Below are positions 1 to 64,000 of a stretch of DNA of 64,000 bases, piece by piece. Both the position numbers and the translations under genes were made by a program. Below the pieces are notes generated by a model that was given only the letters and a program-made list of their open reading frames with translations, ran no database searches and was not told where the DNA came from. Every line of letters starts with the position of its first letter. Position 1 is the stretch's first letter. The DNA is from Apostichopus japonicus (taxonomy: Eukaryota; Echinodermata; Holothuroidea; Aspidochirotida; Stichopodidae), in assembly GCF_037975245.1 (NCBI RefSeq), contig NC_092576.1:28697111-28761110 (forward strand), written 5' to 3'.

Positions 1-16
1 TATATTGTGAACTTAC

Positions 17-3000
17 TGAGTGTCTCCAAGCCTTGCATATATTTAAACTCTTTCATAGTGTCCTCCAGTTTGGTCAGTTGGTTATTCTGCAGCATTATGA
101 TCTTCAGATTGGTGAGATGTTGAAGGGCTCCCTCTACATCCACAAGCTCATTATCCTGTAGAGAACACAGGCACACACACACAGAAGAAACGATCCAATT
201 TAGTAACGTTAACATTGTGATCCCAACAGTAATATATAGCCTACATATTTTATTTTTGAGCAAGAATTAACATAAGAATTGACGACACTCTGAAATGCAA
301 AACATTGTTACAAAAATATTAGGTAATGATAAAGGCCAATATAACCACATGGTTGAATGTTAGGGGGTACTTGAGTTTCACCTTCCTATAAAGTACAGTC
401 AAGTATACTATATAAATAAGATTAATTTAAACCTGCTTGGGGTACAGTGCCGTATGTATATTATGAGTTCCTAAATTACTGTACAAAAATCGTCACACAA
501 AATCCCCACCCCCCCACCCCTCAGATAAACTTCTATAACATATATACCCTATCATATAAGATAGATTAGCAATGTCAAGTTGCATAGATGTCGTCAAGCC
601 TTCCAAGGCTTACCGTTTAGTCTCATGTAAAGAGAGGCAGTCTGCAGTCGAGTTTACAAGACTTGAGTCATTCACTCGAGTTTACCAAAGACAAGTTGGA
701 CAAGAGTGAATGGCACATCTTAAAGGCATTGAAGACTCGCCCCAAACAGCGTGCTGCCATCTTTAAAAAGTTAACTTTCCTTTCTTGTCCCTACAAAATG
801 CACACAGCAATGAAACGTGATACCTTGTTCTCTTTGATCTAGACCTGAAATGTCCATTGCTGCTACGTACACTGTGTTGTGGGTATTGACCGCAGCTGTA
901 TGTACTGACTTTACACTAGTGTCTAATTAACGATAGTAGCAAGCTGTGTGTGTATTTTCTGGGATCGATGGTGGTGTCTAATACTTCTGTTACACCTCAT
1001 TCGAAACTAGGTTAGATTACAGGCATTAGACGTTTGTTTTTGCGTGAGTCTTTACACCCTTTAAGTCAAATCAGCAGACCTTTTTTTTTTAACCCAAGTC
1101 AAACCTTTACCACTGAGGACATTCTTCATCCCGGAGGATGGAAAGACTGAAGTCTCACCTTCCACCGTAAATGTGAAACATGACAATGCTTCACCCACAT
1201 GTTCTATGCATGTTGTAGCTCAAAGTGAAGGGGAAGAGACCTATAAAGGGATCCCCTCCTGGTGCCTCACACATACAAACATGCTGTATGAGCGAGGGCT
1301 GTGCTGCAGTTGTCAATCCACTCCAGGCTCACACACCCATGCCCACCCACACTGTATGAGCGTGGGCTGTGCTGCAGTTGTCAATCCACTCCAGGCTCAC
1401 ACACCCATGCCCACCCATACTGAATGAGTGTGGGCTGTGCTGCAGTTGTCAATCCACTCTAGGCTCACACACCCATGCCCACCCATACTGAATGAGCGTG
1501 GGCTGTGCTGCAGTTGTCAATCCACTCCAGGCTCACACACCCATGCCCACCCACATTGTATGAGCGTGGGCTGTGCTGCAGTTGTCAATCCACTCCAGGC
1601 TCACACACCCATGCCCACCCACACTGTATGAGCGTGGGCTGTGCTGCAGTTGTCAATCCACTCCAGGCTCACACACCCATGCCCACCCATACCGTATGAG
1701 CGTGGGCTGTGCTGCAGTTGTCAATCCACTCCAGGCTCACACCCATGCCCACCCATACTGTATCAGAGTGGGCTGTGCTGCAGTTGTCAATCCACTCCAG
1801 GCTCACACACCCATGCCCACCCACACTGTATGAGCGTGGGCTGTGCTGCAGTTGTCAATCCACTCCAGGCTCACACACCCATGCCCACCCATACCGTATG
1901 AGCGTGGGCTGTGCTGCAGTTGTCAATCCACTCCAGGCTCACACCCATGCCCACCCATACTGTATCAGAGTGGGCTGTGCTGCAGTTGTCAATCCACTCC
2001 AGGCTCACACACCCATGCCCACCCACACTGTATGAGCGTGGGCTGTGCTGCAGTTGTCAATCCACTCCAGGCTCACACACCCATGCCCACCCACACTGTA
2101 TGAGCGTGGGCTGTGCTGCAGTTGTCAATCCACTCCAGGCTCACACACCCATGCCCACCCATACCGTATGAGCGTGGGCTGTGCTGCAGTTGTCAATCCA
2201 CTCCAGGCTCACACCCATGCCCACCCATACTGTATCAGAGTGGGCTGTGCTGCAGTTGTCAATCCACTCCAGGCTCACACACCCATGCCCACCCACACTG
2301 TATGAGCGTGGGCTGTGCTGCAGTTGTCAATCCACTCCAGGCTCACACACCCATGCCCACCCACACTGTATGAGCGTGGGCTGTGCTGCAGTTGTCAATC
2401 CACTCTAGGCTCACACACCCATGCCCACCCACACTGTATGAGCGTGGGCTGTGCTGCAGTTGTCAATTAACTCCAAGCTCACACACCCATGCCCACCCAC
2501 ACTGTATGAGCCTGGGCTGTGCTGCAGTTGTCAATCCACTCCAGGTTCACACACCCATGCCCACCCACACTGTATGAGCGTGGGATGTGCTACAGTAGAC
2601 AATCCCTTTTTAAAGGGATCCCCTCCCGATGGCTCACCTGTAAATAAAGTTCTGCTAATCTGTAATTTTCAGACAGCACTTTGATGGTTCTCAGTTTGTT
2701 CCCGTTCAACCAGAGGTAGTTCAGTCTCTTGTAGACGGACAGTTCCGTGACTTCAGACAGGTCTCTGCAAGCAACATCAAGAGATTAAACTTTTAAAAAG
2801 CTTAATTTTTACATCATCTTTGATCGCAGTTGTAATGTTATTGAATATTCATAACATGTCCAAGTTCAAACGATACACTACATTGTAGAATCTGCACCTG
2901 TATGTTATTGAGCTGTGCATTTGCAAGCAAATATTGATATATAAGTTAGAGTATGCAGTCTGCTCGTCCTTGTTTCACCCTGTCTCTCCATCTGTCAACA

Positions 3001-6000
3001 TGTCATCTTGGACATGTCGTCCTATATCTGTACTGTACAGCATGACTATGTTACGCAATAAAATATTACATGTTAATATTAAACGTTGACGGTGTTCTAC
3101 TTGATTGCTTAAAGAACTCATATAATTAAACAAAGAAACATGACAGCAGTCTAAAGTTTAATGTCTTACATCCATTACTGTTATCATAATTTGCAAAGCT
3201 TGACAGACTAAGTACTTTATTTCATGATCCCTGGTGCAATTTTTAGGGAACCATAACCCACCAATATTTTTTCTTGGTACCTAATGGTCACTTACCTGAA
3301 ACTAATGTCATGTATCAGAAATTTATATGCACTATCCAAGGAACTGGCCAATGGAGCCTTTGGACACATGAATTTGTCACACTATATTCTGTGGGACAAA
3401 CTTTTATTCCAGTGATACAATTTTATGAGTCGAACAAGTTGGTCCTGATATGGCGATAGCTGTATGTATGGCTAGATCATACTGAATTGCAATATATATA
3501 CTGTACTGTGACTTTTGGTGTAGGCTCCAATCGGCTTCTGAAATAATTGCACAAAATTGGATTGCTGATAGTGAAAAATCTGATTGATAGGTGCTGTCGT
3601 TAACTTCAAAACTTCAAAATTTTGCTGTTTTGACAACTGCTCTGATTCTGCACCTTTGGCCAAGAATCTCCCACAAACCCATTATGAGCTTTCTGACTAA
3701 CATTTCATCAAAGAATTCTTACTGTAGCTCATGAAATCCAAAGCATGTTGCTGTCACATCAAGGTTGCAGAGAAATATGGTGACCCGCAAAATACTAAAT
3801 ATCCAGAGGGTCCCACCTTACGAACAGTTTGGTTTATGGAGCTGCAAATTTCTGCAACTTTGTTTGAATGTGAATAAGTGGAATAATCTGTTGTAGTTTC
3901 GGCCAGATCTGATCCTGTAGGAAGGGTCTAAAGATTTGACATGAAATGATAACAGAGCATAATGCTGACATAGCCTATCTCTGATACAACATAAACCCTT
4001 GGAGGTGTGGTCATTTTAAGTGATCTTTCCCAATTTGACTTCCTTTGATAGTAAAAGGACCTTTTTCTGGCCCATTATCTTCTGGTCACCAGGGCCAAGT
4101 TTGATGACAACCAATCAAAACCCCTGGTAGAAATAGGGTTTTCTTTGTGATTGTTTGCTACTTTCACTTCTTATGACCTCAAGTGACCTTCAAAAATATT
4201 TCTTTGTTGATGAAGTTGCCATCCATCCTATCCCCACCCCCCTTCTTCCAACCTTATAAATGTTTCAACTTCAACAAGTTTGGTAAAAATTCGGAAGAAC
4301 CTGTGAGCATTCACCCTCTCAAAGTGATTGGTGGATGGACAGACACATTGCAATGACACCCACTCATGAATATCCATGAGGTAAACATTGTTCTTGCACA
4401 GAACATGTATGTAGTTACATCACCATACCAAGTATGAACTAAATCAGACATACAGTTGCAGAGATATTGACATTTAAAGAATTTTATGGTAAGCCCCACC
4501 CTCTCATTAAAATTCATAAGAGCACCAAAAACTATAAGGTACATCTACTCATCACTATCTAGCACGTATCACATTGATTCAACTTGTGGTTTCTGATATA
4601 TCGTGTTTACAAGCTGTTTTAACAATTTCTGATTTAGCCACACCCACTCATGAATATTGATGAGGTAAGCATTGTTGTTGCATAGAACATGTACATACTA
4701 TGTAGATACATCACTTTACCATGTATAAACTAAATCGGACCTATGTGTGCAGAGACTTTTCAATAATATTTTGCTAAGCCCCGCCCATTCATTAAAATTC
4801 ATGAGGTACATCTGCTAATCATGGTGCAATGATCTACCAGGTATCACATTGATTCAACTTTTGGTTGTTGAGATATTGTGTTTACTAGCTAGCCGTCACA
4901 TACACAAACACACCCACATACACACCCACACTCACTCACAAACTTCTTCACATTTCTGATGTGGGGTGAAGTACAATATCTTATCTCCCTATACATTACA
5001 TGTAGCCCTGAACATGAGAAAACCAGTATTGTAGTTTGATTGTCAAGAAAGGTCACATGACACCATATCAGCCAACCAGGGTGAAGAAAGTTTCTTACAA
5101 TGTTCACTTACCTGTTTGAGAGAGATATTTGTGTTACATCAAGATTCTTTCTGATTCCCTGGGCTGTCATCTGTTCCTTTATTAACTAAATGAAATGAAT
5201 TGAAACAATTTTTAAAGAAATGCTTTCACAATGGCCAACCAACTTACAACATTAGCCTGTAAATTAGAGTACAAACAGTATTAAACAGTACAGTTCTTTT
5301 AAGGTCACCCACATACAGGACCTTACTATGGTTTTGGGTCTGCTTTGCTCAATAAAGACTCCCTTAAAAGTGAGCTACTGCCACCAAATCGTTGACACAA
5401 ACTGTGGGTTGCTGTAGAAGCGACTACTACTATAATAGAGAGTGTGTTCATTGTACAGTAGGTTTCATTTTCGATTTGATTTCATTTCCTCAATAAGAAA
5501 CTGTAGGAATACTCAATGGTATATTGCTTATTATTGTAGCTTTTTTGCATCGATCCTGACCTATCTTTCAATTTCAATTCAATTTCTTTATTCCAGTATA
5601 AATTAAAAATTTTATAAATAGGACACATAATAATGATACACAAAAGACATAACATGTACAATCATGAAAGCATGAAAAAAATAAGAAACAAGATGGAGGA
5701 TTAGAAAGTTTTCTTTGTTTTAAAGCACATGCTATTGATACTAAGTATTGTACACAGTGCTGTAGCTGGAAACTCTCTAATATATATACCCTGAAATTCA
5801 AAACGTAATTTCAACTAGTCATTTCAAAGAATGGAAACAAATTAGACACTTTTGAACATTTCAGATTTTTGCTGTTGAGGTCAATCACTGTACAGTATCA
5901 GGGTACTACTTTTGTTTTTTATGTCTGCTACTTAGCTAAGAGTTAAAGTAGCTTTTTACATTGATCCTGACCTAACTGTGATGTACTGTACATACTATAC

Positions 6001-9000
6001 ATATTAAGTATTGTACACATTACTGTAGCTGGAAATTCAAAAGGTTAACTAGTCATTTCAAAGAATGGAAACAAATTAGACACTTTTGAACATTTCAGAC
6101 TTTTGCTCTTGAGGTCAATCACTACAGTATCAGGGTACTACTTTTGTTTTTTGGTCTGCTACTTAGCTAAGAGTTAAAGTAGCTTTTTGCATTGATCCTG
6201 ACCTATCTGTGATGTACTGTACATACTATACATATTAAGTATTGTACACATTACTGTAGCTGGAAATTCAAAAGGTTAACTAGTCATTTCAAAGCATTTT
6301 GAACATTTCAGGCTTTTGCTCTTGAGGTCAATCACTACAGTATTGATCAGGGTATTACTATGGTTTTTTGGTCATATGCTACTTAGCTAAGAGTTAAAGT
6401 AGCTTTTTGCATTGATCCTGACCTATCTGTGATGTACTGTACATGACTATACATATTAAGTATTGTACACATTACTGTAGCTGGAAATTCAAAAGGTTAA
6501 CTAGTCATTTCAAAGCATTTTGAACATTTCAGGCTTTTGCTCTTGAGGTCAATCACTGTACAGTATCAGGGTACTACTTTTGTTTTTTGGTCTGCTACTT
6601 AGCTAAAAGTTAAAGTAGCGTTTTGCATTGATCCTGACCTAGATCTGTGATGTACTGTACATACTATACATATTAAGTATTGTACACATTACTGTAGCTG
6701 GAAATTCAAAAGGTTAACTAGTCATTTCAAAGGAATGGAAACAAAGTAGTCACTATTGAACACTGCTCTGTTTACACATTGTAAAACGAGTCCATACAGT
6801 ACAAATGTATGACAAAAGCCTCTATACAAACAAATTGTCAATAATTTTACCCATGTAGGTAAAGCACAATTGGGTGCACACAATGTAACCTACTGTACCA
6901 GCTGGCTGTCGCAGTGGAGGTCAAACAGAAAATATTGCTTTAAATATATTATGATGCAGCTCTAGATAAAAAGAAGATAGACTACACGTTTCCAAGATTA
7001 ACTATTCAACATGAAAATCAGTAGGAAAAAATATTGAATTTACAGTCAGGCAGACAGATGTATCTCAATGGCAATGGATTTAGCATTTTTATAAAATAAA
7101 AAAATTGTCACTTCATAATATTAATAATGATTTATTATTATATAGCGCTTTACATCAAAGAATGATCTCAAAGCACTTCACAAAATCCCATAAAATATTA
7201 CAACTTAAAAGTGATTACAGCTTAAAAATATTATAGCCTAAATATATTGCATCCTAAAAATGACAAAAATAGATATCATAACAATAATTATTAAAGCAAT
7301 AAAAATCAGAAATTAAAAACGAAAGCAATAAAGTATGACAGCATACAATAAAACTAAAATCTGTAGGTTACTAACGAAATAGAAGGCAATGTTATTTCAT
7401 CTGTTGAATGACAATGTTAGAATTAGTTAGTCTAGGCTGGATGTAAGTCTGTAATGTAAAATGTTGCAAAATTGTTGTATTGCTTTTGAAGCTGTGGGAG
7501 TTTTACAGGTCTTTTGAGGCCTAAGGTGGTGTACAGTACATTTTCATGCCCCTATAACTTCACACTGTTTTGAAATGTAGCCGTACTGGTACACAATGTA
7601 GTCTGGATACCTTGTTTGTAAGTTTAATTATACCTGCTTTTTCAATGGGGAGTTAAATCTACAAAGCCCAAGTTAACATGGAGGAAATTGCCAAAGTGAA
7701 AAAAAGGAAACATCAATTTGTACTTTGTGTGACACTTTTGTGAATTATGTCATCCATATAGCCAAATTATACGATAAACTGCAACTCATGCACAAAGTTT
7801 ACGTAGGAGATTTGACTTTACTTTTAGCTGTTAGACTCCTGGCTGTTTTAAATAAAGCCTATAGGCCTAATTCTTTCTATTTCTGGCAGAACCTGTTCAA
7901 ACAATCTATGAAATCACATAGTTGAAGAATAGAACAACATCACAGAGCAAAATCTGTGAGATCATCAATATACTGTACCACTGTCCTTTAAAAGAACATT
8001 AATGCCTCAGGGCCATTATAATTTGTACAGCAAATTTTGTAGGGTTACAGTAGCTAGGTTATGGTAACTAGAAGTATGTATTGTTCGTTACCTAAGTATA
8101 GATGTTCTACTCTCATGGACCATCAACCATACATTATTGAGGAACAAGTTTCTCCGGTGAATTTCACCACTCGGCATCAAAATGGTGACAAAAGAATTGC
8201 ACATGTGGAGAAACTCAAATTTAATGATTTAGGAATCTCTGAAAGTGTGTGTGTGTGGGCGGGGGTGGGGGGTTGTAGGGTTAGCTAGGTTACTCTCTGT
8301 ACCTGTACATGGTATTTATAAGTATTTATTGTTTATATTATAATCTAAGTTACCTAGATGTTCTACACTTTATGTATGCCTTTGTATCATAATGTACATC
8401 CAACTGTTTACATTATGCATGTCATTACATTGTTCAGCCTAGACATAGTGTATGCCATGGTTTTATGTACAGTAGTGCCTCCTGCTGCAGTCATGCATGA
8501 TGGTGCAATCTGGACTGAGGAGTAGGAGCAAATATAGTCGGTACAACATAGACCTCCTTGGTGTGCATATATATTTCTTGCATGTCTGTCCATCTCCAGT
8601 GGGACTCTACACTGGAATAATTGGCAGGATGGAGTGTTTTTAGAATGTGGTGGTCCACATAACTTTTTATTTTCTGTTTGTTGGAAGTCCATAGCCAGCC
8701 AAGCTAGGTTACCTGTTAAGATGTTATTTCCACATGTGCTAGAAGTACTTCTTAAAAACTGGTCATTGGCTGGAGGTCACTTCTTGAGACTGTGATAAGG
8801 ATACTGGCAAGGCCAAAACTACAAAGATTATGGAGAGGTATCCCCATCTAATGTGTATGTTAGTGGACTACATTAAAAAACAACTTTGTGAAGAACAAGG
8901 CTTAGACCTGTCATTTAAAACTAAAGAAAAAAGAAGTAATGTTCTTCAAACTGTTCCTAATTTCAAAGATGTTACACTTCAGAAAAAATTAACAAAACCT

Positions 9001-12000
9001 TTCACATCTTCCCATGTCTGCCAACTTTATGGGTATTATCATTCATCAGTTAAACACAGTGGATGATTTGGAGTATTACTTATCAACCTTTGAAAGATAG
9101 TGTCTCAATCAGGATATTCCTAAGTTTATTATATTCATATTAAGTATACATTTAAATTTATAATTCCTGATCTACAGAAGAAAAACTATGTTATAGGCTA
9201 GTATTACAAACTAACCCGGATGCCTATCATAAAAACTTTTGCTCAGCTAAGAAGATGGCATATATAACCTTCAAACAGAATGCAAGTCGGCTAAATCTAT
9301 TTAAGGCATCAGGTAAATCCTTCAGAAACCTTACTGGCTATGCCAGAAATTTAATCAGTATTGGACTAATTGGGAGCAGATCAACTGATATTTCGCTAAT
9401 TGATGCAATTCTACGCCTCAGATTACTGGAGCAGAGGTTATCAGGTGATTCTCCAGCTTTCCAGACACATAGTAACACAGCTAGGCTATTTTTACAACTT
9501 AACCTGGACAATGATCCTGACATATATATAAAAGTTTAGTTTTATGTATATAATTCGTATGTAATTTTAGGGCTAGTCTATAGCCTAGGCCCCTAGTCCA
9601 CATTTAAAACTGACTGTTATAACGATGAAAATGTCATTTAACATTGCCAGGTTAGGTCGATTACTAACTTAGCCTCATCTAGTACTATGGCCGACGCTCA
9701 CCGAAAGCCATAGCTTATTCAAATCGAAGTGATTATTCACAGGGCAGCCCGGCGAATAACATACACAGACACCTTATTCGCAGGGCTGTGACGATTTTGA
9801 AAATAGGTTTATTATTGGCTTTCAATGACATCATTTTTGATGTGACTTCATTCATTTGACCTCAAACCCGAAGTTCTTTCATTTCTTTCAGTTTCAGAAT
9901 CAGATTCACCGTCTTTGCCGTTTTTTTTTATGGAGAAATGTTCCTGCTACATTTTAAATGTCATGAATTATTAGAAAAATATTGTTTTTGAACCGACTGA
10001 CATAAGGAGAACTTAATTGCATTTGCACATTAAATTTACGATTCAGCCATAGGGGCCTAGGCCCTAAGTCTGTAAGTTCTAACGTAGGTAGCCTAGCCTA
10101 AAGTACATGTTGCAAGCGTTACTGTTGGGCTAGGCTAAATGGACTAACCAATGGTTTGCCACTGCCTAGGCATGCTAACGTTGGGTTTAAGGCAGTTGAA
10201 GCGAACCGCGGATGGCGGGGGAAATTACCGGTTGGGGTTCCTTCGCTTCGAACTCATAAGTTATCAATGAGGAGGCAAGAGTGTTCTTGCGTTGAAACAA
10301 CGACTGACTTTTTATTACAAACTCTATGAAATATGAAAATATACAAATGAAGATTAAGTCATGACACATGACAGTATAAAATGGCTCGATATAATAAATG
10401 GCTCAAGGGTCTCTTTACTCTCTTAATAAACTCTTATTAAAACTATTCTTACTCGGGGAAAAACCTATACTTGAAACTACGAAATATTCACAGAACCTAT
10501 GCTCAATCTACGACAATACAGCATAGCAGTGAAAATGCTCTGTACCATAAATACTCAATATTATTACCCTGCAATACGACATTGCACTCGTACAATACAG
10601 TACAACAATGCATAAGTGTGTATAAATAACAATGTAAAATGAACATTATGAAATAATCTGCATAAATAATAATAAACGTTTGTCAACAGGCGAGGAATTT
10701 TGGCACCTTCGTAATGGCCAGCCTAGGGCACACATGCCGCTGCAACTCATTATAGGCCATTTCACCTAAACTGTTCCTAGACAGCAGGAATTTCTACCTC
10801 CTGAACCCACAAACTCTCAAGAGACTTGGCACTCCATAGCTATCCATAAAGGCTAAGATTAGAAGGACAAGCTCTTGAGACAACTCTGTAGTGACCAACA
10901 GTAACAATATGTTCAAGATACAAAATACGAATACAGTATACGCTCTTTACACTGCGAGCAGTATAATACTGAAATACAGGTACAATAAAATAATCTCTCA
11001 AAACAACTCAACTGTCAATACAGTACAATACACTAAATAAACTTTCAATTACTTTCTGTATACTTCACGTGACTGTATATAAACTCTCTGTATACTAAAA
11101 CTCAAGGTACTGTCACTCTACAGTATACTAAACTCCAACCTAACCGTTACTGTCACTCTACAGTATAGTATAAAAGTACGCAATACAACTAATACTAGCA
11201 CCCATGTGCTTCACAATACACAACCTCTGATCTACACAGTGTACACAACACACGCTATAAACCCATAGGACCTAGGTCCAAACACACCCTAACATACGTA
11301 CTCTGTACGGTCAAGTACAACCTAGCCAGAGGAGCAACAATTACAAAACTACATTTCCGTTAAACAACAATAAGGGGTACGTACGGCAGTATAAAACAAT
11401 AATAATAATATGTATTACTTAATCTCTTACTATACTGAAGTCAGCTCGCTCGCGGAAACGAAGAAGAGGACTCCACGCTCGCGGTAAACGAAGCTCTCCA
11501 CGCTCGCGGACATCGAAAATAAGGACATCGAGACTATCTCTCGCCAGCTCGCTATATACTATAGTAGGTCCGCCATCTTGGTAACCAGCGACTTCGAGCC
11601 AGAAGTCAAACCATCCAAAAACCTGAGGCATCCTGCCTCTGAGAAGGGTGACATCTCCTTCCTGACTCCAGGTAGTAAAAGATATGGGTAAATCTGGGCT
11701 ATTGACGACCCAAGATTAAGTGAAAATTAACAAATTATGAAAGGGATAACGAGGCGAAGCCCCGGAGCTCTGCAGGGACGATGCTGCCATTGAAACGACG
11801 TATACAGAACTGAAGAAACACACGTGTATACAACTAACGCTAAAAACTGACTATTACGAACTATTACGTAATACATGCTAATACAACGGGTGCACACTAC
11901 AAAATTTCACTTCACTACACAGTGAGTAAGAAAATGAAAGAATGGAACAGTTTGCCCCAAGAAACTGGCTCATTAGGAAATTTCTCGGGTCCCTATACTG

Positions 12001-13118
12001 ATATCAATTTCAAAATGTGTATGTTCAAGGCAAAAGCCAATTTCAGGGACATCAAGTATCATATGTTAAGGGTCCCAGATTTATGAGATGCAAAAAGGGC
12101 TTCTGAAAAGTCAATTTTGGGGTCCTCAATTATGCCAATCTTTATGGCCCCATAACGTCAAAGATAGGTTCTACTTAAGCCATATTAAAGGGGCTTGAAA
12201 GGCCGGTTTTGCTATTCATACCAGTCAGTTTAGGGGCCTTGAAAAAGCCAACCTTTTGGGCCCAAATAGTCTTAGCCACTTCATAAGCTAATTTTTGGAA
12301 CCCCAGCAGTTCAATTTTAAAAGCTTATTTTAAGGGAGCTTACCTTGGGATTCCCTAAAAGCCAACATTGCCTTAAAGCTAATATATGGTCAAGGGTGTG
12401 ACACCCCCCCCCCACACCTTTACATGCAAATGAGCAGTCACTCTGCAAAAACAAATGTGAAAATGAGGGATGACATTTTTTTATGTTGGCGGTACTAATG
12501 CTAGACTGGTTCAATCTTAAGGCCCTAGTCTCCCAAAACCAATCCTAGCAGCATTAAGATAGGTCTCCCAAAGGCCAATAAATTCCCCAAAATATAGGGG
12601 CTCCCAATTAAGACTCTCCAAAAGCCAACTGGTGCCCAAAAAGCAAACCCGAATAGCCCCAAAAGTTACTGAGCCTGTTAACCACGGTCTAAGGCTGCCC
12701 TGTGAATAACATGCTTGTGTCCGGCTATTCGCAGGGCTGCCATGTGAATAAGGTGTATGTGTCTGGCTATTCGCAGGGCAGCCCTGCAAATAAGGTTTCT
12801 GTGTTCGGCTGTTTGCAGGGCTGCCCTGTGAATAAGATGCTTGTGTTCGGCTATTTGCAGGGCTGCCCTGCGAATAAGATGTTTGTGTCTGGCAAGCCCC
12901 ACCTATTCAAATAAAACTGAACACTTTTATCGCGGAACTACTATAGGCTAACTTTGTTCGTTAGTGACACTGACCGAGGGACACCATTAAGCTAATATTA
13001 GTAAGTAGCAAGGCTAGGGCCTAATTAAACATTCTAAACGCTTGCCAGTGAGGCCATTACAATCAAAATTTACCTCTTCCGATCTTTCGGAATCCTTGGC
13101 TCGACCGGTATATGCCAT
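17..13118 (-). CDS. LRRC72: LRRC72-like leucine-rich repeat protein, 3' part beyond window
   Basis: Four coding exons fit by splice sites and phase: 13074-13118 (starts at an ATG in a good AAAATGG context, 15 codons, donor gtaaat), 5112-5185 (74 nt), 2638-2764 (127 nt) and 17-155 (139 nt, donor gtaagt). Junction phases 0, 2 and 0 agree and give 128 residues with no stop. The peptide has LRR spacing with signatures such as LSEVTELSVYKRLNYLWLNG, ENYRLAELYLQDNEL and LTNLKIIMLQNNQLTKLE. The order YLWLxxNKL, NYxLxELYLxxN, then LxxLxxLxLxxNxLTxL matches my memory of vertebrate LRRC72, a short cytosolic LRR protein of poorly known function. No signal peptide is seen. The C-terminal exons should lie left of the window. 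The 5185-13074 intron is long, so a small in-phase exon could be missed. LRR identity is firm; the LRRC72 name is likely but unsearched. Confidence 0.75.
156..1240. other. LRRC72 intron segment without recognisable feature
   Basis: Intronic DNA between the 17-155 exon and the minisatellite. There is a short CA stretch near 172-182 and a C-rich run near 508-520. I see no exon-like LRR codons or RNA gene. Confidence 0.5.
1270..2590. repeat. 68-bp minisatellite with higher-order structure, about 19 copies
   Basis: Tandem copies of a 68-bp unit containing the blocks GGGCTGTGCTGCAGTTGTCA and CACACACCCATGCCCACCCA. Some units are 66 bp (loss of one CA pair) with TATCAGAG in place of TATGAGCG. These variants recur in register: blocks around 1641, 1843 and 2113 repeat with offsets of 202 and 270 bp, showing amplification of multi-unit blocks. 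The array sits in an LRRC72 intron and ends about 45 bp from the donor of the 2638-2764 exon. The overlapping small ORFs here are only the repeat read through and are not genes. Confidence 0.95.
2765..5111. other. LRRC72 intron with a two-copy 276-bp tandem repeat
   Basis: Mostly unremarkable intronic DNA. Around 4340-4900 a unit of about 276 bp occurs twice: CCCACTCATGAATAT near 4358 and 4635, and ATCACATTGATTCAACTT near 4569 and 4843. The copies have diverged by substitutions and small indels. Confidence 0.6.
5540..6745. repeat. Tandem repeat, unit about 235 bp, four to five copies
   Basis: The blocks TTGATCCTGACCTA, TACTGTAGCTGGAAATTCAA and CTGCTACTTAGCTAAGAGTT recur in the same order near 5545 (partial), 5960, 6190, 6415 and 6630. 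Copies differ by short indels such as loss of the ATGGAAACAAATTAGACAC block. Intronic in the LRRC72-like gene. Confidence 0.85.
7120..7335. repeat. Dispersed repeat with an ATAGCGCTTTACA motif
   Basis: The motif TTATATAGCGCTTTACATCA followed by AAAGCACTTCACAAAATCCC resembles the 3' tail of short interspersed repeats that I recall as common in marine invertebrate genomes. A fragment with TATAGCGCTTAACA recurs near 52095. Boundaries and class are uncertain. Confidence 0.4.
7336..12690. other. Long LRRC72 intron without confident genes
   Basis: Several short ORFs occur (for example 8830-9066 and 9255-9539, plus strand), but none shows a family motif or convincing splice context. From about 10180 to 11960 composition changes and short TACAGTATA-like words recur. 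This could be an old non-coding mobile element, but I find no terminal repeats or coding remnants. A fragment resembling the 42-bp repeat at 12693-12890 lies at 9735-9790 with unit halves in opposite orientation. Confidence 0.4.
12693..12890. repeat. 42-bp tandem repeat, about five units
   Basis: GGCTGCCCTGTGAATAA-like starts occur near 12693, 12735, 12777, 12819 and 12861, each followed by TGTGTYYGGCTATTCGCAG. Within a unit, CTTATTCGCAGGGC-type words are partly self-complementary. It lies about 180 bp downstream of the first LRRC72 exon, in intron 1. ORFs on both strands here are repeat artefacts. Confidence 0.85.
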
Positions 13119-13784
13119 TTTGCATTGTATTTCTGCAACAGTGAAATCAAAATCAAGTTAAAGCAGTCACTACAAAGCCTTTGTTTCTACGTTTCTACGT
13201 TAGGCCAAGCAGTGTTGTACTTCTGTTACTATGGATATTAGATTTATTGTGTCGTCTGCTACGATACTGTGCCACATCTATTCCGTTAGTCACTTTTGTC
13301 CGATGGTAAAGTATTAGTTAGCTTCATAGAAATTGATAAGGACCTGATAAATTTCTATGGTTAGCTTATACTATCAGAGGGAGAAATGTTTCAGTTCGTG
13401 CAGTTATTAATCGAAGCCCTCAACAATATCATGTGAGGTAAGGTGGCGTAATCCATATTCATGAACTGTCCCCGTAACAACTTTTCTGACCTGTGACCCG
13501 ACAATGTGCCTGTATCTACGCGCATCGCACAGTGGACTCTATTGTTTATCTGTAATATTACTCACTAAAACAGTGGTCCCAATTGCTTGGATGTGGAACA
13601 CCCCTTCAGTTTAAGCTATCGTTAGCGTTGCTTCCGCATCCACGCCGTCTAACCACTGCAAGACAAATTCGTATCTTGAACTTCTCAACCATTATTATTT
13701 TTATTAATTTTTAACGTAACAATCGACTTCGAGATGTGAGAGCTATAAAGGTAATTATTAATGTCGATCTTAAGTAAAGAAATA

Positions 13785-13979
13785 TACTTTTTAAGAAAAA
13801 TCGCCCAGGAAAGAACCTGGGCACGAAAACCAAATTACCGAACGACTGATATCCGCTCTCGACCCCAGTCCCCTTGCATCGGGACTGTGACTGCGTGATC
13901 ATCGTCGGGTGCGTATCACCATTCCCCTCGAAAGGGAACAGATACTACATATGATCTTAGCCAAAAGGCCGAGAAGCGA
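13785..13979 (-). mobile_element. U2 snRNA-headed retroposon (SINEU-like), copy 1
   Basis: Read on the minus strand it begins at U2 position 2 and continues through CTTCTCGGCCTTTTGGCTAA and GTGTAGTATCTG-like sequence, the U2 stem-loop I and branch-site-recognition segment (one substitution gives ATGTAGTATCTG). About 45 nt in, it leaves U2 for a different body. The body has three strong hairpins (TTCCC/GGGGAA, CAGTCCC/GGGGACTG, GCCCAGG/CCTGGGC) and ends at a T-rich stretch plus CTTAAAAAGTAT. There is no Sm site or U2 3' domain, so this is not a functional U2 gene. It lies about 670 bp upstream of the LRRC72-like start codon. SINEs with snRNA-derived heads are a known class; whether this family is described is unknown to me. 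Confidence 0.75.
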
Positions 13980-14058
13980 AGTAAATTGTAGATCTTGCGA
14001 AAGAGCGCCATCTATTAAGCTGGCGGCCCCCATGTCTCGTTATAGAATTGTGGGTACC

Positions 14059-14775
14059 GCACCACAATTAGAGTAGTGTTCATCCGCTCAAAAGGTTAAT
14101 ATTTATGCTTTGGCAGGTCTTGCAAGTGACGAATTTAGTGTGTAAGTCAATGGAACAATTAATTGTGGTGCGATATGTAGTAATAATGACGACAACTGAT
14201 TCATTTGATTACACATTTAATGAGGTTTTAAACAACAAAACACAACCAGCAAAACGAACCCAAGTATATAACACGTATAAGGCAGAATAATACATGGAAG
14301 GCCGTAAAGGTCAAAAACACCTACAGCTAAGATTAACAATATAATACAATAACACCACACGATACCTATGCACACAAGTCTCGTACCACAATGAAGTTTT
14401 CAACTGGTATATCCAACCCACCACATGATAGCTGAGATCGTGGCCTATCATGGCACTTGCAAACTTGCATGTCAAGATTTTGAGCTAGAAGAGGATCAAG
14501 TTTAGCATACTAAACCCCCACCCTTCCATCTGCTCGCTTGGAGTAATAACAACATTTAACCAAAGATTTTCTAACTGACTGGTTTATATCACCTTCGATC
14601 CTCCATTTGTTCACACCCATCTGCACTTTAATTTATGCTCTTACATTATAAAGGCAGAACAAACGATGACAGTAACTGATAACATGCTTAAACAAGCTTT
14701 AACTTAGGTACTTTTACCTCTTTTCTCGGACGGTTAACCTTTTGAGCGGATGAACACTACTCTAATTGTGGTCCA
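14059..14775. mobile_element. Non-autonomous inverted-repeat element (MITE-like) with 39-bp perfect TIRs
   Basis: The segment 14061-14099 is the exact reverse complement of 14734-14772 (begins ACCACAATTAGAGTAGTGTT). The element is flanked by GTACC at 14054-14058 and 14776-14780, a candidate 5-bp target duplication. The interior of about 630 bp has no transposase-like ORF. The 61-codon ORF at 14105 shows no family features. Confidence 0.85.
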
Positions 14776-16155
14776 GTACCTATATTATATTCAAAATGGC
14801 TGCGCCCATGCACCTTTAAGATTATTGATTCAGTATATAATTATTGTACTGAATATTTTGCTGAATAACTTAAGTAATGTAACGATGTCATATAGTATGT
14901 CCTCTATAAACATCTCGGAGGTTATTTACCTGCATTTTTCATTTGTTTATCATAAGATGCCTTACCTCAAATTAAATTAAGTTACAAATTTTGGTCATGA
15001 ATATTAGTTTTTAAAGCAGCATTTTGCGTTTGGTCGCCGTTTACCAATTTTTTGACATGTTTTTTACATATATCAATCACAAAACAGCAGACTAAGATAT
15101 TAGCCAAGTTTTTCCCTGCCAGCAACGTTAATTGGCGAGTAATTAAGGATATTTGCAGATAATGAGAAAAGTGTCCACGAAAAAATTCCACATTTAAAAT
15201 AAATCGCATACAGTTCCCCCAAACCCACTAGTTTGAATTCAACCGATCAGAGATGCAGATTTAGTTATGAGCCGTTGCTAAAAATAGATTCAAGACTTTG
15301 CGTTGGTACAACCAGGGAGTTGTTATGGAACTCCCTGGTACAACTGCCATATAGACTGTACACATATCAAGCATGGTGTTGTTTTACGTAATGGTCAATG
15401 ACGTTCGTAATGTTTAAATATTCATGTTATGGGCGAGGTTTATTGGGATCCCAACGGAAAATATCTTGGAGAAAAACAAAGTTGAAAGTTGCAAATTGTT
15501 CGACTTCTATGCCACCATATAAAGTAATCTTTAAATAGATAAGCTAGTTATGTATGTCGTTATGGCACCAGCGAGGTTGAGAAAAATTATAAAAAAGGAC
15601 GCAAAATGCTGCTTTAAGTATTCGTATCGGTCGAGGGTCAAATCGAACTGGATAGGTACGTTGTGTTAATTGGTTCTAGAATTCAATTGTGGTTGTTGAG
15701 AGGCGGCGTGCCACAACTTCAGCGTTACTTCCACTACTTGTTTAATTGTAAAGTGTTTACTTTATGGAATCACTGTTGTTGTTTTATTGACCTATTTTGT
15801 AAGGAGGTATTAAATATTAACTGTTGATTGTCTCAGGTCTCATATATGGAGATTTACATTGACCTTTGTCCAACAAAGCAATTAATTATTATTGTATCAT
15901 GACATGCATATTCAACTCACCACAACTCACTCAGTTAACGTGCACACTGTTAGTATGTATAATGTTTACCCTATACATATAGAGTATATATCACATGAGA
16001 GATTGCCTAGATCTCGATCGTTGTCTTAACATAATGTTAACGATATACAATGCGGATTTTTTTTGCGATCTGAATACAATTCAAATATTGAACGACGCAC
16101 ACTGTTTCATGAAATCCGTTTTAAATCATTCCATGTTGGACATTCAGTTGACGAA
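14776..16155. other. Intergenic DNA upstream of the NXPE-like gene
   Basis: No gene recognised. A short perfect palindrome is at 15311-15339. The promoter of the NXPE-like gene should lie in the right part, but I see no distinctive core element. Confidence 0.4.
15311..15339. repeat. Short perfect hairpin
   Basis: ACCAGGGAGTT at 15311-15321 is the exact reverse complement of AACTCCCTGGT at 15329-15339, separated by 7 nt. It may be the fused ends of a lost inverted-repeat element. No evidence that it is transcribed. Confidence 0.7.
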
Positions 16156-21331
<5,176 letters not shown>

Positions 21332-21397
21332 TAAATATTGATGATAATGTGTATCGAAACATTAAGTTATGATCAGTAATGTTGTTTAATAGAGGAA

Positions 21398-21400
<3 letters not shown>

Positions 21401-21495
<95 letters not shown>
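21401..21495. repeat. (TA)n tract between duplicated units
   Basis: About 95 bp of TA repeat joining unit 1 to unit 2; the likely site of misalignment that produced the duplication. Confidence 0.98.
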
Positions 21496-21496
<1 letters not shown>

Positions 21497-21638
21497 CATT
21501 AAGTACTTATACGAACGATTAAACACTAACATGTTGAGAATCACTTACAAAATTAGTCACTAACTAATCTGATATATTGAATAGATGAAATAATGTCCTA
21601 CATTCTCATATTTCATTGATCGTTTTATTTAATGTAAC

Positions 21639-22011
21639 CAGGGGCGTAACCAGTATGTAGCACTGTAGGCCCGGGCCTACACTTTTTTTGGCTACGTTAT
21701 TTTTCAAAACACCCATAATTCAAATCCATAAGCTTGCTGGACGAGTAAGAGTCTAGACAGGAAAAACTTGAAATGAACGCAAGAATATGGCTTAATTAGG
21801 GTGACCTGGCATGCCGTTTCATTCAACACTTTACCCGCCGAAAAAGACTAGGATCCGCAATTTTGTCAGAATGAACACTAGGGAGGCGCCGTTTCCGGCC
21901 ATCTGGGGGGTTTGTAAAACCAAAACTTTTCTTGTACGCTCCGCGCCAACCGATCTGGCGCTCCGCTCAGATAGTCGTGCCTACATCTTTTAAAACCCTT
22001 GCTACGCCCTG
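21639..22011 (+). mobile_element. MITE-like element with CAGGGGCGTA termini (unit 2 copy)
   Basis: Same element as 19371-19743, carried by the segmental duplication, with the same flanking GTAAC. It is not an independent insertion. Confidence 0.8.
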
Positions 22012-22180
22012 GTAACATATCCTGTTTCTGAGTTTCTTACGTTGTCAGTGATTTCTTTTTAGTCATTGCATTTGACAGTTGTAGACCACTATTATTTGTA
22101 TTTGTTTGTTTTTTGTCCATTAATCAAATTATCGTCAGGATATCTCTCAAATAATTGTCTTTTTTTTATCTTTTAAATAG

Positions 22181-23598
22181 TCGACAGGGCTTTACTGCCG
22201 CCGAAGATAAAGTACGGATACCCTTATGCTCCAACTTCAGCTCTACGACATCATAAAGTAGAACGAAAGAAATTAGAAGAACAAAGAACAAACTCAAATG
22301 AAAGTAGCATAAATGTGGTTGAAAGTTATTTTAAGTCCACTGTAACCGCATCCCAATATTTGGATCTCACGATACAAACTCCGACAGAAAGTAATACCAG
22401 AAACGATGTCATGTGTGCAAATCAGCGCTGTTTTAATGTGACCTGCGGAGTGAACTCGTCAGGAGTCGTAAGCGTAAACATTCAATCCAACGGCCCTGAC
22501 GACGCATCATATTTCTACGTGAGACTTGTCGGCAGCGAAGGATCGGTTCTGGCAACTATAGTTTCAGATCAGGATGAGACCTTGAAAAGGTTAGATGCCA
22601 TGAAGGTGACAACTACCGGCACTTACAACGTATCTATTAAACTCATCTACGACAGCCAATCCTCAGCGTATGGCCTCGATAAACCTCAACGAAAGGAATT
22701 AAATCGAGTGCTTTGTAACAGAAACAGTACTTGCTACATGTCAGTGGATGTAGTGGTCAGCCATGATGTTTTAGCTAGTCATCGAAACAGTCACTTCGGT
22801 TGGAGACCATTTCGTTCGGATGACAAGATATTAACAAACGATAATACTATCCAAATAAGAGATAATGGACAGCAATTCTACTTCCACGAGGCAGCTAATA
22901 AACTGTTCTTCATTAGAGACAATCCACGTACCGAAGAACTAAGGAAATGTATGAGAGAAAAGAAATTTGCCATCATCGGAGATTCTCACGAAAAAATGAT
23001 AGCTAAAGTCTTGAACATTACGCACTCGACCAATATTGGATGGCGAATGTTTCTTCATGGTACAGGAGTTTATCACAACGTCTCCCCCGACAATAATTTT
23101 AAGGCATACGTCACCGGGAAATTACCAGCTGTGTTTGTTCCAGGAAAAATGCTGGAAAATCTAAAAACTGGTGAATACAAGAAACTACAAGCAAAAGAAA
23201 ACTATGATGGATGGGTATTTAGCTCAGGACATTGGGACTTGAGAGATGTCTCGCTAGAAGAATACATGAAACACCTTGAAGAATTATTTCAAAAATGGGA
23301 TGACTTTAGACGAGACACAAAAGTGAATTTATTTTGGAATGGAATACCTTCTTATTCATACAAGAGGGATAGTTGGAGAGGGATGGAACGTAAAACAAAT
23401 ATCAAAATAGGTCTTGCAGATCATTTCACAAAGTTCCTTTGTCAAAAGTTTAACGTCAGTTTTGTGCCCTTCTTCGACTTATCTTTTCCGTTCTACTCCA
23501 AATCGTGCGATACACACCATTATCTTTGTCCAAAACCACCGAGTCCCATCGGAGAAGCTCAACTTAACATTCTGTTGCAAACAATTTGCAATTCCTAA
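22181..23598 (+). CDS. Duplicate NXPE-like terminal exon (neurexophilin-like and PC-esterase domains)
   Basis: Acceptor aaatag then an open frame to TAA, 1418 nt, identical to the copy 1 exon except Arg436 changed to Lys (AGA to AAA). It keeps the GDSH nucleophile and the CDTHHY catalytic motif. No second start-codon or membrane-anchor exon lies between 21331 and 22181, so it cannot by itself encode a complete NXPE protein. It could serve as an alternative last exon spliced to the exon at 18758-18811, since acceptor and phase are intact, or it could be untranscribed. An assembly error joining two alleles is also possible. The start is an acceptor, not a start codon. Confidence 0.75.
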
Positions 23599-23664
23599 TA
23601 AATATTGATGATAATGTGTATCGAAACATTAAGTTATGATCAGTAATGTTGTTTAATAGAGGAA

Positions 23665-23792
<128 letters not shown>

Positions 23793-25150
23793 CAGGGCAG
23801 GTTAAATATTTCACCATGAATAATTCAAGTAAATCGCAAATTTCACCCGACTGAGTTAGGTATGAGCATGCATCTTTATGGACGGGCTGTTTGCAGATCA
23901 AAAGAATTGGGAATGAGGTGTGGGAGGCAGTGGGATTATTATCCGCCCTCTCCCACCTACTTTCTCTTGGAGATGGGGGAATGTAATCAACCGACCCTAC
24001 AAAACCCACAGACGGTCGCCCCTCCCCCCCCCCAGCCAGAGGCCCACACATCTACATCCCACTTGAGATCACAGGGCTGGACAGTCGACGAAAGTCCACC
24101 TCAACCCTGCTACGATAAATATAATCACACATACATCTTAAGCCTACGTCATGTGTATTACCGTCTGCCTAACCTGCCCTACCGTTTGCTGTATTCCTCT
24201 TATTGACGTTCTGGATGTCGAAACAACAATAAAATATAAATGGCATGCATGGGCGGGATATCGGAGGGTGCAAGAGGGGGCATTTGCCCCCCCCCCCCCA
24301 CTTTTTCCCAGACCTTAGTTCACTTTTTTGTGGTTTTTGCAGACAAATGTGCACAACCCTAATCGAAATTATTCCCCCACAACAGCTCTATCAAATGGGC
24401 TTATGTGTTTTGAATCTAAGTCGAATTTGTGTCTAACATCGTAACATGTAGCATGCAGAATAACTGGAACTAGCACATGGTTCGCAGCACAGGTTACGAA
24501 TCCTGGAGCTAACAGACTAGCGATTCAATTCTGCATGTGATGAATCCGCGGCATGTGCTACAGTGCTAGCTTCAGGAATTGATTTTCAACGTTGATGCTC
24601 TACTGAATGCGTTGAATAACTAAATCCAGATAAACAAATTTACGAAAGCCAGATTTGCATATTGGGTATATCAATAATTAATTTCAATACACTGACATAT
24701 GACACCCCCCCCCCCCTCGTGTCATTCAACAATATGCAATGGCAATGCCGATGTAATTTCTTTACTGCTCGAATTTCTGGAGTGATGCATGCAAATCGAA
24801 TAATGTAAATTACAAATTGGCACTAGCACAGTAACAAATTAAATCAATTGTCACAGTATACAGCACTCGGCAGTCTCGGTAGGGCCGATAAAATAATGTG
24901 TGGCTTTGAGTTCCGTTTTTGGATCTATTCTCGATGATGAATGAAACACTTACGTTTGGTATTGCATAAAAGGTAATTTCTTACACACGAAAGTGGGAGT
25001 CGGGGGGGGGGGTAAAGGTATTTTCACTGCCCCCAATATTTGCCAAGAAGTGGGGACCGCGGGGAGAATCTCGAAGTGGGTGCTGAACATATTCTTGATC
25101 AATTCTTGAACATATTCTTGAACAATATCATAACAAATTTTGGGGGAAAG
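23793..25150. other. Repeat-rich intergenic DNA
   Basis: No gene recognised. C-rich homopolymers occur near 24018-24032, 24287-24299 and 24704-24716, and a G run near 25003-25012. The 24245-24310 part, with GGGGGCATTTGCCCCC, resembles the start of the 31073-31502 element. Confidence 0.4.
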
Positions 25151-25199
25151 AACTGTCTAGGTGCGATTTATTGTTACCAGAGTTGTCATTTTTGCTGAT

Positions 25200-25740
25200 C
25201 TAGGATTTCCTTTTTGCTTAAATTTCGACGCGCCGCGCCAACTGATGGTGGTGCACCGCCTAAATAGTGACGTATAAGCTTCAGTTGTACATCACCATAC
25301 AAGTTTGTCTATCCGTCCTCCCTTAATTTACACACGTTCATTAATTGTTAAGATGCAATTTAAAGCCTATATGGGTGTTAATTTTACCGATCTAAGGGTA
25401 CCTTTCATCGAAAATTTCGACGCTCCTTGCCAACCGATGATGGCGCTCTGCTAAGATAGTTACGTATAACAAAAGTTGTACATCACCATCTGACCATATG
25501 TTCTACTATCAATCCTCTTCAAATTTTTAAACGATAATTAACTATCTTGATACAATTGCAGACAAGAGATCCATATTTCAAGGATGGGAACATGCAGCTT
25601 AGAGCACTAGGGAAGTGCCGCTTCCGGCCATCTGGAGGGTTTGTAAAGCCAAAAACTTTCTTGTACGCTCCGCGCCAACCAATAGTGGCGCTCCGCTTCG
25701 ATAGTCTTGCTGGTAGGTGTGCCCCCCCCCCCCCCCACTT
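25200..25740 (+). repeat. Three diverged copies of the GCTCCGCGCCAACC repeat family
   Basis: The conserved core (GTACGCTCCGCGCCAACC, then TGGCGCTCCGCT and AGATAGT) appears near 25226-25270, 25416-25460 and 25663-25705. The first two are followed by GTATAA and TTGTACATCACCAT, suggesting a local tandem duplication of about 190 bp. The third has the CCGCTTCCGGCCATCTGG block also found in the MITE at 19371. Confidence 0.7.
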
Positions 25741-25939
25741 TCACAACTCAAATCCTGCCCTGATGGCATGCGTTCCGTTAAGGGCACAGTTTCATAATGG
25801 CAACTATATGCTCATGTCCAGCGAGTCGATTGTTCTTCAGGCTGCTGGTGTAAATTATCAAAACAAACTTGTAAATGTAGAAATACTTGACCAGTTCCGC
25901 AAAATATCGACTTTTCAAACATTTAATATTTTTCAGTGA

Positions 25940-27394
25940 ATATTCCAGCATAGGGTTATATTACTTATATTGATAGCTGATTAACATTTCATTTATTGGG
26001 AGACTAATTAATGCATTTTCACTGTTTTAATGTCGAAAAATCACTCTCTTTGTTGGCGTCTTAACTGTTTTTTCCCCTTTGGCAGATATTTTATTTGACA
26101 TTTTGAAAACGACACAAATAAGTCATATATGTCTGGAAAAAATAGGTATATTGGTTTACATTTCGGAGTTTTATTTCTAATAAATTCCTTGTTTATCAAA
26201 TAAGCTACTCGATTTAATCATACATAATAAACCCACGACCTAGCCGATCCCCAAATATGCCATTTGTTGTTCATAGTTGATACTTCTACTGTGAAAGTAT
26301 ATATAAAATATCAATAATTGTGTAGTCAAACATCACATAATCATGTTGGTTTAGTATTTATTATATTGCTACCAGAATATCTCTTTCACGTGAGAACGTA
26401 TCATTCGCCTGTGCAGAGTGAGAGCTTTCAGTGTCACATTTCCTGACACCTGCTGCGTTCGTAGCAATTAGTAATTCATTTCAATTTGTTTTATATTCGA
26501 GACAGGATGGATCAAAGGTCGACAGGTGTGTACCAGTGACTTGCGGTATCATTACAATTTAAAGGCAAGAAAGAGTTAAAATTTCAGAAAGGTAACAGTA
26601 GTCGTAGTAATTCAGTGACTTTCGACACGCATATCAGTTAACACTGCGTAGGTGTTGCTCAAATACAATATGTTGTCGTTTAACAATATTTACAACCTAA
26701 TTGCGATTTCTCTTTTAGCAGTCTGTATTTAATTGACCGACCATTAAAGACTGGTCTGAGAAGAAATAGCCTACAGTGACTATTTGTTGTGTCTTCGTTG
26801 TCTCTCCATTTCGGCTCTGTATACTTCCAAGCCATTCTATATATTGCTTGACTTAACATGATATAACATAGTTACAACTACATTGTTATCTTCAGAGAAT
26901 ATACAGCTATAAATAAACAAATCAAAGCAGTACTAGAAACTTGCAAAGAATGACATTTATGTACCTTATCTTTCCATTTACATTCCCAGTACGTCCATAA
27001 CCGTACATGGAATGTCAAAAAGAAGAGTTTGCATTTAGCCTGAATCGATTGGCCATAACCGAATAAGATATGCCGTATTCGGCATCGGGCTAAGCTAGAC
27101 ATTTTAAGAGGGGGTCATAACCCGGACTCTCTTTATCCCGAACCACATATGACCGTCAGTCTACCCCCGTAAGGAACTCTAGTAACAAACACATTATTTT
27201 TGATGCTGTTGCATATGTAGCTGAAGAAAAGAACTTGTCAACGAAACTACTAAAAGAACTATTAATGTACTAATATCGTATCACGCTAAAGAATGCAATC
27301 AAGGCTTATTTCCGGTTGCAATAAATCATCTCTGGAACCTAATTAAATGTGCATGGGTACTCATTCGTTAAGTGAGTTACGAGTGCAACATCAA
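25940..27394. other. Intergenic DNA, nothing recognised
   Basis: AT-rich unique-looking sequence. I find no exon with supported splice sites, no RNA gene and no terminal repeats. Confidence 0.4.
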
Positions 27395-27908
27395 TTTAAC
27401 CGAATACAGCATCAACTTTAAACGAGTACAGCATCAACTTTAAACGAGTACAGCATCAACTTTAAACGAGGACAGCATCAACTTTAAACGAGTACAGCAT
27501 CAACTTTAAACGTGTACAGCATCAGCTTTAAACGAATACTGCATCGACTTTAAACGAGTACTGCATCAATTTTAAACCAGTACATCATCAACTTTAAACG
27601 AGTACAGCATCACCTTTAAACGAGTACAGCATCAACTTTAAACGAGTAAAGCATCAACTTTAAACGAGTACAGCATCAGCTATAAACGAGTACAGCATCA
27701 GCTATAAACGAGGACAGCATCAGCTTTAAACGAGTACAGCATCAACTTTAAACGAGTACAGCATCAACTTTAAACGAGTACAGCATCAGCTTTAAACGAG
27801 TACAGCATCAACTGTAAACGAGTACAGCATCAATTTTAAACGAGTACTGCATCAACTTTAAACGAGTACAGCATTAACTCTAAAAAAGTACAGCATCAAA
27901 TTTAAACA
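27395..27908. repeat. 22-bp minisatellite, about 23 copies
   Basis: Unit ACAGCATCAACTTTAAACGA plus GT, with point variants (CAGCTATAAAC, ACTGCATC). Copy length is almost constant, with substitutions scattered across the array. Confidence 0.95.
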
Positions 27909-27933
27909 CCGATGTCCCTATATCCAGCTGATT

Positions 27934-28222
27934 CACACAGAGATTACATTAACTACTGTAAATCTTGAATTTTATATCACTGGAAAAACTGGAATGTGCT
28001 GATAAATATGATAAATCGGTAGCATGTATTATAAGGTTTACAGTTAGAACTGAGGAAATGTGTAATCCCAACAAATGCATCAAACTGAATTTGTTGGAAT
28101 TACACGTATCCTCAGTGCTTACTGTAACCTTAATAGCAGACGCTACTGATTTATAGCACGATTCAGTTTTTACCTTGGTACAAAACATTAAGGTTTACAG
28201 TAGTTACTGCGTTCTCTGTGTG
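27934..28222. mobile_element. Foldback (palindromic) element of about 289 bp
   Basis: The outer ends CACACAGAGATTACATTAAC and the reverse complement of the right end (CACACAGAGAACGCAGTAAC) match, and the match continues inward over nearly the whole length around a centre near 28078. Consistent with this, the ORFs on the two strands (27965-28156 plus, 27949-28188 minus) encode similar peptides, both containing SSVLTV and ATDL. It directly abuts the minisatellite. Confidence 0.85.
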
Positions 28223-28523
28223 TATCGGAAGATATGTAAGGAATGGGCAACATGGTGTGAAACGAATCTTAATGATAATGCTTCATTGCGCGGTAACGTT
28301 ATGTTTTATGAGTGACAAGTATTGCAGCCGTTGTGTAGAGCATTGATTTGCTGCATGTGTTTGTACCATATGATCTACGCATCGATCGGTACTGTCTGCT
28401 ATCGGTAGTGTATTGATTACACTTGGATGCTAACATTGTCGTGTTTAAGCATGCGCACTGTGTTTTTTCGATTGAGTTGGCATCTTTCTATTTATAATCT
28501 ATGAGTGATATTAGTCAGTTATC

Positions 28524-29150
28524 ATGGCAAGGAAACGGTGAGTAAGTTCAGTTTTCTGAACCTTTGCATGAGTGCTGAATTTTTGCTTTATTCAATCGAT
28601 GCATCCATCATTCACCATTTTATTTGAAACGACATTATTGTTACTTGACACTTATGGTAGCATTGAGTTTGTAATTACAGTCCTTGTGAAACGCCACCGA
28701 CCCCCCCCCCCCCTCCCCCCTCATTATTCGTCATTGGACATTTTTAACCTTCGATGTACAGTTCCTAACTCTTATTCGTGTTTATCATGACACAAAAAAC
28801 CCCTTACATTACTAAATTATGGAGCATTAGTGAATACGACAACGTATGTACTAAGTGTATGTATTTTCCGATATCTGGCATAAAGCTTATCCCGATTTAT
28901 ATTTATTGAAATAATTCTTCGGCGTACACTTAGTGATCTGCAGTATGGCAAAAAGTGACCTTTGACATCAAATTCCAACTTACATCTTAGATCTTTGGGC
29001 TGGAAAGGATGGGCTGCCGTTGTGGTAATCATCGCCGTCCTCCTGTTACTAATATTTTATCTGCTAGCTTACGTCATTTATGGTACCAACGCGGTGCTTC
29101 GAGGGTATTATGGGGGTATTACATGCCTGGAAAACGTATATGAAGACTAG
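28524..29150 (+). CDS. Predicted 57-residue single-pass membrane microprotein
   Basis: Two exons: 28524-28537 (ATG GCA AGG AAA CG, donor gtgagt) and 28991-29150 (acceptor catcttag, stop TAG), phase 2 at the junction. The product starts MARKRSLGWKGW, then has a hydrophobic segment of about 24 residues (AAVVVIIAVLLLLIFYLLAY is its core). It ends in a short tail with GYYGGITCLENVYED. A basic N-terminus before the helix suggests a signal anchor with the tail outside or lumenal. AATAAA at 29444-29449 is a plausible poly(A) signal about 295 nt after the stop. I do not recognise a family. Support is the perfect donor and acceptor plus the membrane-protein composition; exon 1 is very short, so a different upstream exon is possible. 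Confidence 0.55.
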
Positions 29151-30120
29151 TGAGCTACACGTAGACGTGTCTCGGTCATGAAATATCGAACGATTCGAAT
29201 TTCGGTAATGATAACTTACAGAAAATTGCTTGAAATGGGAACAAAACTTGCCATGATATGATGACACTGTAGATTTGTTTTCTTAGGGTTTGTTAATCTA
29301 AACCGCCTGGTAGTTATTAAGGTTGTTGTTTAAATCCCGTAACTCACTTAAAGAAATGTGTTTATGCCTGTCATTGTTAATTTAAGCCAAATACAAAATG
29401 AGTATAAATAGCTATTCCAGTTTCCCTATACATTCTGCTTTCAAATAAATCGACTCTTTAAGGCTTAATATATGTGTAAGCTTATAGGTTTTCACTTATT
29501 GACCGTTGTGTAGAATCTGAGAAATTGGTCTAATGGTCTGTGTGGTATGGACTGAATAGTCCAGCCTTTTTAACTTTCAAAGTTCAAAGTGCATGGTATA
29601 CAGACTCAACCAGGTTGTTTTCAGTGTGTTTTAATGGCCTATAACCTATCTACATTCATTTTGGTCCTAATGTCATCTTTATTTATTGGTCATTTACTAT
29701 TATTTGGTGACTAAATTGTGAGTGACATCTTGTTTGGCAATCTTCTTTCGATTAATATTGCTAACGTCTACTTTACATTACCGAACGACGGAAATGTCGT
29801 AACAAATCCCTAATAATACACTCATAAGACAAAGTGAGAGGCTGAATTAGAAACTATTCGTCTGAAAGATGATGCTTGTAGCTGAGTCGACTATATTCCA
29901 ACCAAACAGAAGTCTCAGTAATATCGATGTCACTATATATATATTTGCCTTTGTCGTTTACCTCCACTTAATTAACATAAAGTCTGTTCTCTTTCGAGAT
30001 CCGGCTTTAGGACTCACAAATGATTTTCTAGTTGGTTAGCATCATGTTTGATCTCTAGAGTAAGGAAAAAAATATGTCACCAAAAACAGAACTATTATTT
30101 TTCGACACAGGTGACAAGCG
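29151..30120. other. 3' flank of the microprotein gene and intergenic DNA
   Basis: The first 300 bp may be 3' UTR. The rest shows no coding signal or repeat that I recognise. Confidence 0.4.
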
Positions 30121-30169
30121 CCTACAGTGGAATTACGACCTACCTTACCGGTTTCGAATCTCTGGACAT

Positions 30170-30255
30170 ACAATCGGCGTCCGTGGCCTGGTGGTTGGGG
30201 TGTCCGCGTGCAGAGCGGGAGGCCCGGTTTCGAATCCCGGTGGAGGCTGGAAGTT
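30170..30255 (+). mobile_element. tRNA-like SINE head
   Basis: A Pol III-type A box (TGGCCTGGTGGTTGG) at 30184-30198 and a B-box-like GGTTTCGAATCCC at 30226-30238 are spaced as in a tRNA. The acceptor stem does not pair well and the B box carries an extra T, so this is a SINE head rather than a functional tRNA gene. It is followed by a T run and a (TA)n tract. Confidence 0.65.
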
Positions 30256-30294
30256 TTTTCACTGTTCCTGATTTTCCGACTCATTAAGATTTTC

Positions 30295-30297
<3 letters not shown>

Positions 30298-30388
<91 letters not shown>

Positions 30389-30392
30389 TATC
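30298..30392. repeat. (TA)n microsatellite
   Basis: About 95 bp, interrupted twice by single-base changes. It lies between the SINE head and the next dispersed repeat. Confidence 0.97.
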
Positions 30393-30393
30393 A

Positions 30394-30600
30394 GGCGCGT
30401 ATCCAGGATTTTCTAACCCGGGGGGCGCGAATTACCATCTAAGCGGAGCGCCACCATCGGTTGGCGCGGAGCGTACAAGAAAATTTCTGGTTTTGATACC
30501 CCCCAGATCACCGGAAATGGCACTTTTCGGGCTTGAAAATGACCAAGCAGATGTACACTTTTGCCTGAGAACCAAGTATTTCCCAAAAGTTTTTTTCCAT
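30394..30600 (-). mobile_element. GCTCCGCGCCAACC-family repeat copy
   Basis: On the minus strand it has the core at 30437-30476 and the TTTCCGGTGATCTGGGGGGT block that in the MITE at 19371 reads TTTCCGGCCATCTGGGGGGT. The end near 30394 (GGCGCGTATCCAGGATTTT) looks like the element terminus. Confidence 0.7.
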
Positions 30601-31060
30601 CCATAACCTTTTTGAAGATTGTAACCAGTCACACATCATGTTCGACCTCATTGCATGTCCTATGGATCATTGCTTTTGTAGGCGATTCTACGTCACGGCC
30701 CACAATATCCGAAAGCCCCACTTTTCAAGGTTTTAAGCCCATTATTTGTTGAGAATTTGAAAATTCACATTTCTCGTGAATAAAAATCACTTCAAAACAT
30801 ACCCATAATGTTGCACAAAATTCAATCTATGGACAACCAATATAGAAAAATCTCCTTGAACCCCTAATAGACAGGTCAAAATTGCACGAGTAGAAGAAAG
30901 TATGATGAAGAATGTTGGTGAGGAAATTTTCGAAAATTCAGACAGAGTTAATTTATTGGTGTAGAAATATTGCAACCTCTTATAATGGCTATTATAAAAC
31001 TTGGTTGAAGGAAATGAAAAATAGCAGATATTTCCGATATCAGGTATATCGAAACCGAAC
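30601..31060. other. Intergenic DNA, nothing recognised
   Basis: Continues from the dispersed repeat copy, of which it may be an extension. No gene evidence. Confidence 0.35.
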
Positions 31061-31072
31061 ACTACACACATA

Positions 31073-31502
31073 GGCGTAGGTCCCGTAGGAGGCGGGGGCT
31101 GCAGCCCCCACCCCCCCCCCCGCAACCAATTTTTTTTCGGGCACCTACTGAAAGGAAACTAAATAGCAATGAATAGCTTATAAGTTATCTCCTTGGTAAT
31201 TAAAATAAAGTTCTAAGCTTGGCCAACATTACTACTGTAAAAGAGAGTTTTGACATAAATGGATCTGTATGCTTTATCTCCATCTACATAAGACATTTGG
31301 TTGTTTACATTAGCATCCGGCGGTATACTGTGCAACTTTGACGGACCGTAAGGTACACGATGCCATACAATGTAATGACCGATGCTTGCTTATATGATAT
31401 TGGCATCGATATGTTGAACGCGCGCTTCGCGCGCGAAAAATTTCGGCTTTTTTTCGGGCAAGTCGTTACAGCCGCAAATCCAGTTGGGCTCCTACGCCTT
31501 TG
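31073..31502. mobile_element. 430-bp insertion with a 12-bp target duplication
   Basis: ACTACACACATA occurs at 31061-31072 and exactly again at 31503-31514. The insert starts GGCGTAGGTCCCGTAGGAGG and ends GGGCTCCTACGCCTTTG, so its first and last bases are partly inverted (GGCGTAGG/CCTACGCC). It contains a GC-rich palindrome, GCGCGCTTCGCGCGC, near 31420-31434, and a poly-C run. No ORF of note. The long duplication suggests retroposition more than a cut-and-paste transposon. Confidence 0.75.
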
Positions 31503-31604
31503 ACTACACACATAGACAGTTTTTTGAGGCTGTTCATCGTGGAACATGCATTTCAAAGCTCACTGATATGATGTTATATCTGCTCTTTGCTTTACAAATT
31601 CGAA

Positions 31605-31780
31605 CAGGCGTGTAGCGAGTAATTGCCAGGGAGGGGCGAAGCCTGTAGGCAAACTATCTAAGCGAAGCGCCACCATGAGTTGGCGCGAAGCGTACAAGAA
31701 AAATTTTGGCCGAAAATGCCTCCCAGATCGCTGGAAATGACACTTCCCAGGCCTTGTAAGTTGCATCTAAGCATTGTCTA
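31605..31780 (-). mobile_element. GCTCCGCGCCAACC-family repeat copy
   Basis: Core on the minus strand at 31652-31694 (GTACGCTTCGCGCCAACTCA), followed in element orientation by the AGGCAAAC end. The CATTTCCAGCGATCTGGGAG block corresponds to the same element position as in other copies. Confidence 0.7.
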
Positions 31781-32137
31781 TTTGAAATTACTAGCGATGT
31801 CATAAAGAAAATTTGCTGGGGGGGGGCGGTCGCCCCCTTCCCGAAATGCGTCATGTTCCCCGACGACTCGGTCGAGTTCAAGACCAGCCACAGTTGGTTC
31901 CATATAGCACAATTGTACTACAATTTGTTCAATTGTTTAAGGCGTCCATACACACACACGCGTTATGATAGACCATATATAGTATTTATATAGATACATT
32001 AGTGAGAGAGGAAAAATGGAAACGTCAAAAATGAAGTTGTCGGTGTAAGGGGTAGGGTGAGGCGCACACCCCCTCCGTAATCCTTGATCTGTCACTGGCT
32101 ACCCTGTGTATATAATAGGAATCAGCGCTTTAACTAT

Positions 32138-32312
32138 GACTGTTCCTCTTTCTCTTCCCGAGGTCTTAGCTCTCTTCTACTCTCTCCTTTTCTCCTTTTT
32201 CTCTCTTTTTTCTCTCTTTTTTCTTTTCCCTTCCTTTCTCTCCTCCTTTTCTTTTTTTCCCCTCCTTTTCCCTTTTTTCTTCTCTTTTTTTCTCTCCTCT
32301 TTTCCTTACCCG
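32138..32312. repeat. Polypyrimidine (C/T) tract
   Basis: About 175 bp almost entirely C and T on the plus strand, with a TTTTTCTCTCTTTTTTCTCT-like texture. The ORFs on both strands are low-complexity artefacts. It ends at a GC-rich GGGGGGCGCGCGCCCCC palindrome at 32312-32328. Confidence 0.9.
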
Positions 32313-32579
32313 GGGGGCGCGCGCCCCCAACGCCCCCCCCCTGGATACGCACCTGTATATATATATTTATATATAAGAAATGAATGTGTAAAATATGGTC
32401 GTGAAGTGGAATTTTTATGGTGTGTTATTCTTTACTTATTATATATATATATATATATATATGTATTGACCTTTTCAACTATCAACTTTAATAGGGGAGA
32501 AATTAATGTGAATCTATTAACATATTATCATTTTGTATTTAGTTATAAAAACTGTAGGAGCCAAAAAAGAAGCAAATAA

Positions 32580-33600
32580 TAACTCTGCATTTGTCGAAAA
32601 ACTGATTATCTGAAAATTTCGAATAATTCATCAAAATTCCCGCTATTATGGCCTATATTGCTCCAACTCATCAGGCCGCCCTGGTTCCCGTCGTTAAAAG
32701 TCTCTGTCACGACGCTACTGGCCGCCCTGGTACCGTGGTATGTCTCATCGGAATTTGATCCCACCAACACCTCCTCTTCCCAGATTTCCCCTTCTGCGTC
32801 TTAAAACGTCAAGTTGTTTGTTGGAATTTGGTGACGTTTTATCTCGAAACGTCGACTATTAATCTTGAAATATTCATTTTAATTTCAGCTATTTGTTGAC
32901 ATTATACCCTTTATGGCCAACTTTCCTGGTAAAGTGTGGAACTTTAAGCATTTTGAATTTCATATCAAATTTCGGTTTTTCATCAGTTAATATCGCTTTT
33001 CATCCGGCCTTTTATTGAAATAGTGCCTTTTTTAGGACAAAATTTCCACCTAAAATGTATTATTATTATTATTATTATTGTTATAACATTAGGCTGATTA
33101 CTACCTGAAGCGGATAAACATTATCACTTGATTGCCTGAAATGTATATTGCCGCTAATAGAAATGATCCAGCTGTTCGATCTAGCACTGCCGTGGAGTGC
33201 ATGCATTCCTAAATATACTCATAGAATGAGTTTCTTAACCACAAGAAGTGGCGCAGTACGAAAAGGAGGATAATTGGTCTAGCTTCCAACAGCTTAGTAC
33301 GTATGGTTGACTGACTTCGATGAATGCCCAGACAAGAAAACATCCATACTAATGAGGTCAGGCACGCGACGGACGCGCTTCGCGGGAAATTCATTTCTAA
33401 CGGTAGGAAGGGTAGGAAGGAAAGGAACGAATGAAGTGCAACATTTTATACAGCGGGCTGCTTTGCAGTGAAGGTAAGTTAAGGAATCTAAATAGAATAT
33501 CTTAAGTTACCTTTCCTTTGATTTGGCTGAGGAATACAATACATTTTAAAGTGATTGCTAATGATGTGCGTAACTTTACAACAATTATAACACCATATGC
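32580..33600. other. Intergenic DNA
   Basis: A short (ATT)n at 33060-33078. No supported gene. Repeated words such as GCCGCCCTGG (32668, 32721) hint at an old local duplication. Confidence 0.35.
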
Positions 33601-33636
33601 ATGTAGAGTACACTTCAACTAAAGTTGACAGGCAAT

Positions 33637-33785
33637 GGCGGAGCTAGGGGTAATGGTCAGTGGGCGAGATCTATGGTCGATAGGGGCGTTTCCGACACTA
33701 TCAAAGCGGATAGCCACCACAGTTTGGCGCGGAGCGTACATAAGTTTAGATTACCGCTAATGACCCTTTCCGGGCCTCGCTAATT
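33637..33785 (-). mobile_element. GCTCCGCGCCAACC-family repeat copy
   Basis: Minus-strand core at 33697-33740 (GTACGCTCCGCGCCAAACTG). More diverged than the other copies. The outer part includes AATGGCGGAGCTAGGGGTAA. Confidence 0.6.
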
Positions 33786-34780
33786 TGCAGATAATGTGAC
33801 ATGTCTAAAGGTCAATAATGTCAATAATCGCGAATAAGTAAAAAGTGGTAAAAAGCTGAAAAGGGCGCCAGCAATCAATTTGAGTCCGTCAGGGGGGGGA
33901 GGGGTGGGGCATCCGCCACTGTTGACAGGTTGGAAGTAAGTGCAAACTGTATTTCCTGCAACACTGTAGTGCAAACACCAACTGCAAGGCATACCGTACA
34001 AACATTAACATAACAATAATAGGTAGGTAATTTATTAATGTGTTTCACATTTTTATTCATCTTGAAACTTAAACATCATTTGTACTGAAAACACCTTAAC
34101 AGAAAACTAACAGCTTACAACTTATTAAGGGTCTAAACAAGAAAAGAACAAATTTAAAGCTTGGCTTACATGGGCAAGATTAAAGACTGCTTCGAAACTT
34201 ATATTTTAATGAAGGTAAATCAGATCATAACACTTACATGTTATGAATGCTTAAAGTAAATATACCTTTGTCTCCAAATGATAAACACGTGCATTGAAAC
34301 CGATCACAAGTTGTTGTTGTCTCTGTGATAACTAGATGTTGGAACATAACTGATCACATAACAAAATGGTTATTTGTAGCATTTGTAGTATAAATTTCTA
34401 GCTAGCGAAACAAGTTAATCAATGTTCACAGATAAAACAATTGCTGAAAGGAACACTGACTGGGATACTTCAGTCAGAAAATGTGCCAATGTAAGGTTAT
34501 CAACTCTTCAGAATCTTGCACATTAATAGTAAGTTTGAACATCTCAAAAGTAATTATATTTCTATTCAGTCAAGATGTCAAACCCCAAATCCAAACACCA
34601 ATGTATGCTGTTTTTTTTAGTTGTTCCCTGCTATATTCAAAGTTTTTGGGAGCAATGTAAATTCAGACATTATCAATAAATACAATACATTTTCATAAAG
34701 ATGTTACAAAAGGAGGTTGCCAAAACTTGCTACTTGGATATTTGGGATATACTCAGAATAAGATTTTACAATTCTACTGG
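33786..34780. other. Intergenic DNA preceding the tandem-repeat domain
   Basis: No gene recognised. The block TCAGTCAGAAAATGTGCCAAT at 34470-34490 recurs at 49739-49759 on the other side of the arrays. Confidence 0.4.
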
Positions 34781-34790
34781 TTTTCTTTCT

Positions 34791-34851
34791 AGAACGATGA
34801 CAATGCGAATGAGGACCTAGACGGCAGATCGATGGAAGAACGAGAGGAACC
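34791..34851 (+). other. Exon-like segment related to the tandem arrays
   Basis: Preceded by a pyrimidine stretch and TTTCTTTCTAG, and followed by a weak donor-like gttgtg. The 61-nt segment is open in one frame (acidic, NDDNANEDLDGRSMEEREEP). Its GACGGCAGATCGATGGAAGA is close to the GGCAGATCGATGGAGACGCT of the 176-bp repeats. It may be the ancestral single-copy form of that repeat. No partner exons found. Confidence 0.4.
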
Positions 34852-34862
34852 AGGTTGTGAAA

Positions 34863-34985
34863 CTTTAATATACCCTTCTCCACTCCCCTCCCCTCCTGTC
34901 CCGTCCCCTCACCTCCCTCCCATTGCCCCCCCCCCCTCCTCTCCGCTCACCTCACCTCACCTCCTCGCACCTCTCACCCCACAAA
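34863..34985. repeat. C-rich pyrimidine tract
   Basis: CCCCTCCCCTCC-like sequence, almost all C and T, with many C runs; the opposite strand is G-rich. Confidence 0.9.
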
Positions 34986-34989
34986 CTAA

Positions 34990-35978
34990 GTGTGAGTAGG
35001 GTATCTAAGCATGAGTTGGGTATCTAAGCCTCAATAGGTATCTAAGAGTGAGTGGGTATCTAAGTCAGTGTAGAGTAAGTAAGCCTGAGTAGGGTTTTAG
35101 GCCTGAGTAGGCTATCTAAGCCTCACGAGAAGGGTACCTAAGCCTATGTATGATATCTAAACGTGGGTAGGGTATCTAAGTGTGAGTAAGGTATCTTAAC
35201 GTGAGTAGGGTATCTAAGTGTAGTATGGTATATAAGCCTGAGTAGGGTATCTAAGCGTGAGTAGTGTATCTTTGCCTGAGTAGGGTGCAGTTTCTTAGCC
35301 TCGGTAGTGTATCTAGTCCTGAGTAGGGTATCTAGGCCAGAGTAGGGTATCTACGCCTGAGTACTGGGAATCTATGCCTATGTAGGGTATCTAAGTGTGA
35401 GTAGGGTAGCTTAGGGTGATTAGGGTATCTAAGGGTGAGTAGGGTATATAAGCGTGAGTAGGGTATCTAGGCCACAGTAGGGTTTCAAGGCCTGAGTAGG
35501 TTATCTAGGCCTAAGTAGGTTATCTAAGACAGAGTATTAGGTATCTAAGCCTTATATGGTATCTAAGTGTTAGTAGGGTATCTAAGGATGAGTAGGGTAT
35601 CTAAGCCAGAGTACTGAGTATCTAAGCAAATGTTTATAAGCCTGGGTAGGGTATATTAGCGTGATTAGGGTATCTAAGCTTGAGTAGGGTATATCAGCTT
35701 GAGCAGGGTATCTAAGCCTGAGTAAGGTATCTAAGCCTGAGTAGGTATCTAAGCCTGAGTAAGGTATCTAAGCCTGAGTAAGGTATCTAAGCCTGAGTAA
35801 GGTATCTAAGCCTGTGTAGGGTATCTAAGCCTGAGTAGGGTACCTTAGCCAAACTACTGGGTATCTAAGCCTATGTAGGGTATCTAATGGTGAGTAGTGT
35901 ATCTAAGCCTGAATAGGGTACAGTATCCAATACTGAGTAGGGTACAGTATCTAAGCCTGAGTAGTGTATCTAAGTTTT
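34990..35978. repeat. 19-20-bp minisatellite, left part
   Basis: About 50 degenerate copies of GGGTATCTAAGCCTGAGTA. Substitutions are frequent and some units gain a few bases (GTACAGTATC variants). The array resumes at 40601-40805, so it was one array before the LINE inserted. Confidence 0.93.
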
Positions 35979-36288
35979 GATAAGATAATTGGAGAGTTGA
36001 TCAAGCTTGCATGTAAGCTCGCATGCTATCAACTTCAAGAAAGTTGGTCAGAAAAATGAAGCGTTTTATTGCCTTTCTAACTACGAGCAATGGATCCACA
36101 AAATAATATGCAGCTGTATTAATATCGAATCTGAGCATCACACTGACATGTGAACTATATCTTTCGTTTAAAATCCGATAGTAAACTTTTTCCAAGTTTC
36201 ATCTGCACTGGCTGTCTCCTACATATAACAGTGAGTTCCGCGAATCTTTCTTTTATATTGCCTCGTCCATATAACCTTTAAGTTAAAG

Positions 36289-37010
36289 ATGTCTAGCGAC
36301 AACGAAGAAAAATTCCCAACAAACTGACCTAGCTTCCTCGATAATATCAGAGTTCTTAAATGGTGAGGAATTCAAAAAAAATTATCCAAACATGTGTTGA
36401 GAAGGCAATAGAAGCAAAGTTGGACAAATTTATGAGACATAATGATATGATTGAGGGTCAGCTGCATGATGTACAGTGTAAATTGGATGAAGTTGTATCG
36501 CAAAATAATCACTTGAATCCAAAAGTAACCCATCTAGAGGAGAAATGTAAAAAGATTGAGAATGCTTTGAATAAAATGGAACAATATTCCCGACGTAATT
36601 GTTTGAGATTCATGGGAGTAGCAGAGACAAAGGATGAGGACACCAACGCCGTAATTAAATCTCTTGCAACTACAAAACTTGGAGAAACCATTCGGGACGA
36701 CGATCTTGACCGTTCCCACCGCATAGGAAAACTTAATCAAGATGGTAAACCGAGGATCATTATTGCCAAATTTACTCGCCACGATGTGAAGGACCAAGTG
36801 ATACGCTCCCGGAGAAAATTAAAAGGGATGAAAATGGCCATCCAGGAAGACCTAACGGCCGGTAATTTGGACTTACTTAAGAAAGTTGAAAAACATCAGA
36901 AAGTGAAGGCAGTTTGGACGGTGGATGTAAGAATCATGGCTATTGTTAACAATGGACAATCTGAATCTGAAATGAGGATAAGATCCCTTTCTGATCTTCG
37001 AAAAATTTGA
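36289..37010 (+). pseudogene. LINE ORF1 (coiled coil plus RNA-binding domain), frameshifted at the 5' end
   Basis: A 216-codon open part (36360-37010) has an N-terminal heptad-rich coiled coil (about residues 15-75). Then come EQYSRRNCLRFMGVAE and DDLDRSHRIGK, typical of LINE ORF1 RNA-binding domains, and a basic C-terminal part (RSRRKLKGMK, IQEDLT). An ATG at 36289 in a different frame (MSSDNEEKFPTN) is probably the original start, cut off by a stop or frameshift before 36360. ORF1 proteins coat the element RNA and act as nucleic-acid chaperones. Confidence 0.8.
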
Positions 37011-37439
37011 TCTTTTGGAACTTTCCCTTGAACCATCACTGTATAACTTTAAAAAATTTTGGACACTCATTTCAAGCGATCAAGTGTGAAGCTGTGCATT
37101 TTTGTTTATATGTATTGTTAAAGGATCCGAGCTGACTCTTCAGCTCTTGCGTTCCGATAATACTGTGAGATTTTCGTTTTTCATTGTAAGTTATCTTTAA
37201 GCCTCTTTACTTTACCTTTATTTTTTTTCCTTCCCTTTCTCTTTTTTGTAAATTTCTATTCAGGCCCGGTAAAGAAGAACTTAACTATCCCGCCTTTAGT
37301 GAACCTGATAGTAATTACCATACTAATGAGGTTAAACCTACTCATGATAATATTGATCCCGATGCCATCTTTTATGATTCTTTAATTGCCCAAAACACGT
37401 GTAGCTATTATGACGTCAATGAACTTAACTCAAAGTCCG

Positions 37440-40328
37440 GCAACAATTTCTTTTCGCTTCTCCACATTAATTCAAGAAGCTTAGGGGAAAAAAATTGACA
37501 ATTTGTTTACCTTAGTTAAATCACTCCATAAAACTTTCACTTTTATCGGTGTGTCTGAAACGTGGATAAAAGAAGATACCCCAATTCATCTTCTTCAACT
37601 CCCTGGTTATTCATTTTTATCAAGGTCTCGTTCAAATATGAGAGGGGGGGTGTGGGCTTTTATGTTCATGATTCATGCGTTTATAAAGTCAGGGATGACT
37701 TAACTGCTTTGAAAGAGGATTGTTGCGAGTCACTTTTTTATTGAAGTTGAAAACCCGTGTGATACCAGACTAAGGTAGAACCTTGATAGGAATTATTTAT
37801 CGTCCTTCTCATGATAGCAATTTTATTGATTTTATGGATAATTTTGAAAATACTACTATTGATATATGCAATGAGGGTAAACCATGTTACATTCTTGGGG
37901 ACTTTAATTTAAACTTACTTGAGTCACGTAATTATAATGTTGCGCAGTTTGTTAATACTGCTGCAGCTTCATTCTTCAGACCTTTAATTAACTGTCCGAC
38001 AAGAACTTCAAAATATTCAAACTCTTCATTGCTTGACAATATATTTACAAATGTTACTGATAAGATTTCTATTAGTCGTGTTATATTGCATGATATTTCC
38101 GATCATTTTCCTGTGTTTTGCTTAACGTCACAAACAATTACCCCTCATAATGATAGAACCAACAAATTTAAGCGTAATATGTCCCCGATTAATTTAGGTA
38201 AGTTTGTACACAATCTTTTTATGGAACCTTGGAGTGGTGTTTGTGATAGTAACGATCCTGACACTGCATATTTTACTTTTATTTCTATGTATTCTAAGAT
38301 TATATAACGATAGTTTTAATAGATATATAACAATAGTTTTCCTTAAGTAAAAGTTAATAAACGCACTCCTAGAAAAGACTGGTGTACTTCTGGCATTGTA
38401 AATTCATGTCATACTAAAGACAAACTTTATAAAAAGTATATCAAAAAGCCTAGTGAAGAAAATCGTGAGAATTACATTAGATTTAGGAATAAGCTAACCA
38501 GTGTTATTAAAATTGCTAAGAAACATTTTTATTTCGATACATTTAGATCATCTAACCACAAAAGAACGTGGGACTGCATTAATTCTCTCATCAAGAACAA
38601 ACCCTCCACTTCTTCTGTCACTTCGTTGAAATTGGATAAAAATTGTGTTTCTAATCCCTGTGATATTTCTAATGCATTTAACGATTACTTTACTAATATT
38701 GGTCCAACTTTAGCCCGTGATATTTCGGTTTGTATACAAAAACCCCTAGACTATATGTGCCAAGCCAATCCCATGGATTGTTTCTTTTAAATCCTACAGA
38801 CGAAGTGCAGGTTTTAGATTGTATTTCAAATTTAAAAAAAAAATCAAGCTGCGGTTATGACGACATTAGTCCTAAAGTTGTTAAATTATCAAGTTCTGCT
38901 TTTTGTAAACCTCTCGTGCATATCATTTATTGTTCTTTTTTCCAAGGTATTGTTCCGTCTGACTTGAAAATAGCTCGTGTAGTTCCGGTATTCAAAAGTG
39001 GCATGCGAGAGACCGTCAATAATTATAGGCCTATATTTGTCTTATTCGTTTTCAAAGATCTTTGAAAAACTTGTATTTAGTCGTTCATATTCCTTTTTAA
39101 TAAAACATGATCTATTATATGATTATCAGTTTGGCTTTCTGCCTCAACGTAACACGTCCCAGGCTCTTTTAAGTCTTGTAGATATATTATTGAATCTTTT
39201 GAAAGTAAATGTCTAGTTGGGGGGATATTTTTATATCTCTCCAAGGCTTTTTATACGCTTGACCATTCAATTCTGTTAAAAAAGCTTGATAAATATGGCA
39301 TAAGGGGGCTGCCATATCTTGGTTTAATAGCTACATTCATAATAGATTCCAATATGTTTCTTTATCTGGCGCTAATTCTTCCAAGCAGGCAATTCATTGT
39401 GGTGTTCCCCAGGGCTCTATTCTTGGACCGTTATTGTTCCTCATTTATATAAACGACCTTCCTAACGTCACTCCAAAATTTCACTTTATTTTGTATACAG
39501 ATGATACTAATTTACTATATAAAGGTCGTGATATAAATACTCTTGTTAACGATATCAATACTGAAATCCCCAAAATTACTGTCTGGTTTAGATCCAATAA
39601 ACTTCACTTAAATGCTAAAATACTACCACCATTATTTTTCATCCGAATCAACGACAAATAGTTTCTTCAAACCTTGCGATTATAATCGATAGAACCGCCA
39701 GTACCTTTTTCCCATTCCACAAATTTTCTTGACCTTATCCTAGATGAAAATCTCAGTTGGATCCCACATATTCAGAACTTAAAAAGAAAAGTGTCCAAAG
39801 CCATTGGCATTATCAATCGTTTAAAAAAAATTGTCCCCTTTAAAACTCTGATAACTTTATACAATATTCTTATCTTGCCTTTTTCATCGTATTGTTGTAT
39901 TGTGTGGGGTTACACTTATCCCAGTCATATTAATAAGCCCTATATTCTACAAAAGAAAGTGTTGCGTGCAATTTATGATGTTCCTTTACAATAGTCACTT
40001 GTACAGCCTCTTCTGTGACAGTAAACTCTTAACCATATTTGAATTAGTCAAGTACTACACCTTAATATTTGTATATAACTTTTTTCACGACAATCAACCA
40101 AGTAGCTTCTCCTATTTTTTGTATCAAATAATTGTTTTCATGCTTACAATACCAGCAATGTTAATTTACTTTCCGTTCTCCATTATTCTCTTGCAAGTAG
40201 TCAACATTTTGTCAAAAACTCTGCTTTTTTTTATTAATTCCGTACCAAATGCATTGCATTCTATTAATAGTTTATCCTCATTCAAACGTAATTTAAAGCG
40301 TTACCTTCTTTCGAATAGAATTTTATGA
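37440..40328 (+). pseudogene. LINE ORF2 remnant (endonuclease and reverse transcriptase)
   Basis: Read in pieces across frames. Endonuclease: LLHINSRSL near 37457, FIGVSETWI, LGDFNLNLL and SDHFPVF. Reverse transcriptase: NNYRPI near 39015, YDYQFGFLPQRNTSQALL, GVPQGSILGPLLFLIYINDL near 39400-39454, and the catalytic motif as YTDDT near 39497, instead of the usual YADDT. C-terminal part: LILPFSSYCCIVWG near 39867. Breaks occur near 37497, 37640-37745, 38305, 38780, 39065, 39213, 39660 and 39990, so it cannot make a working protein. Confidence 0.85.
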
Positions 40329-40600
40329 TTTAGTCTAAAATTCGGGCCACGTCTTTGTTAAAGTCCCCCCCCCCCTACACTTTTTTTTATTATTATTATT
40401 CATTTTCTTGTAACACTTTTTTTGTCATACTTTGTACCTTTGTTATACTTTGTCAGTTTGTATTTTGGGGATACCTCACTTACAAGTTCTTATAAACTTT
40501 TCGAGGATCTCCACAACCATATACTTTGTATGTATATACTTCAATTATGTAAAATGTTGATAACGTTGATGGTTGAAATATAGTTGAACAAACAAACAAG

Positions 40601-40805
40601 TGTGAATGGGGAATCTAAGCGTGAGCAGGGTATCTAAGCGTGAAAAGGGTATCTTAGCGTAGTAGGATATCTAAGCGTGAGTAGGGTTTATAAGCGTGAG
40701 TAGGTTATATAAGCGTGAGTAGTTTATCTAAGCGTGAGTAGGGTATCTAAGCTTGAATAGGGTATCTAAGCCTGAGTAGGGTACAGTATATAAGCGTGAG
40801 TAAGT
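40601..40805. repeat. 19-20-bp minisatellite, right part
   Basis: Units such as GGGTATCTAAGCGTGAGTA, a continuation of 34990-35978 on the far side of the LINE. Confidence 0.9.
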
Positions 40806-42202
40806 GGAAGGTAGGTTGAAGGTAAGTGGAAGGTTTTGGAAGGTAGAAGAAGATGGAACAAGACGCTGGACGATGCCCCCAGTCGGAGGGGGGATGTCAG
40901 TGGGTTAGTGGGTGGGCTATGTATTTGGTACGATCTTATTGTTTTTCTCTTCCTTGTTTTTTCAGATGCAGAGGAAGATGAATGAAGACGCTGGACGATG
41001 CCAACACATAAAAAAAGGGGTGGGGTGTCCCTCTTCAGTGGGTGGGCTATGTATTTAATATGTTTTAACTGTTTTTTCTATCCTTGTTTTCTCAGATGCC
41101 AATTGTTATGTATTTAATACGTTCTAATTGGTTTTCTATTCCTTGTTTTTCAGATGCAGAAGAAGATGGGATAGGACGCTGGACAATGCCACCATTAGAA
41201 GAGGGGTTGTCCCTGGGTCAGTGGGTGGGCTATTTTTTTTTTATATATTTGAACTGTTTTTCTATCCTTGTTTTCACAGATGCAGAGGAAGATGGAATAA
41301 GACGCTGGCCGACGCCATCGAAAGAAGACGGGATGGGGTGTCCCTTGGTTAGTGAGTGGGCTCTGTTTTTGAAATGCTTTAACCGTTTTCTATTCTTGTT
41401 TTTACAGGTGCGGAGGGTTATGTATATGATATAATCTACTTGTTTTTCTATCTTTTTTTCAGAGGCAGAACGACGACAATAAGCGAGTTCAGAGTTACGA
41501 GTGCGCATGCCCGATTCTCACTTGGGGTCAGGTCAACTGAGAATTGAATCCTCGGAAAACGTAAACAATGACAGCTTTTCATAACGATAATCGCACTAAG
41601 AATGGGTTACTGCGACATTCGGAATTTATTTCTAGTGCATATTTCGGTGTGTTTACGACTTAAAAACGTGTATAAATTGACTGAAACTACTTCATAATAA
41701 TATTGAATATAATGGAACACAGGTCCGTATCGCACGTGAAATAATAAGTCTGATATAGGCCTACGAACGGGAAAAGGAGTATATGTGACTGTATCCTTCG
41801 TATGGGTTACGCGACCTTACGTGGTTGCGGGTGTCTTAATGCTTCGCAGAAGTTCTAACTGATAATTTTCGGAAATGAATTTAAAATATAGCATGGAACA
41901 AACTATTTTGCCCTTTTGTTTGTCATTATGAGCCTGAACTGTTTTTTAGAGAATATCGTAAGCAACTCGAGTCTAAAATACTAACAGTGACACTGACAGA
42001 ACTGTAGATCTAAATAGGCCTACATAACCTATCCTCATACTCGTTGCTTTTACGTCCATCAACGAACACTGCATAGTAGAGGCATTGGTATCTTGTAGTT
42101 GCAACTACATGGTTTTTCATGTTAAGAAATATTAGTTCTCTTCATTTTTATGCGTGACTTAAAATAAGCTTAGTCTTATTCTTGGCATATTCCTACTTAT
42201 AG

Positions 42203-42774
42203 GGGGGTGTTACTAAAACGAATGACAGTTGCGTTACACATAACGAATGACAATATGTTGTAGGCCTACACACTAAAAAATTGCGTTGACTAAAACGAAT
42301 GAAAGTAAATGACAGCACAGACATTTGCTTCAACCGGATGTCACAGTTCAGACTTTGTGGGTATATTAAAGCCACGCAAATCGGAAAATTGGGGTTTAAA
42401 TCGCAAAAATTCGAGTTGACATTTTGCGACTGTGACCGGTGTTTTCGGTAAATTCTTGAGCAAGATGTTTGACTTGTCCTGTGGGATTTTACCCCGTGAA
42501 CTTAGGGGAATTGAAAAAAATTGTTGCTGTATAAAAATTATTGTTTTTATTACCCCCCCCCCCAGGGCAAGGGGACGGTCGCCTCCCTGGCGGAGGTTCT
42601 TTTCCCAGACTGATCATAAAGATGGACCTCTTCTCTCTTATCCCTCTTATATCCACTCACCACCGTCCTTCGTCGTTATTCGTTGTCATTCGCTGTCATT
42701 CGCGAATGATAATTAACCCTGTACAAAGTCAATTGTCATTCGGTCATTCGCTGTCATTCGTTTTTGTTTGTCCT
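42203..42774. mobile_element. Nested inverted-repeat element with CGAATGACA motifs
   Basis: CTTATAG flanks it at 42196-42202 and 42775-42781 (candidate 7-bp duplication). The inner ends are inverted: ACTAAAACGAATGACAG on the left, and CTGTCATTCGTTTTTGTTTG on the right. The motif CGAATGACA or its complement recurs several times near each end (for example 42243-42251 and around 42680-42700, where TCATTCGCGAATGA is a palindrome). No supported ORF. Confidence 0.65.
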
Positions 42775-42843
42775 CTTATAGGGTGGGTTCAATTTGTTCG
42801 AAAAAAAATAAATAAAAATATTTATTTTATTTGGAGAAGAACA

Positions 42844-43392
42844 TTATAAAAAATAATAGTGGGTGGGGGATTTCCAGGGGTTATTCCAAGGAATATTATT
42901 AATACGCTGCGATGGTGTACACTCTGCCTTTAGAAAGCACAACCTTGACTCTGCAGAAATGGCATTGTAAAATATTTCCCTGAGCCACCCAGACTCTAAA
43001 TAGCTGAAGACTTTACCATCTTTATAGTCCGTCATCAGTCTTTGCTTCAGTTCAATGTTATCATTACTGGTAAAATAATGCGCAATATCAATGTACATGC
43101 AAGGCGGCCATTTTTTCATTTCAATTTCGCCTTCCCATGCAAGTGGTAAATCCGAAAGAGGATCGGGCATGGTCTTTCCTTCAACCTGAAGTACCGATGC
43201 GTGGTCATCTGCCTTTTCATTTCGCGCATCTGCTTTATTAACTTCAGCAATGTTCATCTGAACGGCAGCATACGCTAAAGCAACCAACTCTTCTTTCCGG
43301 CCATTCATCTTCAACTTTCGTTTCTTTAAAAATTCCTTCAGTCTGTCAACTTTCCAAAGTTTAAACTCTTCCAAACTTGTAGGAATATCCAT
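42844..43392 (-). CDS. SAP-domain protein, probably 3'-truncated
   Basis: 182 codons from ATG at 43392. Residues about 8-45 (LWKVDRLKEFLKKRKLKMNG then RKEELVALAY) are a SAP motif, a helix-extended-helix DNA-binding module. The middle (DYKDGKVFSYLESGWLREIF, FLKAECTPSQRINN) resembles the region preceding a SWIM zinc finger and YqaJ-type nuclease in large invertebrate proteins as I recall them; those domains are absent. It ends in a short unlike tail (WKSPTHYYFL) close to the nested element at 42203-42774, which may have replaced the rest. Lying inside inverted-repeat ends, it is probably cargo or part of a mobile element. Expression is unknown. Confidence 0.55.
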   Translation of the reverse strand: MDIPTSLEEFKLWKVDRLKEFLKKRKLKMNGRKEELVALAYAAVQMNIAEVNKADARNEKADDHASVLQVEGKTMPDPLSDLPLAWEGEIEMKKWPPCMYIDIAHYFTSNDNIELKQRLMTDYKDGKVFSYLESGWLREIFYNAISAESRLCFLKAECTPSQRINNIPWNNPWKSPTHYYFL

Positions 43393-46300
43393 CCCAAAGC
43401 GAAAAAACAGAGTAAATTTAGACGTAAATTATGCGATTTCTAATGTTTACTGTAAGTGCTCATTAAGTTAACGTGGGTACGCGAGCATACAACTCTCGTC
43501 GCAACGAGAGTATTCTTATTTGACCTCTTGACCTCCATTGCGCAATGCAAACTCTGAACTCGCTTATATAAGAATAATGACAATGGAAGATGGATGCAGA
43601 CAGAAGGAGGTGGAATAAGACGCTGGACGATGCCACAAGGGAAAAGAGGGGTGGGGTGTCCCTGGGTTAGTGGGTGGGCTATGCATTTGATATGTTTAAA
43701 CTGTTTTCCTATCCTGGTTTTTTCAGATGCAGAAGAAGGTGATTAAGACGCTAGACGATGCCACCAGAAGAAAAGAGAGAGAGGGGGGGGGGGTGTTACT
43801 GGGTCAGTGGGTTGGTTATGTATTTGATATATATTAACTGTTTTTCTATCCTTGTTTTTTCAGATGCAGAGGGTTATGTATTTGATACGTTCTATTTTTG
43901 TTTATTCCTTTTTTTTCAGATGCAGAAGGAGATGGATTAAGACGCTAGACGATGCCACCAGAAGAAGAGGGGGGGTGTCCCTGGGTCAGTGGATGGGCTA
44001 TGTATTTGATATATTTTAATTGTTTTCTATACTTTGTTTTTTCAGATGCAGAAAAAGATGGATTAAGACGCAGGACGACGACAACATAAGAAGAAGGATA
44101 ATGACTGAAAGATGCCACAATGAGACGTAAGGGGGGGGGGGGTGTCCCTGGGTCAGTAGGTGAGCTATGTATTTGATATATTTGAACTGTTTTTCTATCC
44201 TTGTTTTTTTTCAGATGTAGAAGAAGATTGATAAAGACGCTGGACGATGCCACCAGAAGAAGAGGGAGGGTGGGGTTGTTACTGGGTCAGTGGGTGGGTT
44301 ATGTATTTGATGTGGTTAACTGTTTTTCTATCCTTGTTTTTCAGATACACAGGGTTAAATATTTGATACGTTCTTATTGTTTTTCTATTCTGGCTTTTTT
44401 AGATGCAGAGGAAGATGGATTAAGACGCTGGACGATGCCACCAGAAGAAGACGGGGGTAGGGGTGTCCCTGGGTCAGTAGGTGAGCTATGTATTTGATAT
44501 ATTTGCACTGTTTTTCTATCCTTGTTTTTTTTCAGATGCAGAAGAAGATTGATAAAGACGCTGGACGATGCCACCAGAAGAAGAGGGAGGGTGGGGTTGT
44601 TACTGGGTCAGTGGGTGGGTTATGTATTTGATGTGGTTAACTGTTTTTCTATCCTTGTTTTTCAGATGCACAGGGTTAAATATTTGATACGTTCTTATTG
44701 TTTTTTCTATTCTGGCTTTTTTATATGCAGAGGAAGATGGATTAAGACGCTGGACGATGCCACCATAAGAAGAGGGGAGGAGGTGTCCTTGAATCAGTAG
44801 TTGGGCTATGTATTTGATATGTTTTAAGTGTTTTTCTATACTTGTTTTACAGGTGCGGAGGGTTATGTATTTGATATGTTCTTATTGTTTTCTATCTTTG
44901 TTTTCAGATGCAGAAGAAGAAGGATTAAGACGCAGGACGACGACAACATAAGAAGAAGTACAATGACTATGGAAGGTGGATGCAGACAGAAGGAAGTGGA
45001 ATAAGACGCTGGAAGATGCAACAAGAAGAAGTAGGGGTTTACCTGGGTAAGTGGGTGAACTATGTATTTGATATGTTTTAACTGTTTTTCTGTCCTTGTT
45101 TTTGCGGATGCAGAAGAAGATAGATTAAGACGCTGGACGATGCCACCATAAGAAGAGGGGTGGTTGGGTGTCCATGGGTCAGTAGGTGGGCCCTGTATTT
45201 GATATGTTTTATCTGTTTTTCAATTCTTGTTTTTTCAGATGCAGAAGAAGATGGAATAAGACGTTGGACGATGCCACCAGTCGAAGACGTGGGTGGTGTC
45301 CCTGGGTTAGTGGGTGGGCTCTGTCTTTGATATGTTTTGACTGTGTGTCTATCCTTGTTTTTTCAGATGCAGAGGCTTATGTATTTGATACGTTCTTATT
45401 GTTTTTCTACTCTTGTTTTTTTCAGATGCAGAAGAAGATGGAATAAGACGTTGGACGATGCCACCAGTCGAAGAGGTGGGTGGTGTCCCTGGGTTAGTGG
45501 GTGGGCTCTGTATTTGATATGTTTTGACTGTGTGTCTCTATCCTTGTTTTTTCAGATGCAGAGGCTTATGTATTTGATACGCTCTTATTGTTTTTCTACT
45601 CTTGTTTTTTCAGATGCAAAAGAAGATGGATTAAGACGCTGAACGATGCCATCAGAAGAAGAGGGGGGGGGGGGGGTGGGGTGTGTCTCTAGGTCCATGG
45701 GTGAGCTTTGTATTTGATATGTTTTAAGTGTTTTTCTATCCTTGTTTTTCAGGTGCGAAGGGTTATGTATTTGATATGTTCTTATTGTTTTTCTATCTTT
45801 GTTTTCAGATGCAGAAGAAGATGGATTAAGACGCAGGACGACGACAACATAAGAAGAAGGATAATAACAATGGAAGGTGGATGCAGACAGAAGGAAGTGG
45901 AATAAGACGCTGGAAGATGCCACACGAAGAAGTAAAGGGGTGTCTCTGGGTTAGTGGGTGAGCTATGTATTTGATATGTTGTAACTGTTTATCTATCCTT
46001 GTTTTTCGGATGAAGAGGGTTATGCTTTTCATATGTTTTAACTGTTTTTCTATTCTTCTTTTATCAGATGCAGAAGAAGATTGATTAAGACGCTAAACGA
46101 TGCCAAAAAAGAGGAGGGAGTGTCCCTGGATCAGTTGGTGGGCTATAAATTTGATATGTTTAACTGTTTTCTATCCTTGTTTTTTCAGATGCAGAGGAAG
46201 ATGGATTAAGACGCTGGCCGATGCCACCAGAAGAAGAAAGGGGGTGGGGTGTCCCTGGGTCAGTAGGTGGCTATGTATTTGATATATTTGAACTGTTTTT

Positions 46301-49300
46301 TCTATCCTTGTTTTTGTTTACATGCAGATGAAGATGGATTAAGACGCTGGACGATGCCACCAGAAGAAGAGGTGGTGTCCCTCTTCAGTGGGTGAGCTAT
46401 ATATTTGATATGTTTTAACTGTTTTTCTATCCTTGTTTTTACAGGTGCAGAGGGTTATGTATTTGATACGTTCTTATTGTTTTTCTATTCCTTTTTTTTT
46501 CAGATGCAGAAGAAGATGGAATAAGACGCTGGACGTTGCCACCAGTTGAAGAGGTGGGGAGAGGTGTCCCTGGGTTAGTGGGTGGGGTCTGTATTTGATA
46601 TGTTTTAACTGTATTCTATCCTTGTTTTTTCAGATGCAGGAGAAGGTTGATTAAGACGCTGGACGATGCCGCCAGAAGAAGTGGGAAGGTGGGGTTGTTA
46701 CTGGGTCAGTGGGTGAGTTATGTATTTCATATGGTTAACTGTTTTTCAATATTTGTTTTTCTATTCTTGTTTTTTTCGGATGCAGAGGAAGAAGAATAAA
46801 GACTCTGGCCGATGTCACCAGAAGAAGAGACGGGGGGGGGGGTGGCGTCCCTGTGTCAGTGGGTGGGCTGTGTATTTGATATGTCTTAACTGTTTTTTCT
46901 ATCCTCGTTTTTTCATATGCAGAAGAAGATGGAATAAGACGCTGGACGATGCCACCAGAAAAGAGGGGGGTGTCTCTAGGTCAGTGGGTGAGCTATGTAG
47001 TTGATATGTTTTAAGTGTTTTTCTATCCTTGTTTTTTAGGTGCGGAGGGTTATAAAGAAGATGAATTAAGACACAGGACGACGACAAAATAAGAAGAAGG
47101 ATAATAACAATGGAAGGTGGATGCAGACAGAAGGAAGTGGAATAAGACGCTGGACGATGCCACAAGAAGAAGTAAAGGGGTGTCCCTGGGTTAGTGGGTG
47201 AGCTATGTATTTGATATGTTTTAACTGTTTTTCTATCCTTGTTTTTTCAGACGCAGAAGAAGATAGCTTAAGACGCTGGACGATGCAAACAGAAGAAGTG
47301 AGGGGGGGGGGGGTGAGTACCTGGGTCAGTGAGTGGGCTCTGTATTTGATATGCATTAACTGTTATTCTATCCTTGTTTTTCAGATGCAGATGGTTATGT
47401 ATTTGATACCTTCTAATTGTTTGTTATTACTGTTTTTTTTCAGATGCAGAAATAAGTGGATTAAGACGCTGGTCGATGCCACCAGAAGAAGAGGTGGTGT
47501 CCCTAGGTCAGTGGGTGAGCTATGTATTTGATATGTTTTAACTGTTTTTCTTTCTTTGTTTTTTTCAGACGCTTAAGACGCTGGACGATGCCAACAGAAG
47601 AAGAGAGGGGGTGATGAGTACCTGGGTCAGTAAGTGGGCTATGTATTTGATATGCATTAACTGTTATTACATCCTTGTTTTGATGTATTTGATACGTTCT
47701 AATTGTTTGTTATTACTTGTTTTTTCAGATGCAGCAGAAGATGGAACAAGACGCTGGACGATGCCACCATAAGAAGAAGTGGTAGTCCTTGGGTCAGTGG
47801 GTGGGCTATGTATTTGATATGTTTTAACTGTTTTTCTTTCCTTGTTTTACAGGTGCGGAGGGTTATGTATTTGATATGTTCTTATTGTTTTTCTATCTTT
47901 GTTTTCAGATGCAGAAGAAGATGAATTAAGACACAGGACGACGACAACATAAGAAGAAGAATAATAACAATGGAAGGTGGATGCAGACAGAAGAAGATAG
48001 CTTAAGACGCTGGAAGATGCCAACAGAAGAAGAGAGGGGGTGGGGAGTACCTGGGTCAGTGAGTGGGCTATGTATTTGATATGTCTTAACTGTTATTACA
48101 TCCTTGTTTTTGATGTATTTGATACGTTCTAATTGTTTGTTATTATTTGTTTTCAGATGTAGAAATAAATGGAATAAGACGCTGGGCGATGCCACGAGAA
48201 GAAGTAAAGGGGTGTCCCTGGGGTAGTAGGTGAGCTATGTATTTGATATGTTTTAACTGTTTTTCTATCTTTGTTTTTTCAGATGCAGAAGAGGATAGAA
48301 TAAGACGCTGGACGTTGCCACCAGTCGAAGAGGTGGGAATCGTCCCTGGGTTAGTGGGTTGGCTCTGTATTTGATATGTCTAAACTGTATTCTATACTTG
48401 TTTATCAGATGCAGATGGTTATGTATTTGATACGTTCTAATTGTTTGTTATTACTTGTTTTTCAGATGCAGAAATAGATGGATTAAGACGCTGGTCGATG
48501 CCACCAGAAGTGTCCCTAGGTCAGTGGGTGAGCTATGTATTTGATATGTTTTAACTGTTTTTCTTTCTTTGTTTTTTTTTTTCAGACGCAGAAGAAGATA
48601 GCTTAAGACGCTGGACGATGCCAACAGAAGAAGAGGTGGGGTGGGGAGTACCTGGGTCAGTAAGTGGGCTATGTATTTGATATGCATTAACTGTTATTAC
48701 ATCCTTGTTTTTGATGTATTTGATACGTTCTAATTGTTTGTTATTACTTGTTTTTCAGATGCAGAAGAAGATCGAACAAGACGCTGGACGATGCCACCAT
48801 AAGAAGAAGTGATAGTCCTTGGGTCAGTGGGTGGGCTACGTATTTGATATGTTTTAACTGTTTTTCTTTCCTTGTTTTTTTCAGACGCAGAAGAAGATAG
48901 CTTAAGACGCTGGACGATGCCAACAGAAGAAGAGGGGGGGGGGGAGTACCTGGGTCAGTGAGTGGGCTATGTATTTGATATGTTTAACTGTTTTTCTATC
49001 CTTGTTTTTCCGATGCATATGGTTATGTATTCGAAACGTTCTAATTGTTTGTTATTACTTGTTTTTCAGATGCAGAAATAGATGGATTAAGACGCTGGTC
49101 GATGCCACCAGAAGAAGAAGTGGTGACCCTAGGTCAGTGGGTGAGCTATATATTTGATATGTTTAACTGTTTTTCTATCCTTGTTTTTACAGGTGCAGAA
49201 GGTTATGTATTTGATACGTTCTTATTGTTTTTCTATTCCTTGTTTTTTTCAGATGCAGAAGAAAATGGAATAAGACGCTGGACGTTGCCACCAGTCGAAG

Positions 49301-49739
49301 AGGTGGGGGGTGTCCCTGGGTTATTGGGTGGGCTCTGTATTTGATATGTTTTAACTGTTTTTCTATCTTTGTTTTATCAGAAGATTTTATGTAGAAGAAG
49401 ATGGATTAAGACGCACGACGTCGACAACATAAGAAGAAGGATGATGACAGTGGAAGATGGATGCAGACAGAAGAAGGTGGAATAAGACGCTGGAAGATGC
49501 CACCAGAAGCAGAGGATGGGGAAGTCCCTGGGTTAGTGGGTAGGCTATGTATTTGATATGTTTTCACTGTTTTTCTATCTTTGTTTCATCAGATGTAGAA
49601 GAAGATGGATTTAGACGCACGACGTCGACAACATAAGAAGAAGGATGATGACAGTGGGTGGTGTATGCAGACAGAAGAAATAAGAGGCTGGACGATGCCA
49701 CCACAAGAAGAGGTACGTTTTAACTGTTTTTCTATCCTC

Positions 49740-50100
49740 AGTCAGAAAATGTGCCAATTTAAGTCATTAAATGTTGTACTTTAGACAGACATAAGTGTAA
49801 TGGTCACTTAACTTAATTGTCTCCTCATTAATGACAGTGATTAATAGTCAATACATTCACTCGTTTTTCTCACAACAGTCTGCTGAGGTACTGCCTCTTT
49901 CACAGCAAATCCATGAAACAATGATTTGTAAAACAGTGCGTTCCACACAATAAGCAAAAAATAAACAATATCGTTAGAAATCAATATGTGTTTTGCCTGG
50001 TCAATTAATGACATGTAATCCATGTCATAGCAGAGCATATGGTGATGCTTATATTCAGCAAGGTTCACCCAGTTTGCATTGTTTTCCATAGCCTTGTTAT
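49740..50100. other. Spacer between repeat families A and B
   Basis: Shares TCAGTCAGAAAATGTGCCAAT with 34470-34490, so it may be a duplicated copy of the flank of the exon-like segment at 34791. No gene seen. Confidence 0.5.
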
Positions 50101-50103
50101 TTC

Positions 50104-51975
50104 AGATGTGATGGCAGGCAGATCGATGGAGACGCTGGACGGCACTCGGAGACGGTGGAACAGGACAGAAGATGGACGAACAAGCAGAACATTGATGGAA
50201 GGGGACTGACAGGAACCCTGGATAGGTGCGATTTACAATGTGTTTGATATGTTTCAACTGTTTTCTTTAGCCTTTTATTTCAAATGTGATAGATGGCAGA
50301 TCGATGGAGACTCTGGACATCAATTGGAGACGGTGGAACAGGACAGAAGATGCATGAAGAAGAAGAACAACGACGTAAGAAGAATGACGGGACCCCTGGA
50401 TAGGTGCGTTTAACAATTTGTTTGATATGTTTTAACTGGTTTCTTTAGCCTTTTATTTCATATGTGAAAGATGGCAGAGCAATGGAGACGCTGAACGGCA
50501 TTTGCAAATGTTGGAACAGGTAGACGATGAATTAAGAGGCAGAACAACGACGAAAGAAGAATGACGGGACCCTGGATAGGTGCGTTTAACAGTGTGTTTG
50601 ATATGTTTTAACTGTTTTCTTTAGCCTTGTTATTTCAGAGGTGATAGCAGACAGATCGATGGAGACGCTGAACATCAATTGGAGACGGTGGAACAGGGCA
50701 GAAGAGGAAGGAAGAAGCAAAACTACGACTGAAGAAGAATGACGGGACCCTGGATAGATGCGTTTTAAATGTGTTTGATATGTTTTACTGTTTTCTTAGC
50801 CTTTTTATTTCAGATGTGATAGATGGCAGATCGATGGAGACGCTGGACATCAATTGGAGACGGTGGAACAGGACAGAAAATGGATGAAGAAGCTGAACAA
50901 CGACGTAAGAAGAATGACGGGACCCATTGATAGGCGCGTTTTACGATGTGTTTGATATGTTTAAACTGTTTTCTTTAGCCATTTATTTCATATGTGAAAG
51001 ATGGCAGAGCAATGGAGACGCTGGACGGCATTTGCAAATATTGGAACAGGTAGAAGATGAATGAAGAGGCAGAACAACGACGGAAGAAGACTGACGGCAA
51101 CCCTGGATAGGTGCGTTTTACAATGTGTTTGACATGTTTTAACTGTTTTCCTGGCCTTTTCAGAGGATCTGGACGGCACTTGGTGACGGTGGAACAGGAC
51201 AGAAGATAAATAAAGAGGAACAACGACGGAAGAACACTACAGGACCCCTGGATAGGTGCGTTTTACGATGTGTTTGATATGTTTTAACTGTTTACTTTAG
51301 CCTTTTTATTTCAGATGTGATATATGGCAGATCGATGGAGAAACTTGACGGCAATTAGAGACGGTGGAACAGGACAGAAGATGGATGTAGAAGTAAAAAC
51401 AACAACGGACGAAAAATAGTCAGACCCCTGGTTAGGTGCGTTTTACAATGTGTTTGATATGTTTTAACTGTTTTCCTGAGCCTTGTTAGTTTAGATGTGA
51501 TAGCAGACAGATCGATGGAGACGTTGGACGGCAATTAGAGACGGAGAAAAGGGTCAGAAGATGGATGAAGAAGAAAAAACAACAACGGAAGAAGAATAGC
51601 CGAAACCATGGTTAGGTGTGATAACAATGTGTTTGATATTTTTAATTTTTTTCCTTAGCCTTTTTATTTCAGATGATAGCAGACAGAACGATTAAGACGC
51701 TGGATGGCACTTGGAGACGATCGAACAGGACAAGATAAATGAAAAAGAAACATGACAACGATGGAAAAAGACTGACAGGACCCCTGGATAGGTGGGTTTT
51801 ACAATGTGTTTGATGTGTTTTAAATGTTTTATTTAGCCTTGTATTTCGGATGTGATAGCAGACAGATCGATGGAGACGCTGGACGGCACTTGGAGACGGT
51901 CGAACAGGACAGAAGATAGATGAAGAAGCAGAACAACGTCGGAAGAATAATAATAAAGGGACCCCTGATTAGATG
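50104..51975. repeat. 176-bp tandem repeat (family B), about 11 copies
   Basis: Units start near 50104, 50279, 50459, 50636, 50810, 50987, 51161 (shortened), 51312, 51493, 51670 and 51847. Each has TTTGATATGTTTTAACTGTT, a TTTATTTCAG-like step, then GATGTGATAGCAGACAGATC, GATGGAGACGCTGGACGGCA, and GGACCCCTGGATAGgtgcg. The pyrimidine part is shared with family A, so both arrays descend from one ancestor. Confidence 0.9.
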
Positions 51976-51983
51976 CGTTTTAC

Positions 51984-52014
<31 letters not shown>

Positions 52015-52075
52015 ATTATATATATATTATATATATATTATATATATATAATTTTGATCGTCAATATATATATAT
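51984..52075. repeat. (TA)n microsatellite with periodic interruptions
   Basis: TATATATAT blocks interrupted by TTATA at regular spacing, directly after the last 176-bp unit. Confidence 0.9.
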
Positions 52076-52079
52076 AAAT

Positions 52080-53165
<1,086 letters not shown>

Positions 53166-53199
53166 CATATATATATATGTTAACCTTTGAAAACATTTC

Positions 53200-54460
53200 G
53201 AAAATCCTATTTTGAAAATCCTTTCTTTTAACATGAGTGTTTTGAATTCAATTTAGAAAAGATACTACCTGGTTTCATTATTTAAGAAGTGAAAATGAAA
53301 GCAAACTCAGACGAAAGCGGAACTATGTGTCTCATCCTTAATAATTAACGTTAATTAACCATAAGATGTAACGACAATCATATGCTGTATTCCTTTCTGT
53401 CTAAACGTTGCCGATGAAGGCGCACTTACTTCCTGTCAGTAGAATTTTGTTGGTTTCGCACCATACGTTTGTTTAATAATTCGTTGATGTGGATGACACT
53501 AACACGTACTGATAAACGGTTTTGTCTTTGCAAATATTGATGAAGATCCAACTTTTCGTTACTGGTCGTTAGGTGAGTGAAAATGTTACAAAGTTGAATT
53601 AAACGTAAAAATTAAATAATAAGTTACCAATTGTCTTCGTGCTGGTACGAAAATGTCAACAGAAACTAGATAGTTTAACCTAATTGTGATTCCTCCGTTT
53701 GCTAGTGTTATTGTGGATCTTTTGGTACAACATGTTACTAACGATAGAATGAATATTGTAACGGGAAGTAAACACGAAAAATGGGTAATAGTTCTTGTTA
53801 AGAGCAGGAGTACGATTATTATAAGATTAATGTATGTTCATTTGAAAGACAGACTTCTAGTGATGAATTGTACAGCCATCGAAAGATTGAGCAACTATTT
53901 CAAGTTATTGTCTAGTAAGTTATCAACAATGAAAGGGAATACCTTTTACATATACGTTCATACGAATCAACTGTAACTTAGCTGTAGTTGTTGAAATAAG
54001 AGAAACACAGCACATTATGGAGAGAGAAAAAACTGTTAGCAAATTGTTTCCCTTCCGAACAACAGTATATCGGATATGATCCTTAAATGCATTGGACTTC
54101 TAGATAACCGCCCCCCCCCCCCCGCCCCGATACAGTTTGCCTCAGTGAAGAACGTTTGTAGATACAAAACCTTCGCAACATCTAACCACGTGGTCTCCAC
54201 ATATTAGAAAGGAGTGACTGAACCACCTCTGCCTTTTTTAATTTCCCCTTCACCCTCTTCTCTCCTCCATCCGACAGCCTCTCTTAGCCTTTGTATCCAT
54301 AGTCACAAGATACGTAATTTTATACTTCATATTTTGAAAGGAATTGATTCAATAACCCATTGATTCTATATATTGGTTTCCACTGACAGTTAAAGATAAG
54401 AGTATATGCACAGAGGATATATCATTAAAGAGATTAAACTGAAACCTAATGTCGTACCTA
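53200..54460. other. Intergenic DNA
   Basis: A 96-codon ORF at 53686-53976 has no recognisable domain or splice context; I do not call it a gene. A C run sits at 54109-54126. Confidence 0.4.
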
Positions 54461-54550
54461 CTTTAATAAAGATCACATTTGTGTAACAAAGCAATACAAT
54501 TACTTGAACTTACCAAAAGGTTGGTACACCCAACATTATAGTATATAATT

Positions 54551-56096
54551 TCTGCCCAAAATTCACAAGCCTGGTAAACCTGGTAGGCCTATCATCTCAT
54601 GCAATGGGTCCCCATCGAGATGATATCCTTGTTTGTGGACCACTTCATCAAACCTCTAGTTCCTCAGATTAACTCTTACATCCATGACACTCCAGATTTC
54701 CTCAGGAAACTTGAAGATATCAAGAACCAAATCCATAGTACAGTCATCATCGGTACTTTCGACGTCACTTCTCTTTACACTAACATTTCTCATGCTGAAG
54801 GTATCGCAGCCACGTGTGCAGCCCTGTCTAAGAAGGTCCACACTTTTCCACCCATCTCTGACATCAAAATTCTCATACAACAGGTTCTCACCAGAAACAA
54901 CTTCACGTTCATGGACAAGCATTACCTTCAAAGACACGGGACTGCCATGGGTACCAGGATGGCACCTTCCTTTGCTTGCCTGTTCATGGCTAGCCTTGAA
55001 GAATGCGTGCTCAGTACAGCTCCCTGTCGTCCTCTTTTCTGGTGGCGCTACATTGATGACAACTTTTTCGTTTGGACCAGTGATGAGGATAGCCTGCTCA
55101 CCTTCATCAATCACATCAATTCTTTCCACAGCACCATCAAATTCCCCTATGATTACTCTCACCAACAGGTTAATTTTCTCGATGTGACTGTTCGCAAGGA
55201 ACACGGTTCTCTCTCTACAGACTTATACACCGAGCGCACAGACACACACCAGTATCTTCATTCTTCAAGCTGCCATCCCCGTAACTGCAAGTCTGGAATT
55301 GCCTACAGTCAAGCACTTCGTCTTCGTCGCATTAGCTCTAACAATTCCTCTTTCATTCGCCATACAGATGCTTTGGAAAAACACCTTACTGCCAGGGGCC
55401 ATATGCCAGAAGGTCGCGTGAAGCCATTTAGAGAGACCACTCCCTCTCCAGATCATCTACCCCTGGTTGTTATTTTCCACCCAAATCTTTCTCCTCTTCA
55501 GCAAATCACCTCTAAAAACCACAACATTCTCCTCACTTCAGATAGACTCCAACGAGCCGTCCAAGAAAAACCCATCATCGCCTACAGACGACCCCGCAAC
55601 CTACGAGACCTTATTGTGCGTGCTGCTGTTCCACCTCTAACTTCTAACCCTACACTCATTCAGCATGATACTTTCAAACGTGATCGCACTTCGAGATGCA
55701 TCATCTGCAGCCACTACATTCTTGAATCCAATTCCATCACCAGCCACAGCATGCAACTCACACACAAGACTAAGGGTCACATCACTTGCACAACCACTAA
55801 TGTCATATATCTGATCTCTTGTAGAGTTTGCGGCATCGAGTATGTTGGCGAGACCAAAACCACTCAAGAAGCGATTCTATGGTCACAGATCCATAGTCAA
55901 CACCATGAAGACTGAGACCCCAGTTGGAGAACACTTTAACCTTCCCAACCATACCATTAACGACATGTCCCTACATGTGATTGAATCCTTAGGTAGCCGT
56001 CCTGACATAGTACGAATCAGCAGAAAGAGGCTGTGGATGCAACGCCTTCACACCATTCAACCTCATGGGCTCAACATTCAGGAAGGACATGACTAA
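54551..56096 (+). pseudogene. Penelope-like reverse transcriptase and GIY-YIG endonuclease (two frameshifts)
   Basis: Main open part 54599-55915. Reverse transcriptase motifs in order: TFDVTSLYTNISHAEGI (usually YTNIP), RHGTAMGTRMAPSFACLFM, WWRYIDDNFFVW (catalytic Asp pair in YIDD), VNFLDVTV, RTDTHQYLHSSSCHP. The linker ends in a Cys-rich CIICSHYI, then VIYLISCRVCGIEYVGETKT, the GIY-YIG start. The rest (RFYGHRS, GEHFNLPNH, ESLG, RLWMQRLHTIQPHGLN) is in another frame at 55842-56096, so a frameshift lies near 55865-55875. Another lies near 54615, where LPKIHKPG runs into a stop. Both breaks make this copy inactive. It is a host-genome retroelement that nicks DNA with its endonuclease and copies its RNA. 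Confidence 0.9.
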
Positions 56097-56425
56097 CTTT
56101 TCTTCTGTTTCCACCCCCCCCCCCTTCTCGCCTGGTGCCCCTCCCCACATTCACTCCTCTTAGCGCTCTTCCACATGTTTTCTCCACACCTTTCTGTCTT
56201 TTTCTTTTCCAGTTTATTCCCTACCCCCTTCCCTTAATTCTCTCTTTGTCCCTCTACTGTTTATCTCCTATCTATCCTCTTCCCCTGTTGGTTTCTTTCT
56301 TTCTTCTCTCCATGCCTTGTCTAATAATCCCCTTACATCTATCTCTTTGTGTTCACCATGCTCATTAACCTGTCTGTTCTTTGTGTTTTTTGTCCCTTCT
56401 GTTACTAATACTTGTCCTTTAGCCT

Positions 56426-56456
56426 TTGAAGAAGATCCTGCTAGGATCGAAACGTC
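56426..56456 (+). ncRNA. Degenerate hammerhead ribozyme-like motif
   Basis: TTGAAGA at 56426-56432 sits where a hammerhead CUGANGA core would be. It is followed by a perfect 6-bp stem GATCCT/AGGATC with loop GCT (56434-56448), then GAAAC at 56449-56453. Penelope-like elements are known to carry hammerhead motifs near their ends. Here the core C is U, which should disrupt the C3-G8 pair, so cleavage is doubtful. Stem III and stem I are not confidently drawn. Confidence 0.5.
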
Positions 56457-56520
56457 AGGCCAACTTACTTTTACACATTCTCCTGCGCAGGCTCTCTAGT
56501 GGATAAGCAGTTTGCTAAAA

Positions 56521-56960
56521 GTTTTATTTTATTTCAGTATTTAACCTCATTAGAACTAAAGGGGAAGTCGGGATGTGATATAGTTTAGTTTTTAATATAC
56601 ATGACATGGTGATTTTCAGCAAAGAACTACACAACAATCTACCTTGTTTCTAGAACGTTTTGTAAACGCATGTTAATTAACTTACATTTTAACTTTTCAA
56701 TTCTTAATAACAACCATCTAAGTGACCGAAATGAAAGTAAAAGCACATCTAGTTATCAAAATTCCTACGAAAAATAAAAAGAGGTATCACGTAAAAAGAA
56801 AAATCGAAATAGAAAGGGTTAATTATCAACTACCTCTCTAACGGCTCTTTCAGTTTCATATGTAATGACCTTTATAAACAGAAGAACGTTTTATATACTG
56901 TAAATGGTTAAGTGGCAAAGTGATATTGTTTCCCTGTTTTATGTGATAGCACATGGTAAA
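56521..56960. other. 5' flank of the LRR gene
   Basis: AT-rich DNA upstream of the signal-peptide exon; should contain its promoter and 5' UTR. No distinctive element recognised. Confidence 0.35.
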
Positions 56961-59900
56961 ATGTGGTTCTGGCTCCTGGTAATGTCATTTTGCTGCGTTC
57001 ATGGAACGACAATCGATGACTCCCTGCAGTACAATCAACTAGATATAAGGAAAGAAACGAGTAAGTTATGAAATATTCACTTTGTAACTATGAATAGATT
57101 AGTACATATATATTTGAAACATCAGCTTTTGATTTCTTATGTTGTAACAATACATATGAAAACTAGATCATTAATTGTCCACTTCAGCAAATGACGTCAG
57201 CTTACGAAGAATAACCAAGAACGTAGAGTTATTTAAAATATTTGTGGGAAAAAATGGAAGATAGATACTCTCTTATATATTTTGTATGTTTCATTACAAT
57301 ATCGAACAAGGCACACGGGTGCTATACCGAGATATGTGGCTATACCAGCTAAATATATATATATGTAATAATGTTACGTCGTGGTCTAATGTTTGTGTAT
57401 TGTAGAATAGAAATTATAAAAATGCCCCAAACCAGTTTCTACCTTAAATTGAATGTAATTTTTATCATCTTTATTAACTGAGCAAACTATTTACGAAAAT
57501 GATAAAGACTATCTTGATAACAGAAAGCAAGTTTCATCGTAATTATCTAGCTTTCTTGCACTACTTAAATACTTCGCAGGGAAATATTTCCTGTTTGTTT
57601 TATCACAACAGAACCGACCGCTTGCGGTGCCAATCATACGTGTGACTGTCACCAAACGAAGAAGACATTTTACCTCGTTGATTGCTCGTTAAGAGCATTG
57701 AGTGTAATACCAACGTTACCTCACAATGCCACGGAAATGTAAGATTAAGAACGATTATGCACGGGCCTTATTAGTAACTAGGTATAAAATGACAAGATAG
57801 ATTAATATTATCTAACAAAATATTAAAAAGTCAATTTTCCGACTATCTACATGAATGTTTAACCCATCTGCTTTAGTTTTGGTGATATTTATAAATAGGA
57901 GTGACATTCAGTTACCGGTGCGCAGGAATTCAGAGGGGATAGTCTAAAAATATAAGCATATAGGCCTCAAATGTATTCTGTCAGATTGTGGTAGTAAATG
58001 CACCAAAAAAAAAAAGAACCCGCGACTGATTTATGCAGGGGTCTGAAACTTCATGGAAGGGACAGAAGCAAATCAAGGAAAATTTACAGTAGCAGGTCTT
58101 GCCCTGGGGCATTTAGGCCGACTCCAATGAAGGGTGGGAGAATAGGTCGTGCCCAGAAAAAAGGTTATACGTGGTATATTATGATATATATTTAAACTAC
58201 AGGTATCTTAACGCTAGGTTATGCAAATAAATACTTTGTGTTAGGCTGAAAGGGGGGGGGGGCTGCATCTTTGTAGTAGTGATGCCGTAATTCTTCCCCT
58301 CCTGAATAAAAAAAAATTCTCAGACTGAAGTTAGAGTGGGGTTCTGTCACCCGCCCCCTTAGCACTCCACTGGATACAATTGATGATGTCATTTGAATAT
58401 ATCACATGATACCTTTTGTGGCATCCGGTATTTGAACAAGCAGTGACAATATCAGACACATGTTTAACTTCGTTGTGAATTATTAACTGCTTTGTGATAT
58501 TTTTTATTTCTCACAGAAATATATCGCGTAACAGACTTACTGGCATACCACCTGGAACGTTCCAATGGACAGTCAACCTGACATCTATGTACGCAATCAC
58601 AAAGTGTACCACGTTTTACATTGCTAAATGTTATTTTAGGTTTTTCCATTACAATCACCTTTAATATGAAGGAGTTAAAAAATGATTTCAAAATATAAGA
58701 ATACAAATTCGAGATGTGATACGTTTTCATTTAAACCAAAGGAAGTTTACTTACGTTACATGAATTCAATGTGGGTCTGCTAACGTTACAGAATATTTTC
58801 GTCTTGGAGAGCACAAAGTAGGGTGGGGACATCAACATATCCTGAAACAAAGAATAATAGTGAAATCCAAGAATATGTTTTCTGTAAAACTTTCAGAATT
58901 TTCACAAGAAACCAAATGAAAGCGATTCCAAATGGAATATTCTCAAGTGTGAACAATCTTGAAAACGTGTAAGTTTTTCAAAATTTTAACTCTATTGTGA
59001 ATGATTGTTTGATGTCAAAGGCAAAATAGAAGACTTAAACCCGGTCAATAAGGTCAGTATAAACATTCTTGATATAAGCAGAGCTCTGGCTGCTCTTGAA
59101 ATCAAGTTTCTGTTTCAATCATCACTCTGTTGTAACATCACAAGCAGCGAAACAATATCCTTTGTTTCTTTGTTATTACACAATTGATTTAAACGATCAT
59201 TATTCCTTTTCCTCTTAACAGAGCATTTTCTACCAACAAGATTGTTTCCATTCCGGTTGATTTACTCGAATCTAAAATAAACCTGCAGAAAGTGTATGTT
59301 TTCTACTTTTTTCTACTTTCGTGAAAAATCCCTAAAGCTTCTCTAAATGACAATTTCACCGTTGTTATCTCCAAATCTGGTTCGGAACGATTACTCGGAA
59401 CTATTATTTTAGAAATGTGTTTCTCTAGAAGTTCCCTTTTTGTAATATATTTTCGTATCTTAGCTTACAGATGAACTAATGTTAATTATCTGCTGCTCAG
59501 GCGAACTGGTTCATAGATTTTAAATAAAATATTAATAATGAATTTTAGGTCATCGCATTCTAAGTGTGGTTTGGAATTTTGAGGTGTGGCCAAATGAATC
59601 TCTTGTTATCAGATCATAAATAATTAAAGTTGATTCACTTTCAATTGACAGTAACGAAAAATCCCAAGAACGACACTTGTGATTCTCGCCATACACCGAC
59701 AATGTTTTTTTGTTAATTTACAGAGACTTTTCCAGAAACTACATCAAAGAAATTCCAACAGGATTTCTGTCGTCAGCATTAAATATAAAATCAATGCAAG
59801 TACCATTTTAATATGGACTCGGTTTCAAAACATTGATTATGTTACTAGTCTACATGTATTACACTTTCTCCGTTTATTCAAAAATCTCATTCGATATCAC

Positions 59901-62900
59901 GTGTTTTTCTGTGTTATTTTGTGGGACTGAAATGTTTTCAGAGTGGGATATATAGACTTCTTTAATTGTTTGCTGTATTTAGAAAGCTAATGTACAATGA
60001 ATGTTTTTGCTAGAGCATCATTTTTATATAGGAAATATTCAATTAAGGTCAGCTTTGAATTAAATTAACTCAATGATAGAATAAACCTAAGCCACAAAAG
60101 ATACGATCGACTTCATATTCACAGATCCTATGCTCTTCTCTACAGAGATTTTTCAAGCAACAAAATATCTCACATTCCCTCTGATCTGTTTGAAAACAAG
60201 ACTAATCTTCAGACTTTGTAAGTATCATAGGAGACGGTACATAATATTAATAAATATTGATTGATATCCTAATTTTTACTAGGTAGGACATTTGCGTAGG
60301 GGTGTATTCGTCCCAAATTATATTTCAAACTAACACAGTGTAAGCTAGCATGTAATCTACTGTTACACAATTCATCTACTGTTAATCGCTTCTCGGCCTT
60401 TTGGCTAAGATCATGTGTAGTATCTATTCCCTTTCAAGGGGAATGGTAATGCACACGCAACGATGCTCACACAGTCACAGTCCCGATGCAAGGGGACTGG
60501 GGTTGAGAGCGAATAAGTCGTTCGATGGTTTGGGTTTCGTGCCCAGGTTCTTTCCTGGGCGACTTTTTCTTAAAAAGTATCTGTTCCCTTTCGAGGGGAA
60601 TGTTGATACACACCCAATGATGATCACCCAGTCACAGTCCCGATGTAAAGGGACTGGGGTTGAGAGCGGATCAGTGGTTCGGTAGTTTGGTTTTCGTGCC
60701 CAGGTTCTTTCCTGGGCGCCTTTTTCTTAAGAAAGTATCTACTGTTAAATGGTGTAAGTACAAAGATCAAAGTATGATTGAGTTCAAACACGAAGCTATT
60801 TTGCTGCAAAATTATTTATTCTCGGTTAGATGACTTAGTTATGCCTGCTTGGCAATGTTGTTCCATCTTAGACAAACTAAATTAACAAAATTGTATTGCT
60901 ATGCATTATCTATGATTTAATTAAAGTTAAGCGAACTTTTGTACCAAATCACAGTAATTCTTTTGTTTTGGTTTCATATTGACAAAATTGTATTGCTATG
61001 CGGTATCTATGATTTAACTAAAGTTAAGCGACCTGTTGTACCAAATCACAGTAAACCTATTATTTTGGTTTCATATTGAGAATGAATATACCGTTTAATG
61101 TTGCAGCGTGATAGCTTTGTGCTGTAAATAACCGGAAATGAATTTAGCCTGTCGGGTTCTATTTTATCAGAATTCACTATGCTTATAGGTTGGCTGGAAT
61201 TGGGCATTTATTTTCGTTAATTCTGTCAATAGTAGCTATCATACTAATACTATATAGATATAAAAGTCCATATAAATAATACTGCACCAATATTTGCGTT
61301 AAATATGTATCAGTTGGTACACTGTGATAAAACTATACACACATTTTCTGTGTTAATTTTTATCAGTGACACCATGCATCATGGCCCTTTCTACTAAATA
61401 GTTGTACATTGCGTTGTAATTTGTGGTAAATGCCTACATATTTAGCGAATGGATATGGAATATTATTCTGTGTACAGTAATGATGTTGCATATTATATGT
61501 TAATACTGTATAGCTTAATCTGCATATTATACATAGATATATATTTAGGTGGCGTCAGCTGAAATAGCAACAAAGTGTTTCGGTCTATATTAAAGTTTAA
61601 ACATCATATTGCAAATAATGGTTAAGCCCCTCTGGACTGTGTAAAGAAGAAAAAATTACATTAATGGACATGTTCCGTATAGTTAAAGATATTCATTGAT
61701 CATTGCCAACCGTATTGAATAACATTACACACCTCCTGTCTCCCATAAACACCCATAAATTGTATAATCTTAAAATCAATGTATAGCATATATCAATTTT
61801 ACAGGCACAGTAATCCAAATATGATATATTGTTGTGTTATGGCAGTATCTGATTTACCATGAACCGCGTAACACAGAAAGTTACCTTTCAGAAGCAATTC
61901 TCTTATTCGTTTGCTGGAAATAGTATGAGCCGTAGGACCAGTCTTCATTTTGACCATATAGTATTTAATTGTACGAAACACTGGTTGATGTAATTTAGTC
62001 GACTAATCAGTTTTACGTTACCAACTTAAGATTATACTAGGAATGCCAGGAAAAAGTAGTTTCCAATACATGGTATTTAAATCGCTCAAACTAGGAACTA
62101 TTGTAACCTGTTGTTATTCAGGATAAATTGACTTGTGTACAGCTCTTGTTAATTGAAGCATTTGTTGAGGAAGAGTTCAACCGTTTTTTTTTAATCGTTT
62201 CAGGTTCTTTGGTGACAATTACATTACAAACCTGGACAGCAGAATATTTGACGGGAATCCAAGTCTTATCAGTTTGTAAGCATTTTAACCTTATTATAAC
62301 TCTACATTTCAAGAAGTTGATGAAAGTATATAATTAATATAAAAGCAAGAGAATGAATATTAACAATAAATAAGTAAGTTAATGTGTGCCGTTTTGCCAA
62401 AGAATGTATTCGGAACACGAAGTGTTAATGCATTATGGCCATAATGACCTTTTCCGGTTGAATTTTGTACGTAATCTGTCTCGACTTCATTCACACGATA
62501 AGCAATATAATCATGACTACTTTTGTGTTATCAATTGTTATCATTTGCATCGGCGTCTTCCTCGACATGTCCAAAGCATTCGACACAATTAACCACTCCA
62601 TTTATTATCCTAACTATCTTTCCACGGAATCAGAGGAACAACCCTAAATTGGCTAGACAGTCATGTCACAAATAGGGTACAATATACTACATACAATAAT
62701 TCAAATTCTAGACTTGGTGATATCGCCTGTGGTGTGCCTCGGGGCTCTGTATTAGGTCCTTTGTTGTTTATTATATACGTTAACGATATCTGCCATGTCT
62801 CCATAATCGTCCATACAGTCTTATTTGCCGATGACACCAATCTCTTGTGAGCGTATTAATATTGATAGCAAACTTTCTTGGAATAACCATATTTCGTCAG

Positions 62901-63664
62901 TATGTAACATTGTAGCTAAAATACTGGTAAATTATCTAAACTGAAATATTTCCTCCGACAGCATGTCTTTAGAATGATTTATGAAACATTAGTTCAGTTC
63001 CTGGTCCAAGATATATATTAAGTATGAAGTAATTAATTGTTAGTCTTAGTTACACGTTCAATTGTTGCATCATTGTAAATTGTTATGAATTTGGTTTGGA
63101 TGGTTGCATCGGCTGTAACCTACGTAGCGTCACAATAAACAGAAGAAACACAAATGATGATGACAAGGACGACGATGAAGATGACGATGACGAGGAACAC
63201 TTTATGTTAGTAATAGTTCTGATCGAAATGGTAAGGATATAAGAATAAATTAAAGTGAATACCACGTATATTGAGGGAGAATTCTGATAGAGACTGTACG
63301 TCAATGGCATTCTAGAGTGTATTTTGCCGGGGTTTATATTTCATTTTTAACATCATTGAGATCAAAAAGATGGATTTACTAATATAATCCATGTAAACTT
63401 GTTATCTGTCGATAGCGATTTCAGGAAAAATCGTCTCGAAGAAATTGCAGAAGAGCTGTTTTCAAGCACACCGAGCATTGAACGTGTGTAAGTAAACGAT
63501 TTTATCTAGTAAATGTTCTTTATTCAAACATGTTTGATAGTCAGTTATGCTGGAACTTAAATTTGCAATTTTGTTTTCATTTTTTCTGTCAGAGATCTGT
63601 CCCGAAACTTTATCAAGGAAATACCGAAGGAGTTTTTTGCGAAAACACCACATCTTAAACATGT
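56961..63664 (+). CDS. Secreted or membrane LRR protein with 72-bp LRR exons, 3' part beyond window
   Basis: Signal-peptide exon 56961-57060 (MWFWLLVMSFCCVHG; ATG chosen because an upstream ATG at 56953 meets a stop). LRRNT exon 57612-57738 with the Cys pattern ACGANHTCDCHQ and VDCS. Then eight LRR exons, each exactly 72 nt and phase 2 at both ends: 58517-58588, 58897-58968, 59222-59293, 59724-59795, 60146-60217, 62204-62275, 63416-63487 and 63593-63664. They encode LRRs such as SRNYIKEIPTGFL and SRNFIKEIPKEFF (consensus LxxNxxxxIPxxxF). The joined frame is open for about 268 residues. This one-repeat-per-exon layout is seen in LGR/relaxin-type receptors and other extracellular LRR proteins; the C-terminal part deciding the class is outside. 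The fourth LRR exon has a GC donor (gcaagt). Confidence 0.85.
57739..58516. other. LRR gene intron
   Basis: No LRR exon seen. A poly-A run near 58006-58014 and a G run at 58251-58261. The ORF at 57998 has no support. Confidence 0.45.
60385..60736 (+). mobile_element. U2 snRNA-headed retroposon (SINEU-like), dimeric copy 2
   Basis: Starts exactly at U2 nucleotide 1 (ATCGCTTCTCGGCCTTTTGG) and runs through the branch-recognition GTGTAGTATCT, then switches to the hairpin-rich body also seen at 13785-13979. A second body copy without the U2 head follows in tandem from about 60578 (TATCTGTTCCCTTTCGAGGG). ATCTACTGTTA flanks the whole at 60374-60384 and 60737-60747, a perfect 11-bp target duplication, which shows insertion as one retroposed unit. 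It lies in the sense orientation in an intron of the LRR gene. No Sm site, so it is not a U2 gene. Confidence 0.85.
60750..62200. other. LRR gene intron
   Basis: Contains a local duplication: GACAAAATTGTATTGCTATG near 60978 resembles AACAAAATTGTATTGCTATG near 60887, each followed by similar ATCTATGATTTAA and TAAAGTTAAGCGA. No LRR exon found between the fifth and sixth repeats. Confidence 0.5.
62540..62985 (+). pseudogene. LINE reverse transcriptase fragment
   Basis: Frames in succession give VFLDMSKAFDTINHSI, GVPRGSVLGPLLFIIYVNDI and LFADDTNLL. These are reverse transcriptase motifs in the right order with short deletions between them. A later piece reads INIDSKLSWNNHISSVCN. Same strand as the host gene, in the intron between LRR exons 6 and 7. 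It is a different and less complete copy than the LINE at 35979-40600. Confidence 0.85.
63150..63200. repeat. GATGAC-type simple repeat
   Basis: Imperfect GATGAC/GACGAC units in the LRR gene intron; the Ser-rich reverse ORF across it is an artefact. Confidence 0.8.
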
Positions 63665-64000
63665 GTAAGTTTGAAAAACACGGTAACAAAAACCTGAAAG
63701 ACAAATTTTTTCCCTAATAAAATGGGGTTACGTTTGGTGCCGAAATGAATATATATCAATATATTTGGCAATGTAAAATTTGATTCGATCTTCAAATTTA
63801 TTTTAATTAACGATAAAACACTCTTTTTTAAAGAGAAGTGGAATTCGATGTCAGTTTCTTAGAATCTTTACAGGACAAGAGCATACTATATTGTAAAGTC
63901 AGATCAAAAAGGATAGTGGAAACTATTTTTGCGGCGATAGTCCAAAGTGATAATTGAAATACATGTTGTCGTTCTTGTTATAAAGTTTAATGAAAAACTG
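63665..64000. other. LRR gene intron at the window end
   Basis: Follows donor gtaagt at 63665. I find no further LRR exon before the end of the window. Confidence 0.5.

Follow-up and report, generated by a model that had tools for sequence, protein, structure and literature searches.

In the sea cucumber Apostichopus japonicus, the array of exon-like repeats described here is probably a decaying, non-coding, transposon-associated satellite that grew from an exon-intron cassette. The founder unit would have consisted of one exon and a short intron (57-64 nt) provided with a branch-point-like word, a pyrimidine tract and AG. This cassette may have been multiplied head to tail, presumably by unequal exchange or slippage, and would have reached many loci along with pieces of a CACTG-ended DNA transposon, whose copies at the array loci appear to be devoid of their inner part. 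The exon-intron unit would be a cargo or a neighbour of the transposon and not a piece of it, while its splice-like signals would represent an inheritance from the founder. Transcripts of the locus, if there are any, may be spliced at these signals, but no evidence emerged of their being maintained for splicing. A relic of amplified exons was among the possibilities raised in the initial annotation of this DNA, and it is the one that fits best, with an exon as the likely ancestor of the unit.

The array and its locus

The window, that is the whole stretch of 64,000 nucleotides analysed, contains the following features around the array. Contigs are designated by C and a number, and the C7 copy is the transposon copy on contig C7.

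32397..34028, +: U1, an upstream flank common in whole or in part to six other array-bearing loci (blastn between loci, genome search)
about 33268-33605 and 33633-33917: two dispersed repeats inside U1
34027..34489, +: CACTG-ended transposon, left piece (1343-1791 of the C7 copy; blastn against this copy)
34507..34738, +: CACTG-ended transposon, internal piece (9990-10221 of the C7 copy; blastn against this copy)
34793..34853, +: lone 61-nt exon-like block ahead of the minisatellite (sequence)
34993..35968, +: 19-bp minisatellite (TGAGTAGGGTATCTAAGCC-like), first part (TRF)
35969..40597, +: LINE-like insertion (LINE-looking ORFs at 36360-40328, by eye; minisatellite on either side)
40598..40783, +: 19-bp minisatellite, second part (TRF)
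40830..41478, +: exon-like 130-bp array, first part
41479..43567, -: unrelated inserted element of ~2.09 kb with 29-bp inverted ends (86% complementary)
43568..49737, +: exon-like 130-bp array, main part (full units, half-units, 'double' exons)
49738..50079, +: transposon piece (1772-2120 of the C7 copy), directly after the last unit (comparison with this copy)
50080..51951, +: sister array of 178-bp units with an exon-like part of ~120 nt (TRF, unit analysis)

The array unit measures ~130 bp and is composed of a mini-intron of ~61-65 nt, in which TTTTAAC, a T-tract and CAG follow one another, and of an exon-like block of ~70 nt. At positions 40830-49735, 45 exon-like core matches were counted, of which 31 have a pyrimidine tract (at least 4 nt) and YAG directly upstream. 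A GGTNAG[TA] donor is found in 32 of the 45 cores and is combined with the acceptor in 23; its chance expectation is 0.02 per 94-nt search window, with window positions 1-34000 as background. Allowing any base at +6 (GGTNAGN) raises these counts to 35/45 and 25/45, respectively. Units, acceptor-exon-donor order and coordinates had thus been correctly recognised in the initial annotation, which had also spoken of a nine-kilobase array. The stretch is indeed made of repeats, but they do not form a single uninterrupted array: the 2.09 kb element is inserted at 41479-43567, so that the array proper comes to ~6.8 kb. Half-units, made of a mini-intron and a short exon stub (n=16), alternate with full units, and the main part includes 'double' exons whose cores lie ~76 nt apart. 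Among the seven arrays compared, that of the window is the most diverged, with a mean within-array identity of 0.777 versus 0.804-0.917 in the others; the best-kept units are those of C8:7.16M and C13:15.33M. A scan with Rfam at gathering scores matched no RNA family in the array.

As for the surrounding features, the inserted element carries on its minus strand an ORF (42847-43428) with a SAP domain (Pfam, E 2.8e-06), and the protein-family scans of eight ORFs of the window named this domain and a reverse transcriptase, nothing else. Pfam gave no match in either of the two ORFs scanned in the LINE-like insertion, which is read as splitting the minisatellite because the latter stands on both of its sides. 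The lone exon-like block at 34793..34853 is preceded by CTAG and followed by GTTGTG and has words in common with the array exons.

Tandem repeats need one founder only, and the many copies therefore add no independent evidence; the splice-site resemblance could have arisen by chance in the consensus of a plain satellite that was never an exon. With a pattern composed after the unit had been seen, the combination of acceptor, exon and donor of the 132-bp consensus was reached by 4 of 5000 dinucleotide shuffles, a rarity that argues against such a chance origin. A looser donor brings this figure to 48/5000, and the consensus of the sister 178-bp class scores 0 at the strict thresholds, where 9/5000 of its shuffles reach 1; both results would suit a chance resemblance. 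The same can be said of the founder gene, since none was found among the matches listed by a peptide search and a DNA search of the genome; these were arrays, some of them short, and a few matches that stood alone or were weak; a three-unit relative on C14 had no recognisable gene within the 5 kb read. On the other hand, a TTTAAY-/YTAAC-like word, a T-rich tract and CAG recur in both unit classes and in the samples from C14, C5 and C20, and the minisatellite is preceded by an exon-like block of its own, bordered by AG and GT. A satellite without exon ancestry is quite unlikely. In some C20 and C3 units, TTCTATC takes the place of the TTTAAY-/YTAAC-like word.

A genome-wide family flanked by transposon pieces

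Arrays of the unit or of its relatives are present on nine contigs besides that of the window, with sizes that range from ~9 to more than 50 units. A 301-bp stretch of the array has at least 200 matches in the genome and, among the matches listed, they lie on C16 and six other contigs, while more distant relatives occur on C4, C5, C14 and C20. In addition, a 36-nt intron motif and a 36-nt exon motif have 766 and 668 matches, respectively, and their reversed-pattern controls have 0. Family sizes and nearest-array distances are to be taken as bounds, since the own-genome searches score the top candidates only and their lists of matches are incomplete. Homogenisation is weak: in three of seven arrays (C8, C13a and C13d) the units resemble one another more closely than those of any other array, which does not hold for C13b, C13c, C21 and the window. 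Neither this family nor the transposon pieces that flank the array had been in view when the initial annotation was made.

Positions 34027-34738 and 49738-50079 of the window match a CACTG-ended DNA transposon of 12.4 kb. Its copies on C7, C12 and C5 display CACTGCAAAAACTC at the left end and the complement at the right (at most 2 mismatches), and all three are bordered by matching 2-bp flanks (TA, TA and TG). For CACTA/EnSpm (CMC) DNA transposons a target-site duplication of 2-3 bp is expected; the element shares with this group terminal inverted repeats starting with CACTR and a 2-bp target-site duplication. As regards a tnp2-type transposase, an ORF of 840 aa gave DUF4218 at E 0.15, below the cut-off of this family, and no Pfam match at 0.001. 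Scans of the transposon ORFs named a CIDE-N domain. In the window, the left and internal pieces adjoin and the transposon stretch between them is absent; the piece that follows the array has ~20 bases of transposon sequence in common with the left piece.

The association extends to other loci. With tandem repeats masked, as in all comparisons between loci and with the C7 copy, transposon pieces stand on both sides of the array at four loci (window, C13c, C8 and C21) and on one side at C13a and C13d, while the C20 and C3 arrays have reversed pieces ~3.6 and ~4.5 kb upstream; the C13b and C11 loci have no match to the C7 transposon. Moreover, of 10 places with diverged transposon pieces, at least five have an array or motif match no more than 16 kb away. 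The left end of the transposon (CACTGCAAAACTCC) is kept at C13a and C21. A right terminus was found at none of the six array loci checked for it, so that transposition of the arrays as such is no more than a possibility; they may have spread in this way or by segmental duplication. A piece of the transposon was considered as the source of the array unit and ruled out, as the intact C7 copy has no match to it. In particular, nhmmer with both unit classes gave no hit in this copy up to E 10, and blastn with the 178-bp unit gave short matches only (best E 0.26). The monomer being without a match in the C7 copy, the satellite is named transposon-associated and not transposon-derived. The array unit is oriented opposite to the long ORF of the transposon.

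Coding capacity and splice-like bases

The initial annotation had described the exon-like blocks as open in two frames, with the frame broken between units by the length of a G-run, and had doubted a coding role. All three points are borne out. Of 174 exon-like stretches, taken at seven loci from the two unit classes, 93 are open in the second frame, 71 in the third and 20 in the first, and G-run length does break the frame from unit to unit. A gene for a repetitive protein, built of coding exons duplicated in tandem, would be favoured by the 178-bp class, whose consensus has one open frame and an exon of 120 nt, a multiple of three. Yet, in the 57 full-length hits used out of 441, a substitution introduces a stop into this frame in 27 units versus 27.2 expected, the non-synonymous fraction is 0.736 versus 0.753 expected by chance (sd 0.015), and 22 of 34 exon indels are of 1 nt, so that stops, substitutions and indels are all at chance. 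Exon phase is mixed among array units, and spliced frames do not differ from those of permuted exon order (P 0.17-0.73). Some support for coding could be seen on the minus strand, where the frames beat the longest of 20 single-base shuffles in three of nine stretches (301 versus 238 aa in C13a, 255 versus 210 in C13b, 168 versus 148 in C13d). Frames of such length are also reached when the order of the units is permuted (P 0.07, 0.32, 0.42 and, for C8, 0.74 in four arrays), and they are therefore put down to the repetition of a unit that is open. A coding exon array was rejected because stops are as frequent as chance predicts, indels of 1 nt are common and exon phase is mixed; a repetitive protein is hardly credible.

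The arrays could also be working transcription units that yield either non-coding RNAs of many exons or circular RNA, with mini-introns that are spliced out and under selection. Indeed, a branch-point-like word, a T-tract, AG and a donor are found in most units of most arrays, AAG/GTAAGT at 33474 in U1 makes a good donor, and some exons of the C20 array end in the same U1 piece and donor. The exon-like piece of U1, though, sits in a repeat with at least 16 places listed outside the array loci, GTTAGA or GTAAGA is the usual donor in C13b and C13d, and the position of the donor is unlike between the 132- and 178-bp classes. A comparison of divergence between splice-site-like and other bases, proposed in the initial annotation, gave no clear extra conservation: AG and GT are both kept in 160 of 191 units (110-152 bp, seven loci, from 440 cores at 10 loci), while random pairs taken outside the G-run give a mean of 138.7 (sd 26.6, P ~0.24-0.25). 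Within arrays, splice-site bases thus diverge about as fast as the others.

Between families the picture is more favourable to splicing. The mini-intron measures 57-64 nt in six consensus or sample units of different families, and in 14 of 15 unit pairs, which are non-independent, the two mini-introns resemble each other more than the two exons do; some of these units come from one or two repeats, and the intron start was set at the GTG common to the classes. With a 511-bp query, the matches listed at C20:16.86M span query positions 178-228 or 318-409 alone and those at C5:8.30M span 323-410 alone, and they stop one or two bases beyond the acceptor. Matches with such ends could reflect splicing constraint over longer times. 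As mini-introns have changed less than exons from family to family, an older splicing constraint stays conceivable. Arrays working as transcription units today are unlikely. The 'splicing sink' and the source of circular RNA put forward in the initial annotation are conceivable but find no positive support in the sequence. A bolder version, judged improbable, would have a transposon lineage accompanied by rows of mini-exons and mini-introns that function, with hundreds of units across the genome, the 57-64 nt intron being selected while the exon drifts in sequence and length; transcripts would be cut into many tiny exons or circles that may sequester splicing factors or conceal the insertion from its host.

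The better conservation of the mini-intron between families would equally agree with introner-like elements, in which the mobile module is the mini-intron itself, and introners are reported to be commoner in aquatic species (PMC9860276). All 65 intron matches listed (40 of 72 candidates scored) fall in stretches with several unit matches, and the intron and exon motifs have similar counts, so there is no large excess of free introns. Introner-like elements are not supported on both grounds and are most improbable.

Related systems and implications

In the literature searched, whose coverage leaves out subscription papers and preprints, no description of exon-like tandem arrays in sea cucumber was found. 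In human segmental duplications, internal tandem repeats are reported to alter gene structure; there too, tandem repeats affect gene structure in duplicated loci, but the genes are human.

Satellites tied to DNA transposons have been described in Chenopodium for the CACTA element 'Jozin' and CficCl-61-40 satellite DNA (PMC7320549) and in Drosophila virilis for the foldback element Tetris and the TIR-220 satellite (PMC4079207). They resemble the present case in their kb-scale tandem arrays tied to rearranged DNA transposons. Their monomers are reported to be a piece of the transposon itself, whereas the unit described here has no match in the C7 copy and joins an exon-like block to a mini-intron, in an orientation contrary to that of the long transposon ORF. 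A further parallel is Tgm-Express1, a soybean CACTA element which is reported to have host gene fragments as cargo that are spliced as extra exons, and which shows that the exon/intron cargo of a CACTA element can be spliced (PMC1947982). Both cases involve a CACTR-type element and exon/intron fragments; Tgm-Express1 holds five unrelated fragments with splicing shown, while here one cassette, known from sequence, is repeated tens of times. The likeness to introners is that an aquatic organism has numerous introns, almost identical to one another and provided with splice signals, but introners insert into many genes and the sea cucumber mini-introns are seen in arrays (PMC9860276).

These data suggest that a whole exon-intron cassette can turn into a satellite unit, and the amplification of such a cassette would have as a consequence the presence of hundreds of related splice-site pairs in one genome. 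The arrays may represent a natural library for how the spliceosome treats dense, tiny exons, as well as a trap for gene predictors, by which these loci may be called giant genes.

The exon-like array and its surroundings in the window

Direct reading together with repeat finding delimits a tandem array of exon-like units at 40830-49735 of the window, with a consensus unit that runs TATGTATTTGATATG TTTTAAC TG TTTTTCTATC CTTGTTTTTTCAG / ATGCAGAAGAAGATGGATTAAGACGCTGGACGATGCCACCAGAAGAAGAG, a G-run, TGTCCCTGG / GTTAGT or GTCAGT, where strokes mark the candidate splice junctions. Across six loci the exon-like and intron-like parts have medians of 70-77 and 61-65 nt, respectively, and in the window 16 half-units are interspersed in alternation with full units. 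The initial annotation had described a nine-kilobase array with acceptor, exon and donor in order: the tandem units are there, but the array itself is reduced to about 6.8 kb because it is split by an unrelated element:

41479-43567: inserted element, unrelated to the array, with 29-bp inverted ends and an open reading frame (ORF) with a SAP domain

As for the order, a pyrimidine tract with YAG is found in 31 of the 45 cores of 40830-49735 and a GGTNAG[TA] donor in 32, the two coinciding in 23 (35 with the donor and 25 with both when the +6 base is left free).

Other features of the window are the following:

1284-2605: tandem array, its 68-bp units organised as a higher-order repeat of 270 bp
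27379-27907: tandem array of 22-bp units, 24 copies
19910-21331 and 22177-23598: two near-identical 473-aa open frames, 2.27 kb apart, by the look of them a recent tandem duplication; no Pfam match in the one of the two scanned
13760-13980 (-) and 60385-60608 (+): U2 snRNA matches of 48.4 and 52.8 bits, just above the Rfam U2 gathering cut-off of 46
30176-30249: tRNA-Cys-like sequence, within a stretch recurring near three arrays of contig C13
54587-55912: reverse-transcriptase ORF (Pfam RVT_1, E 6e-07), which we take by eye to be Penelope-like

A genome-wide family of units

The genome searched comprises 671,581,487 bases in 35 contigs, the window (on contig C16) included. One 301-bp stretch has at least 200 matches in it, and those listed fall in the window and at nine other loci, on C3, C8, C11, C13 (four loci, C13a to C13d), C20 and C21. 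Alongside the main class of about 130 bp, a sister class of 178-bp units, whose exon-like part of about 120 nt usually ends in ATAG / GTGCG, occupies 50080-51951 of the window, C8:7.13M, C13:15.34M, C13:17.69M and C21, among other sites. Used as a query, a relative of three units from C14 (locus L040) retrieves more distant arrays on C4, C5, C14 and C20, and the two C5 units read share the plan of purine-rich block, G-run and mini-intron. With these included, the family extends over nine contigs besides C16, and C19 adds one listed motif match. In parallel, 36-nt motifs of the intron and exon have 766 and 668 matches genome-wide, respectively, at up to 3 mismatches, the reversed controls having none.

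Within-array identity in C13d (0.917), C8 (0.911) and C13a (0.886) is higher than the likeness to any other array, thus suggesting local exchange; the other four of the seven arrays, including that of the window (0.777), are not more uniform than their likeness to other arrays. Seven loci share all or part of the upstream flank at 32397-34028, which contains two dispersed repeats; this sharing suggests that segmental duplication is among the ways in which the arrays have spread. In the C20 array (16.148-16.188M) some exon-like blocks end in a short piece with a donor, GCTGCTATGCAGTGAAG/GTGAGT, joined to the block at an AG; the piece is also present, 84% identical, at 33452-33493 in this upstream flank. 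A stretch upstream of the C11 array is 86% like 54.5-56.5 kb of the window, and the 19-bp minisatellite seen at 34993-35968 and 40598-40783 of the window extends over more than 7 kb (376 copies) downstream of the C8 array, reaching the end of the stretch read.

Coding potential and splice-site conservation

The doubt already expressed about coding, and the view that frame is not conserved between units, are both upheld. In 27 of 57 full 178-bp units a substitution introduces a stop into the consensus-open frame (27.2 expected), the non-synonymous fraction of these 57 units is at chance (0.736 vs 0.753, sd 0.015), 22 of 34 exon indels in this class are of a single base, and exon length modulo 3 is mixed. 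When the exons are concatenated as if spliced, the resulting frames do not exceed in length those obtained after the exon order is shuffled (P 0.17-0.73). Raw minus-strand frames exceed 20 single-base shuffles in three of nine stretches (C13a, C13b and C13d), and none of the three goes beyond permuted unit order (P 0.07, 0.32 and 0.42). A coding exon array is thus rejected.

Measuring whether splice-site bases are less diverged than the rest of the unit had been proposed as a check; within arrays this is not clearly the case. In 191 units from seven loci, the four core splice bases change at 0.051 per unit vs 0.078 elsewhere outside the G-run; random four-base sets are equally low in 26% of draws. 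Both dinucleotides are retained in 160 units, where random pairs give 138.7 (sd 26.6; P 0.24). C13b and C13d usually have GTTAGA or GTAAGA as the donor. Between families, the mini-intron shows greater similarity than the exon in 14 of 15 non-independent pairs drawn from six units, whose sequences were in part typed by eye, and the matches found at C20:16.86M and C5:8.30M with a query of 511 bp end 1-2 bases past an acceptor, which leaves room for an old constraint on the mini-intron or for faster turnover of the purine/G-rich part.

Association with a CACTG-ended transposon and origin of the arrays

Both sides of the window array (34027-34489 and 34507-34738 on the left, 49738-50079 on the right) match one DNA transposon, whose copies on C7 (12,386 bp), C12 and C5 are 98% similar over the 8-kb stretch used for comparison, start with CACTGCAAAAACTC and end with its complement; each of the three is bordered on both sides by the same two bases (TA, TA and TG). 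The 840-aa ORF among those of the C12 and C7 copies has no confident Pfam match. The C7 copy carries a CIDE-N domain (2076-2327 of the stretch read, Pfam E 4.4e-07), an apoptosis-type domain that we judge unusual for a transposon.

Array-bearing copies lack most of the transposon interior. In the window and at C13c the pieces on either side of the array end near 1796 and start at 1772 of the C7 copy, overlapping by 20-25 bases, with a piece of C7 9990-10221 in between. Pieces lie on both sides of the array at C8 and C21, on one side at C13a and C13d, and reversed, about 3.6 and 4.5 kb upstream, at C20 and C3; no pieces of the C7 transposon were found at C13b and C11. The left end CACTGCAAAACTCC is kept at C13a and C21; a right end was looked for at six loci and found at none of them.

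A genome search with a transposon piece gave 36 rows: the window itself, three other array loci, five matching bases 39-380 of the piece (three of which were fetched), 16 short copies, each 201-214 bp long, and 11 diverged rows representing ten places. Among the matches listed, no array or motif match is within 16 kb of any of the 16 short copies, whereas five of the ten diverged places have one at that distance or less:

C4:12.06M
C20:16.19M
C19:16.34M (one listed motif match)
C3:17.26M
C3:19.71M

No match to the array unit was found in the C7 copy; the arrays therefore accompany the CACTG-ended element and are not built from it.

Satellites linked to DNA transposons are known (PMC7320549, PMC4079207), as is a CACTA element whose cargo of gene fragments is spliced (PMC1947982). 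The present arrays share the transposon link of those satellites and differ in that the satellite unit is an exon-intron cassette; no description of such a cassette as a satellite unit appeared in the literature searched. The combination of acceptor, exon and donor is reached by 4 of 5000 shuffles (48 when the donor pattern is relaxed), the pattern having been written after the unit was seen, and the 4 of 5000 cautiously suggest that the founder was exon-like. Most likely, a founder exon and its short intron underwent head-to-tail duplication, either next to or within a derivative of the CACTG-ended element that was already decaying.
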